From NCBI RefSeq assembly GCF_900120005.1, contig NZ_LT635454.1:402759-466758 (forward strand): a DNA stretch of 64,000 nucleotides, given 5' to 3'. Position numbers and translations under genes: made by a program. This document shows, piece by piece, positions 1 to 64,000 of this stretch. The notes below the pieces were generated by a model, which made no database searches, was not told the DNA's origin, and saw only the letters and a list, made by a program, of their open reading frames with translations. The stretch is from Holdemania sp. Marseille-P2844 (lineage in GTDB: Bacteria > Bacillota_I > Bacilli_A > Erysipelotrichales > Erysipelotrichaceae). Numbering within the stretch: position 1 is the stretch's first letter; each line of letters opens with the position of its first letter.

Positions 1-68
1 TGACTTGATTTACAGGAAGGGATAAACTGAAATTAATCTCTAGGGGAGAAAGAAAGGATCATAAGTTT

Positions 69-1676
69 ATGAAGAAACTGATTCAAAGCCTGGCGGTGAT
101 CTTGGCTCTGGCGCTGACACTGACCGGGTGCGATGGGAAAGGCAAGCCAGCGGCTTCACCGGCAACGGACGACAATTCGCAGATCAGCGAACCCAAGCAG
201 GGAGGAACGTATGTGATGCGCAGTCACGGCGAACCGAACTCGTTTAACCCGAACATGAAAACTGACGATCTGCAGCTGCCCGCGACTTACAACATCTTTA
301 ACCGGCTGGTTAAGATGACGGTTGATAGCAGCGTCGTTCCCGATCTGGCGACAGATTGGGAATTCAGCGAAGACGGAATGACGCTGACTTTCAATTTACG
401 CGAAAATGTAAAATGGCATGATGGAGAACCATTTACATCCCACGACGTTGTCTGGACGTTTACGCAGGTGCTTAAAGACGGTTATCAATCGAATACATTG
501 AACATGATCGATTCGGTTACGGCCGACGGAGATTATAAAGCTGTCTTCCATCTGAAACAGCCGGACGCCTCGGTTGTCAGCGCGCTGAGCTGGCTGGGAA
601 CCTGGATTATGCCGGCTCATTTATACGAAGGCACGGACTGGACGCAGAACGAACACAATATGCATCCGATCGGAACCGGTCCGTTCAAATTTGAAAAATA
701 TACGCCGGGCGTTTCGATTGAAATGGTCCGTAATGACGATTATTGGGATGGCGCACCGTATTTGGACAAGCTGATCATTTCGATCATTCCGGATGCTTCC
801 ACCGCCTATCAATCTTATCTCAATGGCGAAGTCGACGATATGCAGAGCGGCGTTCCGACTTCCAATCTGCAGGAGCTGATCGACGATCCTGAACATTATT
901 CTGTTTATCAGTATGTTTCCAGTTCCAGAACCTATCTGTCGTTCAATCTTGGCGAAGATAAACCGTTCAGCGACGTTCGCGTCCGTCAGGCGATCGACAT
1001 GGCGGTCGACCGTCAGGCAGTCCTGGACAAAGCGGCCAAAGGCTTCGGTGCGGTTTCTGAATACTACATCTCGCCGATGTACCCGTGGGCGCTCAACGAG
1101 GACGCCCGAATTCCGGCCCGGGATGTGGAGGCGGCCCGCAAACTGATTGAGGAAGCCGGCTACACTGCGGACGCCAACGGAATGTATTTCAGCTGTGAGC
1201 TGACAACCTTTGATTCCGGCGACTTCAAGGATTCCGCGATCGTTATTCAGGACAGCCTGAAACAGGTCGGTATCGACGTGAAGCTGAATATTCTGGAAAT
1301 GGGCGCGTGGATGACGAAAGTGATCGACGATTACAACTTCGATATCGCCTTATGCTCAGGCGGACAGGGACCGGACGTTTCCGCGATCCGCAACCGCGTG
1401 CATTCGGAAGGCTCGCTGAATCTTGACAAGTATGTCAATCCGGAGCTGGATGAAGCGCTCAATCAGGGCGTACAGGTCTTCACGCAGGAAGAACGTGCTC
1501 CTTATTACAAGAAAGTTCAGCAGATCATGCACGACGATGTTCCAATCGTCATTCTGAAAGATTTCACCGCAGTTTATCCTGTCAAGAGCTACATTCACAA
1601 CAGTCCGTTTGAGCCGGAAATGGCCAGCTTGTACGGCACGTATGAAATGGCCAAGGTCTGGATGGATCCCCAATAA
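69..1676 (+). CDS. Family-5 ABC transporter solute-binding lipoprotein (SBP 1 of 6)
   Basis: 535 aa. A lipoprotein signal peptide ends in lipobox LTGC with Cys21 as the expected lipid anchor, so the protein should sit on the outer face of the membrane. The family-5 (oligopeptide/dipeptide/nickel) SBP hallmark, VKWHDGEPFTS, lies near residue 114, and the length fits the family. By family knowledge it captures peptides or similar ligands for an ABC importer, but no permease or ATPase gene is in the window. It is the most divergent of the six paralogues here. An M14 carboxypeptidase gene follows after a terminator, which suggests peptide use. Substrate cannot be told from sequence. Confidence 0.93.
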   Translation: MKKLIQSLAVILALALTLTGCDGKGKPAASPATDDNSQISEPKQGGTYVMRSHGEPNSFNPNMKTDDLQLPATYNIFNRLVKMTVDSSVVPDLATDWEFSEDGMTLTFNLRENVKWHDGEPFTSHDVVWTFTQVLKDGYQSNTLNMIDSVTADGDYKAVFHLKQPDASVVSALSWLGTWIMPAHLYEGTDWTQNEHNMHPIGTGPFKFEKYTPGVSIEMVRNDDYWDGAPYLDKLIISIIPDASTAYQSYLNGEVDDMQSGVPTSNLQELIDDPEHYSVYQYVSSSRTYLSFNLGEDKPFSDVRVRQAIDMAVDRQAVLDKAAKGFGAVSEYYISPMYPWALNEDARIPARDVEAARKLIEEAGYTADANGMYFSCELTTFDSGDFKDSAIVIQDSLKQVGIDVKLNILEMGAWMTKVIDDYNFDIALCSGGQGPDVSAIRNRVHSEGSLNLDKYVNPELDEALNQGVQVFTQEERAPYYKKVQQIMHDDVPIVILKDFTAVYPVKSYIHNSPFEPEMASLYGTYEMAKVWMDPQ

Positions 1677-1692
1677 TCGAAAATCATAAAAA

Positions 1693-1724
1693 GAACAGGC
1701 AAATCCAGTCGATTTGCCTGTTTC
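1693..1724 (+). terminator. Intrinsic terminator after SBP 1
   Basis: A 12-bp perfect stem (AACAGGCAAATC with GATTTGCCTGTT, loop of 5) is followed by a short T run. Confidence 0.7.
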
Positions 1725-1766
1725 CCGGGTTATCGGAAAATAAAAAACAAAAAAAGGAGAATTGAA

Positions 1767-3149
1767 ATGGCTGATTTTATTCAAAAACTGATCGACAACA
1801 TTCCGGATTATCAACAATTTCTGACTGTGGATGAGATGGATGAAAATTCCAAGCGGCTGGCAGCAGAATTTCCGGGGATCGTAGAAATTTTTGAGGCCGG
1901 GAAATCACGCAAGGGACATCCGATTTACTGCCTGAAGATTGGCAAAGGCAGCCGCAACGCTTTGATGTTCGGCTGTCCGCATCCCAACGAACCGATGGGC
2001 GCAATGCTGCTGGAGTATTTCTCACGGGCGCTGGCCGAAAATGAAGATCTGCGCAAAGAGCTGGATTATACCTGGTATCTGATCAAAAGCATCGACCTCG
2101 ACGGTACGCAGCTCAACGAAGGCTGGTTCAAGGGACCGATCACGCTGACCAACTTTACCCGTCATTACTTCCGCCCGGCCGGGTATGAACAGGTTGAATG
2201 GAATTTCCCGTTCCACTATAAAAACTATACCTACGACAAGCCGATTCCGGAGACCGTCTGCCTGATGAATTTGATCGACAAGATTCAGCCGCAGTTTATG
2301 TATTCGCTGCATAACGCCGGCTTCGGTGGCACGTACTGGTATCTGACCCGGGAGATTCCGGAATTGTGGGATAAGTTCTATGCCGCGACCGCGAAGCAGA
2401 ATATTCCGCTGCACTTGGGCGAACCGGAAGTCAACTACATCACGCCGTTCTCTCAGGCGATCTATCCGATGATCAGCTCCAGGGATACCTACGATTACAA
2501 TGAGAAATACGGCACGGTTGCGCCGGAAAAGCTGATGTCCACGGGCACCAGCAGCGCTGACTATGCCAGCCAGCAGGGCTACGATACGACGACGTTGGTC
2601 ACCGAGCTGCCTTATTTCTACGAACCACGCATTCAGAGCGATAAGCTGATGGATTTCACCCGCCGGGAAGCCGCGCTGAAAGGCTGCGAAGTCCTGCATG
2701 AAAACCGCAAGGCGGTCAAAGCTCGTTATGATCAGATTGCGGATCTGATCAGCGCCGACAACAGCTTCGCCAAGATGGTCAGCAACGGGTATGAACATTT
2801 TGAGGAAGACTATCGTCAGGAATGTGATTTTATCCGTCAGGACCCGAATTACGACGAATTGTGCAAGGAGTCCGAAGCGTTCGACAACCTGGAGATTCCG
2901 AAGTACCGCGTGCTGCTTCAATGGACGCTTTTAATCCGTGCCTGCGAGCATGAGCTGGCGAAGAACCCAAGTCCGGAAGTCGCAGAACGGCTGCAGCGCA
3001 TTCATGACGAGGGAGAAAAAGAATTTGCGAAACGGGCGGAAATCGCGGAGAAAGAACTGCATTATCAGGTCATTCCGATCCGCAAGCTGATCGCCGTGCA
3101 GCTGGAAAGCGGCATGCTGGTGGCGGATTATCTGCAAAAGCATCGTTAA
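1767..3149 (+). CDS. M14-family zinc carboxypeptidase
   Basis: 460 aa. Metallocarboxypeptidase fold of the M14 family: the zinc motif HxxE is seen as HPNE (His72, Glu75), the third zinc ligand is likely His182 in YSLHNAGFGG, and the catalytic Glu is likely Glu280 in LVTELPY. Known members remove C-terminal residues or cleave peptidoglycan-type amide bonds. No signal peptide is visible, so it is probably cytoplasmic. A strong ribosome binding site (AAAGGAG) lies 7 nt before the ATG. Its place between peptide-binding lipoproteins suggests it trims imported peptides; that link is inference. Confidence 0.88.
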   Translation: MADFIQKLIDNIPDYQQFLTVDEMDENSKRLAAEFPGIVEIFEAGKSRKGHPIYCLKIGKGSRNALMFGCPHPNEPMGAMLLEYFSRALAENEDLRKELDYTWYLIKSIDLDGTQLNEGWFKGPITLTNFTRHYFRPAGYEQVEWNFPFHYKNYTYDKPIPETVCLMNLIDKIQPQFMYSLHNAGFGGTYWYLTREIPELWDKFYAATAKQNIPLHLGEPEVNYITPFSQAIYPMISSRDTYDYNEKYGTVAPEKLMSTGTSSADYASQQGYDTTTLVTELPYFYEPRIQSDKLMDFTRREAALKGCEVLHENRKAVKARYDQIADLISADNSFAKMVSNGYEHFEEDYRQECDFIRQDPNYDELCKESEAFDNLEIPKYRVLLQWTLLIRACEHELAKNPSPEVAERLQRIHDEGEKEFAKRAEIAEKELHYQVIPIRKLIAVQLESGMLVADYLQKHR

Positions 3150-3156
3150 CCGTCGA

Positions 3157-3184
3157 AGCAAGGAAGTTGATCTTCCTTGTTTTC
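3157..3184 (+). terminator. Intrinsic terminator after M14 peptidase
   Basis: Stem CAAGGAAG with CTTCCTTG followed by TTTTC. Confidence 0.65.
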
Positions 3185-3224
3185 ATTTCTTACATTTTTC
3201 TATGAATATTTTCAAAGATTGTAA

Positions 3225-3238
3225 AGAAAACGCTTAAA
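3225..3238 (+). promoter_or_regulatory. Possible CRE (catabolite control) site
   Basis: AGAAAACGCTTAAA resembles the CcpA box core (AARCGNTT) and lies about 30 bp upstream of the SBP 2 promoter. Only a partial palindrome. Confidence 0.3.
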
Positions 3239-3265
3239 TTTCACATACCAGTCGTACACATAGAC

Positions 3266-3294
3266 TTCACATTTTTGAGAAAATCGTTTATTAT
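3266..3294 (+). promoter_or_regulatory. Sigma-A-type promoter of SBP 2
   Basis: TTCACA, 17-nt spacer, TATTAT, about 48 nt before the ATG. Confidence 0.5.
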
Positions 3295-3341
3295 TAAACT
3301 AACGGTTGCTTTAAAACAATCGATAGAGGAGGAAAGAATAC

Positions 3342-4937
3342 ATGAAAAAACTGCTTAAAGTTTTAGTCGTGTGTCTGGCCATGGCGATGATGCTTGCTGG
3401 ATGTGGATCCAACAATGGCGGCACTGCCAATGAAGGCGGACAGACAGACGGCGAAACCAGCGGAATTCCTACGGATCAGACTCTGATCATGGTCACGCAG
3501 CAGGATCCGCAGAGCTTCAACCCGGACTTCAAGTCCGATGACGGCGCCTGGCCGATCAACCAGAATATTTTCAACCGTCTGGTAAAACTGGGCAACAACA
3601 CAAAAATCAACCTGGATTTAGCTGAATCCTATGAATTCAGCGAAGATGGCATGCAGCTGACATTCCATCTTCATGATGGCGTTAAGTGGCATGACGGCGA
3701 GCCGTTTACCTCGGCTGACGTCAAGTGGACTTACGATACTGCGATCGCTGAAAAGTGGTCAAAAGCTGACAACCTGTCGAATATCGAAAGCATTGAATGC
3801 CCGGATGACAACACGGTTGTTATGAATCTGAAAACGCCGGACGTTTCGATTATTGCGAAGCTGGCCTGGTATGGCACATTCATTATGCCGAAGCATTTGT
3901 ATGAAGGCACCGATACGGCGACTAACCCATACAACCAGAATCCAGTCGGAACGGGTCCGTTTAAATTTGTTGAATACAAAGCAGGCCAGTATGTAACGTT
4001 GGAACGCAATGAAGATTACTGGGGCGATAAGGCGATTGCCAAAACGCTGAAGTTTGCGATCATTTCTGATGATAATACTCTGTGGGAAGCTTTCATGAAC
4101 GGTGAAGTTGATGATCTGTGCCAGATGATCCCAGCTGCTCATGCGAATGATCTGGATGGTAATGATAACTATACATTCTATTCTGAAATGGGCATCAACC
4201 GGACTTATATCACATTTAATCTGAAGGATGAACGTTTCCAGGATCAGCGTGTCCGCGAAGCCTTTGCTTTAGCGATCGACAACCAGGGCTGCTGGGATAG
4301 AACCGCTGGCGGCAATGGCGAACCTTCCAAGTATATGATTTCGCATGCCTTTACTAAGTACTTAGATGAAGATTCCAAATTACCTGAACGGAATGTAGAA
4401 CAGGCCATGAAGCTGTTGGAAGAAGCTGGTTATACGAAAGATGCTGACGGCTATTACCTGCATGTAACATTAGATGCGTTCGAAAGCGGCAACTGGAAAG
4501 ATCTGGCTGCGATTATCCAGCAGAATGTCAAAGAAGCCGGCATCGATCTGAAGATCAACATGATGGAAATGGCTGCTTGGCAGGATAAGGTTCAGGTTAA
4601 CCGTAACTTTGAAATCACAATGTTAGCGGGCTATCAGGGACCGGATATTTCCGGTGTATCCGGACGTGTTCAGACTGGAACATCCATGAACATGGCTGGC
4701 TATTCCAATCCGGAACTGGACGCTTTATTAGACAAGGGCGTTACGCTGTCGAATGAAGAAGAAAGAATCGAATGCTACAAGGAAATTCAGAAGATCATGC
4801 GTGCTGATCTGCCGATCATCCCAATCATCGACAACGGCTACAAATATGCAATCAAGAAGGAAATGAAGGGTATGCCAATGGAACTGGACGATAAGACAGC
4901 TTCTTCGGAATACACCTACACTTACCGCGCTGAATAA
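3342..4937 (+). CDS. Family-5 ABC transporter solute-binding lipoprotein (SBP 2 of 6)
   Basis: 531 aa, lipobox LAGC with Cys21, family-5 motif VKWHDGEPFTSADVKWTYD. It shares long blocks with SBPs 3-6, for example GYQGPDISG in the C-terminal half and FESGNWKD before it, so these five came from tandem duplication. Likely an extracytoplasmic lipoprotein that delivers peptides or a related ligand to an ABC importer encoded elsewhere. It has its own promoter upstream and terminator downstream, so it is probably monocistronic. Confidence 0.93.
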   Translation: MKKLLKVLVVCLAMAMMLAGCGSNNGGTANEGGQTDGETSGIPTDQTLIMVTQQDPQSFNPDFKSDDGAWPINQNIFNRLVKLGNNTKINLDLAESYEFSEDGMQLTFHLHDGVKWHDGEPFTSADVKWTYDTAIAEKWSKADNLSNIESIECPDDNTVVMNLKTPDVSIIAKLAWYGTFIMPKHLYEGTDTATNPYNQNPVGTGPFKFVEYKAGQYVTLERNEDYWGDKAIAKTLKFAIISDDNTLWEAFMNGEVDDLCQMIPAAHANDLDGNDNYTFYSEMGINRTYITFNLKDERFQDQRVREAFALAIDNQGCWDRTAGGNGEPSKYMISHAFTKYLDEDSKLPERNVEQAMKLLEEAGYTKDADGYYLHVTLDAFESGNWKDLAAIIQQNVKEAGIDLKINMMEMAAWQDKVQVNRNFEITMLAGYQGPDISGVSGRVQTGTSMNMAGYSNPELDALLDKGVTLSNEEERIECYKEIQKIMRADLPIIPIIDNGYKYAIKKEMKGMPMELDDKTASSEYTYTYRAE

Positions 4938-4954
4938 TTCATATTAGATTCTTA

Positions 4955-4986
4955 AAGACATGCTCATAAGGAGCGTGTCTTTTTCT
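4955..4986 (+). terminator. Intrinsic terminator after SBP 2
   Basis: Stem AGACATGCTC with GAGCGTGTCT followed by TTTTT. Confidence 0.75.
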
Positions 4987-5062
4987 CATGGTCATTTTTT
5001 TACTTCTGTCCGTCCAATGAAAAACACTTTTCATAAATGATGAAATTATTTACATAAAAGTA

Positions 5063-5091
5063 TTGAATAATTTTTCATCGTCCTGTATCAT
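5063..5091 (+). promoter_or_regulatory. Sigma-A-type promoter of SBP 3
   Basis: TTGAAT, 17-nt spacer, TATCAT, about 80 nt before the ATG. Confidence 0.6.
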
Positions 5092-5173
5092 ACACTTATG
5101 TGAATGGGAGGGATTCTATTGGAAAGTGATAATGCACCATAGTTTTTCATTTAGATAGGGAGGGAGTTTAGAA

Positions 5174-6766
5174 ATGAAAAAATGTTTTAAGATTTTGGCA
5201 GCTTTACTCAGCGCCGCACTCTTGCTGACGGGATGTCAGGGCGGCGGCGAAAAATCGGCGCAGACGACAGATTCGAAAACCGAAAATACAGAAACCATCG
5301 GCACATTTATCACGGCGGTACAGGGAGATCCATCGAGCTTTAATCCGGATATGAAATCGGATGATTATCTGTGGCCGATGGCTCAGAACTTGTTTAACCG
5401 CTTGTATAAGCTGGCGCCGGGCGATGTTCCAATTCCAGATTTAGCGACTTCCTACGAATGGAGCGACGATAATATGACGCTGACTTTCCATTTGCGTGAC
5501 GGCGTAAAATGGCATGACGGCGAACCATTAACATCCAAAGACGTAAAATGGACCTACGATACAATCATTGAAAATAAATGGTCGAAGTCTGATACTTTTG
5601 TCAATGTCGATACGATTGAAGCACCGGATGACCTGACAGTCGTCTTCAATATGAAAAATCCGGACGCCGGGCTTGTTCCTCTGTTAGCCTGGTATGCAAC
5701 ATTCATTCTGCCGGAGCACATCTGGAATGATCCTGCTTATCCGGATTTCGCAAAGAATCCGGCAATGCAGAAGCCAATCGGTTCCGGTCCGTTTAAGTTT
5801 GTTGAGTATAAGAGCGGACAGAGCGTTACTTTGGAACGCAATGAAGATTTCTTTGGCGGAGCTCCGGAAATCGAACGTCTGATCTATCAAATCATGCCGG
5901 ATTTGAATACGACGTTAGAAGCGTTTAAAAATGGTGAAATCGACTACATTACGAGCTTGCCGACGGCGAATCTGCACGATTTCGACAATGACCCGAATTA
6001 TGAAGTCTTCTCCTTCTTAAGCATTAACAGAACGTATCTGACCTTCAATATGGAGAAGGAACCGTTTAACAATCCAAAGCTGCGTCAGGCTGTCGCGTAT
6101 GCGGTTGACCGTCAGGCGATCGTTGACCGGATGGGCAACGGCGTCAGCGCTTTGCCGGAATATTTCATTTCTCCGCTGTTTAAAGATTATCTGAATGATG
6201 ATTACAAACTGCCGGAACGGGATATTGCGAAAGCGCAGGCTTTGATGGAAGAATGCGGATTAAAGAAGAATTCCGACGGCTATTATATGACAGTCACTTT
6301 AGACGCTTTCGAAAGCGGCAACTTCAAGGATGTCGCGGCGATCGTTCAGTCCAGCTTAAAGGAAGCTGGTATTAAGGTTGATCTGAATTTGATGGAATAT
6401 GCGGCTTGGACGGATCAGGTCAAAGAAGGCCGTAAGTTTAATATGACGATGCTTGCGGGCTATCAGGGACCGGATATCTCAGGTATTTATATGCGCGTTG
6501 GGATCAATGGATCGAACAACTTTACCGGTTATGCCAGCGACATCATGGAAGCTGCGCTGGAAAAAGGTGCTCAGAACTCGGATCCGGCGATTCGTAAGGA
6601 AGCCTATGACGAAGTTCAGCGCTTGATGAGCGAGGATATGCCAATGGTGCTGCTGCTCGACAACGGCCAGGTCATCCCGGTTAAATCCAAATTTGACGGT
6701 ACGCCATATCAGGTTCCGGATAAGGCGGCGACGAGCGAATTTACGTATGTAACATTAAAAAAATAG
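5174..6766 (+). CDS. Family-5 ABC transporter solute-binding lipoprotein (SBP 3 of 6)
   Basis: 530 aa, lipobox LTGC with Cys21, motif VKWHDGEPLTSKDVKWTYD. Compared with SBPs 2 and 4 it carries the longer loop with HIWNDPAYPDF that SBPs 5 and 6 also have, so it belongs to the SBP 3/5/6 subgroup. Role as for the family: a membrane-anchored ligand receptor for an ABC importer whose membrane parts are outside this window. Ribosome binding site GGGAGGGAG precedes the ATG. It has its own promoter and terminator. Confidence 0.93.
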   Translation: MKKCFKILAALLSAALLLTGCQGGGEKSAQTTDSKTENTETIGTFITAVQGDPSSFNPDMKSDDYLWPMAQNLFNRLYKLAPGDVPIPDLATSYEWSDDNMTLTFHLRDGVKWHDGEPLTSKDVKWTYDTIIENKWSKSDTFVNVDTIEAPDDLTVVFNMKNPDAGLVPLLAWYATFILPEHIWNDPAYPDFAKNPAMQKPIGSGPFKFVEYKSGQSVTLERNEDFFGGAPEIERLIYQIMPDLNTTLEAFKNGEIDYITSLPTANLHDFDNDPNYEVFSFLSINRTYLTFNMEKEPFNNPKLRQAVAYAVDRQAIVDRMGNGVSALPEYFISPLFKDYLNDDYKLPERDIAKAQALMEECGLKKNSDGYYMTVTLDAFESGNFKDVAAIVQSSLKEAGIKVDLNLMEYAAWTDQVKEGRKFNMTMLAGYQGPDISGIYMRVGINGSNNFTGYASDIMEAALEKGAQNSDPAIRKEAYDEVQRLMSEDMPMVLLLDNGQVIPVKSKFDGTPYQVPDKAATSEFTYVTLKK

Positions 6767-6774
6767 GAAATGTT

Positions 6775-6813
6775 CAAAACGGAGCGTTTTTTACAGAAAT
6801 GCTCCGTTTTCAC
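6775..6813 (+). terminator. Intrinsic terminator after SBP 3
   Basis: Perfect 10-bp stem AAAACGGAGC with GCTCCGTTTT. The loop contains a T run. Confidence 0.7.
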
Positions 6814-6835
6814 TGTTTTTTCTCGCCGCCATTCC

Positions 6836-6844
6836 TGATATAAT
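6836..6844 (+). promoter_or_regulatory. Extended -10 promoter of SBP 4
   Basis: TGATATAAT is a perfect -10 with an upstream TGn. No good -35 is seen, as is common for extended -10 promoters. It lies about 27 nt before the ATG. Confidence 0.55.
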
Positions 6845-6870
6845 GAAATTAAGAAAGAAGAGGAAAATTT

Positions 6871-8439
6871 ATGAAAAAATTTCTCAAACTGCTTACGGTA
6901 GGCTTGGTTGCGGCGTTGGCGCTGACGGCTTGCAGCGGGCAGAATAACACAGGCAGTGATGAAGCAAAAACAACCTCCGATGATACATTAATTGTCGTTT
7001 CATCAGGGGACCCGGTCAATTTTCATCCAGATTTTAAGTCTGATGATAACGCCTGGGGACCAAACCAGAATATTTTTAACCGTTTGGTTAAATTGAATGC
7101 CTATGATCAGACGATTCCGGATCTGGCGGAAACCTGGGAATGGAACGACGACAGCACTCAGGTTACATTCCATTTGCATGAAGGCGTGAAATGGCATGAT
7201 GGTGAACCATTTACTTCGGCGGACGTGAAATGGACTTACGATACGTTGATCGCGGAAAAATGGAATAAAAGCGACAGCTTTGCTTCTGTTGAATCGATCG
7301 AATGTCCAGATGACAACACCGTTGTCATGAATTTAAAATATCCGGATGTTTCTCTGATCGCAAAATTGTCCTGGTACGGAACATTCGTCATGCCTAAACA
7401 TTTGTATGAAGGTACCGATACGGCAACCAATGAATATAACATGAAACCAGTTGGCACAGGCCCATTCAAGTTTGTTGAATTCCAGAAGGGTGTCCGTGTT
7501 GTTCTGGAAAGAAATGAAGATTACTGGGGTGATAAAGCAAAAGTAGCGAAGGTCATCTATTCGATTATTCCGGATGCGACAACAGCTTATCAGGCATTCC
7601 GTACCGGTGAAGTGGATTACTATACCGCCATTCCTTCTCAGAATGCCAATGATTTTGATAATGACCCGGATTATGAAGTTTATCCAGTCATCGGTATGAA
7701 TCGGTCTTACGTTACAGTTAATATGACGAACGATAATTTTAAAGATGCTCGTGTTCGTCAGGCAATCGCTTACGGAATTGACCGGCAGATGATCTGGGAT
7801 CGCTGTGCTGGCGGAACAGGCGCCGTGGCTTCGACATTCATCGCTCCGAATACCGGTTTTGCGGATGAAAAATACCAGATGCCGGAACGTGACGTAGCGA
7901 AGGCTCAACAACTTCTTGAAGAAGCTGGTTTTAAGAAAGATGCAAACGGAATTTATTTCTCAACTGAAATGAAATTCTTTGAAAGTGGTTATTTCAAGGA
8001 TGCGGCGACAATTATCCAGAGTAACTTAAAAGAAGTCGGAATTGACGTTAAATTAACGATGCTGGAATATGCCGCTTGGGTAGATAATGTAAAAGTTAAT
8101 CATGATTTCGAAATGACGATGGCCGCTGGATACCAGGGACCCGATGTTTCAGGAATATCCGGACGTGTTGGCACAGGGACGTCGATGAACTTCATGGGTT
8201 ATTCCAATCCTGAATTGGACGCATTACTTGAAAAAGGTGTTCAGGTATCTGATGAAACAGAAAGAAAAGCCGTATACAGTGAAGTTCAGCGCATTATGAG
8301 TGAAGAGATGCCGCTTATTCTGTTTATGGATAATGGCGCCAAAGTCCCGGTTAAAAAGATACTGAAGGGCACGCCTTATCAGGAACCGACAAAAGCCGCT
8401 TCCAGTGAATTAACTTACGTTGAATTTGTAAAAGAATAG
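6871..8439 (+). CDS. Family-5 ABC transporter solute-binding lipoprotein (SBP 4 of 6)
   Basis: 522 aa, lipobox LTAC with Cys21, motif VKWHDGEPFTSADVKWTYD. It is closest in layout to SBP 2: both have KHLYEGTDTATN where the 3/5/6 subgroup has EHIWNDP, and both end the C-terminal ligand region with a GTSMN block. Expected to bind peptide-like ligands outside the cell for an ABC importer. Its own promoter and terminator flank it. Confidence 0.93.
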   Translation: MKKFLKLLTVGLVAALALTACSGQNNTGSDEAKTTSDDTLIVVSSGDPVNFHPDFKSDDNAWGPNQNIFNRLVKLNAYDQTIPDLAETWEWNDDSTQVTFHLHEGVKWHDGEPFTSADVKWTYDTLIAEKWNKSDSFASVESIECPDDNTVVMNLKYPDVSLIAKLSWYGTFVMPKHLYEGTDTATNEYNMKPVGTGPFKFVEFQKGVRVVLERNEDYWGDKAKVAKVIYSIIPDATTAYQAFRTGEVDYYTAIPSQNANDFDNDPDYEVYPVIGMNRSYVTVNMTNDNFKDARVRQAIAYGIDRQMIWDRCAGGTGAVASTFIAPNTGFADEKYQMPERDVAKAQQLLEEAGFKKDANGIYFSTEMKFFESGYFKDAATIIQSNLKEVGIDVKLTMLEYAAWVDNVKVNHDFEMTMAAGYQGPDVSGISGRVGTGTSMNFMGYSNPELDALLEKGVQVSDETERKAVYSEVQRIMSEEMPLILFMDNGAKVPVKKILKGTPYQEPTKAASSELTYVEFVKE

Positions 8440-8445
8440 AACAAA

Positions 8446-8493
8446 GAACTGCAGTAAGCTCAATGAAAATCATGAAGAGCACTGCAGTTTTTC
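8446..8493 (+). terminator. Intrinsic terminator after SBP 4
   Basis: Stem AACTGCAGT with ACTGCAGTT, a longer loop, then a T run. Confidence 0.6.
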
Positions 8494-8568
8494 TATGTTT
8501 GCTTATGTAAAATTTACATTGTGAATAATGAAACTTTCTCGCAATGATGAAACATGGCGTGAAATGGA

Positions 8569-8597
8569 TTGACGATGTTTTCCAACAAGCGTAAACT
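8569..8597 (+). promoter_or_regulatory. Promoter of SBP 5
   Basis: TTGACG, 17-nt spacer, TAAACT. The same hexamers and spacing recur before SBP 6. Confidence 0.65.
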
Positions 8598-8638
8598 TAA
8601 AATTATCATTCATTCTTCACAAGTAAGGAGGGAAAATT

Positions 8639-10219
8639 ATGAAGAAACTGACAAAGCTCTTAGCCGCCATGATGGTGGCCTGCCTCATGATGGCCGGATG
8701 CGCCGGCGGGGGCGGCACTGATCAGAAAGACCAGGCTGTACCACAGGATGTTCTGATCGTCAATGTTACAGGCGATCCGCAAAGCTTTAATCCGGATATG
8801 AAATCAGATGACTACGCATGGCCGATCAATCAGAATATTTACAGCCGGCTGGTAAAACTCAACAGCGACGATCAGGTGATTCCAGATCTGGCTGAAAGTT
8901 GGGAATTCAGCGACGATGGAATGAAATTGACATTCCATTTGAAGAAAGATGTGAAGTGGCATGACGGCGAAGCACTCACTTCAGAGGACGTGAAATGGAC
9001 GTTCGATACGATGATCGCCAATAAATGGTCGAAATCTGACAGTCTGGCTTCGGTTGAATCAATCGAATGTCCGGATGATCTGACTGTTGTCTTAAATATG
9101 AAAGTAAAAGATGTTTCTATCGTTTCCAAGCTGGGCTGGTATGCAACGTTTATCATGCCGGAACATATCTGGAATGATCCGCAATATAAGGATTTTACAT
9201 CCAATCCGGCAAACTGGCAGCCAGTAGGAAGCGGACCATACAAGTTTGATAATTATAAGAGCGGAGTCGCGACGACGTTAGTCAAGAATAGCGACTATTT
9301 CGACGGTGAGCCGATTGTTGAAAAATTAATCTTTACAATCGTTCCGGATTCGACAACCGCATTCCAGTCGTTTGTCAACGGTGAAATTGATTACTTTAAC
9401 ATTATTGTTCCGACGGCGAATAAGCATGATCTGGATAATAATCCGGATTATCGTTTCTTCGATTACATTTCAATCAACCGGACTTATCTGACGTTTAATA
9501 TGAAAGAAGGCCGCTTTACAGATCCGCGTCTGCGGCAGGCGGTGGCGAAAGGGGTCGACCGTCAGGGGATTTTCGATCGGGTTTCCAATGGCGCTGGCGC
9601 TTTGGCAGAATACTTTATTTCGCCTCTGTGGGAAGGCAAATACCTTGATAAGCAGTATAGAATGCCGGAACGAGATATCGAAGGTGCAAAGAAGTTAATT
9701 GAAGAAGCCGGTTACACGATGGATGAAGACGGGTATTATTTCTCGATGACACTGGACAGCTTCGATGACGGAAACTTTAAAGATATTGCCCAGATTGTCA
9801 AAGAAAATCTGAAAGAAATCGGGATTAACGTTAATCTGAATATCATGGAAATGGCTGCCTGGCAGGATAAAGTAATGGGAGAAAACCCGGACTTTGAAAT
9901 GACAATGCTGGCAGGCTATCAGGGTCCGGACGTATCCGGCGTGGCCGGACGCGTGGCCTCCAACGGCGGGACCAATGTCGGTATGTATAACAATCCTGAA
10001 ATGGATGCGGCGCTGCAGGCGGCCGTCGAAATAGACGACGTGCAGGAACGGGCCAAGTATTACAGTGAAGTTCAGCGTATGATGTACGAAGATATGCCGA
10101 TGGTTTTCTTATTTGAAAACGGCGATCATCAGCCGGTCAAGATCTCTCTGGACGGTACGCCTCGAGATGTGCCGGATAAAGCGGCTTCCAATGAATTTAC
10201 ATACACGATGTTTAAGTAA
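8639..10219 (+). CDS. Family-5 ABC transporter solute-binding lipoprotein (SBP 5 of 6)
   Basis: 526 aa, lipobox MAGC with Cys21, motif VKWHDGEALTSEDVKWTFD. Very close to SBP 6: they share LAEYFISPLWEGKYLDKQY and RVASNGGTNVG blocks, which points to a recent duplication. Likely extracytoplasmic ligand receptor for an ABC importer. Ribosome binding site AAGGAGGGAAAATT lies just before the ATG. It has its own promoter and terminator. Confidence 0.93.
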   Translation: MKKLTKLLAAMMVACLMMAGCAGGGGTDQKDQAVPQDVLIVNVTGDPQSFNPDMKSDDYAWPINQNIYSRLVKLNSDDQVIPDLAESWEFSDDGMKLTFHLKKDVKWHDGEALTSEDVKWTFDTMIANKWSKSDSLASVESIECPDDLTVVLNMKVKDVSIVSKLGWYATFIMPEHIWNDPQYKDFTSNPANWQPVGSGPYKFDNYKSGVATTLVKNSDYFDGEPIVEKLIFTIVPDSTTAFQSFVNGEIDYFNIIVPTANKHDLDNNPDYRFFDYISINRTYLTFNMKEGRFTDPRLRQAVAKGVDRQGIFDRVSNGAGALAEYFISPLWEGKYLDKQYRMPERDIEGAKKLIEEAGYTMDEDGYYFSMTLDSFDDGNFKDIAQIVKENLKEIGINVNLNIMEMAAWQDKVMGENPDFEMTMLAGYQGPDVSGVAGRVASNGGTNVGMYNNPEMDAALQAAVEIDDVQERAKYYSEVQRMMYEDMPMVFLFENGDHQPVKISLDGTPRDVPDKAASNEFTYTMFK

Positions 10220-10251
10220 ATAACGCAGGTTTCTTTATGAATTATGCGCAA

Positions 10252-10286
10252 AAGCGCAGGTTTGAGATAAACCTGCGCTTTGCTTT
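10252..10286 (+). terminator. Intrinsic terminator after SBP 5
   Basis: Perfect stem AGCGCAGGTTT with AAACCTGCGCT followed by TTGCTTTG. Confidence 0.75.
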
Positions 10287-10364
10287 GCTCAATAAGAATT
10301 GAAAAATGTTTCAAAAGAAAATGATAGAAATATACATTTACTGAAATAAATGTAAAATATCATC

Positions 10365-10393
10365 TTGACGTTCGCTTTTCCTCCGTGTAAACT
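10365..10393 (+). promoter_or_regulatory. Promoter of SBP 6
   Basis: TTGACG, 17-nt spacer, TAAACT, identical in hexamers and spacing to the SBP 5 promoter. Confidence 0.65.
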
Positions 10394-10441
10394 CAAACTA
10401 TATTCTTCTAAAATGAAGGAAGACGCAAGGAGGGAAAGGGT

Positions 10442-12031
10442 ATGAAAAAATTACCGAAACTGCTGACAGCCTTATTGATTGCGTGTTTAATGCTGGCGGG
10501 CTGCGGCACCGATGAAAAGAAAACCGACAAGGATGGGACAACAGGGGAAACACCGGCACAGGATGTTTTAATCTATGCCGTTAACGGGGATCCGCAAAGT
10601 TTTAATCCCGATATGAAGTCTGATGACTATGCTTATCAAATCAATCAGAACGTTTACAGCCGGTTGATCAAGCTGAATGCAAACGACCAGATTTTACCGG
10701 ATCTGGCAAAGAGCTGGGAGTTTTCCGAAGATGGTCTGACGCTAACCTTCCATTTACAGGAAGGTGTGAAATGGCATGATGGCGAACCGTTTACTTCGGA
10801 AGACGTCAAATGGACGTTTGATACGATGAAACAGAATTCCTGGACAAAATCGGATTCGCTGGCAGCAGTGACTTCGATTGAATGCCCGGATGACAATACC
10901 GTCGTTTTGAATCTCAGCCAGCGCGACGTCGGCATCGTTCCTAAATTAGGCTGGTATGCGACGTTCATCATGCCGGAACATATCTGGAATGATCCGGCTT
11001 ATTCTGACTTTGTATCCAACCCGGCGACATGGAATCCAGTCGGAACGGGTCCTTACAAGTTTGAAAAGTATGACGCAGGGATTGGGACAACGTTGGTTAA
11101 AAATGAAGATTACTTTGGAACGGAAGCGACAATCGAAAGATTGATCTTCCAGGTCATTCCGGATCAGACGACGGCTTATCAGTCTTTCCTGAACGGCGAA
11201 GTTGACTATCTGGGCGTAAGCGTTCCGACGGCGAATAAGCATGAACTGGACAACGATCCGAATTATAAGCATTTCCACTATCTGTCGATCAACAGAACGT
11301 ATATTACCTTCAACATGGAAACCAGCATCTTCAAGGACGTTCGTCTGCGCCAGGCTGTCGCGATGGGCGTTGACCGTCAGGGCATTTACGATCGGGTTGC
11401 CAACGGAACCGGGGCGTTAGCTGAATACTTCATCTCGCCGTTATGGGAAGGCAAGTATCTGGATAAACAGTACACGATGCCGGCCCGCGATGTAGAAGCG
11501 GCGAAGAAGCTGATTGAAGAAGCCGGTTATACATTGCGCGACGACGGGTTCTATTTCGATATGACGATGGATATCTTTGAAAGCGGAAACTTTAAGGATA
11601 TCGCGCAGATCGTGAAAGAAAACCTGAAGGAAATCGGCATCAACGTCACGTTGAATATCATGGAAATGGCGGCATGGCAGGATAAAGTCATTACCAATTC
11701 CAACTTTGATATGACGATGCTGGCAGGCTATCAGGGACCGGATGTCTCCGGTGTTGCCGGACGCGTCGCTTCCAATGGCGGAACCAACGTCGGATTGTAT
11801 AACAATCCGGAAATGGATGCCGCGCTGCAGGCTGGCGTTGAAACTGACGACGATGCAGAACGGGCCAAGGCTTACAGCGAGGTTCAGCGGCTGATGAGCG
11901 AAGATATGCCGATGGTCTTCCTGTTTGAAAACGGCGACTGTCTGCCGGTTGCGGTCAATCTTGACGGTACGCCGAGAGACGTTCCGGAATTGACGAGCGC
12001 CGCGGAATTCACGTACGCGAATTACAAATAA
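10442..12031 (+). CDS. Family-5 ABC transporter solute-binding lipoprotein (SBP 6 of 6)
   Basis: 529 aa, lipobox LAGC with Cys21, motif VKWHDGEPFTSEDVKWTFD. Nearest relative is SBP 5 next door. The array ends here. The next genes are unrelated, so the importer membrane subunits are not downstream; they may lie upstream of the window. Ribosome binding site AAGGAGGG lies before the ATG. Confidence 0.93.
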   Translation: MKKLPKLLTALLIACLMLAGCGTDEKKTDKDGTTGETPAQDVLIYAVNGDPQSFNPDMKSDDYAYQINQNVYSRLIKLNANDQILPDLAKSWEFSEDGLTLTFHLQEGVKWHDGEPFTSEDVKWTFDTMKQNSWTKSDSLAAVTSIECPDDNTVVLNLSQRDVGIVPKLGWYATFIMPEHIWNDPAYSDFVSNPATWNPVGTGPYKFEKYDAGIGTTLVKNEDYFGTEATIERLIFQVIPDQTTAYQSFLNGEVDYLGVSVPTANKHELDNDPNYKHFHYLSINRTYITFNMETSIFKDVRLRQAVAMGVDRQGIYDRVANGTGALAEYFISPLWEGKYLDKQYTMPARDVEAAKKLIEEAGYTLRDDGFYFDMTMDIFESGNFKDIAQIVKENLKEIGINVTLNIMEMAAWQDKVITNSNFDMTMLAGYQGPDVSGVAGRVASNGGTNVGLYNNPEMDAALQAGVETDDDAERAKAYSEVQRLMSEDMPMVFLFENGDCLPVAVNLDGTPRDVPELTSAAEFTYANYK

Positions 12032-12040
12032 GTCTGAATT

Positions 12041-12071
12041 CAGAAAGCCGTTGGTTGACGGCTTTCTTTTG
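12041..12071 (+). terminator. Intrinsic terminator after SBP 6
   Basis: Stem AGAAAGCCGT with ACGGCTTTCT followed by TTT. Confidence 0.75.
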
Positions 12072-12091
12072 AAAGGAGCGGGAATCAGCGA

Positions 12092-12652
12092 ATGGAAATG
12101 GAAACCGACAGAATCAGGTTACGACCTTGGGATAGGAAGGATCTGGAGGATCTTTACGCTTTCGCAAAGAATCCAGCCGTGGGGCCGCAGGCCGGTTGGC
12201 GGCCGCATCAAAGTAAAGAAGAAAGCAGTCAGATCTTAAGCCGGATGATGACCACTCCCGACGCGTTTGCGGTTGTGCTGAAATCCACGATGCGAGTCGT
12301 CGGCATGATCAGCGCGGGCGTCGATACTTCGCGGCGCAACCTGGCGGCGAAGACGATCGGCTGCGCACTGGATGAAGCATATTGGAATTAGGGTATCATG
12401 ACGGAAGCGGTCGGTCTGATGATCCGGCATCTATTTGACGATCCGGGAACGGAATTGATCGCGATGGATCATTTCGTAGAGAACTGGGGTTCGCGGCGAG
12501 TGATCGAAAAGAACGGCTTTCATTATGAGGGAACAATCCGGCAGAAAGTGCGGTTGTATACCGGCGAGGTTAAGGATTGCCGATGTTATTCCATAACGCG
12601 GGCTGAATTTGAGGCCCTGCAAAATCAAGCTCCAATAACGGGAAATGCGTGA
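12092..12652 (+). pseudogene. GNAT acetyltransferase interrupted by one in-frame TAG
   Basis: Two in-frame halves (12092-12391 and 12398-12652) read through as one RimJ/RimL-type N-acetyltransferase of about 186 aa. The N-terminal half starts ETDRIRLRPW, a typical GNAT entry. The break is a TAG at 12389-12391 inside the acetyl-CoA-binding region, where the frame would read AYWN-stop-GIMTEAV. Family members usually have Gln or Gly at this spot (YWGQG), so a CAG to TAG change is the simplest explanation. The second half has its own ATG four residues on but lacks a ribosome binding site and half of the fold. No other lesion is visible, so the event looks recent, or it is a sequencing error. Confidence 0.82.
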
Positions 12653-12656
12653 AAAT

Positions 12657-12690
12657 AAAAAATGAATCCGGTTTATTCGGATTCATTTTC
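12657..12690. terminator. Bidirectional hairpin between GNAT pseudogene and small membrane gene
   Basis: Stem TGAATCCG with CGGATTCA flanked by A-rich and T-rich runs. The stop codon of the minus-strand gene lies in its loop. Confidence 0.65.
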
Positions 12691-12852
12691 AGTCTGGATT
12701 GACAGTCTAATTTTTTTGGCTGCGCTTTCTTTACGATATTTGTGAAACTGAGTCAGGAAAATAACGGGGAAGACGACAGCCGAAGCGGCGACCACAGACA
12801 TTAAGCCGATCATCATCGACTGATAAACCGTTTCCATCGGGGATTGCTTCAT
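12673..12852 (-). CDS. Small single-pass membrane protein, 59 aa
   Basis: Starts MKQSPMETVYQS. The ATG is set by a good AAGGAG 9 nt upstream; a longer frame exists but lacks such a site. One hydrophobic segment (about residues 13-33) is followed by a basic stretch (HKYRKESAAKKIR), so the C-terminus is probably cytoplasmic. The general shape recalls OadG-type small subunits, but no such motif can be confirmed and no decarboxylase is nearby. Function unknown. A -10 hexamer (TATAAT on the minus strand, 12878-12883) lies upstream. Confidence 0.6.
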   Translation of the reverse strand: MKQSPMETVYQSMMIGLMSVVAASAVVFPVIFLTQFHKYRKESAAKKIRLSIQTENESE

Positions 12853-12931
12853 GATATTCACACTCCTTATACTTCCTATTATAGCCTGATCGACGGTCAA
12901 ATAGAAGACGACAAAACAGGTGAAATGGATA

Positions 12932-12959
12932 AAGGGAGAGCTTTGCGTTCTCCCTTTCG
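12932..12959 (-). terminator. Terminator hairpin after S9 peptidase
   Basis: Stem AAAGGGAGA with TCTCCCTTT just downstream of the minus-strand stop. Confidence 0.6.
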
Positions 12960-12961
12960 GT

Positions 12962-14947
12962 TTATTTACAATGTTTGTCGAACCATTCGACCATCGCGGT
13001 TAAGCGCTGGATGCGGTGCGACGGCTTACCAAAGATCGGCAGGCCATGGTGCTCGCCATGGAACAACAGGAACCGGGTTTCCACGCCATGCAGCTTCAGG
13101 GCGTAGAACATCTGAATCGGTTCGGCGATCCAGCAGCGGTAATCCTGATCGGAATGAATGAACATCGTCGGTGTTTTGACGCGGTCGGCATATTTCAGCG
13201 GCGACTGTTCCCATACCAGCGCGACATCGGACCATGGGGTTGCGGCCTGATTGTCCATGTTGTAGGTGAAGCCGATATCGGTGCATAAGAACTTCGTGAC
13301 GTAGTTGGAAATGGAAGCTTCCGGGATCGCCGCCTTAAACCGGTCGGTCTGCGTGATGATCCAGTTGCTCATATATCCGCCATAGCTGCTGCCGGTCACG
13401 CCTAAACGTTCGCCGTCCAGCTGCGGATACTGCGCCAGCACCGCGTCGGTAAAGGCCATCAGATCGCTGTAATCCTCTTTCCCGAAACGCCCGCGGATAT
13501 CGGCGAAGGCATTGCCGCGGGAATCAGAACCGCGCGGGTTGCAATAGAAGACAAAATAGCCGTTGGCGGCGAAGACCTGCATTTCATGATTGATAACCGG
13601 ACCAAAGGTTCCTTTCGGACCGCCATGAATCTCCAGAATGCCCGGATATTTCTTGTTGATATCGAAATCGGCCGGTTTGATCACGAAGCCTTCGTGCCGG
13701 ATACCGTCGTTGTAGAACTCGATTTTTTCGATTGGGGAAACCGCGGTGGCCGCATGATACTCGCTGTTGAAATGCGTCAGCTGCGTTTCCGCTTCATTCT
13801 GCAGGAAGTAGATCTCCTGCAGCTTCTGATCGCGCAGACCGATGAAGACGATCCCCTCGTCCGTGACCTCGAAGTCCTCGATTCCGCCATGATAACCGGA
13901 TAAGCGCTGCAGCTGGCCGTGTTCATCGAAGCATTTCAGACAGCCGTCGTTTTCATCGGTGCAGCTGAAATAGATCTTGTCGTTATACGCTTTGACCGCC
14001 GTGCCGAACTGCTGAATGCAGTCGGAGCCGAGCGAGGCGCCGTAGGAATTGTCATAATGCACTAACCGCGTACGCTGCTGATCTTCCTCGACGACAAACA
14101 GCGTGGCATGCTGATGCAGACCATATTCCTTGAAATCCGAGATCGCGGCGATGATCTTGTGATTGATATAGAAAGCCCAGCTGACGTTGACCTCATGATC
14201 CGGAATCAGCGTCAGATCTTTTTTTGTCGTGCAGTCGAACTGATGCAGCGAGCTTGGAATTTCCCGGACGGAGTTCATCGGATTGCTGATATAAAGCAGC
14301 TTGTTGTCCTGAATGTGCGCGATCGAGGCGTTGGCGGACGGTTCGGAGATCGCTGTTGCCGCCCGGGTATCCAGATCCAGCAGATAGAGGCGCGTGCGCT
14401 TCATGTTGGTGAGACCCTGACCGTTGGCCCAGAACGGAATTTCATCGAACCATTCGTAATCCTTGTGCGATTCACGTTCTTTTTTCCATTTCTTTTTCTC
14501 GTCGTCGGTTTGGCATTCAAAATCATTCATGCCGTCCGCGCGGTAGGCAACCGACAGGATCAGCTGGTTGTCGTTGACTTTCTGGAAGCTGCCGACCGGC
14601 ATCGCCAGACGGAACCATTCCACAGCTTCCCCACCGTGAATGTTCAGCTTATAGAAGACCGTCATGCTTTCGCCATCTGCGGTTTTCTCCTTCAGTTTCG
14701 GATCGCGGCAGCCGGTGAATACGATTGTTTCGTCATCCCACCAGATCGCTTTCTTTTCTTCGCCGCCGGAGGTTAACTGGCGTGTTTTTTGAGTGGCCAG
14801 ATCGAGCAGCCACAAATTGCCAGGATAGTTGTCGGCATCTTGATCGCCGGTGATGACGGTGAATACCGCGTGCTGCTGATCGGGGCTGACCTGCAGGCTG
14901 CCCAGATAGCGATAATCCATAAAATCTTGAATCTGTACTTTTTTCAT
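12962..14947 (-). CDS. S9-family prolyl oligopeptidase / acylaminoacyl peptidase
   Basis: 661 aa: an N-terminal beta-propeller region (about residues 1-400) and a C-terminal alpha/beta hydrolase domain. The catalytic triad can be placed: Ser521 in TGSSYGG, Asp602 in HSDQDYRCW, and the His in GEHHGLP near the C-terminus. The family cleaves short peptides or removes blocked N-terminal residues in the cytoplasm. No signal peptide. Ribosome binding site GGGAGAG precedes the ATG. It could process peptides brought in by the neighbouring SBP system; that is inference from position. Confidence 0.92.
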   Translation of the reverse strand: MKKVQIQDFMDYRYLGSLQVSPDQQHAVFTVITGDQDADNYPGNLWLLDLATQKTRQLTSGGEEKKAIWWDDETIVFTGCRDPKLKEKTADGESMTVFYKLNIHGGEAVEWFRLAMPVGSFQKVNDNQLILSVAYRADGMNDFECQTDDEKKKWKKERESHKDYEWFDEIPFWANGQGLTNMKRTRLYLLDLDTRAATAISEPSANASIAHIQDNKLLYISNPMNSVREIPSSLHQFDCTTKKDLTLIPDHEVNVSWAFYINHKIIAAISDFKEYGLHQHATLFVVEEDQQRTRLVHYDNSYGASLGSDCIQQFGTAVKAYNDKIYFSCTDENDGCLKCFDEHGQLQRLSGYHGGIEDFEVTDEGIVFIGLRDQKLQEIYFLQNEAETQLTHFNSEYHAATAVSPIEKIEFYNDGIRHEGFVIKPADFDINKKYPGILEIHGGPKGTFGPVINHEMQVFAANGYFVFYCNPRGSDSRGNAFADIRGRFGKEDYSDLMAFTDAVLAQYPQLDGERLGVTGSSYGGYMSNWIITQTDRFKAAIPEASISNYVTKFLCTDIGFTYNMDNQAATPWSDVALVWEQSPLKYADRVKTPTMFIHSDQDYRCWIAEPIQMFYALKLHGVETRFLLFHGEHHGLPIFGKPSHRIQRLTAMVEWFDKHCK

Positions 14948-14970
14948 GCTTTCTCTCCCATCTATCGTCT

Positions 14971-14998
14971 ATTCTATCACAAGCCGCCGGGGAATGAA
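14971..14998 (-). promoter_or_regulatory. Possible promoter of S9 peptidase
   Basis: Minus strand: TTCATT, 16-nt spacer, TAGAAT, ending about 24 nt before the start codon. Confidence 0.4.
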
Positions 14999-15100
14999 GG
15001 ATAAATGACAGGAAGAGGGATGAAATTTTGAATCGGGGAAAAGGGAGGACAGAAAAAAGAACAGGTTGTCAGAACAGGCTGTTTTCTGGATTTCATCTCG

Positions 15101-15109
15101 TGGTATAAT
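15101..15109 (+). promoter_or_regulatory. Extended -10 promoter of RpiR regulator
   Basis: TGGTATAAT, a TGn-TATAAT extended -10, about 33 nt before the ATG. Confidence 0.55.
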
Positions 15110-15142
15110 ATGTCCAATCACATTCAGCGAGGGGGAATCACG

Positions 15143-15901
15143 ATGGATTTTTACTCCAATAATTACGATCTGCTGACAGGCAGCGAGCGGACGCTGCTGC
15201 ACTATATTCTGGACCATCCCGAGACAATTTCAAAAATGACGTGTCAGAAGCTGGCGGATCAATGCGGTGTGTCCAAAACCGTTGTGATCAACATGTCGCA
15301 GAAGCTGGGCTTTGAAGGGTATAACGATTTGCGTTTTTTCCTGAAAAACCGGGCGAAAGAGACGCTGCCGGCTGCGAGCGTGGAATCCGTGGAAGCCGAG
15401 ATCACCGGCAACGTGACGAAAACGATGCAGCTTAACAAACCGGAAACCATGCGGCAGGCGGCGCAGTCCATCGTGAATTCGCAATGTGTCTATGTGATTT
15501 CCCGCGGGACGTCCAAAGCAGTCGGCAGCTATCTGGAGCATCTGCTGCTGACGCTCAACGTCAAGTGCATCAACATTCCGGATTACAACCTGCTGAATAT
15601 CATTGCCCGGCAGATGACGCATGAAGAAGTATTGATCGCCATCTCACTGTCCGGGAAGACGCCGATTATCGTGGAAACAGCGAAGGTTGTCAAGGCGTAT
15701 GGCAACGCTTTGATCACGCTGACCGCTTTTGTCAACGGTCCGCTGGTCCAGTACAGCGATCTGGCTTTGTATTGTTCCTCGAGCACGACCGATACCAAAA
15801 TCGACGATATCGTAACGCGGATCGGCATGTTCGCGGTCGTGGATTTGTTAGTCCATTATGTTCAGGTCGAGCAGCTGCGTCAGCATAAAACAGGACTTTA
15901 A
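15143..15901 (+). CDS. MurR/RpiR-family transcriptional regulator
   Basis: 252 aa. The N-terminal helix-turn-helix (about residues 1-75, with KLADQCGVSKTVVINMSQKLG) is typical of RpiR proteins. The C-terminal SIS sugar-phosphate-binding domain (about 95-235) contains the SLSGKTPIIVETAK loop. The start is set by GAGGGGG before ATGGATTTT; the longer frame would begin inside the promoter. RpiR proteins sense phosphosugars, and this one sits just upstream of the alpha-glucoside PTS operon, which it most likely controls. A terminator separates the two. Confidence 0.9.
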   Translation: MDFYSNNYDLLTGSERTLLHYILDHPETISKMTCQKLADQCGVSKTVVINMSQKLGFEGYNDLRFFLKNRAKETLPAASVESVEAEITGNVTKTMQLNKPETMRQAAQSIVNSQCVYVISRGTSKAVGSYLEHLLLTLNVKCINIPDYNLLNIIARQMTHEEVLIAISLSGKTPIIVETAKVVKAYGNALITLTAFVNGPLVQYSDLALYCSSSTTDTKIDDIVTRIGMFAVVDLLVHYVQVEQLRQHKTGL

Positions 15902-15931
15902 ATTATTCGAAGGTAAATTGAAAAAGAACTT

Positions 15932-15963
15932 TAACCGCGGGACTGTCCGTGGTTATTTTTTTG
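15932..15963 (+). terminator. Intrinsic terminator after RpiR gene
   Basis: Stem AACCGCGG with CCGTGGTT (one G-T pair) followed by ATTTTTTTG. Confidence 0.7.
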
Positions 15964-16061
15964 TGCTCTTCGATCAGGTAAGCTTTTTGCCTGGATTTGT
16001 GACCGTGGTCATTTTCAGTGACCAGAGTAAAAAAGACTGTCGGAAATAACCGGTTGTTTTA

Positions 16062-16090
16062 TTGAAATCGCTTTCAATCTCCGGTAATTT
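16062..16090 (+). promoter_or_regulatory. Promoter of alpha-glucoside PTS operon with overlapping CRE
   Basis: TTGAAA (16062-16067), 17-nt spacer, TAATTT (16085-16090). The -35 is part of a near-perfect CcpA box, TGAAATCGCTTTCA at 16063-16076, within the longer palindrome ATTGAAATCGCTTTCAAT. Binding there would block RNA polymerase, so carbon catabolite repression is expected. Confidence 0.75.
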
Positions 16091-16111
16091 AGTAGGCAGG
16101 GAGGAACTGCT

Positions 16112-17671
16112 ATGAAAAAGTATAGTGAGCAGATTCAACGTTTCGGTCGATCACTGCTGCTGCCGATCGGGGTTATGGCGCCGGTGGGCTTACTGCTGGG
16201 CTTGTCCGCGGCATTCACCCAGTCGTACATGATCGATCTGCTGCCCTTTCTGGGCAATCCAACCGTCAAGCTGATCTTTACCAGCATCCGTCAGATTTCC
16301 GATCTGATCTTCGGCAACATTCCGATTATGTTTGCGATGGGCGTCGCCTATGGGATGGCGAAACGTGATAAGGGAATCGCGGTCTTCTCGTCCGTGATGG
16401 CGTATCTGATTCTTTTGATCACGATGAAAATCTGGCTGTCAGCTTCAGGACAGCTGATTACCGAAGGCAATATCGCCGTCGGGGGTCAGGCGATGGTCTT
16501 AGGTATGCAGACGTTAAACGTCAACGTTTTAGGCGGCATCATCGCCGGTCTGGTCGCCGCCTGGGCTTCCGACAAGTTCTATAATCTGGAACTGCCGATT
16601 GCATTTGCCTTCTTCTCCGGCAAGAAATCCGTCCCGTTAATCTCGATGGGCGTGACGGTGGTGATCGGTTTGATTCTGCCGTTCTTCTGGCAATATTTCA
16701 TTGCCTTCTGCAGCAGCTTGTCCGGCCTGCTTCTGCATAAGATTCTCGGACCGGTGCTGTCAGGCTTTGTCAACCGGATGATGATTCCGTTTGGTCTGCA
16801 TCACGTCTGGAACGCGATGCTGCGCTTCACGGAAGCCGGCGGCACGTATGTGATCAATGGCCAAACTTACATTGGTTATCTTGATGCGATGAATGAAATT
16901 TTGTTTAATCTTGGACCGGAAAGCGAATACTGGGCGCTGATGCCGGAGCTGACCCGCTTTGGCGCGCAGAATCAGATGGTCAGAACGATGTTCGTCTTCC
17001 CGGCAATCGGCTTGGCGATGTACAAGACCGCGTATCCGGAGAACAAAGCGTTGGCGAAGTCTCTGATTCTGACCTCGGTGCTGACGGCGGCGCTGGGCAA
17101 TGTGACCGAACCGCTGGAATTTACGTTCCTGTTCATCGCGCCGGCACTGTATGTGATTTACGCGCTGATCGGAACGCTTGGCTCGCTGGCTCTCTATTTC
17201 ATGGGAACGGCCGTCGGCTATATCCGCGGCACGGTGTTTGACTTTGTCATCTTCGGCGTCATGATGAAGAATTCCCATTGGATCAATATCGTGATCGTCG
17301 GCGTGATCAGCTTCGTCGTTTATTACTTCCTGTTCAAGTGGTGGATCGTCAAATTTGACGTCAAGACGCCGGGACGGGAAGACGAGCCGTCCGCGGATAA
17401 CGTGCTGATCCGGGAAAAGCGGTATGACGAAATCGCGAAGATTGTGATCGAAGCGCTGGGCGGGCCATCCAACATCGGCACGGTCGACAACTGTATTACC
17501 CGCTTGCGGATTGATATCAACGACAACAAGAAGATTGACAAAGATCTTTTGAAAAAATCCGGGTGCGCCGGAATCTTCTTCCCGACGACCAAGCATATTC
17601 ACATTGTTTTCGGACCGTTAGTCGAATTTGTCCGCAATGCGGTTGACGATGAACTGGGGCGGCACGCATGA
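16112..17671 (+). CDS. PTS EIIBC permease, alpha-glucoside family
   Basis: 519 aa. The EIIC membrane domain (about residues 1-415, many hydrophobic helices) is followed by a C-terminal EIIB domain (about 435-519) whose phospho-accepting Cys461 lies in DNCITRLR. The protein imports a sugar and phosphorylates it at the membrane. It lacks EIIA, which is encoded three genes downstream. The next gene is a GH4 phospho-glycosidase, so the alpha-glucoside subfamily (AglA/MalX-like) is the best fit. Ribosome binding site GGGAGG; its stop overlaps the next start (ATGA). Confidence 0.92.
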   Translation: MKKYSEQIQRFGRSLLLPIGVMAPVGLLLGLSAAFTQSYMIDLLPFLGNPTVKLIFTSIRQISDLIFGNIPIMFAMGVAYGMAKRDKGIAVFSSVMAYLILLITMKIWLSASGQLITEGNIAVGGQAMVLGMQTLNVNVLGGIIAGLVAAWASDKFYNLELPIAFAFFSGKKSVPLISMGVTVVIGLILPFFWQYFIAFCSSLSGLLLHKILGPVLSGFVNRMMIPFGLHHVWNAMLRFTEAGGTYVINGQTYIGYLDAMNEILFNLGPESEYWALMPELTRFGAQNQMVRTMFVFPAIGLAMYKTAYPENKALAKSLILTSVLTAALGNVTEPLEFTFLFIAPALYVIYALIGTLGSLALYFMGTAVGYIRGTVFDFVIFGVMMKNSHWINIVIVGVISFVVYYFLFKWWIVKFDVKTPGREDEPSADNVLIREKRYDEIAKIVIEALGGPSNIGTVDNCITRLRIDINDNKKIDKDLLKKSGCAGIFFPTTKHIHIVFGPLVEFVRNAVDDELGRHA

Positions 17672-19002
17672 GGAGAACACCGTACACGATAACTATTTCC
17701 GGAGCCGGCAGCTGCCGGACGCCGGCCTTGATCGGGACGCTGATGCAGATGAAAGACCGGTTCCCGGTAAAGAAAGTCATCTTTTTTGATAAGGACCTGA
17801 ATCGCTTCGGCAAAATTGAAGATTACTGCCGCCTGCTGCTGCATACCTTTTCCCCGGAAACTGAGGTCGTGGTGACCGGCGATATGGATGAAGCCTACTG
17901 CGCCTGCGACTTTGTTTTCTGTCAGATGCGGGTGGGTCAGAACACGATGCGTTCGTATGATGAAAAGATCCCGCTGAAATATGGACTGGTCGGACAGGAA
18001 ACCTGCGGCCCGGGTGGTTTCGCCTATGGCATGCGTTCAATCGGCGGGATGAAGGAAATGGTCGACTGCGTCCGCAAATATTCCAAAGAAACGTGGATCC
18101 TCAATTACACCAATCCGGCGGCGATCGTCGGTCTGGCGCTGGATCGGTTATATCCTGACGATCACCGTCTGATCAATATGTGTGACCAGCCGTATTCGAT
18201 GATGGTCAGCTTTGCCAAGATCCTCAACGTCGACGTTAAAACGCTGCGGGCCCGGTATTTCGGATTGAATCATTTCGGCTGGTTCACCGCGCTCTACGAT
18301 ACGGAAGGTCATGACTATTTTAATACGCTGCGTGATTACCTGATGAATCATGATTTTAAGCCTTACAATGCGGAACAGCGCACAAAGTCCTGGCTGGATA
18401 CCTATCTGCGCGTTAACAAGATGATGAACTGTGTTTCAGAATATATCCCGACGACATATCTGCAATATTATTTCTACGCGGACGAGATCGTGAAAGAAAG
18501 CGATCCGCATTTCACCCGCGCTGATGAGACGATCCAGACCCGGGAAAAAGAGGTCTGGGACGTCTGCGCGCTGGCTCGAGGAAAAACCGAGCTGGGCGGG
18601 ATTCCGGTATTGACCTCACCGGTGTTTGGTTCAATGATGGTTGAGGTGGCGGAATCCATCGCCTATGACTTAAATCAGGAATTCATCGTGATGACGCGCA
18701 ACACGGGACTGATTGACAACTTCCCGGCGGAAGCCGTTGTGGAAGTCGCCGGAACATTGGGGAAAGATGGTGTGCGGGGAATTCCGTACGGCCCGGTGAA
18801 AACATTCTATAAAGGATTGATGGAAAATCAATATGCCTATGAAGAACTGACTTGCGAGGCCTGGATGGAAAACGACTATACCAAGGCGCTGCAGGCGCTG
18901 ACGCTGAATCGGACCGTCAACGATTTTGACAAGGCGAAGGCGGTGCTGGACGATCTCATGGAGGTCAACAAGGATTACTGGACATTGGAAAAGAGGGATT
19001 AA
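17668..19002 (+). CDS. GH4 6-phospho-alpha-glucosidase-like enzyme
   Basis: 444 aa. NAD-dependent glycoside hydrolase family 4: N-terminal dinucleotide-binding segment (ISGAGSCRTPALIGTL), the ETCGPGGFAYGMR block, the NYTNPAAIVG motif and a metal-site region with MCDQP. Phospho-alpha-glucosidases of this family usually have CDMP, so CDQP is a small deviation. GH4 enzymes need NAD+, Mn2+ and reducing conditions to split 6-phospho-glycosides made by the PTS. Translationally coupled to the EIIBC gene by a 4-nt overlap. Exact substrate is not readable from sequence. Confidence 0.9.
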   Translation: MRRTPYTITISGAGSCRTPALIGTLMQMKDRFPVKKVIFFDKDLNRFGKIEDYCRLLLHTFSPETEVVVTGDMDEAYCACDFVFCQMRVGQNTMRSYDEKIPLKYGLVGQETCGPGGFAYGMRSIGGMKEMVDCVRKYSKETWILNYTNPAAIVGLALDRLYPDDHRLINMCDQPYSMMVSFAKILNVDVKTLRARYFGLNHFGWFTALYDTEGHDYFNTLRDYLMNHDFKPYNAEQRTKSWLDTYLRVNKMMNCVSEYIPTTYLQYYFYADEIVKESDPHFTRADETIQTREKEVWDVCALARGKTELGGIPVLTSPVFGSMMVEVAESIAYDLNQEFIVMTRNTGLIDNFPAEAVVEVAGTLGKDGVRGIPYGPVKTFYKGLMENQYAYEELTCEAWMENDYTKALQALTLNRTVNDFDKAKAVLDDLMEVNKDYWTLEKRD

Positions 19003-19005
19003 GCG

Positions 19006-20208
19006 ATGTTTTTGAAATCGACAAGAATTTATTTTCCCCATCAGATCTGCCGCAGCGGTTATCTGGAAGTGGAGGGTGAGGTCATCCGGGGATTCTCTAC
19101 GGAAGTGCCCGTCGGCGCCGAGGTTATTGATTATGGCGATCATCTGCTTCTTCCGGGTTTTATCGATCAGCATATTCATGGCTGGGGCACCGGCAGCTTC
19201 AACAACGATAAATCTGTCCATTCGATACAGGAAATGAAGAAAAACCTGCCGTATGAGGGGGTGACGAGTTTTTTGGCGACCTCCGGGGCGGAACCGGTCG
19301 AGGATCTGGTTGAGGGCATCAAAAATGCCAGCTGGGTTGTCGATCATCAGAAAGAGGACGGCGCGACGCTGCTGGGCGTTCATCTGGAAGGCCCGTTTAT
19401 CAATAAGGAGTACAAGGGCATGCAGCGGGAAGATTGCTGCATCGACCCGGACATGACGATCATGCGGCGGTTCATGGACGCTCAGTCCCACCCGCAGATC
19501 ATCCGTCTGATGACGCTGGCGCCGGAGCTTCCGGGGGCGAAAGAATTGATTCAGTTCTGCCATGTGCATCAAATTCAGATCAATATCGGCCACAGCGCGG
19601 CGACCTTCGACTGCATCCGAGATTTAAAGGAATATGGCTTAGGCGGCGTAACCCACATGTTCAGCGGCATGCGCGGGCTGCATCACCGGGAGCCGGGGGT
19701 GGCTGGCGCAGCGCTGTATTTCGACGATTTGAACTGCGAATTCGCGAAGCAGACCGGCATGACCGTACGGCCGGAAGTGTTCGCCCTGACCTGGCGTTTA
19801 AAAAGCAAGGATAAAATTATCATGACGACGGACTGCGGCGGGATTGCGCTGACAAAAAAAGAAAAGTATCATTATATCCGGAAGCAGACGTTTATTCCCA
19901 ACGGCGACGAGCTGATTCTGCGCAATGACGACGGCAGCGAGGAACACGTTGATATTCATGATTACAAGGCGGTGCGGAATCTGGAGCTGAGCTATATCAA
20001 ATCAATCCGCAATCTGATCGCCAACGTCCATCCGTCCATTCATGAGATCATGAAGATCACGGCGGAAAATCCGGCGCGTTATATCGGTGTGGAGGACCGC
20101 AAGGGAAGTCTGGAAGCAGGAAAGGACGCCGATATTCTTGTCGTCAACGACGCTTTTGAAATTCAGGCAACCTACTGCATGGGAAAATTGTATAAAAGTG
20201 AGGAGTGA
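19006..20208 (+). CDS. nagA: N-acetylglucosamine-6-phosphate deacetylase
   Basis: 400 aa amidohydrolase of the NagA type: first metal ligands in GFIDQHIHGWG, the HLEGPF motif with the metal-binding Glu, the His ligands in NIGHSAAT and THMFSGM, and the catalytic Asp in MTTDCGG. It would convert GlcNAc-6-P to glucosamine-6-P. Starts 3 nt after the GH4 gene, so it belongs to the same operon. Its presence implies that the imported glycoside carries an N-acetylated amino sugar. NagB is not in the window. Confidence 0.88.
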   Translation: MFLKSTRIYFPHQICRSGYLEVEGEVIRGFSTEVPVGAEVIDYGDHLLLPGFIDQHIHGWGTGSFNNDKSVHSIQEMKKNLPYEGVTSFLATSGAEPVEDLVEGIKNASWVVDHQKEDGATLLGVHLEGPFINKEYKGMQREDCCIDPDMTIMRRFMDAQSHPQIIRLMTLAPELPGAKELIQFCHVHQIQINIGHSAATFDCIRDLKEYGLGGVTHMFSGMRGLHHREPGVAGAALYFDDLNCEFAKQTGMTVRPEVFALTWRLKSKDKIIMTTDCGGIALTKKEKYHYIRKQTFIPNGDELILRNDDGSEEHVDIHDYKAVRNLELSYIKSIRNLIANVHPSIHEIMKITAENPARYIGVEDRKGSLEAGKDADILVVNDAFEIQATYCMGKLYKSEE

Positions 20209-20213
20209 TGGTC

Positions 20214-20693
20214 ATGTTTAAAAATCTGTTCAAGCCCAAACCGACAGATTTCGCCGCCCCGTTCAAGGGCCGGCTGATGACACTGGAAGAAGTTCCCGAT
20301 CCGGTGTTCTCAAGCAAGTCGATGGGGGATGGATTTGCGCTGGAAATGTTGGAGGGCAAGGTGTTGTCGCCAGTGGCGGGTAAGATCGTCGCGGTCTTTC
20401 CGACTGGCCACGCAATCGGCATCAAGGCGGATGACCGCAACGAATATCTGATCCATCTGGGATTAGATACCGTGAATTTCAAAGGTGAAGGTTTTATGGC
20501 GCATGTCGTTTTGGATCAGCGGGTGAATCCGGGCGATCCGCTAGTCGACGTCGATTTGGAATTCTTTAAAAATCATAAGGTTTCCATGATTTGTCCGATT
20601 CTGGTCGTCAATGCCAACAGCCGTAAAATCCGCCTGCTGAAAGAGGGCGTCGTCCAGTCACAGGAAAAAGACTTCCTTGCGATCACGGCATGA
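20214..20693 (+). CDS. PTS EIIA, glucose family
   Basis: 159 aa from the ATG at 20214, which has AGGAG 8 nt upstream. Earlier in-frame GTG and ATG codons overlap the nagA stop and are less well placed. EIIA-Glc fold: active-site His81 in YLIHLGLDTV and the second conserved His66 in PTGHAIGI. It passes phosphate from HPr to the EIIB domain of the EIIBC permease at the head of this operon. Its stop overlaps the next gene (ATGA). Confidence 0.93.
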   Translation: MFKNLFKPKPTDFAAPFKGRLMTLEEVPDPVFSSKSMGDGFALEMLEGKVLSPVAGKIVAVFPTGHAIGIKADDRNEYLIHLGLDTVNFKGEGFMAHVVLDQRVNPGDPLVDVDLEFFKNHKVSMICPILVVNANSRKIRLLKEGVVQSQEKDFLAITA

Positions 20694-21478
20694 ATCACAG
20701 CGAGATGAACGTAATTTTGGAATCTGCCCGCGCTGCGATCGTCCGGCATCGGCTGCCCTTAATGAAATACTGTCTGGCCGTGGCTTGCCTGTGCTCGCTG
20801 ATCTCGCTGGCTGCGCAGCAGTTTAACAATAATCTGATCCCGCTGGCCGCAACGCTGGCGATCAATCTGATTTTTCTGTTCGGATTGGATTTACTGATGC
20901 TGAAAGCACTGCATGACGAACCGTATTCTCTCCATGATTTCAGCCAGTTCACAGGTTATCTCAAGTCCCTGCTTCCGTTATTTGGAATCTACGGCCTGAT
21001 TCTGGCCGGCGGCGTCTTTGCCCTCCAGGCAATGATCCATCTGGGGGCAGTCCTTCTTGTATTGCCCGCGCTGCTGGGGGTGGGCGTGATCTTTCTTAAC
21101 TGCATCAATCATCTGACGCTGTTTTCAATGATTGAAACGCATCAAAGCGCATGGAGAGCCTTGAAAGGCGGGACAAAGCTGTTTTTTCAATCCGGAAAAC
21201 TGATCATGCACATTGTTTTGAAAACGATTGTGCTGATCTTGTTGGGAAGTCTGGCGGTGTATGTGCTCAATGTGTTTGTTTACGCTCCGCAGATCGACGC
21301 TGTGCTGAAAAGCACGCCGGAAATCACGGAAGCCCTGATCGATCCTTATTTCTCAACGAATCTCAGTTATATGATTCAAAGCGTTGGCATGCAGCTGGTT
21401 GTCAGTTATATCGCAATCGTGTCAGGCATGACCTGTGGCGTCTATTATTTAAAGCAAAGGAAAGCAATAACGAGATAA
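20690..21478 (+). CDS. Polytopic membrane protein of unknown function
   Basis: 262 aa with about five or six hydrophobic segments: near residues 27-45, 50-72, 93-115, 117-145, 165-190 and 228-250. No recognised motif; the overall form recalls the DUF624/DUF975-type membrane proteins found beside carbohydrate systems, but this is only resemblance. It overlaps the EIIA stop by 4 nt, so it is the last gene of the PTS operon. A role in uptake or envelope adjustment is possible but not shown. Confidence 0.75.
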   Translation: MNHSEMNVILESARAAIVRHRLPLMKYCLAVACLCSLISLAAQQFNNNLIPLAATLAINLIFLFGLDLLMLKALHDEPYSLHDFSQFTGYLKSLLPLFGIYGLILAGGVFALQAMIHLGAVLLVLPALLGVGVIFLNCINHLTLFSMIETHQSAWRALKGGTKLFFQSGKLIMHIVLKTIVLILLGSLAVYVLNVFVYAPQIDAVLKSTPEITEALIDPYFSTNLSYMIQSVGMQLVVSYIAIVSGMTCGVYYLKQRKAITR

Positions 21479-21627
21479 AGGAATTTATTCGAAGAGTCTC
21501 ATGTTCAGCTAATGGGGAAGATCAAGATTTCTGAAAAAGAGATTGAGATCTTCTTTTTTTATTTTCCGCAGGCGGGAAGTTGTTGGAAAAACTTCATCGC
21601 AGGCTAGGAAAGTGCGGAAGAAATCAT

Positions 21628-21633
21628 TATAAT
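21628..21633 (+). promoter_or_regulatory. -10 element upstream of amidohydrolase pair
   Basis: TATAAT about 34 nt before the TTG start at 21667. The -35 is poor. It argues against a start at the upstream in-frame TTG (21580), which would place the promoter inside the gene. Confidence 0.45.
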
Positions 21634-21666
21634 GGAAACAGACAGAAAAAGAATGGGGGTAATGAT

Positions 21667-22803
21667 TTGATCTTAATACGAAATGGCCAAGTCCACGATG
21701 GTTCAGGTCAGGTATTAGCGAATACGGATCTTTTGATCGACGCGGGCAAGATTGTTCAGATCGGACAGAATCTGAAGGCGCCGGGGGCGCAGGTGATCGA
21801 CGCGGAAGGAAAGTGCGTCATGCCGGGCTGGATCGATCCGTTAAGCGGCTGGGGCACGGCGGCCGGGCGCGGGCAGGCGCGCGACAACGATGAAACGAGC
21901 GATCCGCTGACGCCGCAGCTGGACGTCGTTTACGCGTTTGATCCGGATAGTATGATGTATCAGGAGCTGTGGGGTTATGGAATTACGGCGGCGGGCGTCG
22001 CTGCGAGCAATAACAATGTTCTCGGCGGCAGCGCGGCGGTGTTCAAGGCGTATGGCAGAACGACGGAGACGATGTGCGTCAAGGCAAACGCCGCGATGAA
22101 GGGCTCGGTTGATGAGAAGGTCAAGCAGACCTATGGTCCGCGCAACAGCGCTCCGATGACAAAAATGGGGATCTTTTCCGCGCTGCGTGAATTGATCGCG
22201 AAGTGCGGCTCTGAGAAAGACGAAGACCAGAAGGATCCGAAGGTTCAGGCGTTTAAGCCGGTGCTGGAAGGCAAGCTGCCGCTGATCTTAAGCTGCAACA
22301 CGAAAGCGGAAGCCGACGCAGTCCTGAAACTGTTTGAAAACATGCCGGTTAAGCTGGTGCTGGCGAATCTGTATCAGCTGAATGAAAGTTTGTTGGACAA
22401 GGACTGTGGTTTCATTCTGGGCGATCTGACCGATGGGTTTAACAAGTACAATGCGGCGGTGAACTATGCCGCGCTGTTTTCCCTGATCAAAGCGGGCAAG
22501 CCGGTGGCGCTAAGCGCCTTTGGCGATGCGGTTTCACCGGGCCGGGAGATCCTGATGTGGAACGCGCACGGCCTGATGGCGCAGGCGCGGCGTTTAGGTG
22601 CCGATCTGTCCAGTGAGGATGTGCTGAAAATGCTGACAAGCATTCCGGCGCAGCTGTTGGGCGTGGCGGATCGGATCGGGAGTCTGGCTGAGGGCAAGGA
22701 TGCCGACATCGTGGTCTGGTCGGGAAATCCGCTGGAAACCTTCCGCGCATTGCCGGAAATTGTCGTTATTTCCGGGGAAATAGTAAAGGGGGAAAAAGCG
22801 TGA
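21667..22803 (+). CDS. Amidohydrolase-like protein lacking metal ligands (probable pseudoenzyme)
   Basis: 378 aa from a TTG start (GGGGG 7 nt upstream). It aligns along its length with the next gene and with imidazolonepropionase-type amidohydrolases (COG1228): start RNGQVHDGSGQVL, end GSLAEGKDADIVVW. Yet the HxH that binds metal is gone: GWIDPLSGWG stands where the neighbour has GIVDAHSHIGG. The later His residues (MHCTQ and LDHAWG in the neighbour) are replaced by LSCNT and LANLYQ, and the Asp of MTDGP by SAFGDAV. It is therefore probably not a hydrolase by itself. Its stop overlaps the next start, so the two are made together and may pair. Confidence 0.8.
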   Translation: MILIRNGQVHDGSGQVLANTDLLIDAGKIVQIGQNLKAPGAQVIDAEGKCVMPGWIDPLSGWGTAAGRGQARDNDETSDPLTPQLDVVYAFDPDSMMYQELWGYGITAAGVAASNNNVLGGSAAVFKAYGRTTETMCVKANAAMKGSVDEKVKQTYGPRNSAPMTKMGIFSALRELIAKCGSEKDEDQKDPKVQAFKPVLEGKLPLILSCNTKAEADAVLKLFENMPVKLVLANLYQLNESLLDKDCGFILGDLTDGFNKYNAAVNYAALFSLIKAGKPVALSAFGDAVSPGREILMWNAHGLMAQARRLGADLSSEDVLKMLTSIPAQLLGVADRIGSLAEGKDADIVVWSGNPLETFRALPEIVVISGEIVKGEKA

Positions 22804-23969
22804 TGAAACGATTGATCCGCGGCGCCAAGATTCTGACGATGGGGCCGCAGGGCACGCTGGAAAAAGGCGATATTTTAATAGAAAATGGCAAGATCGCGGC
22901 GATCGGCGAACAGCTGGACTGCGAAGACGCTGAAGTCATCGACGCTGCGGGACTGACGGCCATTCCGGGGATCGTCGATGCACACAGTCATATCGGCGGG
23001 TTTGAGATTGCGACTGGGGCGCAGGACGTCAATGAAATGGTCAGGAATGTGACTGCCGAAGTTGAAGTGTTCGACGGGATCGATCCGCTGTCGCCTTCCT
23101 TTAAGGAAGCACTGGCCGCCGGGGTAACCTGCAGCGCGATCGCTCCGGGCAGCGGCAACGTGATCGGCGGCGTGGTCTGCGCGGTAAAAAGCGCGGGTCA
23201 GGGCACAGTTGAGTCGATGTGCGTCAACCGGCATGTCGCGCTGAAAGCGGCGATGGGCGGCAATCCGAAGGGTGTCTATGGCAAGCGCAATCAGACGCCG
23301 ATGACGCGGATGGGCGTAGCCAGCGTGCTGCGCCAGTATTTCCGCGATGTTCAGGAATACATGAAGAAGCAGGAAGAAGCGCAGAACGATCCGGCAAAAA
23401 TGCCGAAATGGGATCCCGCGATGGAGAACGGCGCAAAGGTGCTGCGGCATGAAATGCCGGTTAAAATGCACTGCACGCAGTTTGATATGATCACCGTGAT
23501 CGAACTGGCAAAGGAATTCAATTTTGAATTCACGCTCGATCATGCGTGGGGCGCTTCGGATTATATGGAACCGATCGTGGCGGCCGGCTGTCCGGTGATT
23601 TTCGGTCCGATTGCCGTGGCCAAAGGGTTCGGCGAGTCGATTAAAATTGATATCGACAGCGTGGTTGAAATGGACCGGCGCGGCGTGCTGTGTGCGATCA
23701 TGACGGATGGTCCGGTCTATCATCCATGGCTGATCGTCGAACAGGCTGGCGAAGTCGTGCGCTATGGAGCGCCGGTCGAACGGGCGATCGCAATGCTGAC
23801 GATCAATCCGGCGAAAATCATCGGCTGTGATCAGCGGATCGGTTCGCTTGAAGCGGGCAAGGATGCCGATATCGCGTTGTTTGACGGGATGCCTGCGCTG
23901 GATCCGGCGGCAGTTGTGAAAATGACGCTGGTTAACGGCGAGGTCGTGTATCAAAGCAAGGGCTGTTAA
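22803..23969 (+). CDS. Amidohydrolase, imidazolonepropionase-like (intact partner)
   Basis: 388 aa (a GTG at 22800 is an alternative start; AGGGGG lies just upstream). All amidohydrolase ligands are seen: HxH in DAHSHIGG, His in PVKMHCTQ, His in FTLDHAWGA and Asp in IMTDGPVYHP. The C-terminal GSLEAGKDADIALF is typical of this superfamily. It should hydrolyse a cyclic amide or similar bond in the cytoplasm; substrate unknown. It overlaps the degenerate paralogue upstream and is followed after 25 nt by a DUF362 ferredoxin gene. Confidence 0.85.
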   Translation: MKRLIRGAKILTMGPQGTLEKGDILIENGKIAAIGEQLDCEDAEVIDAAGLTAIPGIVDAHSHIGGFEIATGAQDVNEMVRNVTAEVEVFDGIDPLSPSFKEALAAGVTCSAIAPGSGNVIGGVVCAVKSAGQGTVESMCVNRHVALKAAMGGNPKGVYGKRNQTPMTRMGVASVLRQYFRDVQEYMKKQEEAQNDPAKMPKWDPAMENGAKVLRHEMPVKMHCTQFDMITVIELAKEFNFEFTLDHAWGASDYMEPIVAAGCPVIFGPIAVAKGFGESIKIDIDSVVEMDRRGVLCAIMTDGPVYHPWLIVEQAGEVVRYGAPVERAIAMLTINPAKIIGCDQRIGSLEAGKDADIALFDGMPALDPAAVVKMTLVNGEVVYQSKGC

Positions 23970-23994
23970 GCCCTTTTCTTGTGAGGTGAGGTAA

Positions 23995-25104
23995 ATGAGT
24001 GGGAAACAGAAGGTCGCGGCTGTGCGCTGCGCCCGTTATGATCAGGAATTAATCGGAAAACAACTGAATTTGTTAATGACGGCCATCGGCGCGGATACGT
24101 TGATTCAGCCAGGCATGAACGTGCTGATCAAGCCGAATCTGTTGTCGGCGAAAACGCCGGAGGAATTCACAACGACGCATCCGGAGGTCCTGCGGGCATT
24201 AATTCGCTACGTTCATAACCGCGGCGGGATCGTGACGCTGGCTGACAGTCCGGCCGGCCGGTTCACGCTGGATTCAATCCGGCGGATATATCAGAAAACA
24301 GGACTGCGGGCGCTGGCACAGGAGGAACAATGTTCATTAAATGAAAATCTGACCAGCGTTGAAAGCGGATTAAACGTCCTCAGCGAGCCGGTGCCGATAC
24401 TGGAATGCGTTGCTCAGGCAGATTTGATCATCGACTGCTGCAAGTTCAAAAGTCACAGCTATACTGTGACCAGCGGTGCGGTGAAGAATATGTTCGGCGT
24501 CATTCCGGGATTGGTGAAGGCGCAGATGCATGCCCGTCTTGCTAAGCGTGAATCCTTTTGCCGCTTTTTATGCCAGCTGTGCGCAAATGTCAAACCCGGA
24601 CTGTGTCTGATGGATGCCATCGAAGGCATGCAGGGCAACGGTCCCAGCGGCGGCGAGCGGTATGACGGTCAGCGTCTGTTAGCGGCGAAGGATCCCTTTG
24701 CGCTGGACTATGGTGCGCTGAAACTGTTTGGAGTTGAGCCTGACTGGACGCCTGTTCATCGGGAAGCTGTGAAACTCGGGCTGGTGAATCCAGCTGAGAT
24801 TGAGCTGATTGCTTTGGAAGAAACCTGGGAAAGTTTATGCCGCAGTGATTTCAGACTGCCGGAAACGATGAAAGGTCTGATACAGCTGATTCCTTCCCCG
24901 CTGGCAGCGCTGCGCCGGCATTTTGCGCCCTATCCCAAGCCGGACCCTTCGCGCTGTCTGGGATGCGGAGAATGCGTGCGGGATTGTCCGGTTCAGGCGA
25001 TGACGCTGACTGAGCACAAGGCTGTCGTCGACCGCCGCCGCTGCATCCGCTGCTACTGTTGTCAGGAAGTCTGTCCGGTTCATGTTGTTCAAATAAAACG
25101 TTAA
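23995..25104 (+). CDS. DUF362 protein with C-terminal 2x[4Fe-4S] ferredoxin domain
   Basis: 369 aa. The N-terminal DUF362 region (about residues 1-290, with KPNLLSAKTPEEFTTTHPEV and GAVKNMFGVIPG) is followed by two Fe-S motifs: CLGCGECVRDCP and CIRCYCCQEVCP. Members of this family are thought to be redox or electron-transfer proteins, but their role is not settled. Likely co-transcribed with the amidohydrolase pair (25-nt gap). Ribosome binding site GAGGTGAGG. Confidence 0.88.
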   Translation: MSGKQKVAAVRCARYDQELIGKQLNLLMTAIGADTLIQPGMNVLIKPNLLSAKTPEEFTTTHPEVLRALIRYVHNRGGIVTLADSPAGRFTLDSIRRIYQKTGLRALAQEEQCSLNENLTSVESGLNVLSEPVPILECVAQADLIIDCCKFKSHSYTVTSGAVKNMFGVIPGLVKAQMHARLAKRESFCRFLCQLCANVKPGLCLMDAIEGMQGNGPSGGERYDGQRLLAAKDPFALDYGALKLFGVEPDWTPVHREAVKLGLVNPAEIELIALEETWESLCRSDFRLPETMKGLIQLIPSPLAALRRHFAPYPKPDPSRCLGCGECVRDCPVQAMTLTEHKAVVDRRRCIRCYCCQEVCPVHVVQIKR

Positions 25105-25161
25105 AACCTTACAAAAATCTTAATTGTCAGCGAAAAACACAAGCGGGCAGTGAAAAAAAGG

Positions 25162-25167
25162 TATAAT
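25162..25167 (+). promoter_or_regulatory. -10 element of capA-like gene
   Basis: TATAAT about 24 nt before the ATG at 25192. It lies inside the longer in-frame extension, so that extension is probably not coding. Confidence 0.5.
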
Positions 25168-25191
25168 AAGACCAGCGATGGGAGAAATGTT

Positions 25192-26364
25192 ATGAGTCAG
25201 AAACAAACGATGAAAAATCTGATGCGCACGGTAATTGCACTGTTGATTATTTTGGGCGCCTTATTGATGGTGCTGGCTGTGATTACGGTGCAGAAACCCC
25301 GGGATGGTGAGGTGCAGGTTGCCTTTACGCCGCAGCCGACCCTATCGCCGCAGCCGACGCCGGTTGTGGAAAAGGCCGAGCTGATCATGGCGGGAGATGC
25401 GCTGCTGCATGGGGCAGTGTATGCCGATGCCAGGACCTCTGAGGGAAGTTATGATTTTACCGATATGATGAGTACGCTGAACCGCGTTACGAATCATTAT
25501 GATTTGAAGTATTATAACCAGGAAACGATTTTAGGCGGAACGGAATTGGGGTTGTCGACCTATCCTTGCTTTAACTCGCCGCAGGAATTCGGCGATACGA
25601 TGATGAAGCTGGGATTTAACCTTGTTTCACTGGCAAACAATCACACGCTGGACCGGGGCGAGCAGGCCATCCTGAATTCACTGGATTACTGGTCAAACCA
25701 AAACGCGCTGACAGCCGGATCGTACAGCTCGTTCGATGACCGGGAAGAACTGCGGATTCGTGAAATCAACGGGATCAGCTATACGCTGCTCTCATATACC
25801 TATGGGACCAACGGAATTCCAGTGCCGGAAGGCAAGGAATATCTGGTCAATGTGTATACGGATGAAATGTTGGCGGAAGACATTGCCAAGGCGCGTGGGG
25901 AAGTCGACGTCCTGATGGTGGCGATGCATTGGGGCGAAGAGTACACGCATGAGCCGACTGCTGAACAGCGGCGTTTAGCGCAGCTGTTGGCGGATCTGGG
26001 CGTCGATCTCATCATCGGCAGTCATCCGCATGTCGTTCAGCCGATCGAATGGATCGACGATACGTTATGTATTTATTCGTTGGGAAATCTGATTTCCGCT
26101 CAGGATGGAACCTATAAGCGGGTAGGGCTGTTAGCGGGCGTGACAATCACGAAGACAACCTTCGAGGGGCAAAGTCATATCCAGCTGAGCGCGCCGCGGG
26201 CAGATATGGTTTATACGCAGTATACCAGGGGATATCATCACTTCAAGCTGAAATTCTTTGATGAAATTGAAGAAAGCGAGCTGAAGGACGCCTGGGGTGT
26301 TTACGATCAATATGGCAAGATTGTAACGGATGGCGGCGCCGTGAGTCAGCTGGGCGGCTTGTAG
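25192..26364 (+). CDS. CapA-family metallophosphatase-like protein
   Basis: 390 aa. An N-terminal membrane anchor (about residues 10-32) is followed by a Pro/Thr/Gln-rich linker (PQPTLSPQPTP). The extracytoplasmic domain has the CapA (poly-gamma-glutamate synthesis protein) motifs: MAGDALLHG, SLANNHTLDRG, AMHWGEEY and IGSHPHVVQP, which contribute metal ligands of a calcineurin-like fold. The start is chosen from GGGAG before the ATG and the -10 element upstream. No capB/capC is nearby, so it is likely one of the many stand-alone CapA-like envelope proteins rather than part of a capsule operon. Confidence 0.88.
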   Translation: MSQKQTMKNLMRTVIALLIILGALLMVLAVITVQKPRDGEVQVAFTPQPTLSPQPTPVVEKAELIMAGDALLHGAVYADARTSEGSYDFTDMMSTLNRVTNHYDLKYYNQETILGGTELGLSTYPCFNSPQEFGDTMMKLGFNLVSLANNHTLDRGEQAILNSLDYWSNQNALTAGSYSSFDDREELRIREINGISYTLLSYTYGTNGIPVPEGKEYLVNVYTDEMLAEDIAKARGEVDVLMVAMHWGEEYTHEPTAEQRRLAQLLADLGVDLIIGSHPHVVQPIEWIDDTLCIYSLGNLISAQDGTYKRVGLLAGVTITKTTFEGQSHIQLSAPRADMVYTQYTRGYHHFKLKFFDEIEESELKDAWGVYDQYGKIVTDGGAVSQLGGL

Positions 26365-26422
26365 GAAATTTCTGTATCCCAAATTCCCGGAGGGGATTTT
26401 TATTGGAAGGCCGGGCTGATAG

Positions 26423-26461
26423 GCAGATTTCCCATTCGCCGAGGAAATCTGTCTTTTCTTT
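26423..26461 (+). terminator. Intrinsic terminator after capA-like gene
   Basis: Stem CAGATTTCC with GGAAATCTG followed by TCTTTTCTTTT. Confidence 0.7.
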
Positions 26462-26508
26462 TGCTTTCAGGAGTGCATTTAAAGGTTTGTTGGAAGGAGC
26501 ATGACGGA

Positions 26509-27072
26509 ATGAATTTATTCGCAAGAATCGGCTTATTTTTATTGGAAATGACCATCGTGATGTCGGCCGCCATCATGATATTCCGATGGCAAAACCGCAG
26601 GCTGTGGGCGTTATGCGGAGCGACCTGTCTTGCGGCCTGGTTGTTTTTTATATTTTCAGTGACGCTGAACGGTCCCTATTCTGATCATCCGTTTTCTGCC
26701 TGGAATCTGATTCCTTTCCAATGGATAGGGGAAATGATTCAGGAACTTCAAAGTGGAAAGTCAGTCTTGCTTGAAATTTGGCATATTCCAAAGCAGTTGA
26801 TGGCCAATGTTCTGATGTTTATTCCAGGCGGTTTTTTATTAGCTGTGGTTTGTCCGCGTATCCGTCATTGGAAAGGAATTGTGATATGCGGCGCAGGATG
26901 TTCAGCCGCGATTGAAATTATTCAGTTCTTCATTGGTCGGATCGCGGATATTGACGATGTGCTGATGAACAGTCTTGGCGCAGCGATCGGATTCGCTTTG
27001 TTTCAGTGGGGGTGGCGGGAAATTCGAAAATCCGGACGCTTTGGCAGCCGGAATAAACAAGGCAAAGATTGA
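26509..27072 (+). CDS. VanZ-family membrane protein
   Basis: 187 aa with four or five membrane helices. The VanZ signature is visible: NLIPFQW, then NVLMFIPGGFLLAV, then IEIIQFFIGRIADIDDVLMNSLGAAIG. The ATG follows GGAAGGAG by 9 nt; an earlier ATG in another frame stops after three codons. VanZ-like proteins are linked to low-level teicoplanin resistance and cell-envelope functions, but most chromosomal copies have no assigned role. Base composition is more AT-rich from here through the next gene. Confidence 0.88.
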   Translation: MNLFARIGLFLLEMTIVMSAAIMIFRWQNRRLWALCGATCLAAWLFFIFSVTLNGPYSDHPFSAWNLIPFQWIGEMIQELQSGKSVLLEIWHIPKQLMANVLMFIPGGFLLAVVCPRIRHWKGIVICGAGCSAAIEIIQFFIGRIADIDDVLMNSLGAAIGFALFQWGWREIRKSGRFGSRNKQGKD

Positions 27073-27113
27073 AAGCTCTTTTTCAGGTTCTTGCTTGCAG
27101 CCGGGTAAAGATA

Positions 27114-27168
27114 AAAAGATCAGGCCTATAAAGCATTATGGAAAGCTTTATACGGCCTGATCTTTTAA
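27114..27168 (+). terminator. Strong intrinsic terminator after vanZ-like gene
   Basis: Long stem AAGATCAGGCC with GGCCTGATCTT, extended by ATAAAGC with GCTTTAT, then TTTT. Confidence 0.8.
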
Positions 27169-27377
27169 AAAATGTCCAGTCTGCTTTAAACCGGGGAACA
27201 ATCCTTTTTTATCTTTTATTCTCTTTTCATTTGTTTATAATTTCAGATTCAAGGAATGTGTTTTGAAAATAGTTACAAAACATTCTGTCAAGAATTCGAA
27301 AAAAGTAAAATTTTCTTGGAAAGGAGGAAGGCATTTTTAAAATTACCGCAATATTAACTTGTAGAGGAGGTGGCTGA

Positions 27378-28472
27378 ATGTCCATCGATCTACGAAAGCG
27401 GAAAGAACTGAAGCATAAAAGGATTTCCCTGATGGATGACTGGGTATTTAAAGCGGTGCTTGGAAATCCGGAAGATACATTGTGTCTTTCCTGTCTGTTT
27501 CAGGCTATTGATCCCAGTTTCAAAAAGGTATGTTTGTTTCCCGGTGAAGAAAGTGTGGGGCATCCCCTGATGAAAGCGATTCGTTATGATATTTGCGGAA
27601 TGATCAATGATGAAATTTATTTTGATCTGGAAATCCAGCAAAATGGAAATCCCGTGGATCAGGGTATCCGGATAGTTTTTTATCTGTCACGGCTGTTCTC
27701 CGGGCAGAAAACAAAAGGAAAAGATTACCGTGAATTAAAACCAGTCCGGGTCATGATGATCACGAATTTTTCTTTTTTTGGCGAGGGGGATATCAGCAAC
27801 GATGTTTTCCATTTAGTTGGTGAAAAAACAGGAAGAACCTTGACAAAACATATTCAAGTGAATATTATTGAGCTGGCGGGAGTAGAATATTTACAGCGAA
27901 TTCCGGTCAAGGATTTAACGCCATTGGATCGGTGGCGTGTGGTGTTGAAATTTGCGGGTGATCCTGAAAAAGAAGTGTGGATTCAACAGATCATAGCGAT
28001 GGATGAAGGATGCAGAAGGGCGGTGCAGAAAATGATGGAGATTCCGATGAGTATGATCGAGTACATGTGGGAAACAAAGCGACTGGACAGAGAACTGATG
28101 CGAAATACAGAAATCCGCGAGGAACGGGAAAGGGCTGTAAAGGAAGCTCGCGAACTGGCCTTAAAGCAGGGGCTGGAACGGGGCATTGAGCAAGGCAGAG
28201 AAGAAGGCATGGAACAAGGCAGAGAACAGGGCAAAGATCTGGGTTCTTTGTTGAAGATCGTTACAATCACGTTGAAAAAGGCAAAGAAGGGAATGCAAGC
28301 CAAAGAAATTGCGGACATTTTAGAGGAAGAAGAGGCTTTGATAGAAACAATTTTGAAACTTAAACAACAATTTCCAGATGCTGCTGAGATGCAGATTGCA
28401 GTGAAGATTCTCGGCGAGTTTGTTTATCCGGCAGCACTGCATAACGAAGTCAATTTTAATGAAGGAAACTAG
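27378..28472 (+). CDS. Rpn/PD-(D/E)XK-family nuclease-like protein (putative transposase relative)
   Basis: 364 aa. N-terminal region with MDDWVFKAVLGNPE and the core FDLEIQQNG typical of Rpn/YhgA-like PD-(D/E)XK recombination-promoting nucleases, then PVDQGIRIVFYLSRLF. The C-terminal part holds an imperfect Glu/Gln/Gly-Arg repeat (GIEQGREEGMEQGREQGK, near residues 272-292), also typical. The family is associated with RecA-independent DNA transfer, though many copies may be defence or domesticated elements. AT-rich flanks and no operon partner suggest horizontal arrival. Ribosome binding site AGAGGAGG. Confidence 0.85.
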   Translation: MSIDLRKRKELKHKRISLMDDWVFKAVLGNPEDTLCLSCLFQAIDPSFKKVCLFPGEESVGHPLMKAIRYDICGMINDEIYFDLEIQQNGNPVDQGIRIVFYLSRLFSGQKTKGKDYRELKPVRVMMITNFSFFGEGDISNDVFHLVGEKTGRTLTKHIQVNIIELAGVEYLQRIPVKDLTPLDRWRVVLKFAGDPEKEVWIQQIIAMDEGCRRAVQKMMEIPMSMIEYMWETKRLDRELMRNTEIREERERAVKEARELALKQGLERGIEQGREEGMEQGREQGKDLGSLLKIVTITLKKAKKGMQAKEIADILEEEEALIETILKLKQQFPDAAEMQIAVKILGEFVYPAALHNEVNFNEGN

Positions 28473-28589
28473 ACTTTCCTGGATCCGCAGATCTGACTTT
28501 CAAGATCAATGAAATTCATTTAAACTATCCCAGATTTTCAATCTATGAACAATCAGCCATAACTTAAGGTGCGTCTATCATTCCAGATG

Positions 28590-28639
28590 AAAACACTGGC
28601 CGGCAAAGCTTAACTTTGTCCAGCCAGTGTTTGTTTTTC
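28590..28639. terminator. Hairpin between rpn-like and folT genes
   Basis: Stem AAACACTGGC with GCCAGTGTTT and inner AAAG/CTTT pairing, with a T run on the plus side. It can serve the plus-strand rpn gene and perhaps folT on the minus strand. The rest of 28473-28699 shows no coding signal. Confidence 0.65.
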
Positions 28640-28699
28640 TCATCGCTGCCTGTTCTCACGCATAGAAATATCAAATTTCTTAGCGAATCTCAATTCTGT

Positions 28700-29311
28700 T
28701 TACCACCAGGGTAATTTTCTCTCTCCCTGCGGCGCGATCCAGTTTTTCCCTTCCAGATACGGGATCAACATCCGGAAAAACAACACCAGCAGCACAATCT
28801 CAATCGGAAGCATAATCGTGTTTTTGACGAGGCTTTTTGCGAAATAATACAGATAACCCTTGGAATATAACATGTAGCTCCATAAGGATCCCAGACCGAC
28901 ATTGACGAACAGATTGATCAAAAGACGGCTGAGCGCAAGACGCAGCACGGTAATTTTTGTGCGGTAAAGAAATAAAGCGAAAATCAACGCGCCGGCCATG
29001 CTCGATAACGTGTAGCCCGGGAAGAAGGGACCGTTGGGATGAATCGCGAATTCAATCAGGTCGCCGATTCCGCCGCAAAGCACGCCGACGACCGGTCCGC
29101 AAACCGCGCACTGCACAGCGGTGATCAGATACGTGAAATAAACATAGAGATTGTCGGCCACCGGAATCCGAAACGAAGCGATGGCCATTTTTAAGGCCAT
29201 GCACAGCGCAGCGACCGCGAGAATCCGGACACGCCGCGTTTCGGCGGACGCTTCTTGCCAGTAAGCATGGGAAAACGGATGAGAAAAGAGAGCTTTGGAA
29301 AACTGAGCCAT
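28700..29311 (-). CDS. folT: Folate ECF transporter S component
   Basis: 203 aa from the ATG at 29311, preceded by AGGAGG and seven T. About five or six membrane helices; the sequence YLITAVQCAVCGPVVGVLCGGIGDLI is typical of FolT-type S components, which bind folate and dock on the shared EcfA-EcfA'-EcfT module (not in this window). The THF riboswitch upstream strongly supports the folate assignment. The longer open frame runs back into the riboswitch and is rejected. Confidence 0.9.
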   Translation of the reverse strand: MAQFSKALFSHPFSHAYWQEASAETRRVRILAVAALCMALKMAIASFRIPVADNLYVYFTYLITAVQCAVCGPVVGVLCGGIGDLIEFAIHPNGPFFPGYTLSSMAGALIFALFLYRTKITVLRLALSRLLINLFVNVGLGSLWSYMLYSKGYLYYFAKSLVKNTIMLPIEIVLLVLFFRMLIPYLEGKNWIAPQGERKLPWW

Positions 29312-29314
29312 AAA

Positions 29315-29356
29315 AAAACCTCCTCTTTTCCCTCTGACAGGTAAAAGAGAAGGCCA
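29315..29356 (-). terminator. Expression-platform hairpin of folT riboswitch
   Basis: On the minus strand CTCTTTT pairs with AAAAGAG, which runs into GAGG and seven T just before the ATG. The stem covers part of the AGGAGG ribosome binding site, so control may be translational; the T run also allows termination. Confidence 0.5.
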
Positions 29357-29371
29357 TGCCTTCGATTTTCG

Positions 29372-29468
29372 GGTCAGCGGGATGCGGAACCTGCACCGCA
29401 AGAAACCTTTTCGTCCTTCTGACAACTCCCCGTTCAGAAAGCACTTAACGCGCAGGAACCTACTCTGT
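29372..29468 (-). ncRNA. Tetrahydrofolate (THF) riboswitch
   Basis: Read on the minus strand, the leader contains the conserved THF-I aptamer pieces in order: AGAGTAGG, GCGTTAAGTG, GGGGAGTTGTC, GGACGAAAAGG, GCGGTGCAGG and CCGCATCCCGCT. The pairing CCTGC/GCAGG fits the long-range stem. Located between a good promoter and folT. Known examples turn off folate uptake genes when reduced folate is plentiful. Confidence 0.92.
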
Positions 29469-29476
29469 TTGTGAAG

Positions 29477-29505
29477 AATATACCCCGAAAGTACCCGGAT
29501 GTCAA
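29477..29505 (-). promoter_or_regulatory. Promoter of folT riboswitch transcript
   Basis: Minus strand TTGACA, 17-nt spacer, TATATT; the transcript would begin just before the aptamer. Confidence 0.75.
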
Positions 29506-29512
29506 ATGAAAC

Positions 29513-30451
29513 TTATAAAACAAAGAACAGATACAACGAGTAACCTAAAATCAAGCTGAGGCCTTGCATTTTTGATCCCTTTTCTTTCAGCAGCAACGGC
29601 AGCAGAGCCAGCATGGTGATCAGCAGACACGCCGGCATGTCCACTGCCAGACTCTGCGCGGAAACCGGCAGCGCCTGACCGGAAACAAAAGAACAAACCG
29701 GCAGGATCAGAGTCAGATCGAGAATGTTCGCGCCGATCAGGTTGCCGATCGACAAGCTCGATTCTTTTTTGACAATCGCGGTGATCGTGGTGACCAGCTC
29801 CGGCAGCGATGTGCCGATCGCGATCATCGTGACGGCGACGATCCGTTCCGGTACCCCGAAGAAAGCCGCCAGCGCACTGCCGCTGTTGACCAGCAGCTGC
29901 GATCCGGCGACAATGCCCAGCGCTCCGAATATAAACATCACGATCCGCCGTCCTGTTTCTTTGCGGGTTGTCTGGATCCGTTCGCTGTCTTCCTGCTGCT
30001 TCATCGCATTGCGGACATTTTCCGCCATCGAGATCAAAAAGATCGCGATCAGAATCAGACTGCCGGCTAAGCTCAAGGCTCCCGACAAGCTGAATCCAAG
30101 CAGCACCGCCGCGGCAGCGATCAACAAGCCGCAATGCTTGATGTAATCCTTACGCCGGATAGCGATCGGCATAAAAAGCATCGCCACTGCCAGAATCAGG
30201 CCGGTATTGGCCGTAACAGAACCGACCGCGTTGCCGATCGCCATTTCTGTTTTTCCCTGCAGTGCCGCCAGAACCGAAACGATCATCTCCGGCAGCGTGG
30301 TGGCCAGACTGACGATCGTCGCGCCGACAATAAAGGAAGGGATCCCGGAGGCTTTTGCGATCCAGCTGGCGGCGTCGACAAACAGATCGCCACCCTTGAC
30401 GACCAGGAAAACCCCGGCAATAAATAAAATAACTGCGACTTCAATGCTCAT
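29513..30451 (-). CDS. CaCA-family cation antiporter (probable Mn2+/Ca2+ exporter)
   Basis: 312 aa with about ten membrane helices. The two alpha-repeats of Na+/Ca2+ exchangers are visible: GATIVSLATTLPEMIVS with GNAVGSVTAN, and AIGTSLPELVTTITA with GNLIGANILD. YrbG-like by length and motif. The upstream yybP-ykoY riboswitch suggests that Mn2+ is the physiological substrate. Ribosome binding site GAGGAG before the ATG. Acts in the cytoplasmic membrane. Confidence 0.9.
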   Translation of the reverse strand: MSIEVAVILFIAGVFLVVKGGDLFVDAASWIAKASGIPSFIVGATIVSLATTLPEMIVSVLAALQGKTEMAIGNAVGSVTANTGLILAVAMLFMPIAIRRKDYIKHCGLLIAAAAVLLGFSLSGALSLAGSLILIAIFLISMAENVRNAMKQQEDSERIQTTRKETGRRIVMFIFGALGIVAGSQLLVNSGSALAAFFGVPERIVAVTMIAIGTSLPELVTTITAIVKKESSLSIGNLIGANILDLTLILPVCSFVSGQALPVSAQSLAVDMPACLLITMLALLPLLLKEKGSKMQGLSLILGYSLYLFFVL

Positions 30452-30485
30452 AGTTCAATCTCCTCTTTCATTTCCCAGGTTCCGA

Positions 30486-30538
30486 TAAAAAAAGAAGACC
30501 TGTCTTACGCTGTTCTCCTCAAGCGTCAGACAAGTCTT
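30486..30538 (-). terminator. Attenuator terminator of antiporter leader
   Basis: Minus strand: a 17-bp stem beginning AAGACTTGTCTGACGCT and closing AGCGTAAGACAGGTCTT, then seven T. It directly follows the riboswitch and would stop transcription unless the aptamer is occupied. Confidence 0.8.
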
Positions 30539-30622
30539 GTCAATTACCTCTAAGCCAGACGAAAAAACTTCGTCAGGTTGTTGACTTAGCAACGCGGTTA
30601 CCCGCGGTGACTACTCCCTTAT
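30539..30622 (-). ncRNA. yybP-ykoY (Mn2+) riboswitch upstream of antiporter
   Basis: Minus strand leader has the yybP-ykoY hallmarks: AAGGGAGTAG at the 5' end, a GC hairpin (CCGCGGGTAACCGCG), AAGTCAACAACC with a hairpin closing on GGCTT, and a 3' loop GACAAGAC. The class senses Mn2+ and usually turns on efflux genes. Confidence 0.8.
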
Positions 30623-30633
30623 CAATCTCGAAT

Positions 30634-30662
30634 ATTTTAACAAAAAGAACGTTGAGCGTCAA
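30634..30662 (-). promoter_or_regulatory. Promoter of antiporter leader
   Basis: Minus strand TTGACG, 17-nt spacer, TAAAAT. Confidence 0.7.
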
Positions 30663-30703
30663 TGTTAAATCCCGGTGAAAAACCGCACAACCCCGCAGAA
30701 TGA

Positions 30704-30731
30704 TTGACTTTTGAAACCCTGACCGTATAAT
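30704..30731 (+). promoter_or_regulatory. Promoter of U32-U32-SpoU operon
   Basis: TTGACT, 16-nt spacer, TATAAT, about 47 nt before the ATG at 30778. An in-frame ATG at 30751 would be too close to the transcript start to have a ribosome binding site. Confidence 0.7.
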
Positions 30732-30777
30732 TAAAGCGCAAGCTGTCCCAATGCGCGGAAAGGAACGAAAGATAAAC

Positions 30778-31692
30778 ATGAAACAAATCAACTGGATTGC
30801 GGCGCTGCAGCAGGCAGCGTCGCTGGAAGAAATGAAAAACAGCGGGATGACGACGATCCGGATCGGGGTTGAAGGTTGCTCCGTCCGCACCGCCCGGTGT
30901 TTTTCGCCGGCTGAAGCCGAAGCGTTAGTCCGCCGCGTTCACGCTTCAGGACTTCGGTGCGAGATTGTTTTCAACCGCCTGTGGATGGAAGAAGAACTGG
31001 CGGAAATGGAAATGAAATTGAAGCAGATCCAAGCCTGGCAGCCGGAGGGAATTGTTTATATGGATCCGGCGGTTTTCATGAGTGCGGAGCGGTTGGGATT
31101 GAAAGACCGGCTGATCTACGCGCCGGACACGCTGATGACCAATTCCCGGGATATTCAGGAAATGCTAAAGCTGGGCGTAGGCCGCGTCGTCCTGGCTGCG
31201 GAGATCACGCTGGAAGAAATTCTCTCAATCGCCCGCAAGACCGACGGCGCCCGGCTGGAACTGCAGATTCATGGGCGGCAGGTGATGGCTTATTCGCGCC
31301 GTAAGCTGGTATCCAACTATTTGCAGGTGATCGGCAAGACAATCGACGATCTGTATGATCGTCGTGAACTGTATTTAATTGAAGCAACCCGAACTGGGAA
31401 AATGCCGATTCTGGAAGAAGCGGAAGGCACGGCGGTATATATGGAAAGCACGCTCTGTTCGCTGGATCAGATTTCACAGCTGGCAGCCAGCGGGATCGGT
31501 CATTTTACATTTGATAGTCTGTTTTCCTGCGATGCGGAATTGATCGACGCCCGGAAAGCCTGCGGCGCGGTGCTGGAAGGCGCGGACCCGGCCGTCGTGA
31601 AAGAACAGCTGAAGCAACGCTGGCCTGATCTGAATTACGGCTCCGGCTATTATCAACAGAAGACCAATTTAACCAAGGAGGACGCGGCATGA
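30778..31692 (+). CDS. U32 family protein, first of pair (TrhP1/YrrN-like)
   Basis: 304 aa. Peptidase-U32-family TIM-barrel-like protein, shorter than its neighbour. A conserved GVGRVVLAAEITLEEI block matches the U32 pattern (VLARE in the partner). In Bacillus the adjacent pair yrrN-yrrO (TrhP1/TrhP2) is needed for 5-hydroxyuridine at tRNA position 34; the same pair arrangement and overlap here support that role by homology of layout. It overlaps the next gene by 4 nt. Catalysis of this member alone is not shown by visible motifs. Confidence 0.78.
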   Translation: MKQINWIAALQQAASLEEMKNSGMTTIRIGVEGCSVRTARCFSPAEAEALVRRVHASGLRCEIVFNRLWMEEELAEMEMKLKQIQAWQPEGIVYMDPAVFMSAERLGLKDRLIYAPDTLMTNSRDIQEMLKLGVGRVVLAAEITLEEILSIARKTDGARLELQIHGRQVMAYSRRKLVSNYLQVIGKTIDDLYDRRELYLIEATRTGKMPILEEAEGTAVYMESTLCSLDQISQLAASGIGHFTFDSLFSCDAELIDARKACGAVLEGADPAVVKEQLKQRWPDLNYGSGYYQQKTNLTKEDAA

Positions 31693-32906
31693 GAAAAACG
31701 ATTGAGCTGTTAGCTCCGGCCGGCGATCTGGCTCGTTTGAAAACGGCAGTCCGTTATGGTGCGGACGCAGTGTACCTGGGCGGCAAGCGCTTTTCGCTGC
31801 GATCCCGCGCCAGTAATTTTGAAATCGAAGATATCGCCGAGGGCGTACGCTTTGCCCGGGAATACGGTGCGCATGTCCATGTGACGGTCAATATCATTCC
31901 CCACGAAGACGATTTTGACGGCCTGGACGATTATCTGCGCCAACTGGAAAGGATCGGTGTGCATGCCGTGATCGTCGCTTCACCGACGATTGTCCGGCAT
32001 GCGAAAACCGTTGCGCCGAAGCTGGAGGTTCATCTCAGCACGCAGATGTCCAGCACCAATTCTCAGGCTGTCCGGTTTTACCAACAGCTGGGGGCGGACC
32101 GGGTTGTGCTGGCCCGCGAATGCACGATGGATCAGATCCGGCAGATTTGCGATCACAGCGAAGTCCCGATTGAAACGTTTATCCATGGCGGTATGTGCGT
32201 GAACTATTCCGGGCGCTGCACCTTAAGCAACGCGATGACGCTGCGCGACGCCAACCGCGGCGGCTGCGCTCAGTCCTGCCGCTGGCGCTATCATCTTTAT
32301 AACGGAGCGCAGAAGCTGAGCGACGACAGCCTGTTGTTCTCCATGGGCTCGAAAGATCTGATGGCCGCGGCTTATGTTAATGACATGATCCGCGCAGGCG
32401 TGGCCAGCTTGAAAATAGAAGGCCGGATGAAATCAGCCTATTACATCGCGGTCGTTGTCCGGGCTTACCGGAAACTGATCGACTGGCTTCTTGAGCACCC
32501 TGAAGAAGACCCGCAGCCGGCCGTTCTGGCAGCTCAGCGCGAACTGATGCGGGCAGAAAACCGGCCTGCCTGCCTGGGCTTTCTGGCGGGCATTCCCGGT
32601 CCGCAGGATCATTTGTACGACAATGCGCCTTCGCGGGTAACTCACGATTTTCTGGCGCAGGTGCTGGACTACAATCCAGATGACAAACAAGCCCTCATCG
32701 AGGTGCGCAATCACTTTGAAATCGGGGAAACGCTGGAAGCCTTTGGGCCGCATCTGGAAAATACGCCCTTTGTATTGGAAACGATGAGGGATGAGGAAGG
32801 CGCGGTCGTCGAAATCGCCAATAAGCCGCTGCAGCGCTGCTGGATCAATACTCCGGCAGTTTTGCATCCGTATGATTTGATTCGCCGGAAGGAGCGTAAA
32901 CTATGA
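31689..32906 (+). CDS. U32 family protein, second of pair (TrhP2/YrrO-like tRNA hydroxylation)
   Basis: 405 aa. The U32 signature is complete: ETFIHGGMCVNYSGRC then GGCAQSCRWRY, with the Cys residues thought to hold a cofactor or Fe-S cluster, preceded by ELLAPAGD near the N-terminus. Proteins of this group act in prephenate-dependent hydroxylation of tRNA U34 or of rRNA (RlhA). The old 'collagenase/peptidase' label is misleading. In the operon between the first U32 gene (4-nt overlap) and a SpoU methyltransferase (4-nt overlap), so RNA modification is the shared theme. Confidence 0.88.
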   Translation: MRKTIELLAPAGDLARLKTAVRYGADAVYLGGKRFSLRSRASNFEIEDIAEGVRFAREYGAHVHVTVNIIPHEDDFDGLDDYLRQLERIGVHAVIVASPTIVRHAKTVAPKLEVHLSTQMSSTNSQAVRFYQQLGADRVVLARECTMDQIRQICDHSEVPIETFIHGGMCVNYSGRCTLSNAMTLRDANRGGCAQSCRWRYHLYNGAQKLSDDSLLFSMGSKDLMAAAYVNDMIRAGVASLKIEGRMKSAYYIAVVVRAYRKLIDWLLEHPEEDPQPAVLAAQRELMRAENRPACLGFLAGIPGPQDHLYDNAPSRVTHDFLAQVLDYNPDDKQALIEVRNHFEIGETLEAFGPHLENTPFVLETMRDEEGAVVEIANKPLQRCWINTPAVLHPYDLIRRKERKL

Positions 32907-33622
32907 ACTGGTTTGAAGGCGCGCTGAGTGTCAAAGCCGTCATGATGGCGGGCCGCCGTCCCGTGATGAAGCTGGTCGTCGATCAGAAGAAGAAAGATAA
33001 GGATACGGCGTTTATTCTGCGTCAGGCTGCCCAGCGAGAAATCCCGGTAGAACGCTGGCCGCGCGAGAAGATTGATCAACAGGCGACCGGCCGGACGCAT
33101 GGCGGGATTCTGGCGCTGGCAGGGGATCGGATCTATCAATCGGTTTCGGATTGTCTGGAAAATCCCAAGCCGTTTGTCGCGGTTTTGGAAGGAATTGAAG
33201 ACCCGTTTAACCTCGGTTATGCGTTTCGCACGTTGTATGCCGCCGGCTGTACCGGCGTGCTGATGGGCAGCCGGGACTGGCAGAGTGCGCAGGCTACGAT
33301 CGTGAAGTCCAGCGCGGGCGCAAGCGAACAGCTCCCCTGGTGTTTGTGCGAGGATCTCGGGGCGGCGGTTTCCCAATGCCGCCAGGCGGGGTGTGTCTTA
33401 TACTGTGCCCAGCGCAGTGATGCGATTGCTTATTTTGACGCCGATTTCAACCAGCCGATTGTGCTGGCGATCGGCGGCGAGCTGCGGGGATTGAGCCGCG
33501 ACGTGCTGAAGCAGAGCGATCAGAACATCGTGATTCCCTATGCCCGGCCTGTGCGCAGCGCGTTAAACGGCACCAGCGCCGTCGCCGCGATCAGCTTTGA
33601 AGTCGTGCGTCAGCGCCGCTGA
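32903..33622 (+). CDS. SpoU/TrmH-family RNA 2'-O-methyltransferase
   Basis: 239 aa. An N-terminal substrate-binding region is followed by the SPOUT knot domain. Motifs: GIEDPFNLGYAFRT (motif 1), AIGGELRGLS (motif 2) and PVRSALNGTSAVAA (motif 3; family form SLNVS). The AdoMet-dependent 2'-O-methylation of rRNA or tRNA is the expected reaction; the target nucleotide cannot be named. The ALNGTS variant of motif 3 differs from the usual and may mark a sub-family. Coupled to the U32 gene. Confidence 0.87.
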   Translation: MNWFEGALSVKAVMMAGRRPVMKLVVDQKKKDKDTAFILRQAAQREIPVERWPREKIDQQATGRTHGGILALAGDRIYQSVSDCLENPKPFVAVLEGIEDPFNLGYAFRTLYAAGCTGVLMGSRDWQSAQATIVKSSAGASEQLPWCLCEDLGAAVSQCRQAGCVLYCAQRSDAIAYFDADFNQPIVLAIGGELRGLSRDVLKQSDQNIVIPYARPVRSALNGTSAVAAISFEVVRQRR

Positions 33623-33904
33623 CCCTTCCCCCAACAGAATGAAATAAAAACATCAGCCGGACCCGTAGTGGTAATGGCGAATTGAGTGCTTCCCTGACAA
33701 AACTGAAAAAACTGCGACGTCAGCCGGACTTTGAGCATAGACTAAAGCAGAGCGGTCAGACGCCTGCTATCCAATGCGGGAAGAATTGTTTTCTTCCTCC
33801 TATCAGCAGCCAGATCTGCCGCTTGGAAAAGGAATGAAACCAGTCTGTCTCTGATTCGACGAACATACCATAAATCATATAAGAAAACATAACAAAAAAT
33901 ATGA
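33623..33904. other. Intergenic stretch without recognised feature
   Basis: About 280 nt between the SpoU gene and the dyad upstream of the next gene. No convincing ORF, hairpin with T run, or RNA motif seen. Two short CAGCCGGAC repeats (near 33655 and 33722) are the only pattern. Confidence 0.5.
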
Positions 33905-33941
33905 AAGAAATGAAAGTGTTAAGAAAGAACTTTCATTTCTT
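33905..33941 (+). promoter_or_regulatory. 13-bp perfect inverted repeat at promoter (candidate operator)
   Basis: AAGAAATGAAAGT and ACTTTCATTTCTT separated by 11 nt, ending 11 nt before the -10 TATAAT (33953-33958), so it covers the -35 region. A T run follows, so an AT-rich terminator is the alternative. Confidence 0.5.
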
Positions 33942-33952
33942 TTTGAAAGTGA

Positions 33953-33958
33953 TATAAT
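33953..33958 (+). promoter_or_regulatory. -10 of PEPCK/HprK-like gene
   Basis: TATAAT about 26 nt before the ATG; -35 region is occupied by the inverted repeat. Confidence 0.55.
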
Positions 33959-33983
33959 GGACTGGTGTTGAAGGAGGCCCGGC

Positions 33984-35687
33984 ATGAAAGAAGCGATTTA
34001 TCTCAAACGCAATATGGCGTTGATCAACTACACCAAAGCGTACTACACGACAGCGGAGGAACTGTTGTCGAGCGAAAGTTTTTCGATGTTTCTGGATTTA
34101 TATTTAAATTCTTGTTCCCATACCAATCCCCAGCTGTTTGCGTGGCTGCGCCGCGGGCTTCCGATCGAAGAAGTCAAAAAAGATCTGATCCGCCTGTTAA
34201 AGGTCATGCAGGTGCTGGAGGTGGAAGAAATCGCCCATCCGTATTTTAAAGAACGTCAGAAGATGTTGGCGGTGATTGAGGATTGTTATCATTTCTGGCG
34301 GAATATGCAGCGTTATTCCGTCATTTATACGCGCAATGAGGAAGGGCTGCAGCTGGCGAACTTTATGGAGGCCGACGCGAAATTCCATCAGATGATCCTG
34401 GATTTTTACCGCACGGTCCAGCAGAAGACCCAGGGTTCGAAGAACCGCGTATACCGTCAGCTTCAGGCCGGAACCAACGCCAGCCTGCTGCTGCGTGATT
34501 ACCCATGGCCGGCGCCGGAGGGGTATCGCGAGCTATGCGACATTCCGTTTGTGCATACGATCATGATGCGCACGCCGCTGATCATCCATCCCCGCAGCAA
34601 CAAGCGCCTGGGCATGTTTACCGAGGTCGATGCGAACCCGATGGCGGAGTGGGTTAAAGGTGATGAGGAGTGGATGTGCTTCCCGTTAAAGGTCGGCTCC
34701 TTGTTATGCTACACTTATTTCCACCGCGATTTTACCGCCGGAGCCGTGGCGCTGGCGAATCTGTTTGAGCTGGCTTCCGACGAGGACTGCATCGGCGCCA
34801 GACCGGATCTGCTTTTGTTGTTCGGCAATCCGGACGGCCAGAACGATACGGTTTTCTATCATGATAAGGCCAATGCGATGTGGGTCGGCAAGGTATCCTA
34901 TGCTGATGTGATCGAATACTTCGGTTATTTAAAAAAGATGATCCTGACGCTGCACAATCTGGCGATGATTGAAAAAGGCTGGCTGCCGCTGCATGGCGCG
35001 ATGATCAATCTGACGCTGCAGGACGGTACGAAAAAAGGCGTAATCATGATCGGCGACTCCGGCGCGGGCAAGTCGGAAACGATCGAAGCGCTGACCAACT
35101 TAAGCGAGGATGTGATCGTCAGCCGGGAGATCATCTTCGACGACATGGGCTCGCTGCATCTGGATAAACACGGTCAGATCCGCGCTCAGGGCACGGAAAT
35201 CGGCGCGTTTGTCCGGCTGGATGATCTGGATAAGGGCAGTGCTTACCGCGATATGGATCGTTCGATCTTCTTTAATCCGGAGAGCGCCAACGCGCGTGTC
35301 GTCATCCCCGCTTCGCCGTATGATACGATCATCACCGACCAGAAGGTTGATCTGTTCCTCTACGCCAACAATTATACCGACCGGCGCGGTCTGCGGGCTT
35401 TCGATAGTAAGGAAGAAGCGGTTCAGACCTTTATTGAGGGCAAACGGTTCGCTTTGGGCACGACGCAGGAAAAAGGATTGTCCACCACCTTCTTCGCCAA
35501 TCCATTCGGGCCGATGCAGAAACAGCCGGAATGTCTGAAAATTATTGATCAGATGTTTGCGGCGCTGCTGAAACAACATATTTTCCTGGGTGAAATTTAC
35601 ACCGGCCTGGGCTTGCCGGAAAAGGGCGGCAATGCGCTGGAAATCGCGGCGAAGGAACTGTTGGCCAAAATCAGTGAAAAAGAATAA
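33984..35687 (+). CDS. PEPCK/HPr-kinase-superfamily P-loop protein of unknown function
   Basis: 567 aa. The C-terminal third resembles the PEP carboxykinase/HPr kinase fold: LPLHGAMI then P-loop GDSGAGKSE at residues 357-365 (HprK form GxSGxGKSE), an Asp pair Asp386-Asp387 in IFDDMGS as in the PEPCK/HprK metal site, and a downstream GTEIGAFVRL segment placed like the PEPCK FNFEGGCYAK block. The first 340 residues match nothing I recognise and lack a signal peptide. True PEPCK signature residues for oxaloacetate binding cannot be identified, so it may be a protein or small-molecule kinase. Single-gene unit with its own promoter and a strong AAGGAGG ribosome binding site. Confidence 0.7.
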   Translation: MKEAIYLKRNMALINYTKAYYTTAEELLSSESFSMFLDLYLNSCSHTNPQLFAWLRRGLPIEEVKKDLIRLLKVMQVLEVEEIAHPYFKERQKMLAVIEDCYHFWRNMQRYSVIYTRNEEGLQLANFMEADAKFHQMILDFYRTVQQKTQGSKNRVYRQLQAGTNASLLLRDYPWPAPEGYRELCDIPFVHTIMMRTPLIIHPRSNKRLGMFTEVDANPMAEWVKGDEEWMCFPLKVGSLLCYTYFHRDFTAGAVALANLFELASDEDCIGARPDLLLLFGNPDGQNDTVFYHDKANAMWVGKVSYADVIEYFGYLKKMILTLHNLAMIEKGWLPLHGAMINLTLQDGTKKGVIMIGDSGAGKSETIEALTNLSEDVIVSREIIFDDMGSLHLDKHGQIRAQGTEIGAFVRLDDLDKGSAYRDMDRSIFFNPESANARVVIPASPYDTIITDQKVDLFLYANNYTDRRGLRAFDSKEEAVQTFIEGKRFALGTTQEKGLSTTFFANPFGPMQKQPECLKIIDQMFAALLKQHIFLGEIYTGLGLPEKGGNALEIAAKELLAKISEKE

Positions 35688-35759
35688 AACTGCCTGTCAG
35701 ACTGCGCGAACGAAGGGGATTGTAAAAAGTCCGCAGGCTCAATAAAAAATAACGTCAGA

Positions 35760-35788
35760 AAAAACGCCGGGTTTCGCCGGCGTTTTAT
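35760..35788. terminator. Bidirectional terminator
   Basis: Perfect stem AAAACGCCGG with CCGGCGTTTT between convergent genes. Confidence 0.85.
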
Positions 35789-35812
35789 TATAATATATAA
35801 GGAAGGTTAGAC

Positions 35813-37177
35813 TTAAAGCACGGCGGCGAACAGGTCGTTGAGACCTTCGCTCATCGTCGGATGAGTGTAAATGCCATCGCGCAGAACGGGATACGGAAGT
35901 TTGGCGTCCATCGCCAGCTTGATCAGATTGATCATTTCATGCGATTCCTCACAGAAGAAGTGCGCGCCGAGTATCTGATCGGTTTTCGCGTCGATAATTA
36001 CTTTTAACAGGCCGTCGGTCTTGCGTAATACCTGCGCCTTCGGGATGGCAGCGGCCGGAATTCTGGCAATTTTAAGATCATAGCCGGCGCTTCGGGCTTC
36101 ATCTTCGCTCAAACCGACACGGGAGAACGGCGGATCCATAAAGACGCTGTAAGGCACCGCACCTCGATTGGCGGTGGTGCGCGGTCCCGAATTCAGAGCG
36201 TCGGTGACGATCCGTGAATCATCCAGCGAGATATAGGTGAATTGCAGACCCCCGGTGACGTCGCCCATCGCCCAGATATGATCGACCGAGGTCTTCAGCT
36301 GTTCGTTGACGGCGATTGCGCCGCGGGAAGTCAGGGCGATCCCCGCCGCTTCCGGATGCAGATTGTCCAGCTGCGGACGCCGGCCTGTCGCGACTAACAG
36401 TGCGTCGCAGCGCAGTTCTGAATCCATTTCGTCCTGCTTTAAAATCAGAACGGTTTCCGCAGCTTCATCCCGCACTTCCTTTAACGCCGTATTGCGCATT
36501 AGCCGCACGCCCCGGCGGGCCAGGCTCGTTTCCACCGCATCCGCGATCTCAAGATCCTCACGCGGCAGAAACCGCTGGTTGGGCTGCAGGATGGTGACCT
36601 GAGATCCAAAATTTGCGAACATCGAAGCGAATTCCAGTCCGATGTAGCCGCCGCCCAAAATGACCAGCCGCCGCGGCAGCGTTTCCAATTCCATGATGCT
36701 TTCGCTGAGATAAACCCGCGGACTCTGCTTCAATCCGGGAATGTCCGGGACAAACGGCTTCGCTCCGGTATTGATGAAAATGCGGTGAGCTTCAAGAATT
36801 TCCGGGCCTTCTTTTGTCAAAACCTGGACGTGATGATCATCGAGAAAGGACGCTTCTCCATCCATCACTTCGACGCCGGAGGAAACAAGCTTGTCATAAT
36901 TTTTCTTCCGCAGCATTGCGGTCAGACGGCGTTTTTCCTCGATTGCCTGCCGGAAATGAAGCTGCCGGGCAGCGTCATCCCCACCTTGAATCGCAGACTG
37001 GCGGGCGCTGTTTTCTAAGGATTTGGTTGGCAGGCAGGCGACGTTGATGCATGTGCCGCCATACATTAACGGTGATTTTTCAACCAGCGCTGTGCGCTGG
37101 CCGGCTTTCGCCAGGCTGGCAGCCAGCGTTTTTCCCCCTTTGCCGAAGCCGATGATCAGATTATCGTATGTTTTCAT
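35813..37177 (-). CDS. FAD-dependent disulfide oxidoreductase, RclA/hypothiocyanous acid reductase-like
   Basis: 454 aa. FAD-binding start (NLIIGFGKGGKTLAASL), redox-active disulfide Cys43/Cys48 in GGTCINVACLPTK, NAD(P)H site (VILGGGYIGLE), FAD motif (WAMGDVTGG) and the C-terminal interface HTHPTMSEG. The IGFGKGGKTLA start and overall pattern are like RclA and the streptococcal hypothiocyanous acid reductase, rather than lipoamide dehydrogenase or mercuric reductase; no extra C-terminal Cys pair as in MerA. It likely detoxifies reactive chlorine or thiocyanate oxidants. Last gene of the rhodanese-Rrf2 operon; its start overlaps the Rrf2 gene end by 17 nt. Confidence 0.85.
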   Translation of the reverse strand: MKTYDNLIIGFGKGGKTLAASLAKAGQRTALVEKSPLMYGGTCINVACLPTKSLENSARQSAIQGGDDAARQLHFRQAIEEKRRLTAMLRKKNYDKLVSSGVEVMDGEASFLDDHHVQVLTKEGPEILEAHRIFINTGAKPFVPDIPGLKQSPRVYLSESIMELETLPRRLVILGGGYIGLEFASMFANFGSQVTILQPNQRFLPREDLEIADAVETSLARRGVRLMRNTALKEVRDEAAETVLILKQDEMDSELRCDALLVATGRRPQLDNLHPEAAGIALTSRGAIAVNEQLKTSVDHIWAMGDVTGGLQFTYISLDDSRIVTDALNSGPRTTANRGAVPYSVFMDPPFSRVGLSEDEARSAGYDLKIARIPAAAIPKAQVLRKTDGLLKVIIDAKTDQILGAHFFCEESHEMINLIKLAMDAKLPYPVLRDGIYTHPTMSEGLNDLFAAVL

Positions 37178-37631
37178 GAATGGGTTCCTCCTTTTTATTC
37201 ATGATGATCTGTTCCGGCTGCGTGACAAAGAGATCCTGAAGCAGATCCCACAGCGTCAGCCGATCCAGACTTTCCAGACATTGTTCGTTTAACTGGCGGT
37301 AGATTTTATCCATTTCCCGCGCCATGCCGGAGGCGACCAGACAGCTCATTTCGGGATCGCCGCTTTGCCACCGGCTTTCCACCAACGCGGCGTGCAGCGC
37401 GTCGGCAATCTGGCGCAGCGTAATTTCCTGAGGCTTGCGGCACAGGCGGTAGCCGCCCTCGCTGCCTTCTTGGGAGATCGCGATCCCGGCCCGGCACAAG
37501 GCAGCCATGATCTTGCGGACCCGCACTGGATGGGTGCAGATGTTGACAGCCAGTTCCTCGCTGGACTGCGGGGCGTTTTTATGCGCCAGATACACCGCGG
37601 CGTGAATCGCGACGGTCAGCTCGCTGGTCAT
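37161..37631 (-). CDS. Rrf2-family transcriptional regulator
   Basis: 156 aa from the ATG at 37631, which overlaps the rhodanese stop (ATGA). The N-terminal winged helix is typical: SELTVAIHAAVYLA, then SSEELAVNICTHPVRVRKIMAALCRAGI and EGGYRLCRKP. Five Cys residues are spread through the protein (in NICTH, ALCRA, RLCRK, MSCLV, EQCLE), so redox or Fe-S sensing is plausible, but the NsrR/IscR Cys spacing is not clear. It probably controls its own operon through the dyads upstream of the rhodanese gene. Confidence 0.88.
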   Translation of the reverse strand: MTSELTVAIHAAVYLAHKNAPQSSEELAVNICTHPVRVRKIMAALCRAGIAISQEGSEGGYRLCRKPQEITLRQIADALHAALVESRWQSGDPEMSCLVASGMAREMDKIYRQLNEQCLESLDRLTLWDLLQDLFVTQPEQIIMNKKEEPIHENIR

Positions 37632-37990
37632 TTCTGCCCCTTGCGAACCGTTTCGTAAGGCCATTGAAGCAGCCCGCCGAAATCATAGACATGGTTGTAG
37701 CCGAGCTGGACCAGTTTGTTTGCGGCCTGCGCGCTGCGATGACCTGACCGGCAATACACCAGCAGCACGGCGTCCTCATCGCTCAAAGTGGCCAGCGCGG
37801 TGTGTGCGATCGTTTCGTTGGGCAGATTGATCGCTCCGGGAATATGCCCCTGGGCAAACTCCTGCGGCTGGCGTACGTCGAGGATCGTAACCGGTTCGCT
37901 CTCCATTTTCTGTTTCGCCTGCGCGGGCGTCAGCCGGATGGGTTGTTTCTTCATCGTTTTGTTGAAGAAGCGGGAAAAGAATGGCAACAT
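37628..37990 (-). CDS. Rhodanese-domain sulfurtransferase
   Basis: 120 aa from the ATG at 37990 (GGAGGAACTC upstream); the longer frame enters the promoter. A single rhodanese domain with the active-site loop CRSGHRS (Cys80) and VTILDVRQPQEFAQGHIPGA. Carries sulfane sulfur as a persulfide. The short hydrophobic N-terminus (MLPFFSRFF) is too short for a clear signal peptide. First gene of a three-gene operon with a thiol-type regulator and a disulfide reductase, pointing to reactive sulfur or oxidant stress. Confidence 0.9.
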   Translation of the reverse strand: MLPFFSRFFNKTMKKQPIRLTPAQAKQKMESEPVTILDVRQPQEFAQGHIPGAINLPNETIAHTALATLSDEDAVLLVYCRSGHRSAQAANKLVQLGYNHVYDFGGLLQWPYETVRKGQK

Positions 37991-38001
37991 GAGTTCCTCC
38001 G

Positions 38002-38020
38002 AAAGAACGAAATGTTCTTT
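38002..38020 (-). promoter_or_regulatory. Perfect palindrome in 5' leader of rhodanese operon
   Basis: AAAGAAC-N5-GTTCTTT, just downstream of the promoter and just upstream of the ribosome binding site. Possible second operator half or RNA hairpin. Confidence 0.45.
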
Positions 38021-38024
38021 TAAT

Positions 38025-38059
38025 ACTGTAATCATAATAGTTACAGTTCATTCTGTCAA
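38025..38059 (-). promoter_or_regulatory. Promoter of rhodanese-Rrf2-RclA operon with dyad operator
   Basis: Minus strand TTGACA, 17-nt spacer, TATGAT (-10 at 38031-38036). A dyad ACTGTAA-N9-TTACAGT (38025-38047) covers the -10, a good place for an Rrf2 repressor. Confidence 0.7.
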
Positions 38060-38138
38060 CATGAACACACTCTGAAAAGCAGAAAAACACATAAATTCAT
38101 GATAAGATAGAAAAAATCAACTTTTCTTGAGAAAACAG

Positions 38139-38169
38139 TTGACTCTCCCGTTAAGGGAGGATCTATGCT
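38139..38169 (+). promoter_or_regulatory. MerR-type promoter with 19-bp spacer and dyad
   Basis: TTGACT, 19-nt spacer, TATGCT. The spacer holds CTCCC-N5-GGGAG. A stretched spacer with a central dyad is the mark of promoters untwisted by MerR-family activators, so the regulator gene directly downstream is likely self-controlled. Confidence 0.78.
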
Positions 38170-38192
38170 TTGTTTGCGGAGGAGGAAACAAG

Positions 38193-39005
38193 ATGCTGAA
38201 AATAGGAGATTTTTCAAAAATGGGAAAGACGACGGTCAAAACACTGCGGTATTATGATTCGATCGGTCTGCTGCGGCCGAAGCAGATCGACGAGGAGACT
38301 GGATACCGCTGGTATTCGACGGAACAGCTGATCGCATTGGCTCAGATTCAGCAATGGCGGCAGCTGGGACTTGGCGTGGCGCTGATCCGCAGGATTCTGC
38401 ATGGCGAAGTGAGTGAAAACGACGCTCTGAGCCAGCGCCGCTGTCAGATCGCCGCCGATCTTGATTCGCTGCAGCATCAGTTTCGCCGCATTGAACGCGT
38501 CTTAACGACAGGCGCAAAGGAGAGCGTTATGAAAATCAATGTTATCGTCAAAGAATTGCCGGAATGCATCGTGATGGCCCGCAAGGTGGCCCTGCCCGCG
38601 TATCGTGATCTGCTTGGCGAGATCCCGGCGACGGGAGCGAAGGTTGCCTCACGGTATCCGGATCTGAAATGCACACAGCCGGAATATTGCTTCGTAAAAG
38701 AACTGGATGGCGAATACCGGGAAAAGGACATTCACGCCGAGATCTGTCAGGCGGTCGAAGTGATGAAGCCGGATTTCGACGACGTCCAGTTCCGCAAAGA
38801 ACCGGCGGTGGAAGCGGCCTGCGCGTTGTTTAAAGGCGGCTATGAAGGCTTCAGCGAGGTTTATGCCGCTTTGATGCAGTGGGTGGAGGACAATCACGCC
38901 GAAATCATCGGTGAACCACGCGAGAGCTATATCGACGGTATCTGGAATCAGGACTCGGAAGAAGACTGGCTGACAGAAGTTCAGATCCCGATCCGCCGGG
39001 GCTGA
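38193..39005 (+). CDS. MerR-family regulator with GyrI-like effector domain
   Basis: 270 aa from the ATG at 38193 (GGAGGAGG upstream). The longer frame starts before its own promoter and is rejected. N-terminal MerR helix-turn-helix: MLKIGDFSKMGKTTVKTLRYYDSIGLL, then a dimer helix to about residue 110. The C-terminal part (about 115-270, VIVKELPECIVMARKVALPAY) fits the GyrI/BmrR-type small-molecule-binding domain. BmrR-like proteins sense cationic drugs and switch on efflux pumps, but no efflux gene is adjacent here. Confidence 0.88.
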   Translation: MLKIGDFSKMGKTTVKTLRYYDSIGLLRPKQIDEETGYRWYSTEQLIALAQIQQWRQLGLGVALIRRILHGEVSENDALSQRRCQIAADLDSLQHQFRRIERVLTTGAKESVMKINVIVKELPECIVMARKVALPAYRDLLGEIPATGAKVASRYPDLKCTQPEYCFVKELDGEYREKDIHAEICQAVEVMKPDFDDVQFRKEPAVEAACALFKGGYEGFSEVYAALMQWVEDNHAEIIGEPRESYIDGIWNQDSEEDWLTEVQIPIRRG

Positions 39006-39082
39006 AAGAGTCTGTTCAATGCTGTTTGCTGAACCCTGCTGAAAGGGACAGGAAACAGTTCAATCAAGGCTTGAAATGCGAG

Positions 39083-39123
39083 AAACATCAGGAAGGAAAA
39101 GCAAACTTTCTGATGTTTTTTTG
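39083..39123 (+). terminator. Intrinsic terminator after MerR gene
   Basis: Stem AAACATCAG with CTGATGTTT followed by TTTT. The remaining sequence to 39361 shows no reliable gene; one imperfect hairpin (GCAGGATGAA with TTCATCCTG, near 39213-39250) is present. Confidence 0.7.
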
Positions 39124-39361
39124 CTGATCAAAAGGGTTCTCGCTGATCTTTTCATCAAGCCATGAAAGCTGGGAGAGTTTGGATTCTTATTTGAATACCG
39201 ACAAAGATAAAACAGGCAGGATGAAGGGAGAGATCACATTTCATCCTGTCTGCTTCGTGTTGGGAAATTCCAGGTTTGCCCTGAACGGAGTAAGCACCCG
39301 GGGTTGTTTCAACGTCTTTTTTCTTCGCTAAGAACATACAGTGATAACGAAGGTGAGAAGC

Positions 39362-40756
39362 GTGAAAACAAAAACAAAATGTCGGTTGGGGATTTGTCTT
39401 TTCATTTTAATAGCGGCCTGTGTTCTGATCGGCCAGTCGTGGCAGCGGGAAAGTCAGCGGCGGCGTCTGCCGGAAGCGATGCGTCAGACGATTGAGGAAA
39501 ATCATCGTATCGGAAAGATGAAACAGAAGATCAAGGTGACTGGCCAGCGGGCGATCGCGGTGTACTATCCGCATTTAAACAGCGCGGAGATCGACGCGAA
39601 TATCGAAGCGGCCGTCAACGAAGCAATCGCAAGATTTGAACAGGAAAATCAGGGTGTCGAAGGGTTGTGTACCCTATATGCTGATTATGAATCCTATGAG
39701 CTGAACGAACGGTACGGCTCAGTGCAGATCAGCTTTGAGCGGACCGGCGCCATCAACATGAAAGAAGTCCGGGCCTGGACCTTCGATCTGCAGCAGGATC
39801 GGCTGATTCGCTTCAGCGATCTGTTTTCAGCGGACGGCATGAAGCATCTGGCTTTTTTAATGCGCAGCTTCTTGACAACACTGGTGCCGGAAACGACCAA
39901 TCCGGATTATGAAGTCGATGAGAACGTGCTGATTGATAACAAGGCGGAATTGTTTCTGAACGAAGACGAACTGCGCGTCGTTCTGCCGCCGCAGACATTA
40001 CCTGCTCAGAGCGAGGAGCTGATCGCGGTGATTCCGCTGAATAAAGTCATCGGCTATGTCGATGAGGATACGCGCAATCTGCTGGGGCTGCAGGCCCGGG
40101 GCCGGATCATCGACCCGACCCGGCCGATGGTTGCGATGACCTATGACGATGGACCGAACCGACAGGTGACGCCGGTGATTCTGGACGCGCTGCAGGAACA
40201 TGACGGTGCGGCAACTTTCTTCGTGCTGGGCAGCCGGGTCGCAAATCACAAGGATATCGTCGCGCGGATGCTTACGGAAGGCAGCGAAGTCGGCAACCAT
40301 ACGTTCGGGCATGTCGATCTGACCAAGCAGAGCAGCCAGGGCATACTCGATCAATTCAGCGCGACCTGGGATGCGATCGGGGAGGCGGGATCTCTGGAGC
40401 AGCAGGAACTGTTAGTTCGTCCAACCTATGGAGCATATAACGATATGCTGAAGAAAACCTCGCCGTATCCGCTGATCCTGTGGTCGATTGACACGCGCGA
40501 CTGGGCACATCAGAATGCCGATAAATCAGTGGATGTGGTCATGCGCGAGGTTCAGGACGGCGATATCATCCTGATGCATGATATGTATGAGCCGACGGCC
40601 CAGGCCAGCGTCCGGGTGATCGAATGGCTGAGTGAGAAAGGGTATCAGCTGGTGACCGTCAGCGAATTGTTTGAAGCCCGCGGAATCCAGCTGGAGCCCG
40701 GGAAAACCTATAATTGCGCGTATCCGCACACGGACCGTCAAGCGGCGTCAGAATAA
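39362..40756 (+). CDS. Membrane-anchored polysaccharide deacetylase with DUF3298-like region
   Basis: 464 aa from a GTG with GAAGGTGAG upstream. One N-terminal membrane segment (about residues 8-26), then a DUF4163/DUF3298-like region (about 50-240), then a NodB deacetylase domain: TYDDGP (Asp262, Asp263), metal His residues in NHTFGH, VRPTYGAYND, and the closing ILMHDMYE. All catalytic motifs are intact. The layout matches PdaC-type enzymes that deacetylate peptidoglycan sugars and help lysozyme resistance. Acts outside the membrane. Stands alone in its own unit. Confidence 0.88.
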   Translation: MKTKTKCRLGICLFILIAACVLIGQSWQRESQRRRLPEAMRQTIEENHRIGKMKQKIKVTGQRAIAVYYPHLNSAEIDANIEAAVNEAIARFEQENQGVEGLCTLYADYESYELNERYGSVQISFERTGAINMKEVRAWTFDLQQDRLIRFSDLFSADGMKHLAFLMRSFLTTLVPETTNPDYEVDENVLIDNKAELFLNEDELRVVLPPQTLPAQSEELIAVIPLNKVIGYVDEDTRNLLGLQARGRIIDPTRPMVAMTYDDGPNRQVTPVILDALQEHDGAATFFVLGSRVANHKDIVARMLTEGSEVGNHTFGHVDLTKQSSQGILDQFSATWDAIGEAGSLEQQELLVRPTYGAYNDMLKKTSPYPLILWSIDTRDWAHQNADKSVDVVMREVQDGDIILMHDMYEPTAQASVRVIEWLSEKGYQLVTVSELFEARGIQLEPGKTYNCAYPHTDRQAASE

Positions 40757-40758
40757 AA

Positions 40759-40793
40759 ATGAAACCGGAATCGAAAAAGATTCTGGTTTTTTC
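40759..40793 (+). terminator. Intrinsic terminator after deacetylase gene
   Basis: Stem AAACCGGAATC with GATTCTGGTTT followed by TTT. Confidence 0.75.
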
Positions 40794-40840
40794 CACGCCG
40801 ATTGATTATCATAATGAGAGAGACAACAGGAGGCGGATTT

Positions 40841-41578
40841 ATGGAAATCAATTCCCCGATGAATGAGAAAGTAAAAAACTGGGCGAAGCTCCAGCAGAAA
40901 AAATATCGTGATCAGACAGGTCAGTTTCTGATCGAGGGCGAACATCTGATCGGTGAGGCTCTGAAAGCAGGCGTGGTTGAACTGCTGTTGGTCGAAGCTG
41001 GCCGGACAAATCCGTTTCATCAGGAAAAGGAAGCGATCGTCTGCAGCGAGAGCGTCATGCGCAAGCTCAGCGCCAATGTGTCCGGCGCCTGGCTGATCGC
41101 CGTCTGTGCGCAGAAGGTCAGCCGGAAATCGAGGAATTCGCGGATTGTGGCGCTGGATGGGGTGCAGGATCCCGGCAACGTCGGAACGATCATCCGTACG
41201 GCGGTGGCGTTTGGTTTCGATCAGGTGCTGCTTTCGCCCGACTGCGCCGATGTCTACAATGAAAAATGCGTGCGCTCCACCCAGGGCGCGCTGTTTCACA
41301 TCGCAATTTCGCGGATTGAACTGATCCCGGCGCTGAGGTCGCTGAAGGAAAAAGGGGTTATGGTGATCGCGACGGCGCTGCATGAAGCGCAGCCCCTGAG
41401 CGAACTGCCGATCGTTGAAAACGTGGCCCTGGTGCTGGGCAATGAAGGACAGGGAATCCGGCCGGCGACGCTGGAAATCTGCGATCAGCGGGCGTTTATC
41501 GAAATGTCCAGCTTTGAATCGCTGAACGTTGCGGTCGCGGCGGGCATCTGCCTGTATCGCTATCGGAGGCGCGGATGA
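40841..41578 (+). CDS. SpoU/TrmH-family RNA methyltransferase
   Basis: 245 aa from the ATG at 40841 (AGGAGG 7 nt upstream). N-terminal substrate-binding region (FLIEGEHLIGEAL) and C-terminal SPOUT domain: LDGVQDPGNVGTIIRTA (motif 1), LVLGNEGQGI (motif 2), MSSFESLNVAVAAGI (motif 3), all in canonical form. Expected to methylate a ribose 2'-OH in 23S rRNA or tRNA. Overlaps the hydrolase gene by 4 nt. Confidence 0.92.
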   Translation: MEINSPMNEKVKNWAKLQQKKYRDQTGQFLIEGEHLIGEALKAGVVELLLVEAGRTNPFHQEKEAIVCSESVMRKLSANVSGAWLIAVCAQKVSRKSRNSRIVALDGVQDPGNVGTIIRTAVAFGFDQVLLSPDCADVYNEKCVRSTQGALFHIAISRIELIPALRSLKEKGVMVIATALHEAQPLSELPIVENVALVLGNEGQGIRPATLEICDQRAFIEMSSFESLNVAVAAGICLYRYRRRG

Positions 41579-42315
41579 TCCGGCCTGGCTTATTTGCCAG
41601 GCGCCGCAGAAAACGGGTTCTGATCGCGATTCATGGCTTCGGCCGGCGCAAGCAGGAAGATTTTCACTACCTGAAAACGATGTGCGAGACGGATTCCAGA
41701 CTGGAATATCGCTGTTTTGATCTGTACGACGAAGATAAAAATGACAAGGAATGGCTGATCTGGGTGGCGCGCGCCAACCAGGAGGTCACGGCCTATCTGG
41801 AAAAAGGATATGAGGTGACGCTGCTGGGGTTTTCGATGGGCGGGGTGATCGCCGCGTTTCTGGCTTCGTTTCTGGCGGTGGATAAACTCGTGCTGGTCGC
41901 GCCGGCATTTGAGTATATGAATCTGGAAACAGTCAGCCGGCTGATTCCCAAATATGCCGCGATTTTGAAGCACAGCGAATCGCAGTTCAAGGCGTATATG
42001 GAGGAGCGGTTGTTGGAATATGAGTATTTCCCGCAGTTTTTTGAGCTGGTGAAAAAGCTGAAGCCGGCCGTGAAAAAGGTGAGCTGTCCGACATTGATTT
42101 TGCAGGGGCTGCAGGATGAATTTGTGCCGCTGTCGTCTTCGCAATACGCCTATCATCAAATTCAAAGCGAGCGCAAACAGCTCGTCTGCTTTGAGGCCTG
42201 CGGTCATGAGCTGTTGGAAAACGAGGGCTGCCGCGAGGACGCGTTCAGTCTGATCCGGCAGTTTATCGACGATCGCTGGGGTCAGGCATCCGCAAAACCG
42301 CATTCCCGTTCGTAA
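41575..42315 (+). CDS. Alpha/beta hydrolase (carboxylesterase-like)
   Basis: 246 aa. Alpha/beta hydrolase fold: oxyanion region IAIHGFGRR, nucleophile elbow GFSMGG, acid in LQGLQDEFVP and His in ACGHELLEN, so the triad is complete. No signal peptide; cytoplasmic. Closest in type to the esterase/lipase YvaK or monoglyceride lipase group, but the substrate is unknown. Translationally coupled to the SpoU gene. Confidence 0.85.
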   Translation: MIRPGLFARRRRKRVLIAIHGFGRRKQEDFHYLKTMCETDSRLEYRCFDLYDEDKNDKEWLIWVARANQEVTAYLEKGYEVTLLGFSMGGVIAAFLASFLAVDKLVLVAPAFEYMNLETVSRLIPKYAAILKHSESQFKAYMEERLLEYEYFPQFFELVKKLKPAVKKVSCPTLILQGLQDEFVPLSSSQYAYHQIQSERKQLVCFEACGHELLENEGCREDAFSLIRQFIDDRWGQASAKPHSRS

Positions 42316-42354
42316 TTTGGACAAAGAAAGCCGGACGTTCCGCATGAAATGCGG

Positions 42355-42360
42355 TATAAT
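42355..42360 (+). promoter_or_regulatory. -10 of EIIC-EAL gene
   Basis: TATAAT 22 nt before the ATG at 42383; no clear -35. Confidence 0.5.
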
Positions 42361-42382
42361 AGAAGAAATCAGGGAGAAAAAC

Positions 42383-44443
42383 ATGCGGAAAGAGAAGTTC
42401 AGCGCCGGCTTGGCGAAAATGGAATCCTGCCGACTGATCCGCGCGGTCAGGGCGGGATTGACGATCGCGATTCCGATTTTAATGATCGGGTCCTTTTCGT
42501 TATTGATTCGAACGTTTGCGGGTTATTTTCCTGCGCTGGCTTTTATCGAAGAACTGGCGGAACTGCTTTATCAATGTACCTTCGGCATTCTGTCGGTGCT
42601 GCTGACAGGGTGTCTGGCCTGGGGCGCGCTGCAGACCGAGGAGAAACCGCTGGCCGGGGATTGGATCGTTCCGCCGGCGGCTGTCATGGTGTTCATCATT
42701 CTCAACGGCGGCCTCAAGCTGGAATCGGCGGGAGCGGTCGGAACGTTTACCGCGGTGTGCGCGGCATTCTTTACAAGCTTTACGTATTGCGGGCTGCGGC
42801 GGAAGCTGCCTGACGAGCATTTCTTTACCCCCGGCGCGGATTACAATTTCAATCAGGCGCTGACGGCGATTCTGCCGATGCTGGCGGTGCTGCTGGGGGC
42901 GGCGGTGTTCAACGAGGGAATCCGGCTGGTGTTCCATATTGAAAGTTTCCAGGAAGTGTTCGTGCTGTTGTCCAATACGTTGTTTCGGCACATGGGACGG
43001 GGACTGGTCAGTTCGGCGCTGTTTGTGTTTTTGTCTTCCGTGCTGTGGCTTTTGGGAATCCATGGCGCCAACGTTCTGGAGAATGTTTCACGTTCCCTGT
43101 TTCAGGAGGGAATGCAGATCAACGTTGCCGCGGCGGCGGCCGGAATGGCGCCGACGGAGATCTTTACCAAGACATTTCTGGATAATTTTGTATTCATCGG
43201 CGGCTGTGGGACATTGATCTGTCTGCTGATCGCGCTGATGTTGTTCAGCCGTCAGCGCGTCAGCCGGACGCTGGCAAAAACGGCGGTCATTCCGATGTTG
43301 TTCAATATCAATGAGCTGATGATTTTCGGCCTGCCGGTTGTGTTTAATCCGGTGTTTGTAATTCCGTTTTTACTGACGCCCTTAGTCTGTCTGTTCACCT
43401 CGTCGCTGGCGATGGGGATGGGATGGGTTCCGGTGTGCGTGCAGGGCGTGGAATGGACGACGCCAGCGTTGATCAGCGGCTATCTGGCAACCCGATCGTG
43501 GACAGGAGCGCTGCTTCAGATTGTGAACATTGCGCTGGGCGTAGGAATTTACGCGCCGTTTGTGCTGCTTTACGATAAGATGCTGATCCGCCAGTCGCAG
43601 CGGCAGATGAGCGAGCTGATCGAAACGCTGGACGCCCAAATGGAGCAGGGCAAACCGGCGAATCTGATCGGGATGCATGGCGCCGTTGGCAATTTCGCAA
43701 AGCTGCTGGCGGCGGAGATTAACAACGATTTGCAGCAGAACCATATTGAAATGGGCTATCAGCCGCAGTTTGACGCGGAAAACCACTGCTTCGGCGTGGA
43801 AGCGCTGCTGCGGTACACTCATCCCCGCTATGGCAAGGTTCCCCCGCCGCTGATCATTGATCTGGCAAAGGAAACCGATCAGCTGCAGGCGCTGGAGATG
43901 GCGGTGTTCACGCAGGTGCTGCAGGCGGATTTCAGCGGGATCGACGCGGTGATTTCGATGAACGTCACCGTCGATACCTTGAAATCGGAGGTGTTCGCGG
44001 ATTTTCTCCGGCAACATCCGGTGCCGAAAGGCCGGTATTGCATTGAGGTGACGGAGCAGAACACGCTGCTTCTGGACGAGGCGATGCGCCAGCGGCTGAA
44101 GGAGTTTAAAGATCTGGGCTATTCGCTGGCAGTCGATGATTTCTCAATGGGCAGTACGTCGCTGAAGTATTTGCAGAGCAGTCAGTTTGAGCTTGTCAAG
44201 CTGGATGGCAGTCTGGTGAAAAATGCCCGGGTGAACGCGAGCGGACGGCAGATCATCCAGTCAATTCTGTATCTGGCCCAATCGATGAACTTCACGGTCA
44301 TCGCGGAATATGTCGAAACTGCAGAACTGCGCGACTTGCTGAAAGAATTGGGCTGTACGCATTATCAGGGGTATTTATACAGTCCGGCGGTGCCGCTGAA
44401 ACAGCTGCGGACGGTAATCCGGGAGATCGAAGCGCAGCGGTAA
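42383..44443 (+). CDS. PTS EIIC (lactose/cellobiose family) fused to EAL phosphodiesterase domain
   Basis: 686 aa from the ATG at 42383 (GGGAG upstream). Residues about 1-410 form a multi-helix EIIC domain of the cellobiose family, with features such as GIHGANVLEN and PMLFNINELMIFGLPVVFNP. Residues about 430-686 are an EAL domain that keeps the catalytic set: Glu473 of GVEALLRY, Asn in MNVTVD, Glu in IEVTEQ, Asp585-Asp586 in AVDDFS, Lys in VKLDG, Glu642 in IAEYVET and Gln in HYQGYLYSP. It therefore probably hydrolyses cyclic-di-GMP. No EIIA or EIIB is fused or adjacent, so the EIIC part may serve as a sugar sensor rather than a transporter; that is inference. Confidence 0.88.
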   Translation: MRKEKFSAGLAKMESCRLIRAVRAGLTIAIPILMIGSFSLLIRTFAGYFPALAFIEELAELLYQCTFGILSVLLTGCLAWGALQTEEKPLAGDWIVPPAAVMVFIILNGGLKLESAGAVGTFTAVCAAFFTSFTYCGLRRKLPDEHFFTPGADYNFNQALTAILPMLAVLLGAAVFNEGIRLVFHIESFQEVFVLLSNTLFRHMGRGLVSSALFVFLSSVLWLLGIHGANVLENVSRSLFQEGMQINVAAAAAGMAPTEIFTKTFLDNFVFIGGCGTLICLLIALMLFSRQRVSRTLAKTAVIPMLFNINELMIFGLPVVFNPVFVIPFLLTPLVCLFTSSLAMGMGWVPVCVQGVEWTTPALISGYLATRSWTGALLQIVNIALGVGIYAPFVLLYDKMLIRQSQRQMSELIETLDAQMEQGKPANLIGMHGAVGNFAKLLAAEINNDLQQNHIEMGYQPQFDAENHCFGVEALLRYTHPRYGKVPPPLIIDLAKETDQLQALEMAVFTQVLQADFSGIDAVISMNVTVDTLKSEVFADFLRQHPVPKGRYCIEVTEQNTLLLDEAMRQRLKEFKDLGYSLAVDDFSMGSTSLKYLQSSQFELVKLDGSLVKNARVNASGRQIIQSILYLAQSMNFTVIAEYVETAELRDLLKELGCTHYQGYLYSPAVPLKQLRTVIREIEAQR

Positions 44444-44462
44444 ACTGAAAAACGCAAAGTTT

Positions 44463-44500
44463 GGGACAAGGCATCATCCTATCAAGCCTTGTCTTTTTTT
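44463..44500 (+). terminator. Intrinsic terminator after EIIC-EAL gene
   Basis: Stem GACAAGGC with GCCTTGTC followed by TTTTTTT. Confidence 0.8.
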
Positions 44501-44580
44501 GTTCAGCGGGACGAAATTTGGTGACAGGAACGCAAAATTGCCTCAAATTTCAAGCGGAACATAGAATAATTGCGAATAAA

Positions 44581-44645
44581 CTTGTTATATCATGTATTCA
44601 TAATTGACATTTTTATATGACATGTTAGTATAAAGGTATAACAAG
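44581..44645 (+). promoter_or_regulatory. Control region of mannose-type PTS operon
   Basis: TTGACA at 44604-44609 with TAGTAT (16-nt spacer) or TATAAA (19-nt spacer) as -10. The region is bounded by a perfect 9-bp inverted repeat, CTTGTTATA (44581-44589) and TATAACAAG (44637-44645), spaced widely enough for paired operator half-sites. The GntR regulator at the end of the operon is the obvious candidate to bind here. Confidence 0.5.
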
Positions 44646-44682
44646 ATGCGCAGCTTGCTTGACGAAAGAAGAGGTGATCCGT

Positions 44683-45420
44683 TTGAAAATGCTCGACGCT
44701 CATTCTCATCTGGGGACAACCAGCTCTGGCGATCCTCATGACGTTCATCAGCTCGTAAAGGACATGCTCAGCCATGGCATCACGCAAACCGGTATCAGCA
44801 GTCTGTCCGGTACCGATAATCGCCGCCAGAACGACCTTGTCTATGAAGCCATGCAGTTGTATCCAGAACAGATTCGGGGTTATGCGTTCATCAATCCCAA
44901 GGCGCCCGATGTCCATCAGGAAATTGATCTGGATCTGGGGCAGCGGCACATGGTCGGCGTGAAATTTCATCCCTGGAAACATGGGTATTATTCTGATAAT
45001 ACACCGCAGCTGCAGGAGGTCCTCGCGCATATTTTTGAATATCCGGTTCAGGTCCAGGTTCATGTCGGAACCAGTCCGCTGTGCACCCCGTTTGCCTGGA
45101 TCCGCTACGCGAAGATGTTTCCTGATCATCCGTTTGTTTTCACACACATGGGAAGCCGGGAGTTTGGTTATACCGTCGTTGAGGCGGTGCGCGATGTTCC
45201 CAATATTTACCTTGAAACATCCGTGCAATACCAGCGCGACGTGCTGCTTAAAGCTGCCCGCGAAATTGGATCCCGGCGGATCTTGTTCGGCGTTGACTGG
45301 CCATATAAGCCGATCGAAACCGAAGTCCGCAAAATCCAGCTGCTGGGTTTTTCGCAAACTGAACTGGAAGACGTTTATTACCGCAACATTGAAGAATTAT
45401 GGCAGAAAGCGGAGGGATAA
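44683..45420 (+). CDS. Amidohydrolase-2 family metal hydrolase, first of pair
   Basis: 245 aa from a TTG start with AGAGG 8 nt upstream (an ATG two codons on is the alternative). TIM-barrel amidohydrolase-2 fold (COG2159): DAHSHLG, VKFHPW, VQVHVGT, FTHMGS and FGVDWP supply a complete metal site. Relatives include decarboxylases and lactonases. First gene of a seven-gene operon with a mannose-family PTS, so the substrate is likely a PTS-imported sugar derivative or glycoside. Confidence 0.85.
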   Translation: MKMLDAHSHLGTTSSGDPHDVHQLVKDMLSHGITQTGISSLSGTDNRRQNDLVYEAMQLYPEQIRGYAFINPKAPDVHQEIDLDLGQRHMVGVKFHPWKHGYYSDNTPQLQEVLAHIFEYPVQVQVHVGTSPLCTPFAWIRYAKMFPDHPFVFTHMGSREFGYTVVEAVRDVPNIYLETSVQYQRDVLLKAAREIGSRRILFGVDWPYKPIETEVRKIQLLGFSQTELEDVYYRNIEELWQKAEG

Positions 45421-45422
45421 AG

Positions 45423-45914
45423 ATGGAGATTACCGTGATTCGGATTGACGATCGGTTAATTCATGGGCAAATCATTACAAAATGGATTGCGGAAGCGAGG
45501 GCGGAACAAATTCTGGTTGTAGACGAGAAGAGCGCCGCGGATCCGATGCTCCGGATGATTCTGGCGCTGGCGGTCCCGTCGGGGATTCATTTGGAAGTCC
45601 TGTCGCAGGAGGCTGCCCTGAAGCTGATCAATGTGGACACCTCCGCCCGGCGGACGCTGATGATTGTCCGCACGCCGCAGGCGATGCTGGACATGGTCCG
45701 GGCAGGATTGGATGTGAAATCCCGGGAGATCATCTTGGGAAATATGAGCTTTGACGAGAAAAAAGCCGGAATCCGGCATGTTCTTGACTATCTGTATGTC
45801 AACGATCAGGATGTCGAAACGCTGAAAGCGCTGGCGGCGTCCTGCGCTAAAATGACCATTAAAGCCGTTCCAGAGGAACGGGGAAAAGAGCTTAAGATTC
45901 TGCAACAAAAATAA
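45423..45914 (+). CDS. PTS EIIB, mannose/fructose/sorbose family
   Basis: 163 aa. The signature DDRLIHGQI near the N-terminus contains the phospho-accepting His14; mannose-family EIIB uses His instead of Cys. Starts 3 nt after the amidohydrolase stop with GGAGGG upstream. It takes phosphate from the EIIA at the end of the operon and gives it to the sugar carried by the EIIC-EIID protein. Confidence 0.94.
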   Translation: MEITVIRIDDRLIHGQIITKWIAEARAEQILVVDEKSAADPMLRMILALAVPSGIHLEVLSQEAALKLINVDTSARRTLMIVRTPQAMLDMVRAGLDVKSREIILGNMSFDEKKAGIRHVLDYLYVNDQDVETLKALAASCAKMTIKAVPEERGKELKILQQK

Positions 45915-45935
45915 ACAAACCGGAAAGGAGAACTT

Positions 45936-47519
45936 ATGTTACTGAAAGCATTTTTAGTCTCGCTCGTCGTCTGGCTGGGATTTTTGGATAAAGCCTTTCT
46001 GTCGACTTTCATTTACCGGCCAATTTGTCTGGGGCCGATCGTCGGTCTGATTTTCAATAATCTGCCGATGGGATTGGAGGTCGGCGTCACGATTGAACTG
46101 ATGTTTCTGGCTGTCGTCTATGTCGGGACCGCAGTTCCGCCGGATGAGGTGATCAGTGCGGGAATCGCTACGGCTCTGGCCTGTCTGTCCGGCAGCGCCG
46201 CGCTGGGAATTACGACGGCGATCCCGATTTCATTGTTAGGTCTGATCGGCCGTCAATTCCGGAACGCAACACTGCAGGAATTCACGACCCGTCAGGTAGA
46301 AAAAGCCGCAAAGAAAGCGGATGTCCGGGGGATTAAGATCTGGACGTCGCTGATGCCGGCAATCGTCAATTATATCTTATTCGGACTGCCGACGTTCATC
46401 GCCGTTTACTTCGGAGCGGAAGTCGTTCAGAATTTCCTGAACGTCATCCCGGCCTGGCTGACCAGCGGCGTGCGCGCCGGCGGCGGCATGTTGGGCGCCG
46501 TGGGCGTTGCATTGTTGTTGGGGACGATTAAAAACAAGAGTTCCTGGCCTTATTTTGTCCTGGGCTTTATCATCGCGGCGTATCTGGGAATCAATATGAT
46601 CGGAATGGCGGCGATTGCGCTAGTCTGCGTCGCCCTGAATTACTATGTGGAAAAAGAAGACGCGCCGCAGACCGTTTTGTCCTCCTCAGCGCAGGAAGGA
46701 GCGCCGAATCATCTGAGCAAAAAGACGCTGTGGAAAACCTACATGTATTCTCTGGCGATTGAAAGCGGCTGTTCCAATACAAAACAGGAAGCGCCGGGGA
46801 TTGTCCAGGGCCTGATTCCGGTTATTGAAGAGGTCTATACCGATCCGAAGGACAAGGCGGAAGCCTATCAGCGGCATACGCAGCTGTTTCTGACGGAGGG
46901 CCGGATGGCGTCTTTCTGCATCGGGATTTCCGCCGCGATGGAAGAGCGGAATGCCCGCAGCCATGATATCGATCCGGAATCGATCAATCAGATTAAAGTG
47001 GCGCTGATGGGGCCGTTAGCCGGCATTGGCGATTCCCTCATCCATGGCACATTGCGGCCGATCATGGCCGGATTGGGCTGTTCAATGATCATGGCCAGTC
47101 ATTACACCAGCGCCGCGGGAGCGGTTGTGTTTGTCCTGGTGATGACGCTTGTTCAGCTGTTAGTTCGCTATTTCGGTATTTTCAAAGGCTATCTGGGCGG
47201 CTTGAATTTAGTCGCGCGGCTGCAGATGGGCGGCATCCTGGATAAAATTACAAAATATGCCGGAATCGCCGCGTCGTTAATTTGCGGCGGTTTTATCTCC
47301 TCGCTGGTTTCGATCAATCTGGCGATTCAGTTTGCGGCGGGCGACGACGTGATCCAGCTTCAGGAAGTGCTCGACGGGTTAATGCCGAACTTGCTTCCGC
47401 TGCTTCTGACGCTGCTGATGGTCTGGTTAATGGGACGGAAGAAAGTGAACATGATCGTTTTGATGATCGCGGTCTTCCTGCTGGGAATTGCCGGGGTGGC
47501 TCTTGGCATTCTGGCTTAA
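45936..47519 (+). CDS. PTS EIIC-EIID fusion, mannose family
   Basis: 527 aa. Residues about 1-245 are EIIC of the mannose family (GPIVGLIFNNLPMGLEVGVTIELMFLAVVYVGTAVPPDE). After a short linker (DAPQTVLSSSAQEG), residues about 262-527 are EIID (LAIESGCSNTKQEAPG, then HTQLFLTEGRMASFCIGI, and LMGPLAGIGDSLIHGTLRPI). These are usually two separate proteins that form one channel; here one reading frame covers both with no stop or shift. It forms the membrane channel. Confidence 0.92.
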   Translation: MLLKAFLVSLVVWLGFLDKAFLSTFIYRPICLGPIVGLIFNNLPMGLEVGVTIELMFLAVVYVGTAVPPDEVISAGIATALACLSGSAALGITTAIPISLLGLIGRQFRNATLQEFTTRQVEKAAKKADVRGIKIWTSLMPAIVNYILFGLPTFIAVYFGAEVVQNFLNVIPAWLTSGVRAGGGMLGAVGVALLLGTIKNKSSWPYFVLGFIIAAYLGINMIGMAAIALVCVALNYYVEKEDAPQTVLSSSAQEGAPNHLSKKTLWKTYMYSLAIESGCSNTKQEAPGIVQGLIPVIEEVYTDPKDKAEAYQRHTQLFLTEGRMASFCIGISAAMEERNARSHDIDPESINQIKVALMGPLAGIGDSLIHGTLRPIMAGLGCSMIMASHYTSAAGAVVFVLVMTLVQLLVRYFGIFKGYLGGLNLVARLQMGGILDKITKYAGIAASLICGGFISSLVSINLAIQFAAGDDVIQLQEVLDGLMPNLLPLLLTLLMVWLMGRKKVNMIVLMIAVFLLGIAGVALGILA

Positions 47520-47531
47520 GGAGGGGCGATT

Positions 47532-48293
47532 ATGATTTTTGATTTTCATGCCCATTTGCGCAGAAATGCGCAGTCCCATCAATACGAGATTGAAGAACAA
47601 CTGGAGGATATGCGGGCGAATCATATCGCTTACCGTGTTCTTTCCACTTTCGAAGGGGCGTCCATGGCGTCGGCCAACGATGCGGTGATCGCCCTGCATC
47701 GGCAATATCCGCAGATCATTCCCTGTGCCGTCATCAATCCGAAACAGGACGAAGCCGTTGCGGAAACCCGCCGGGTTTTGAGCGATCATCAGGTGAGGCT
47801 GATCGAAATGGATTCTCTGGAGTGCGGGTTCCTGCCGGAAAAGCTGGAATCCACGATCAATGCGATCCTGGTCGTTTGCGCGCAGCATCAGGCGGTGGTC
47901 AAAATTTTTACCGGTTCCACACACCGCGGAGCGCCCGATCAGTGGCTGAAGTATTTCCGGCGCTTTCCGCAGCTGACATTTGTTCTGCTGCACATGGGGG
48001 CAGGCGATTTCCAATACGGAACGGTTGATCTGTGCCAAGAAGTTCCCAATCTGATGCTGGAGACTTCGGTCGCCTGCGAAGCCCCGGCCCTGCAGAAAGC
48101 CTTGCGCGTGCTGGCGCCTGAGCGATTTCTGTTCGGCAGCGACTTCCCGGAGTATTTTACAGAACTGGAGGTCATGAAATTGAATTATTATGGATTAACG
48201 AAGACGCAGCTGCAAAACATCTATGCGGAAAATGCCCGCCGGCTGCTTCCGGATTTGTTTGAGAATGCGAAAGCGGTGAATGTATGCGGCTGA
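47532..48293 (+). CDS. Amidohydrolase-2 family protein, second of pair
   Basis: 253 aa. Same fold and order as the first amidohydrolase of the operon: DFHAHLR at the start, VLLHMGAGDFQYG, METSVA-like segment and FGSDFPEYF at the end. The third metal-site position differs: the first protein has VQVHVGT, this one has VKIFTGST, so that His is missing. It may bind one metal only or have changed its chemistry. Ribosome binding site AGGAGGGG. The end overlaps the next gene by 10 nt. Confidence 0.82.
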   Translation: MIFDFHAHLRRNAQSHQYEIEEQLEDMRANHIAYRVLSTFEGASMASANDAVIALHRQYPQIIPCAVINPKQDEAVAETRRVLSDHQVRLIEMDSLECGFLPEKLESTINAILVVCAQHQAVVKIFTGSTHRGAPDQWLKYFRRFPQLTFVLLHMGAGDFQYGTVDLCQEVPNLMLETSVACEAPALQKALRVLAPERFLFGSDFPEYFTELEVMKLNYYGLTKTQLQNIYAENARRLLPDLFENAKAVNVCG

Positions 48294-49255
48294 TGGAAAA
48301 GGAAGCGCTGCGGAACGCGCTGCCGGAAGCAGCCCGGCCGTTGTTTGACGATATCGTAGTCCCGCGGGTGCTGGGCGCTTCGGCGCATATCGACCGGATC
48401 AGTCAGATCGTCGGGGAGATCGGCCGGCAGGATTCCTCGCCGGCCGGCCTGATCCTGATCAACCAGCTGCTTGATTATTGCTGCGCGACCCGGGGCCAGT
48501 CCAGCTATGCGATCATCAACGCCGTCAGCGAGCTGAGCGCCCGGATCCAGACTCAGCTTCAGGCGGACTTTGAGGTCGGCCGCGCAGTGCAGGCGGCTGT
48601 GGAACAATTTCAGTCCGCCGGCCGCGCGCATCGTCAGGCAATTATTGCCACGGCTTCCGCATTATTGAAAAACTGCCGGAAAATTCTGCTTTATGATTAT
48701 TCCAGCACGGTGGATGCGGTGGTTCAGCAGCTGGCTTCCGATACGGAGATTGTCATCGCGGAGAGCCGGACGATCAGCGGCGGTCTTCCGTTTGTCAAAA
48801 CCTGTGTTCAGACGCATCAGTCTGTTTCATTCATTCCGGATGCGGCGCTTTGCCAGGGGCTGAAGGGGTGCGACGCCGTGTTGATCGGCGCGGAAACCTT
48901 TTATCCAGACGGAACGGCCTTGAATACGGCGGGTTCGGAGATGGCTGCGCTGCTGGCGCATTGGCAGCATGTTCCATATTATGTGCTGACAACGGCTCAA
49001 AAGGCGGATATGAGGGCGCTGCAGGGCGGCGGCAAGGTGATCGAACCGAAAGATTTGCGCTTCAAAATGGCCGCAGGAATGGCGGAGGCGGATGCTGAAC
49101 GTCTTGATTTCCATGTTCAGGGGTGCGTTCCGATTGCGCCGGAGTTCATCACCGCCTATATCACGGAACTGGGCGTGCTGCCGCCGGCGGCCTTGTTCAG
49201 CGCTTTATGGGCCTGGAAGCCGGAATATTTCAGAAGGAGGGAAGAAACGGAATGA
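48284..49255 (+). CDS. eIF2B/MtnA-like sugar-phosphate isomerase homologue
   Basis: 323 aa. An N-terminal helical part (about 1-115) is followed by the Rossmann-like eIF-2B alpha/beta/delta domain: ILLYDYSST, IVIAESRTISGG and CDAVLIGAETFYPDGTALNTAGSEMAALLA. Bacterial relatives are methylthioribose-1-phosphate isomerase and ribose-1,5-bisphosphate isomerase. Where those have GAD with the catalytic Asp, this one has GAE, and NK is NT. Thus it may act on a different phosphosugar or have a regulatory role. Weak ribosome binding site, likely coupled to the gene before; overlaps the next by 4 nt. Confidence 0.78.
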   Translation: MRLMEKEALRNALPEAARPLFDDIVVPRVLGASAHIDRISQIVGEIGRQDSSPAGLILINQLLDYCCATRGQSSYAIINAVSELSARIQTQLQADFEVGRAVQAAVEQFQSAGRAHRQAIIATASALLKNCRKILLYDYSSTVDAVVQQLASDTEIVIAESRTISGGLPFVKTCVQTHQSVSFIPDAALCQGLKGCDAVLIGAETFYPDGTALNTAGSEMAALLAHWQHVPYYVLTTAQKADMRALQGGGKVIEPKDLRFKMAAGMAEADAERLDFHVQGCVPIAPEFITAYITELGVLPPAALFSALWAWKPEYFRRREETE

Positions 49256-50052
49256 TGTCTGAACGATCGCGCATCCTGGCGATGCTGCAGCCGGAGGCCA
49301 TGCCGGGAAGTTATTTGAATCAGGGCCGGCGTTTTCCGGAGATTGCTGCCAATTTGATGGCGGAAGCCCGGCAGTTGGCGGAGATTGGCTATGATGGTTT
49401 TATTTTGCAGAATATGCATGACGGTCCGCTGCGTCAACAGGCTCAGCCCCAGACTCTGACCTTTATGACGGCGCTGGCGGTAACCCTGCGGAAGACATTT
49501 CCCGATAAGCTTCTGGGAATTCTGGTAAACTGGGACGGCGTCGCTTCATTAGCGGTCGCGGAAGCGGCGCAGGCAGATTTTATCCGGGTCGAATATTTAT
49601 ATACCGGTCTCAGCGTCAGCTTATGCGGTCTGGTTGAAGGGCAATGTGCCGAGATTCTGGAATTGAAAAAAAAGCTGGGCAGCACGATGCCTGTGTATGC
49701 GGATGCGCAGGAAGTCAGCGGGCATTTTCTGGGAGCGCCGGATAAGATTGAAGAAGCGGTGCGGATCGTGCAGCGGGCCTATGCCGACGGCCTGTTTCTG
49801 AGCGGAAAGGATCAGCAGGAAAGTCTGGCGTTGCTTGAAAAGCTTCGTCCGAAGCTTCCGCAGACTCCGGTTATTCTCGGCGGCCGGGCAACCGGCGATA
49901 ATATTTATGAATTGATGAAAGTTTATGACGGCGTGTCGGTCGCAACCTGGATAAAAGACGGCGATATGCGCAATCCTGTCAATCTGGACAAAGCGCGGTT
50001 CTTTTATAACGAAGCCCGCCGCGGCTGGCTGGCAAGGAAAAACCATGGGTAA
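49252..50052 (+). CDS. BtpA/SgcQ-family TIM-barrel protein
   Basis: 266 aa from the ATG at 49252 (a second ATG follows directly; AAGGAGGG upstream). BtpA family pattern: ARQLAEIGYDGFILQNMHD, ILVNWDGVASLAVAEAAQADFIRVE, LVEGQCAEI, VYADAQEVSGHFL and VILGGRATGDNI. BtpA was named from photosystem I work in cyanobacteria, but in enteric bacteria the relative SgcQ lies in a PTS cluster (sgc), as here, so a catabolic enzyme on a sugar phosphate is likely. Reaction unknown. Overlaps the EIIA start by 8 nt. Confidence 0.85.
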   Translation: MMSERSRILAMLQPEAMPGSYLNQGRRFPEIAANLMAEARQLAEIGYDGFILQNMHDGPLRQQAQPQTLTFMTALAVTLRKTFPDKLLGILVNWDGVASLAVAEAAQADFIRVEYLYTGLSVSLCGLVEGQCAEILELKKKLGSTMPVYADAQEVSGHFLGAPDKIEEAVRIVQRAYADGLFLSGKDQQESLALLEKLRPKLPQTPVILGGRATGDNIYELMKVYDGVSVATWIKDGDMRNPVNLDKARFFYNEARRGWLARKNHG

Positions 50053-50464
50053 TGTTCTCTTGTGTACCCACAGCACCCTCGCTGAAGGGTTTGAGCGTGC
50101 GGTGATGATGATCGTCCGCGCCGCGCCGTCGCTGGAAATTCTCTGCTTTGAAGATGGCTGCAGTATTGAAACGCTGATGGAACAGATGCGGAAAAAAACA
50201 GAGCGGTTTCGTCAGGTGAACGAAACTTACTGCATCGTCACTGATCTGTTCGGCGCCTCTCCCTTTAACGCCGCGATGCAGGTCTGCGCGAAAGAGACAG
50301 GTTTCGTTGTAACCGGCGTGAATCTGGCTTTGCTTCTGGAGCTGTTGACGCTGCCCGCATCCAAGATGACGCAGGAACGATTGAAAACGCTGATCGAGCA
50401 GGCGCAGGATCAAATTCGTTGTTATGATCCGGCAGCTCTGATGAAATCATCCGATTCAGTATAA
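50045..50464 (+). CDS. PTS EIIA, mannose family
   Basis: 139 aa. Active-site His9 in LLCTHSTLAEGF and the DLFGASPFN loop mark the mannose-type EIIA fold. It receives phosphate from HPr and passes it to the EIIB encoded at the start of the operon. Last gene of the operon; a terminator follows. Confidence 0.92.
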   Translation: MGNVLLCTHSTLAEGFERAVMMIVRAAPSLEILCFEDGCSIETLMEQMRKKTERFRQVNETYCIVTDLFGASPFNAAMQVCAKETGFVVTGVNLALLLELLTLPASKMTQERLKTLIEQAQDQIRCYDPAALMKSSDSV

Positions 50465-50473
50465 CCGGAAATC

Positions 50474-50519
50474 AACCCCATCGACGGCTTGACGTGTTTA
50501 AGCCGCTGATGGGGTTTTT
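50474..50519 (+). terminator. Terminator of mannose-type PTS operon
   Basis: Long stem AACCCCATC with GATGGGGTT plus inner CGGCTT/AAGCCG, then TTTTG. Confidence 0.85.
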
Positions 50520-50542
50520 GTTTTGACCTCAGGTCTTTTATA

Positions 50543-50578
50543 AAACGAAAAAGCTCCAACAGGAATACTGGAGCTTGA
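50543..50578 (-). terminator. Terminator of gntR gene
   Basis: Minus strand stem AAGCTCCA with TGGAGCTT followed by TTTCGTTTT. Confidence 0.75.
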
Positions 50579-50651
50579 AGATTCGTCGCAAGCCGGTTTC
50601 TCAAGGGCGATCACGCCGGTTTCTCCGCGCGCTGCTTTCTCAACGATCTCG

Positions 50652-51401
50652 CTAACGTGTGTTATTTAAATGGACGACATATTTGTAATCGAGCGCCCGA
50701 TAGCTGTTTTGCGAAAACTCAATCGGTTTGTTGTCCGCAGTGTAGGTAATCCGCTCCCGATACATGATCGGTTCATCTTCGCTGATGAATAGTTCCTGTT
50801 TCAGCTGGCGCGAGGCGATGCGGGCTTCTATGATTTCATCCGCGCAGCCGATCTGAATTCCCAACGTTTCATATAACTCATAAAGCGAGGTATTTTCATC
50901 CAGATCTTCCGGTTTGATCAGGCAGCCGATCTGCGGGTGAATATACGTGTCATGAACGCCGATAATCCGGCCGTTCTTTAAACGCAGCCGTTTTAAAAAG
51001 TAAACCTCCCCGCCTAACGGAAGCTGAAGATATTCGCTGACCAGCGGATTGGCAGGCTCGGTTTTAAACTGCAGAATGATCGACGAGGGCCGGCCGCCGG
51101 ATTTCTTAAGCGAAGTTGAAAAACCAACGACCTCGCCAAGGTTGCTGTAGGTTCTTAACGGCATCACTTTTGCCAGTTTTCCCCGTTTGCGGCTGATATA
51201 GCCGGCGTCTTCCAGATCTTTCAGCGATCGGCGGATAGTGATCCGGCTGACATTGAATTCTTTCTGAAAATCGAGTTCCGAAGGCAGACTTGAATTCTCA
51301 GGATATTGCCCTGTTTCTATCCGACTCAGGATAATCTCATAAATTTTCATGTATAAAGGCGCTTTTTTTTCCGACGCATTCCCATTGATTTCCGAGGTCA
51401 T
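50652..51401 (-). CDS. GntR-family regulator with UTRA domain
   Basis: 249 aa from the ATG at 51401 (GGAAGGA upstream; an ATG 7 codons earlier is less well placed). N-terminal winged helix: APLYMKIYEIILSRIETGQY, LPSELDFQKEFNVSRITIRRSLKDLEDAGYI. The C-terminal UTRA ligand domain (about 95-240, ending ITYTADNKPIEFSQNSYR) binds sugar phosphates or similar. HutC/FarR subgroup. Convergent with the mannose-type PTS operon, which it most likely regulates. Confidence 0.9.
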   Translation of the reverse strand: MTSEINGNASEKKAPLYMKIYEIILSRIETGQYPENSSLPSELDFQKEFNVSRITIRRSLKDLEDAGYISRKRGKLAKVMPLRTYSNLGEVVGFSTSLKKSGGRPSSIILQFKTEPANPLVSEYLQLPLGGEVYFLKRLRLKNGRIIGVHDTYIHPQIGCLIKPEDLDENTSLYELYETLGIQIGCADEIIEARIASRQLKQELFISEDEPIMYRERITYTADNKPIEFSQNSYRALDYKYVVHLNNTR

Positions 51402-51445
51402 TCTATAAGATTCCTTCCGCATGGTAGATCAATTTTATTGGCCTC

Positions 51446-51474
51446 ATTATACCATGGATAAAGTGGGTTTTCAA
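51446..51474 (-). promoter_or_regulatory. Promoter of gntR gene
   Basis: Minus strand TTGAAA, 17-nt spacer, TATAAT. Confidence 0.7.
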
Positions 51475-51622
51475 TGTAACCCGGCCGTTCTGACGCTGCG
51501 GAAAGTTACAATGTCCGCGGGTTTTATGCGGCAAATTTTAAAATAAGCTTGAACGATGAACGAAAACAAAGTCTGACGGACTGCCTTGTTTTCTCAATCC
51601 GGTATACTTTTAAGCGTAAACA

Positions 51623-51663
51623 GAAAAATCCCGACCCGGCGAAGCGGCGCCGGAACGGGATTC
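51623..51663 (-). terminator. Terminator of adhE
   Basis: Minus strand stem AATCCCG with CGGGATT plus inner CGGCG/CGCCG, then TTTCTG. The rest of 51475-51743 shows no gene. Confidence 0.75.
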
Positions 51664-51743
51664 AGGAAAGGTGGAACGTCTGAACTGAGGAATATCAGTT
51701 CCAACAGAAATGATTGGTATGAAGAAGGGAAAGGCGGACTCGT

Positions 51744-54371
51744 TTATTTCGTGTAATAGCTGGTGTCGCCTTCATAGGAAGCCCGCAGGATGTCGATCAT
51801 ATCGTTGACCATCGGCACGCGCGGATTGGCTGGGGAGCACTGGTCCTCGTAAGCCAGATAAGCGATCTTTTCCTTCGCGCCGTCCCAGGCCTTTGCATCC
51901 AGACCCTGTTCCTTGAAGCTCATCTTGATGCCGCAGTCCGCGCCCAGATCCGCGCAGGCTTTGGCATAGGCGACGACGCCTTCTTCAACGGTGTTGAATT
52001 TCAGGCCGATCAAGCGGGCCAGTTCCGCGTATTTCTCATCGGCTTTGTAATAGTTGTATTTCGGCCAGACGCCCGGCTTTTCCGGCTTGGTTCCGTTATA
52101 GCGGATGACGTATGGCAGTAAGATCGCGTTGGCGCGGCCGTGCGGCACGTGGAATTCAGCGCCGATCTTGTGCGCCAGAGAATGATTCATGCCTAAGAAT
52201 GCGTTGGCGAAGGCCATGCCCGCCAAGGTTGCGGCGTTATGCATCTTTTCGCGCGCTTCCGGATCGTTCTTGCCGTTGGCAACCGCCCGCGGCAGATATT
52301 CGAAGACCATCTTGATCGCCTGCAGCGCCAGACCATCGGTGAAATCAGAGGCCAGCGTGGAAACATAAGCTTCCGTCGCATGCGTCAGCACGTCCATGCC
52401 GGTGTCGGCAGTAATCGAAGCCGGCAGACTCATCGTCAGGGCTGGGTCGACGATCGCGACGGTCGGCGTCAGGGAGTAATCGGTCAGCGGGTATTTCTTG
52501 TTTTCCTCTTTATCGGTGATGACGGCGAACGGCGTTACTTCTGAACCGGTGCCGGAAGTCGTCGGGATGCAGACCAGCTTGGACTTTTTGCCCAGTTCCG
52601 GATAGCGGAAGGCCCGCTTGCGGATGTCCATGAACTTCTGCTTCAGATCGTCAAAGTTAACGTCCGGCTGTTCGTAGAATAACCACATGCCCTTCGCCGC
52701 GTCCATTGAGGAACCGCCGCCGATTGCGATGATCGTATCCGGCCGGAACGCCTGCATCAGGCTCAGGCCCTTCTTGACGGTCTGGATGGACGGATCCGGT
52801 TCGACGTCGCAGAACAGCTGAACCTGAACCTTGTTGCGGCGCTGTTCCAGCTGATCGGTAACGCGGGTGACATAGCCCAGATCGACCATTGAGCGGTCGG
52901 TAACGATGAAGACCCGCTCCACGTCCCGCATGCTGTGGAGATATTCGATGGAATCTCTTTCAAAATAGATCTTGGACGGCACTTTAAACCACTGCATATT
53001 GTTTCTCCTTTTTCCGATCTTCTTGATATTCAGCAGATTGACGGCGCTGACGTTGTCCGATACGGAGTTGTGGCCGTAAGAGCCGCAGCCCAGGGTCAGG
53101 GATGGGATAAAGGAGTTGTAGACGTTGCCGATGCCGCCGAAGGTGCTCGGTGAATTCCAGATGATCCGGCAGGCTTTGATCCGTTCGCCGAAGCGCTTGG
53201 CCAAATCCGCGTTGGCGGTGTGGATGGCGGCGCTGTGACCGATGCCGTTGAACATGACCATCGCTTCCGCCTTATCGAACCCATCTTCGACCGATTCCGC
53301 TTTCAGCATGGCCAGCACCGGCGATAATTTCTCGCGGGTCAGCGGTTCGTTCGGTCCGACTTCCTTACATTCCACGATGATGATGCTGGTGCGCGGATTG
53401 ACGGTGAAGCCGGCCCGCTCGGCGATCCAGGCGGCGGACTTACCAACGATATCCGGATTCAGCTTGGCTGCGCCGACATTTTTGGTGAAGGCCTTGACGC
53501 CGAACATGTACTGCTCGAGCATTTCTTTTTCTTTCTTATTTGCATAGTGGACATTGTAATTTTTGAACTGATCCTTGACGTCGTCATAGATTTCCTTGTC
53601 GACGATGACGGCTTGTTCCGATGCGCAGATCATGCCATTGTCAAACGCCTTGGACAGCGCGATGTCGTTGACCGCCTGTTTGATATCGGCGGTCGTTTCA
53701 ATGTAGGCTGGAACGTTGCCCGCGCCGACGCCCAGGGCCGGCTTGCCGCAGCTGTACGCCGCCTTGACCATCGCGTTGCCGCCGGTAGCCAGGATCGTTG
53801 CGACGCCCGGATGATTCATCAGCGCCGAGGTTGCTTCCATGCTCGGATGTTCGATCCACTGAATGCAGTTTTTCGGCGCGCCCGCTTTGACCGCCGCTTC
53901 ATAGACGACCTTGGCGGCCGCAACGGAGCACTGCTGGGCATTCGGATGGAAACCGAAGATGATCGGGTTTCTCGTCTTCAGACAGATCAAACTCTTGAAA
54001 ATCGCGGTGGACGTCGGATTGGTGACCGGGGTGACGCCGGCGACGACGCCGACTGGTTCGGCGACATAGGTTAATCCCTGAACCTCGTCTTCCTTGATGA
54101 CGCCGACCGATTTTAGATGCCGCATATGGTTGACAACATATTCGCAGGCGAACAGATTCTTGGTGGCCTTGTCTTCAAAGACGCCGCGCTTGGTTTCCTC
54201 AATCGCCAGTTTGGCTAATTCGCCGTGTTTATCCAGGGCTGCGACCGAACATTTGGCGACGATGTAGTCGACCTGATCCTGATCCAGCTTTAAAAAGTCA
54301 TCCAGGGCTTTCAAGCCGTTTTCAACTAATTGATTGACTTCCGCCTGAGCCGGGCTAAGTGTTTCTTCCAT
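51744..54371 (-). CDS. adhE: Bifunctional acetaldehyde-CoA/alcohol dehydrogenase
   Basis: 875 aa from the ATG at 54371 (AAGGAGGATATTCTG upstream); the longer frame passes into the Rex box and promoter. The N-terminal aldehyde dehydrogenase domain (about 1-440) has catalytic Cys249 in NGMICASEQ. The C-terminal iron-dependent alcohol dehydrogenase domain (about 455-875) has the [10 protein letters not shown] motif and metal His residues in [10 protein letters not shown] and HVPHGRANA. It turns acetyl-CoA to ethanol and regenerates two NAD+ during fermentation. Long helical filaments (spirosomes) are known for the family. Confidence 0.96.
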
Positions 54372-54387
54372 CAGAATATCCTCCTTG

Positions 54388-54405
54388 TTGTGAATTGTTT
54401 CACTT
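54388..54405 (-). promoter_or_regulatory. Rex-type operator of adhE
   Basis: TTGTGAA-TTGT-TTCACTT fits the Rex box TTGTGAA-N4-TTCACAA except the last two bases. It lies just downstream of the predicted transcript start, so NADH-free Rex would block adhE. Confidence 0.65.
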
Positions 54406-54420
54406 GTCTTTACGGGTGTG

Positions 54421-54449
54421 ATTATAGCATGTCGAAATGGACGTTGCAA
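54421..54449 (-). promoter_or_regulatory. Promoter of adhE
   Basis: Minus strand TTGCAA, 17-nt spacer, TATAAT. Confidence 0.75.
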
Positions 54450-54607
54450 TAGGCTTATGACAACTTTTTCACAAGTAAACGGTTACATTGAAAAAAAGTT
54501 TTTCCGGTACCGCTTACATCAAAATTCTTCAGAAATCGACAGAATTCCGACGGCCTGCCCAGCTGAAAAAGCCGCCGCCGCATATCGTAGCAGTGGAGGT
54601 GACAGCG

Positions 54608-56527
54608 ATGCAATATGGTACTTTAATCGTAGAAGTAACCGTCGCTCAGCAAGCACTGCCGATCGAAGGCGCGGCGATCTTGGTGACTAACGAAGATCAG
54701 ACCATCAACCTGCGGTTAAGCAGCGGAGCGAACGGGAAGAGTCCGGTAATTCGAATCGAAGCGCCCGACCGCGAGTTGAGCTTGAATCCCGACAACCAGA
54801 CAACCCCGTACGCGCAGGTGCATGTAACGGTGTCCAAGGCCGGATTTGCGGACCGGACATTCCGCAACGTTCAGATTTTTGCGCAGGAGGAAGCGCTGCT
54901 GCAGGTGGACCTGCTCAATGCCGACGAGGAACTGGCCCCGCAGTTTGAGGAATTCATCGAGATTCCCGAACATGCCCTGACCCGTTCCATGGCCCGTTCC
55001 TGCGGCTGCTCGCGCGGGGGCTGCTGCGGCTTTAACGAGAGTGTTGCCGCGGGCGATGCCGAGGAATCAATCGCGCCGTACATTCTGGATTATCCGATTA
55101 TCCCGAAATATGTAACCGTGCATCTGGGCCGGCCGACATCCAATGCCCAGAATGTGACGGTAACCTTCAAGGACTACATTAAGAATGTAGCGTCCAGCGA
55201 AATTTATCCGACCTGGCCGGAACAGAGTCTGCGCGCGAATATCTACTGTCAGATTTCACTGTGCTTGAACCGTGTGTATACCGAATGGTACCGCAGCCGC
55301 GGTTATTCGTTCGATATCACCAACAGCACGGCGTTCGATCAGTATTTCGTGTATGGCCGGGATATTTTTACCAGCATCAGCAAGATCGTCGACGATATTT
55401 TCAACGAATATATCCGCAAGGTAAACACGGTCAATCCGTATTATGCGGAATATTGCGACGGCCGGCAGGTATGGTGCAAAGGCTTAAAGCAATGGGGCAC
55501 CGTCGATCAGGCGAACAAGGGACTCAACGCTTTCGAAATCCTGCAATATTATTATGGCGACGATATTGAATTGATTGACACAAGCCGGATCGAAGGGGTT
55601 ACCGGATCGTTCCCGGGCTTGAATCTGCAGCGCGGCGTGCGCAGCGACAGCGTGGCGATCATCCAGAATCAGCTGAACCGGATTGCCGTGAACTATCCGA
55701 ACATTCCGCCGACCTATCCGATCGACGGCATTTTCGGGGAAGGCACGGAAAATGCGGTCAGGGCGTTTCAGCGTCAGTTCTCGCTGACGGCGGACGGCAT
55801 TGTCGGCAAAGCGACGTGGTATAAAATTTCCTATATCTATGTGGCGGTGAAAAAGCTGGCCGAACTGAGTTCTGAAGGTGTTGAGGACCGGCTGCCGGGC
55901 GTTTATCCGGGAAGAGCGCTGCGCCAGGGCGACCGCAATGTCTATGTGCAGGAAATTCAGTTTTACCTGCAGAAGATCGCGCTGTTTACCTCGCGCGTGC
56001 CGACGGTGAAGATCGACAGCAGCTTCGGCGCTTCGACCCGCAACGCTGTCGTGGCATTTCAGCGGCTGGCAGGCTTAACGCCGGACGGCATCGTGGGCCG
56101 GCAGACCTGGGATACCCTGGTGCGGGCGTATCGGGAAACGCAGTCGATCGTCCCGCCGCTCTCACAGAAGATTCCGGCCTATCCGGGAACGTCGCTGCGC
56201 TTAGGCAGCCGCGGTGAGAATGTCAGCATCATGCAGATGGCGCTGAATGTAATCAATCAGGGCTGGGGCAATTCCAATCAGCTGGTCGTCGACGGCATCT
56301 TCGGTGCGGCGACGGAAGCAGCGGTGCGGGCGTTCCAGACCCGCGTGGGCTTAACGGCTGACGGGATCATCGGACGAAATACCTGGGGTGCGATTTCCGA
56401 ACAGTACAGCATTGCGACCAACAACGCGGTGGCTTTGTCGGAACAGAATTTCGAGTTGTACCGGTTCTTATATGAGAACTATACAAGCTTGATGTATTCC
56501 GTGGATAACGATCAGTCGAATTTATAA
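54608..56527 (+). CDS. Triple peptidoglycan-binding-repeat protein
   Basis: 639 aa from the ATG at 54608, which has GGAGGTGA 5 nt upstream; a longer frame from a TTG at 54488 has no such site. Residues about 1-115 look like a CnaB/carboxypeptidase-regulatory beta domain. A Cys-rich cluster SCGCSRGGCCG follows near 134-144. A middle domain without recognised motif spans about 160-360. Three PG_binding_1 repeats close the protein, each with the IDGIFGEGTENAVRAFQ / GLTADGIIGRNTW pattern (about 378-450, 472-540, 560-630). No signal peptide. Similar proteins in clostridia are linked to the spore cortex or cell wall, but no hydrolase domain is seen here. Confidence 0.82.
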   Translation: MQYGTLIVEVTVAQQALPIEGAAILVTNEDQTINLRLSSGANGKSPVIRIEAPDRELSLNPDNQTTPYAQVHVTVSKAGFADRTFRNVQIFAQEEALLQVDLLNADEELAPQFEEFIEIPEHALTRSMARSCGCSRGGCCGFNESVAAGDAEESIAPYILDYPIIPKYVTVHLGRPTSNAQNVTVTFKDYIKNVASSEIYPTWPEQSLRANIYCQISLCLNRVYTEWYRSRGYSFDITNSTAFDQYFVYGRDIFTSISKIVDDIFNEYIRKVNTVNPYYAEYCDGRQVWCKGLKQWGTVDQANKGLNAFEILQYYYGDDIELIDTSRIEGVTGSFPGLNLQRGVRSDSVAIIQNQLNRIAVNYPNIPPTYPIDGIFGEGTENAVRAFQRQFSLTADGIVGKATWYKISYIYVAVKKLAELSSEGVEDRLPGVYPGRALRQGDRNVYVQEIQFYLQKIALFTSRVPTVKIDSSFGASTRNAVVAFQRLAGLTPDGIVGRQTWDTLVRAYRETQSIVPPLSQKIPAYPGTSLRLGSRGENVSIMQMALNVINQGWGNSNQLVVDGIFGAATEAAVRAFQTRVGLTADGIIGRNTWGAISEQYSIATNNAVALSEQNFELYRFLYENYTSLMYSVDNDQSNL

Positions 56528-56558
56528 CGAGAATCTTCACGTAACGAGAATCTTCACG
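56525..56558 (+). repeat. 17-bp perfect tandem duplication
   Basis: TAACGAGAATCTTCACG occurs twice head to tail; the first copy starts within the stop codon of the PG-binding gene. Confidence 0.85.
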
Positions 56559-56579
56559 GCAGGAATTGAATTAAGCCAT

Positions 56580-56612
56580 GAAAAAGGTTCGCCTGTAAGC
56601 GCGGACCTTTTT
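56580..56612 (+). terminator. Terminator after PG-binding gene
   Basis: AAAAGGTTCGC pairs with GCGGACCTTTT, then TTC. Confidence 0.7.
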
Positions 56613-56760
56613 CTGTCTGGATTGCATGAGGAACAATCGCATTCGCGATACGTCAGACTGCGGCGGAGGATGCTGCAGGAGGCTTAAGTGCGGGCGGCCT
56701 GTAAAAATAAAAAGATGCCGCAAGTCGGGCATCCAGAATAAAGCTTCATGAATTTCCAAG

Positions 56761-57033
56761 TCAATAACGAACGGTAAACCGTTTTTCTTTTAATTGAGTA
56801 GGGATCGGCTTGCAACTGAGGTTTTCGACGTGGATAAACCGGTCGCCCCTGCGGATCCGGCTCAGCAGTTGATGCAAAGCTGCGGTTTCGCCCTGCAGCT
56901 CCATTTCCACCATCCCGTTTTCCATGTTGCGGATCCAGCCTGTAATTTGCAGCGAATTGGCCAGCGACTGGACAAACCATCGAAAGCCCACGCCCTGGAC
57001 CTGTCCCTGAACTACGGCATATATTCTTTCCAT
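56761..57033 (-). CDS. acyP: Acylphosphatase
   Basis: 90 aa, the usual family size. Starts MERIYAVVQGQVQGVGFRWF, with the phosphate loop and catalytic Arg in VQGVGFR, and GWIRNMENGMVEMELQG with the catalytic Asn. Hydrolyses acyl phosphates such as acetyl phosphate or carbamoyl phosphate in the cytoplasm. Start chosen because of GGCGGAG just upstream; a longer frame adds 13 non-conserved residues. Confidence 0.92.
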   Translation of the reverse strand: MERIYAVVQGQVQGVGFRWFVQSLANSLQITGWIRNMENGMVEMELQGETAALHQLLSRIRRGDRFIHVENLSCKPIPTQLKEKRFTVRY

Positions 57034-57215
57034 GATGTCTCCGCCCTTTCTGCTTTTATGAATATGGTTCACCCTTGTTTAATCTCATTGTACTGCGAAG
57101 AAGGAAGGCCTGTCCAGCGAAGAACGTGCTGAAAATATGAATTTTCAAGATGATAAGTTTCTGTTTTCCGGTTACAATAAGATTGAGGTCAAAAATCCGA
57201 TCTGCTGGAAGATGG

Positions 57216-57284
57216 ATGCGCAAAACAGACTTTAAAAATCTGATCAGCCTGATCAAAGAGCTCCTGGCCGCAAACAGAAAATGA
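57216..57284 (+). CDS. Possible 22-aa small ORF
   Basis: MRKTDFKNLISLIKELLAANRK would be an amphipathic basic helix. A weak GGAAGATGG lies before the ATG, and a TACAAT hexamer is found near 57173. Could be a chance ORF; the region 57034-57330 otherwise holds nothing recognised. Confidence 0.2.
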   Translation: MRKTDFKNLISLIKELLAANRK

Positions 57285-57331
57285 ATTGGGCTACACTTGT
57301 GTTTAAATGTCTAAATCTGGAAGATGAATGC

Positions 57332-57360
57332 TTGACAGTTCTTCAACTGAATGATATATT
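57332..57360 (+). promoter_or_regulatory. Promoter of P-type ATPase leader
   Basis: TTGACA, 17-nt spacer, TATATT, just before the riboswitch. Confidence 0.78.
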
Positions 57361-57377
57361 ACGCTTGCCATTGGATC

Positions 57378-57474
57378 AATGGGGAGTAGCTGCGCAGCGA
57401 TGCGTGCTGTATTCGTCATCACGATCTGTTCTTACAGATCCGGATGCAGCAATCAGAAATGATGGGCAAGACCG
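57378..57474 (+). ncRNA. yybP-ykoY (Mn2+) riboswitch upstream of P-type ATPase
   Basis: Conserved elements in order: ATGGGGAGTAGCTGCGC, CGTCATCACGATCTG, ACAGATCCGGATGCAGCA, and ATCAGAAATGATGGGCAAGACC. These match the class (GGGGAGUAG, GUCAUCA with a CCGG-closing hairpin, and a 3' GCAAGACC loop). Expected to sense Mn2+ and permit transcription of the exporter. Confidence 0.88.
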
Positions 57475-57511
57475 TTATCTTCAGGTTTTGAAGGTAGGCT
57501 TGCCTTTTTTT
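57465..57511 (+). terminator. Attenuator of P-type ATPase leader
   Basis: GGCAAG pairs with CTTGCC, with inner TTATCTTCA/TGAAGGTA, then seven T. Its 5' arm overlaps the last conserved loop of the riboswitch, which gives a ready on/off switch. Confidence 0.8.
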
Positions 57512-57539
57512 GTGAAGGCAGCGAAGGAGGAAGATGTAG

Positions 57540-60152
57540 ATGAAAACCAGTCAAACCGCGCAGGAAGTGATCGAGGAATTAGGCAGCGATCTGAGCGCCG
57601 GGCTTACCGAGCAACAAGCAAAGGAACGGACAGAACGATATGGGTATAATGAACTGCAGGAAGTCAAGAAGGATTCTTTGCTGAAACGTTTCTTACTGCA
57701 GTTTACCGATCCGCTGATCATCGTTTTGATCTTGGCGGCACTGATTTCCATTATTGTGGATCCGGGCGAGTGGATCGACAGCCTGATCATTGTGATCGTC
57801 GTGCTGTTCAACGCAATACTGGGCGTCGTGCAGGAAAATAACGCGGAGAAATCGCTGGAAGCGCTGAAGAAGATGAGCGCGCCGCAGGCGAAGGTTATCC
57901 GCGGGGGACAGAAAAGAGTGATTCCGTCCCGGGAGCTGACCGTCGGGGACGTTGTGCTGCTGGAAGCGGGCGATTTTATTCCCAGCGACGGCCGGATTGT
58001 AGAATCCTTTAATTTGCAGATCGACGAATCAGCGCTGACCGGCGAATCGGTGCCGGTCAATAAGACCAGCGAAGCGCTGGGGCAGGACGATGTTCCGCTA
58101 GGCGACCGCAAGAACATGGCGTTCTCCAGCACGGTGGTTACCTATGGCCGGGGCACGATGGTCGTCACGGCGATCGGCATGGAAAACGAAGTCGGCAAGA
58201 TCGCCGGCATGTTGATGAACAGCGGCAAGGAAACCACACCGCTGCAGAACAAGCTGGCGCAGATTTCCAAAACGATCGGCATGCTTTGCTTAGTGATCTG
58301 CGCGGTCGTCTTTGGTATGGAAATGTTCAGCGGTATGGGCGTGCTGGAAGCATTTAAGACCGCAGTAGCGCTGGCCGTGGCGGCGATTCCGGAGGGACTG
58401 GCCACTGTCGTGACGATCGTTTTGGCGCTGGGCGTCAACAAGATGGTCAAATGCAACGCGATTGTCCGGAAACTGCCGGCGGTCGAAACGCTGGGTTCGG
58501 CGAGCATCGTCTGTTCGGATAAAACCGGCACGCTGACGCAGAACAAAATGACGGTCGTGAAGACCTATCTGCCGGAAGCGGGCATTCAGGATTTCAAAGC
58601 GGAAACCGCCGGAGATGACGTAAAAGAATTAATGCGCTGGTTCACGCTGTGCTCGGATGGCGAAGTGATTCCGGAAGCGGGGAAACTGAAAATGATCGGC
58701 GACCCGACGGAAACCGCGCTGGTGGAAGCCAGCTATAAAATGGGCGAAACCAAGCCGGAGCTGGCGAAGACGTATGTCCGCAGCGAGGAGCTGGCCTTTG
58801 ATTCTTCCCGGAAGATGATGACCGTGTTCTATCAGACGGACGAGGGGATTCTGGCGATTACCAAAGGCGGACCGGATATCGTGTTAGGCCGGTGTGAGAA
58901 TTTCGCGGGCAAAGCGGCGGCGGAGGAAGCCAACGACACGATGGCGAAAGACGCGCTGCGGGTGCTGGCGGTCGCGGTGCGGCGTTGGGATGCGATTCCG
59001 GAAAATCTGGACAGTGAAAATGTTGAGAATCATCTGACGTTTGTCGGCTTGTGCGGCATGATCGACCCGCCGCGCGACGAAGTCCGCGATGCGATTGCGC
59101 AGGCGAAGCATGGCGGCATCCGGACGATCATGATCACCGGCGACCATGTTGTCACAGCGACGGCGATCGCGAAGAATTTAGGAATTCTCGAACCCGGCCA
59201 GAAGGCCATTTCCGGCCCTGAACTGAGCGCGATGAGCGATGAAGAACTGGAAGCTCAGATCGAACAGATTTCCGTGTATGCCCGGGTAGCCCCGGAGCAT
59301 AAGGTGCGGATTGTCAAGGCATGGCAGGACAAAGGGCATGTCGTTGCGATGACGGGCGATGGCGTCAACGATTCGCCGGCGTTAAAAGCGGCGGATATCG
59401 GCTGTGCGATGGGCATTACCGGTACGGATGTCGCCAAGGGTGCGGCGGACATGGTGCTGACTGACGACAATTTTGCGACGATCATTCATGCCGTGCGTCA
59501 GGGCCGCGGAATTTACGATAACATCCGCAAGGACGTTCAATTCCTGTTGTCGAGCAACATCGGCGAAGTGCTGACAATCTTCGGCGCTTCCTGTATATCT
59601 CTGATTCCGGGATGGAATCTGGGTGTTCCGCTGATGCCGGTGCATCTGTTATGGATCAACTTGATCACCGATTCCCTGCCGGCCTTTGCGATCGGGATGG
59701 AAGAACCGGAACCGGATATTATGAACCGCAAGCCGCGCAGCAAGGATGAAAGCTTCTTCGCACACGGCCTGGGCTGGACGATTGCCTGGCAGGGCGTGAT
59801 GATCGGTACCTTGACCTTGATTTCCTATATTTTAGGCAACCGGGACGCACATGAGATCGGCATGACGATGGCGTTTGTGACGCTGGCGTTGTCGCAGCTG
59901 TTCCATTCGTTTAATGTCAAGAGCGAACACAGTATCTTTTCCAGGCAGATCTTCTCCAACAAGTATTTGTGGGGTGCGTTTGCGGTCGGCGTCGGTTTGC
60001 AGCTGTTAGTGATGTATGTGCCGTTCCTGGCGAGTGCCTTCTCAATGGCGGCGTTGGATCCAAGTCATTTGATGATCGCGGTCGGACTGGCATTTGTGCC
60101 GGTAATCGTCGTCGAGATCACAAAGCTGGCGCACCGAATGTCCCAACGGTAA
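57540..60152 (+). CDS. P2-type cation-transporting ATPase (probable Ca2+/Mn2+ exporter)
   Basis: 870 aa, cation ATPase N-terminal domain followed by ten membrane helices. Actuator motif LTGESVPVNK, membrane ion site VAAIPEGLATVV, phosphorylated Asp327 in CSDKTGTLTQNKM, and hinge MTGDGVNDSPALKAADIG. SERCA/PMCA-like by motif. Related bacterial pumps were often named calcium pumps, but several under yybP-ykoY control export Mn2+, and this one has that riboswitch. Ribosome binding site GAAGGAGG. Confidence 0.93.
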   Translation: MKTSQTAQEVIEELGSDLSAGLTEQQAKERTERYGYNELQEVKKDSLLKRFLLQFTDPLIIVLILAALISIIVDPGEWIDSLIIVIVVLFNAILGVVQENNAEKSLEALKKMSAPQAKVIRGGQKRVIPSRELTVGDVVLLEAGDFIPSDGRIVESFNLQIDESALTGESVPVNKTSEALGQDDVPLGDRKNMAFSSTVVTYGRGTMVVTAIGMENEVGKIAGMLMNSGKETTPLQNKLAQISKTIGMLCLVICAVVFGMEMFSGMGVLEAFKTAVALAVAAIPEGLATVVTIVLALGVNKMVKCNAIVRKLPAVETLGSASIVCSDKTGTLTQNKMTVVKTYLPEAGIQDFKAETAGDDVKELMRWFTLCSDGEVIPEAGKLKMIGDPTETALVEASYKMGETKPELAKTYVRSEELAFDSSRKMMTVFYQTDEGILAITKGGPDIVLGRCENFAGKAAAEEANDTMAKDALRVLAVAVRRWDAIPENLDSENVENHLTFVGLCGMIDPPRDEVRDAIAQAKHGGIRTIMITGDHVVTATAIAKNLGILEPGQKAISGPELSAMSDEELEAQIEQISVYARVAPEHKVRIVKAWQDKGHVVAMTGDGVNDSPALKAADIGCAMGITGTDVAKGAADMVLTDDNFATIIHAVRQGRGIYDNIRKDVQFLLSSNIGEVLTIFGASCISLIPGWNLGVPLMPVHLLWINLITDSLPAFAIGMEEPEPDIMNRKPRSKDESFFAHGLGWTIAWQGVMIGTLTLISYILGNRDAHEIGMTMAFVTLALSQLFHSFNVKSEHSIFSRQIFSNKYLWGAFAVGVGLQLLVMYVPFLASAFSMAALDPSHLMIAVGLAFVPVIVVEITKLAHRMSQR

Positions 60153-60201
60153 TCGGGACTCAGCTTGCAAGGGTGTTTCAGCAAATATCAGAAATAAAAA
60201 A

Positions 60202-60252
60202 AGAGATCAGAGAAAAGCGGACCGATGAGGAGGCTTCTTCTCTGATTTTTTC
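60202..60252 (+). terminator. Terminator after P-type ATPase gene
   Basis: ATCAGAGA..AAGC pairs with GCTT..TCTCTGAT, then TTTTTTC. Confidence 0.75.
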
Positions 60253-60364
60253 ATTATTCAGTTTTTCTCAGTATTGCTTTCCCGCGCTTAAACTCAATAT
60301 CCGGTTATTTACATTTTGTTTCATGAAAATATGTAATTGATATGAAAGAATACTGAAAAACTCG

Positions 60365-60393
60365 TTGTGAGCATACACCAGTAGTGCTAGAAT
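60365..60393 (+). promoter_or_regulatory. Promoter of serC-serA
   Basis: TTGTGA, 17-nt spacer, TAGAAT, about 29 nt before the ATG. Confidence 0.6.
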
Positions 60394-60421
60394 GGGGATA
60401 TTAGAAAAGAGGATGACAACG

Positions 60422-61504
60422 ATGACACGAGTTTACAATTTCAGCGCTGGACCCAGCCAGCTGCCAACCGAGGTCTTACAGAAATGTGCTGCCGAACTGA
60501 TGGAGTACGGAATTTCCGGGCAATCCGTCATGGAGATGAGTCATCGCTCCTCCTCTTTCCTTGAAATCATTGAAACGACGGAGCGGCGGCTGCGCTCGCT
60601 GCTGCGGATTCCAAAGCATTATCAAGTGCTGTTTCTGCAGGGCGGGGCGTCGCTGCAGTTTACGATGGTACCAATGAACCTGTTGAAACCAGGCGGAAAA
60701 GCGGGCGTGATCCATACTGGTGCCTGGACGAAAAAAGCGATTGCGGAATGCCGCAAGATCGGCGGCTGCGAGATCTTAGCCAGCAGCGAGGCGGAACACT
60801 TCACGGCAATTCCGAAGGGCGTGAAAATTCCGCAGGATCTGGACTATGTGCATATCTGTGAGAACAACACGATCTACGGGACAAAATATAAGGAACTGCC
60901 GGAATGCGGGAGCGTGCCGCTGATCGCGGATTGTTCCAGCTGCATTTTAAGCGAACCGATGGAGATTTCCCGCTATGGTCTGATCTTTGCGGGGGCGCAG
61001 AAAAATATGGGGATCGCGGGTCTGACGGTTGTGATCGTGCGGGAAGATTTGATTCAGGAACGTCCAGAGATTCCGTCGATGCTGAGCTATGCCGTGCAGG
61101 CGAAAAACAAGTCGATGTTCAATACACCGCCGACCTTTGCGATTTATCTGCTGGGACTGGTGCTGGAATGGATCGAAAACCGCTATTATGATTTAGCGGC
61201 GCTGAAGACGCACAATCAACAGAAAGCGGCGCTGCTTTATGATCAGATCGATCAATCCCGGCTGTTTACCAATCCGGTCCGTCCGGAAGATCGTTCGATC
61301 ATGAACGTGCCGTTTGTCACTGGCGACGCTGCGTTGGACGCGAAATTCATCGCCGCGGCGGAGGCGGAAGGACTGGTCAATTTAAAAGGCCATCGCTCGG
61401 TTGGCGGAATGCGCGCTTCAATCTACAACGCGATGCCGTTGGAAGGGGTTCAAAAGCTGGTCGATCTGATGCGGCGCTTTGAGGAGGAGAATCGAGGATG
61501 TTAA
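60422..61504 (+). CDS. serC: Phosphoserine aminotransferase
   Basis: 360 aa, the standard family length, from the ATG at 60422; MTRVYNFSAGPSQLP fits the canonical SerC N-terminus. PLP-binding Lys194 lies in AGAQKNMGIAG. The enzyme converts 3-phosphohydroxypyruvate and glutamate to phosphoserine, the second step of serine synthesis. Overlaps serA by 7 nt, so the two are one operon. serB is not here. Confidence 0.95.
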   Translation: MTRVYNFSAGPSQLPTEVLQKCAAELMEYGISGQSVMEMSHRSSSFLEIIETTERRLRSLLRIPKHYQVLFLQGGASLQFTMVPMNLLKPGGKAGVIHTGAWTKKAIAECRKIGGCEILASSEAEHFTAIPKGVKIPQDLDYVHICENNTIYGTKYKELPECGSVPLIADCSSCILSEPMEISRYGLIFAGAQKNMGIAGLTVVIVREDLIQERPEIPSMLSYAVQAKNKSMFNTPPTFAIYLLGLVLEWIENRYYDLAALKTHNQQKAALLYDQIDQSRLFTNPVRPEDRSIMNVPFVTGDAALDAKFIAAAEAEGLVNLKGHRSVGGMRASIYNAMPLEGVQKLVDLMRRFEEENRGC

Positions 61505-62661
61505 CAATCCGCTGTCTGAATAAAATTGCGGAGGCGGGATTGGTGCAGTTTCCGCAAGCCTCCTATCAGTTCACAGAACAAGCTGGTGCGGAAGACGCGA
61601 TTTTAGTGCGCAGCGCGGATTTAAAAGAAATGGATTTCGGAGCCGGTCTGAAAGCGATCGCCCGGGCCGGGGCAGGAACAAACAACATTCCGATTGTCCG
61701 GTGCAGCGAAGCGGGAATCGTCGTGTTCAATACGCCGGGCGCGAATGCCAATGCCGTTAAAGAACTGGTCTTGGCGGGGCTGTTGATGTCAAGCCGGCCG
61801 GTCATTCCGGCGATCAACTGGATCGAATCGCTAGGCAGCGCGGCGGATTTAGCGCAGCGGGTTGAACAAGAGAAAAGCCGGTTTGTCGGAACGGAATTGA
61901 AGGGGAAGACGCTGGGCGTGATTGGTTTGGGCGCGATCGGAATCCTGGTCGCCAATCTGGCGGCGGAGCTGGATATGCAGGTCGTTGGCTATGATCCTTA
62001 TATTTCCGTTGACGCGGCCTGGAAGCTTTCCCGTCAAGTGCGGCACGCGGAAAGTCTGGAAGCGGTGCTGAAGACGGCGGACTATGTGACGATTCATGTG
62101 CCGCTGACGCCGCAGACAAAGAATTTAATCGCTGCCGGCCAGTTAAAATTGATGAAGACTAAAGCGGTGCTGCTCAACTTTGCGCGCGGCGGTCTGGTTC
62201 AGGAAGACGCCGTGCTGGCGGCGCTGGCAGCTAGGCAGATCCGCGGTTACGTTACGGACTTCCCAAGTCCGGCTTTGGCTGGGAAGCCGGGCGTAACTTT
62301 AATCCCGCATTTAGGCGCTTCGACGGAGGAAGCGGAGGAAAACTGCGCGGTGATGGCGGCGCAGGAATTGATCGATTATCTGGAGAACGGAAACATCCGG
62401 AACGCTGTAAATCTGCCTGACGTTGTCATGGAGCGCAGCGGTCAGGCGCGGCTCTGCTGCTTCCACCGGAATGTGCCGAACATGCTGGCGCACATCTCCG
62501 GCATGATCTCGAAGCAGGGGATCAATATTGAAAATCTGCTCAGCCGCTCGCAAGGGGAGTTTGCCTATACGTTAGTGGATGTGGATACTTTGGCGGTGGA
62601 GGAAATCGCCGCCACGCTGCGTCAGCAGCCTGAGATCCTGCGCGTGCGGGTTTTAGTTTAA
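61498..62661 (+). CDS. serA: D-3-phosphoglycerate dehydrogenase
   Basis: 387 aa, the short SerA type with one C-terminal ACT domain (about 320-387, HRNVPNMLAHISGMISKQGINIENL). NAD site GVIGLGAIGILVANL, substrate Arg in NFARGGLV, and the catalytic His in LIPHLGAST. Oxidises 3-phosphoglycerate in the first step of serine synthesis; the ACT domain may give serine feedback. Gene order serC-serA is common in Firmicutes. Confidence 0.95.
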   Translation: MLTIRCLNKIAEAGLVQFPQASYQFTEQAGAEDAILVRSADLKEMDFGAGLKAIARAGAGTNNIPIVRCSEAGIVVFNTPGANANAVKELVLAGLLMSSRPVIPAINWIESLGSAADLAQRVEQEKSRFVGTELKGKTLGVIGLGAIGILVANLAAELDMQVVGYDPYISVDAAWKLSRQVRHAESLEAVLKTADYVTIHVPLTPQTKNLIAAGQLKLMKTKAVLLNFARGGLVQEDAVLAALAARQIRGYVTDFPSPALAGKPGVTLIPHLGASTEEAEENCAVMAAQELIDYLENGNIRNAVNLPDVVMERSGQARLCCFHRNVPNMLAHISGMISKQGINIENLLSRSQGEFAYTLVDVDTLAVEEIAATLRQQPEILRVRVLV

Positions 62662-62759
62662 AAGTGTCTGGGAAAAGAACAGGTCATCTTCTGCGAGGGT
62701 GTCCCTCGGTAGATTTTCATTCCTTTTCCATGAAAAAATCATTCAATTTGAATCAAAGC

Positions 62760-62788
62760 TTGCAAAAAAAATTTCAGATGGCTATAAT
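62760..62788 (+). promoter_or_regulatory. Promoter of pheS T-box leader
   Basis: TTGCAA, 17-nt spacer, TATAAT. Confidence 0.78.
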
Positions 62789-62814
62789 AACTACTAGAAA
62801 GCGGTTTAACTAAA

Positions 62815-63027
62815 GGATTAGTAACAGAAGAACCTGGGAAAAGAGAGGAACGGTGACCCGCTGAGAGCCGTTCTGCCCGGCAGGTTTCTGCGAATTCACC
62901 TTTATAGTGGGAGTAATGATCCCCGTCTTCCTCACGTTACAGGGAAAATTAAGGTGTATCTTTGCGCCGGCGGACGCGTTGGTGTCGGCAGGCAGGGCAA
63001 GGATAAATCAGGATGGTACCGCGAGCC
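62815..63027 (+). ncRNA. T-box leader, phenylalanine specificity
   Basis: About 210-nt leader: stem I near 62820-62990 with the specifier loop GAATTCACC, in which TTC (62895-62897) is the Phe codon; the conserved T-box sequence as GGATGGTACCGCG (about 63011-63023). Uncharged tRNA-Phe would base-pair here and allow read-through into pheS. The specifier agrees with the gene downstream. Confidence 0.93.
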
Positions 63028-63060
63028 GTCGTTCCTGAATCAGGAACGACGTTTTTTATT
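63028..63060 (+). terminator. T-box terminator before pheS
   Basis: Stem GTCGTTCCTGA with TCAGGAACGAC, then GTTTTTTATTTTTG. Exclusive with the antiterminator formed by the T-box. Confidence 0.9.
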
Positions 63061-63088
63061 TTTGTAAAGGAACAAAGGAGAACCGATT

Positions 63089-64000
63089 ATGGAAAAAGTT
63101 CAGCAAGTCCAGGCTCAGGCGCTGGAAGAAATCAAAGCCTGCGAAGATTTGCAGCAGCTGCAGCAGATCCGGGTGACGACGCTGGGGAAGAAAGGCCCAA
63201 TTCAGTCGCTAATGACGATGATGAAGGATCTTTCCCCGGAAGAAAAACCGGCTTTCGGTCAGGAAGTCAACGAGTGCAAGAAAGCCGTTGCCGCCGCGAT
63301 TGAAGCGAAAATGGCGGTGCTTGAAAAAGCGGCGATGAACCGTAAGCTCGAAGAAGAAAAAATCGACATCACGCTGCCGGGCGTGCCGTTTCGCACCGGG
63401 ACGCTGCATCCGCTGACGCTGATCAGCCAGGAAATCGAAGATCTGTTCATCGGCATGGGCTACACCGTCGCCGAAGGTCCGGAAGTCGAACTCGATTTCT
63501 ACAACTTCGAACGCGCCAACATCCCGGCCGATCACCCTGCCCGCGATATGCAGGATACGTTCTACATCAATCCGAAGGAGCTGCTGCGCACGCATACCAC
63601 GGCGATTCAGATGCGCGAGCTGGAAAAGGCCCATGGCCAGCTGCCGATCAAGGTCATCTGCCCGGGTAAAGTCTACCGCCGCGATGACGACGATGCGACT
63701 CACTCCCATCAGTTCATGCAGGCGGAAGGTCTGGTCGTCGGCGAGAATATCACGCTGACCGACCTGAAGGGCACGCTGCAGTTCATGGCCGACCGGATGT
63801 TCGGCAAAGGCCGCCAGATCCGTTTCCGTCCTTCGTATTTCCAATTCACCGAACCAAGCGTCGAGGTCGACGTCAGCTGCCACATCTGTGGCGGCAAGGG
63901 CTGCCCGGTCTGCAAAGGCACCGGCTGGATCGAAGTGCTCGGCGCCGGGATGGTGCATCCGAACGTGCTGGAAATGGCGGGCTTTGACTCGACGAAATGC
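63089..64000 (+). CDS. pheS: Phenylalanine-tRNA ligase alpha subunit (partial, runs off window)
   Basis: First 304 residues of about 340; the window ends before the stop. The N-terminal coiled coil (about 1-90) is followed by the class II catalytic core: motif 2 region [21 protein letters not shown] and [12 protein letters not shown]. The CxxC pair and following CxxC ([12 protein letters not shown]) match the Cys-containing insertion of Firmicute PheS. Ribosome binding site AAAGGAG. Charges tRNA-Phe with PheT, which is expected next. Confidence 0.95.

Follow-up and report, generated by a model that had tools for sequence, protein, structure and literature searches.

What does a sugar channel of the PTS do when it is joined, in one chain, to a domain that breaks down c-di-GMP? 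The question is raised by a gene in a 64,000-nucleotide stretch of the Holdemania sp. Marseille-P2844 genome (contig NZ_LT635454.1, positions 402,759 to 466,758 of the forward strand; hereafter the window). A preliminary description, made from the sequence of the window, proposed that either the presence of a sugar or the state of its transport may directly set c-di-GMP breakdown by the encoded protein. Few cases are known in which a specific sugar is linked directly to c-di-GMP, and the best that we found works through PTS phosphorylation. Here, we consider it fairly probable that the EIIC half of the protein has turned into a PTS-independent sugar receptor, which would set the activity of the EAL half, a putative c-di-GMP phosphodiesterase.

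A single gene with two domains under selection

As the preliminary description had recognized, one uninterrupted frame joins a cellobiose-type EIIC to an EAL domain (Table 1). A Pfam scan of the protein returned PTS_EIIC at residues 24-333 (4.9e-26), EAL at residues 445-668 (1.4e-51) and no other domain. The fusion protein has counterparts in Holdemania filiformis (L017; 92% identity) and Holdemania massiliensis (L018; 88% identity), and dN/dS between Holdemania species is 0.06-0.07 for the EIIC domain, 0.04 for the EAL domain and 0.13-0.26 for the linker. Purifying selection acts on both the EIIC and the EAL domains. Given these homologues and the dN/dS of about 0.04-0.07 in both domains, we rule out a sequencing artefact.

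The ATG start is supported by TATAAT and GGGAG just upstream in three Holdemania species. Because the gene has its own TATAAT and ribosome-binding site and an intrinsic terminator, it resembles a one-gene unit, and by these signals it looks like a single-gene transcription unit. The c-di-GMP riboswitch families RF01051 and RF01786 had no match in the genome, but control genomes were without a match too, so that this negative carries no information.

A whole-protein AlphaFold model built from a four-sequence input had a mean pLDDT of 50, and its EIIC half was not usable. Viral contigs scanned to deepen the alignment yielded EALs and no confirmed EIIC.

Table 1 Features of the fusion gene and of other loci in the window (window coordinates).
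Feature	Coordinates	Strand	Remarks
Glc-type PTS EIICB	16112-17671		
THF riboswitch	29373-29469	-	84 bits
-10 promoter element TATAAT	42355..42360	+	just upstream of the fusion gene; kept in three Holdemania species
Ribosome-binding site AGGGAG	42371..42376	+	GGGAG shared by the three Holdemania species compared
EIIC-EAL fusion gene, 686 aa	42383..44443	+	single open frame, ATG start
EIIC domain, residues 12-405	42416..43597	+	Lac/cellobiose type; Pfam, NCBIfam and 3qnq match
Cytoplasmic loop, residues 146-160	42818..42862	+	IKMPxxVPPxVxxxF lost; fusion-specific GADxxFN at 151-157
H227	43061..43063	+	equivalent of bcChbC H250 (sugar site); alignment to 3qnq
E311	43313..43315	+	equivalent of bcChbC E334 (sugar site); alignment to 3qnq
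Linker, residues 406-440	43598..43702	+	fast-evolving; predicted largely helical at low confidence
EAL domain, residues 441-680	43703..44422	+	Pfam; loop 6 DFSMGSTS; catalytic set intact
Intrinsic terminator	44463..44501	+	10-bp stem and T run, 3' of the fusion gene
Man-type IIB	45399-45914		mannose/sorbose-type EII operon, starting 1 kb downstream of the fusion
Fused Man-family IIC-IID	45936-47519		one 527-aa frame; same mannose/sorbose-type operon
Man-type IIA	50045-50464		completes the mannose/sorbose-type EII operon

The fusion family

Searching databases for the same domain pair, as the preliminary description had suggested, yielded 17 EIIC-EAL homologues that form one clade, from Holdemania, other Bacilli, Butyrivibrio, Clostridioides difficile and Acetoanaerobium; PTS_EIIC together with c-di-GMP domains has also been counted in a 2022 review (PMC8846402). 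We compared the 17 fusions with 77 stand-alone EIICs (3qnq included), and the fusion EIICs were monophyletic (FastTree support 0.996); the comparators come mostly from one bacterial family, which limits the comparison. Whole-genome searches placed members in a second genus of the Holdemania family, elsewhere in that order and in additional families of that class. The fusions are 27-92% identical to the window protein, and their EIIC and EAL domains always stand in one chain. We found no paper in the open-access literature that describes a member.

The C. difficile homologue (L078) adjoins rlmH, has the same EIIC-EAL architecture and is 34% identical to the window protein. It is annotated merely as an "EAL domain-containing protein", and its function is described in no paper that we found. 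Genes for Lac-type EIIB and EIIA lie ~7 kb from it. The record that carries it (NZ_CP149720.1) is a 163-kb "plasmid" with dnaB, adenylosuccinate synthase and rlmH beside the fusion; as these genes are chromosome-like, it may be a mislabelled piece of the chromosome. The Acetoanaerobium record NZ_CP154629.1 (2.6 Mb) is likewise filed as a plasmid. In Butyrivibrio, the frame of a methyl-accepting chemotaxis protein (L019:3350-5797) immediately precedes the fusion in the same orientation, with a frame overlap of ~10 bp, hinting at a shared operon. We also profiled the gene neighbourhoods for clues to the ligand. However, this was uninformative because the neighbours differ in every lineage looked at.

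The EIIC domain keeps the sugar site

The fusion scores 92 bits against PF02378 (PTS_EIIC; cut-off 30.7). The NCBIfam model for lactose/cellobiose IIC (TIGR00410) covers residues 12-404 (7.9e-57) at 193 bits, which is under its curated cut-off of 236. By these matches, the fusion EIIC is homologous to, but divergent from, the lactose/cellobiose IIC family. The only solved EIIC relative found by sequence was ChbC of Bacillus cereus (bcChbC; 3qnq), which aligns with residues 12-406 (1.8e-39), and Escherichia coli ChbC matches the fusion EIIC by profile (5.4e-35).

In bcChbC, E334 and H250 belong to the chitobiose site and are common to IICGlc (PMC11393339). Five residues of the window protein, W222, H227, E311, N322 and W358, correspond to bcChbC W245, H250, E334, N345 and W382, and all five are invariant in 17/17 fusions and in our 16-row alignment.

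EAL domains are often membrane-anchored and work as dimers. The EIIC could accordingly be a mere membrane anchor and dimeriser, with EAL activity independent of sugar, and the loss of certain transport-specific positions (see below) is consistent with such a role. However, a mere anchor would not hold the sugar-site residues invariant across proteins that are 27-92% identical, and the low dN/dS of the EIIC domain also argues against it. We regard this explanation as improbable and interpret the conserved site as that of a probable receptor.

A remodelled cytoplasmic loop

Stand-alone EIICs read IKMPxxVPPxVxxxF at bcChbC positions 170-184, and both ChbC and PtsG of E. coli keep IKLP there. This sequence is lost in 17/17 fusions, with the permease loop IK[ML]PxxVPP present in none of them, and G[ASTI][DNS]xxFN is found at the loop position in 16/17 fusions versus 0/77 stand-alone EIICs. 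The losses are concentrated in the loop: the fusions lost 5/5 transporter-conserved columns within it versus 4/31 elsewhere (Fisher p 3e-4). Because the fusions form one clade, the loop change counts once and not as many independent changes. It would be one old change kept since, and may reflect a single ancestral event. A more diverged EIIC-EAL protein (L052) is without GADxxFN and has a near-canonical loop 6 in its EAL domain; the tree places it with the other fusions.

In PtsG, the loop between TM4 and TM5 is cytoplasmic, and its F146 serves the opposite protomer as inward gate (PMC11393339). The overall profile match to PtsG is weak (hhalign probability 1.9%), with the IK[LM]P motif common to both as its anchor, which is why we infer, and do not observe, that the fusion loop corresponds to the PtsG gate loop. 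The double-proline hinge of PtsG (P173/P174) was considered as another counterpart and rejected, as the alignment places the loop on the TM4-TM5 cytoplasmic loop.

The EAL domain has a complete catalytic set

The EAL half matches many solved phosphodiesterases and scores 175.6 bits against PF00563 (curated cut-off 31.3), covering profile positions 3-235 of 236. The metal and catalytic residues that the preliminary description listed (E473, D585-D586, K606, E642, and Q662) are present as described. We add N527, E555, and E558, and the whole set is invariant in 16 aligned fusion proteins.

The canonical loop 6, DFG[TA]GYSS, is absent. The window protein has DFSMGSTS, most homologues have DFSMG[QH]TS and four have DFGMG[HR]SS, whereas the other EALs of the same genome have a canonical loop 6 wherever it was read. 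Active EALs share the canonical form as a consensus but do not strictly require it; because loop 6 departs from the usual DFGTGYSS, catalytic competence is not certain.

Some EAL proteins, e.g., FimX and LapD, bind without hydrolysing. Together with the departure of loop 6 from the canonical form, such examples suggest control in the reverse direction, where the EAL domain would sense c-di-GMP and thereby open or close the EIIC channel. However, binding alone would not need the metal ligands and the catalytic Lys, Glu, and Gln, which are invariant, and several homologues have a loop 6 nearer to canonical (DFGMGHSS). Control in this direction therefore seems to us a poor prospect. Within the receptor reading, which we hold to be fairly probable as a whole, the fusion is a membrane-bound candidate c-di-GMP phosphodiesterase with a complete set of catalytic residues.

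The preliminary description had remarked on seeing no GGDEF protein in the window, and had suggested a genome search in which a lack of GGDEF proteins would count against its proposal. The remark fails at the level of the genome, where 28 matches to GGDEF and 10 to EAL were found; the literal GGDEF motif was seen in 7/8 loci checked. GGDEF genes were present in 13/13 other fusion-bearing genomes tested.

PTS partners in the window and across genomes

The preliminary description also stated that no EIIA or EIIB is near. This is correct for the Lac type, which is not adjacent to the fusion, but 1 kb downstream begins a complete mannose/sorbose-type operon, and the window also contains a Glc-type EIICB, both of other PTS families (Table 1). 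The Man-type operon also holds two Amidohydro_2 proteins, an IF-2B-like protein and a BtpA-family protein, and a GntR/UTRA regulator adjoins it. We considered this operon as the functional partner of the fusion and rejected it: the operon has its own promoter-like site, a terminator intervenes, and it was not found beside the fusion in two sister species. At the start of the window (69-12031) are tandem ORFs of 522-535 aa, and the four that were scanned are family 5 solute-binding proteins.

Lac-type EIIA or EIIB genes were not found within ~5-10 kb of the fusion at 14/15 loci examined. Within 1.5 kb, EIIA or EIIB genes accompany 0/11 fusions versus 8/25 stand-alone EIICs (Fisher p 0.08), so their lack next to the fusions is only suggestive of a difference between the two groups.

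The fusion could still function as a PTS permease to which an EAL domain has been added, and in which a Lac-type EIIB acting in trans phosphorylates the sugar and the state of transport or phosphorylation sets the EAL. The sugar-site residues are intact, and the Holdemania genome has 12 PTS_IIB matches and 6 Lac-type EIIA matches, making coupling in trans possible there. However, the cytoplasmic loop conserved in transporters is gone in every fusion, nearly all loci are without neighbouring Lac-type EIIA or EIIB, and the fusion is kept in genomes without PTS_IIB. The PTS_IIB family search of 13 fusion-bearing genomes, which was also the only search to cover Fru-type EIIs, gave no match in five (G345, G368, G610, G643, and G659), and two more (G569 and G642) had matches only below the cut-off.

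One of the five has no detectable PTS. We searched the whole of G345 (1,536,171 bases, 1.54 Mb; 97% complete), the one genome checked for EI and HPr, with E. coli EI, HPr, EIIA(Glc), ChbA, ChbB, ChbC, and PtsG and the Holdemania EIIs as queries, and with the fusion by tblastn. Besides the fusion itself, this whole-genome search returned nothing for EI, HPr, EIIA, EIIB of the Lac or Man type, or a further EIIC of the Lac or Glc family. The sole EI-like match was a pyruvate phosphate dikinase-type protein, and the sole Glc-IIB-like small protein has Glu at the position of the PtsG phosphocysteine. As a control of sensitivity, the same E. coli EI and HPr queries recover Firmicute EI at 41-49% identity and HPr at 40-42% identity from public records. 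In the genome without detectable PTS, L245:15373-15756 encodes a membrane protein of 127 aa whose Glc-type IIB-like domain has no phosphocysteine, and its gene directly precedes a transketolase-like gene.

On this evidence, we consider a working permease unlikely. Because the sugar site is kept in organisms without phosphorylating partners, a receptor is the simplest account, and the membrane half is probably there to sense a sugar and not to pump it.

Proposed mechanism

In EIIC domains, which are dimeric, both ends lie in the cytoplasm and the transport domain moves in an elevator-type manner (PMC11393339, PMC11930441). We propose that the EIIC half of the fusion would likewise form a dimer in the membrane, and the invariant site residues suggest that a disaccharide-type sugar binds at the ancestral site. 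As in the elevator motion of EIICs, sugar binding, which would replace group translocation by EIIB, may shift the transport domain at the C-terminal side with respect to the scaffold domain. Because the EAL domain directly follows the transport domain, it should be cytoplasmic and would feel this movement, hanging from the transport domain on a linker of ~35 residues. The shift could then alter the mutual arrangement of the two EAL domains, and c-di-GMP hydrolysis to pGpG would be raised or lowered. The remodelling of the loop would fit the loss of the sugar-release/EIIB step, or a new signalling contact. That a PTS channel became a stand-alone receptor controlling c-di-GMP hydrolysis through elevator movement, in a conserved Bacilli/Clostridia family kept without detectable PTS, is a fuller claim, to which we give about even chances.

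Direct sugar control of c-di-GMP breakdown, as first proposed for this locus, gains support at the sequence level because the sugar and EAL sites are invariant in one chain and every fusion-bearing genome that was tested has GGDEF genes. The version in which transport state is the signal has become less likely, since no fusion has kept the putative gating loop and genomes without PTS_IIB, one of them with no detectable PTS, retain the fusion.

Comparison with known systems

A 2022 review (Randall et al., PMC8846402) counts PTS_EIIC as one of the rare input domains in c-di-GMP proteins, and the architectures in it (PTS_EIIC with EAL/GGDEF) have the same Pfam domain types in one chain as the fusion. 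The review treats EIIC as a phosphoreceiver under the control of PTS phosphorylation; it neither offers a mechanism nor analyses individual members. In contrast, the fusion clade persists without PTS_IIB, has its putative gate loop replaced and keeps the sugar site, which speaks against a phosphoreceiver as the present interpretation of EIIC in such proteins. The EIIC-EAL architecture was thus known by count, and its conversion into a probable PTS-independent receptor appears to be new. With receptor and enzyme in one chain, it would be simple to test if an elevator transporter can become a signal receptor. Members of the family come from C. difficile and from gut commensals, bacteria in which it matters that sugars can switch the cell between a motile and a sessile life.

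The ChbC proteins of B. cereus (3qnq) and E. coli belong to the same Lac family as the fusion, which keeps the equivalents of H250 and E334. Unlike the fusion, ChbC is a transporter that works with ChbB and ChbA, has the IK[ML]PxxVP loop and carries no EAL domain. The closest functional parallel is PdeS-EIIA(Glc) of Vibrio cholerae (PMC6877527), where, as proposed here, sugar status acts through a PTS component to control an EAL phosphodiesterase. In V. cholerae, a soluble phosphorylated EIIA binds a separate phosphodiesterase (PMC6877527), whereas in the fusion a membrane EIIC is joined to the EAL domain itself and PTS phosphorylation appears to be dispensable.

Follow-up and report, generated by a model that had tools for sequence, protein, structure and literature searches.

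A mannose-type PTS operon with an invariant IF2B-BtpA gene pair and a possible role in the catabolism of nucleoside-like ribosides

The window analyzed here, a 64,000-nucleotide stretch of DNA, contains a catabolic PTS operon, a known operon type, with a new enzyme set whose invariant core is a pair of genes for an eIF2B/MtnA-like protein (IF2B, PF01008) and a BtpA protein (PF03437). We tentatively propose, at somewhat short of even odds, that this operon serves the catabolism of a nucleoside-like riboside, that is, a pentose carrying a nitrogenous group that resembles a ureide or an amide. We infer this substrate class because the genes that replace parts of the operon in other genomes point to it. 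Both the substrate and the reaction of IF2B-BtpA would be new.

RESULTS

Gene content and organization

ORF calling and Pfam searches placed eight genes at window positions 44659-51422, in the order AH1-EIIB-EIICD-AH2-IF2B-BtpA-EIIA followed by a convergent GntR/UTRA gene (Table 1), where AH denotes an amidohydrolase of PF04909. All eight exceed curated Pfam cut-offs, giving the series Amidohydro_2, PTSIIB_sorb, EII-Sor plus EIID-AGA (one fused ORF), Amidohydro_2, IF-2B, BtpA, EIIA-man, and GntR plus UTRA. This agrees with the initial annotation, which had described seven packed genes and a convergent regulator at this place. Its reading of one operon also held: neighboring genes overlap or lie within ~22 bp of each other, and the AH1-to-EIIA run appears to be a single unit bounded by a sigma-70-like promoter and a stem-loop with a T-run. 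The genes are real as annotated, but two of their limits were moved. AH1 likely starts at TTG 44683, rather than at 44659 or 44581, because the strong ribosome-binding sequence AGAGGTGAT precedes this codon and the MKMYD start of its relatives aligns with it; BtpA probably starts at ATG 49252. Just 5' of the operon (42317-44443, plus strand) lies a gene that joins a cellobiose/lactose-type PTS EIIC to an EAL domain (c-di-GMP phosphodiesterase), and a THF riboswitch is found at 29373-29469 on the minus strand.

Table 1. Features of the operon and its flanking signals, in window coordinates
Feature	Position	Strand	Basis
Operator-like site TGTTATATCA	44583-44592	+	At most 2 mismatches to the shared consensus TGTTATAACA
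Sigma-70-like promoter TTGACA-16-TAGTAT with TG	44604-44631	+	Consensus match only, 10/12
Second operator-like site AGGTATAACA	44634-44643	+	3' of the -10
AH1, Amidohydro_2, full metal site	44683-45420	+	Pfam, residue alignment, AF2 model
PTS EIIB, mannose family, DDRLIHGQ active-site motif	45399-45914	+	Pfam
PTS EIIC-EIID fusion, mannose family	45936-47519	+	Pfam
AH2, Amidohydro_2 paralogue	47532-48293	+	Pfam, residue alignment
IF2B, eIF2B/MtnA-fold protein	48284-49255	+	Pfam, alignments
BtpA/SgcQ-like ribulose-phosphate-binding TIM barrel	49252-50052	+	Pfam, AF2 model, fold search
PTS EIIA, mannose family	50045-50464	+	Pfam
Rho-independent terminator-like hairpin, then TTTTTGTTTT	~50476-50514, after EIIA	+	Sequence inspection
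GntR/UTRA (HutC-type) regulator	50652-51422	-	Pfam; promoter-like site 51474-51446

A palindrome, TGTTATAACA, is common to the regions 5' of AH1 or GntR. With at most one mismatch, it occurs in 25 of 54 upstream regions, compared with 1.3 expected from shuffled sequences (maximum, 5), and its density upstream is ~8 times that in the loci overall. Two weaker copies lie on either side of the promoter-like site in the window. The GntR/UTRA protein may repress the operon through such sites.

Conservation and distribution

In Erysipelotrichaceae, the operon is complete or nearly so around all nine close relatives of the window IF2B. Gene order is the same in each apart from the position of GntR, and EIIA was undetected in the operons of two of the nine. 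Of 50 named loci in other Bacillota and in Coriobacteriia, about 35 likewise carry all or nearly all of its genes (the scan spanned Erysipelotrichaceae, Lachnospiraceae, Clostridium, Bacillus relatives, Isobaculum, Collinsella, Olsenella, Enorma, and others). IF2B is directly followed by BtpA in 49 of these 50 loci and forms with it the invariant core of the operon; the counts for AH2, AH1, and the PTS genes are 37, 33, and about 35. Because the gene order is repeated in every family relative and in most of the named loci, its recurrence is far beyond chance, and this neighborhood search bore out the earlier expectation that the genes travel together.

The distribution of the operon is nevertheless rare and patchy. 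In wider samples of ~300 to 400 genomes each, strong AH1 homologues were present in a handful of genomes or fewer, and AH1 searches in other groups added few operons. Three further genomes of the window's genus lack this IF2B, and plasmids contained no relative of it at an E value of 1e-5. In Paenibacillus and Peribacillus (L061, L068), the operon appears cut down to GntR-(AH2)-IF2B-BtpA, and further, disrupted copies of IF2B and BtpA lie 3' of it.

The core pair: IF2B and BtpA

The window IF2B scores 91.4 bits against PF01008 (gathering cut-off, 22.4). Its best profile match is ribose-1,5-bisphosphate (R15P) isomerase (E value, 1.8e-19), with eIF2B-alpha close behind and also among its top PDB matches; sequence similarity to solved family members is weak (phmmer E values of 1e-9 or weaker). 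It had been annotated as MtnA-like, with the isomerization of sugar 1-phosphates as the known activity of such proteins; this assignment to an isomerase is not supported. All NCBIfam isomerase cut-offs are missed, and the MtnA/R15P isomerase signature (Cys of THCxxG/THCHSK, Asp of GADR/GADS) is lacking. In all nine aligned members, Asp138 replaces the catalytic Cys and Glu204 the catalytic Asp; therefore, IF2B is unlikely to be the isomerase implied by its annotation. R70 and K240 are invariant. The search patterns of the 50-locus scan contained D138 and E204, which makes their conservation there partly circular; the unbiased evidence comes from the nine aligned members, which were recovered by whole-protein search.

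A sister group of IF2B proteins (L036-L039, L041, L042) has Ser in place of the catalytic Cys and keeps the Asp. PsuG directly follows IF2B in five of these loci (the test covered all but L041), and a beta-glucoside-type PTS accompanies IF2B in four (L036, L037, L038, and L041; typing of EIIA and antiterminator genes was confined to L036). Sister-group loci with PsuG and a PTS are candidate PTS operons for pseudouridine. PnrA-type nucleoside-binding proteins lie near this group in three genomes. At another locus (L093, 7960-11994), IF2B is fused to a GlmS-like SIS region and follows a protein with a C-terminal PfkB domain.

BtpA scores 128.1 bits against PF03437 (cut-off, 30), falls short of NCBIfam TIGR00259 (140.3 versus 153.4 bits), and belongs to a divergent branch that is 24 to 27% identical to canonical BtpA. 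Its AF2 model (pLDDT, 93) is a ribulose-phosphate-type TIM barrel. The fold search returned only the generic ribulose-phosphate-barrel group (RPE, ThiE, TrpA, HisA/TrpF-like proteins, and KDPG aldolase), and because these matches are generic, no reaction can be read from the fold. BtpA occurs without IF2B in rhizobia, haloarchaea, and genome G067. A second cluster in G067 (L094, 6833-11328) reads GntR-like-EIIB-EIIC-EIID-AH1'-BtpA', lacks AH2 and IF2B, and adjoins a URO-D-like gene and another mannose PTS. The window's own genome also carries a canonical BtpA gene (L040, 3102-9119), opposite a PfkB-PTS EIIBCA-esterase-class II aldolase run.

Amidohydrolases and permease

The two amidohydrolases had been described as a pair. 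AH1 has the ligand set of metal-dependent (ACMSD-like) Amidohydro_2 enzymes, and AH2 does not. All metal ligands of AH1 are kept (H15xH17, H135, H163, and D213 in the 253-amino-acid numbering from 44659), with the HxH motif, beta-5 His, beta-6 His, and beta-8 Asp retained by 22 to 23 of 23 AH1 sequences. The closest solved folds to its AF2 model (pLDDT, 92) are 3cjp (of unknown function), gamma-resorcylate decarboxylase, and PDC hydrolase. In AH2, the beta-5 His is Phe in 22 of 22 sequences (F126 in the window) and the beta-8 Asp is kept in the window sequence alone, so that AH2 is probably a partner or degenerate subunit. A different AH-AH pair (L123, 7908-13668) lies between two SIS proteins, with EIIC and two small lactose-type EIIA/EIIB-like genes.

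The permease belongs to the mannose family by EIIA-man, sorbose-type EIIB, EII-Sor EIIC, and EIID, each over its Pfam cut-off. NCBIfam subfamily cut-offs are missed, and the assignment therefore stops at the level of the mannose family.

Gene replacements in variant operons

In nearly all typed operons that lack the PTS and AH genes, a PfkB kinase lies beside or near IF2B-BtpA. These PfkB operons carry an ECF transporter (with a CD3073-type S component) or a sugar-type/BPD_transp_2 ABC transporter. PfkB plus ECF replaces the PTS in L070 and L092 (typed) and, to judge from their matching gene layout, in L071 and L075, and a sugar/nucleoside-type ABC transporter does so in L057 and L087; on the IF2B tree, the swap between PTS and kinase requires at least two changes. 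The kinase of L070 falls just short of a ribokinase cut-off (295.5 versus 299.65). Because a kinase and a transporter together replace the PTS, the PTS would supply both transport and phosphate, and the substrate that reaches IF2B and BtpA is probably phosphorylated.

The core pair is itself replaced on the Klebsiella plasmid pC708_1, where an ADP-ribosylglycohydrolase (ARH) takes the place of IF2B-BtpA in the order AH1-EIIA-EIIB-EIIC-EIID-AH2-ARH-GntR. Identities to the window proteins are 46% for AH1, 46% for EIID, 39% for EIIC, and 32% for AH2. AH1 searches in other groups gave no second case of this replacement, and E. coli genomes contained no near match to the Klebsiella operon. The plasmid ARH is 56% identical to the ARH beside the aminoimidazole riboside kinase in Salmonella, an activity reported for the kinase of that operon (PMC3161100). 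In Anaerotruncus (L087), IF2B-BtpA, PfkB, and an ARH that is 46% identical to that of Salmonella occur in one run.

Other variants add genes of nucleoside or ureide type: a PNP/uridine-phosphorylase-family gene in the run after IF2B-BtpA (L092), a dihydropyrimidinase gene (466 bits versus a cut-off of 393) overlapped by EIIA (L122), a ureidoglycolate-lyase-like gene (L057, L070, and L089), and an M20 carbamoylase gene overlapped by BtpA on a rhizobial plasmid. The window operon contains no nucleoside phosphorylase, hydrolase, PsuG, or ARH; nucleoside phosphorylase, PsuG, and ARH were found only in variants or beside the sister IF2B group. The simplest common factor of the variants is a sugar-phosphorylated pentose on a nitrogenous base or its remnant. 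A GntR-ARH-SIS-PfkB island also occurs near parC/parE (L121, 7706-11465), and its GntR-ARH part is present in 404 of 5,426 E. coli genomes.

DISCUSSION

A model for riboside catabolism

The results presented above support a catabolic PTS pathway, as had been suggested, and led us to speculate about how it could proceed. EIIA, EIIB, and EIICD would import the compound and phosphorylate it, most likely at the ribose 5'-OH, as a one-step equivalent of the ECF or ABC transporter and PfkB riboside kinase of sister operons. AH1 would act as a metal-dependent hydrolase, probably in a pair with the degenerate AH2, and open or trim the base. IF2B would bind the phosphorylated sugar and, together with the phosphate-binding barrel BtpA, release pentose phosphate from the aglycone, as ARH may do elsewhere; the pentose phosphate would then pass into central metabolism. 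A bolder version, which we consider rather unlikely, is that a modified or damaged nucleoside enters as the 5'-phosphate via the mannose-type PTS and that IF2B-BtpA is a new two-protein enzyme, interchangeable with ARH, that splits pentose phosphate off the base or off what is left of it after ring opening.

Several observations weigh against a riboside substrate. The PTS version with ARH was found only once, nucleoside phosphorylase and dihydropyrimidinase occur in one locus each, and the SIS proteins that accompany IF2B (L092) or are fused to it (L093) would suit aminosugar or Amadori substrates equally well. Moreover, yegTUV, an ARH-PfkB operon, has been linked to glycogen and ADP-glucose (PMC10819704), so ARH and PfkB together do not necessarily mark a riboside pathway. 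In addition, we know of no PTS permease shown to carry a nucleoside.

Because of the SIS proteins in L092, L093, L123, E. coli M8, and Yersinia, the main rival to the riboside reading is a glycated amine or amino-sugar derivative (an Amadori compound or an N-glycosyl amino acid or amide). Here, the mannose-type PTS would phosphorylate C6, AH1/AH2 would remove the amide or acyl part, and IF2B-BtpA would isomerize the product and cleave the sugar-nitrogen bond like SIS-type deglycases. Fructoselysine-like compounds and amino sugars are known substrates of mannose-type PTSs, and SIS proteins that are GlmS/NagB-II/FrlB-like by score lie beside IF2B or are fused with it in L092 and L093; L123, where two SIS proteins and a PTS accompany an AH-AH pair, and the ARH-SIS-PfkB genes of E. 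coli and Yersinia point the same way. However, none of the scanned SIS proteins reaches the deglycase cut-off, the kinases are ribokinase-like, the ARH comes from the riboside-kinase operon clade, and PsuG, nucleoside phosphorylase, and PnrA-type transporters accompany IF2B relatives, all of which leaves a glycated substrate rather unlikely.

The other two alternatives concern what IF2B does. It could be a non-enzymatic sugar-phosphate sensor or scaffold, as in eIF2B-alpha, regulating BtpA or holding a BtpA-IF2B complex. eIF2B-alpha also lacks the catalytic Cys and is among the best PDB matches, the IF2B gene is strictly adjacent to BtpA, and invariant R70 and K240 suggest that a ligand is likely still bound. 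Yet D138, E204, and many other site residues are invariant, as in an active site (D138 and E204 were in the search patterns), and BtpA can occur without IF2B; we judge a sensor or scaffold unlikely. Least probable by our estimate, and quite doubtful, is the combination of lactonases (AH1/AH2), an aldose-1-phosphate to ketose-1-phosphate isomerase (IF2B), and an aldolase (BtpA), with a C1-phosphorylated aldose or the lactone or amide of a sugar acid as substrate. AH1 falls in a lactonase/decarboxylase branch (2ffi and 3s4t folds), IF2B is nearest by profile to R15P isomerase, and BtpA resembles KDPG aldolase-type and RPE-type barrels; against this stand the replaced isomerase residues of IF2B (C to D, D to E, and RGAG Arg to Leu) and the ribokinase-like replacement kinases, and we know of no PTS that phosphorylates an aldose at C1. 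The initial annotation's unusual sugar derivative is retained and, through the replacement genes, tentatively narrowed to a nucleoside-like riboside, whereas the lactone and C1-phosphorylated sugar that it offered as examples are not suggested by the variants.

Significance and comparison with known systems

In line with the earlier statement that no described pathway has this set, none of the papers that we searched describes it. Searches for BtpA did not usefully join it with amidohydrolase, eIF2B, PfkB, or TIM barrel; those for SgcQ returned irrelevant matches or lists only; those for R15P isomerase residues gave nothing useful; and titles and abstracts contained no system combining a PTS with PsuG, riboside, or ARH. 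Both BtpA/SgcQ proteins and those bacterial eIF2B relatives that are not isomerases occur widely and have no settled bacterial function outside photosystem work. The operon links the two across many genera and names a likely substrate class. If the riboside reading is true, it would extend the PTS range to nucleoside-like compounds and provide a modified-nucleoside salvage route in gut Bacillota.

Several known systems share features with the operon. IF2B shares the fold of the MtnA/R15P isomerase/eIF2B-alpha family and keeps an Arg and a Lys at aligned positions (R70 and K240), but differs in its Cys-to-Asp, Asp-to-Glu, NKIGT Lys-to-Thr, and RGAG Arg-to-Leu changes. The E. coli sgc cluster, whose function is unsolved, likewise joins a PTS with a BtpA-family protein (SgcQ); it differs by its galactitol-type PTS and its partners SgcX and SgcE and is not known to include IF2B or amidohydrolases. 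Mannose-type PTS operons for Amadori compounds or amino sugars share the PTS class, whereas the window operon lacks their SIS deglycase and has the AH pair, IF2B, and BtpA in addition. In the PsuK-PsuG pseudouridine pathway, a kinase is followed by a glycosidase acting on the nucleoside 5'-phosphate, and PsuG adjoins the sister IF2B group; in contrast, PsuG was seen neither in the window operon nor in its orthologues. The Salmonella STM4065-4068 type operon (MFS transporter, aminoimidazole riboside kinase, ADP-ribosylglycohydrolase, and GntR), whose native substrate is itself unsettled, has no PTS, amidohydrolases, IF2B, or BtpA, but would follow the same logic of uptake, phosphorylation, and release under GntR control. 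The Klebsiella hybrid operon has AH1, the PTS, and AH2 in common with the window and ARH in common with the Salmonella type.
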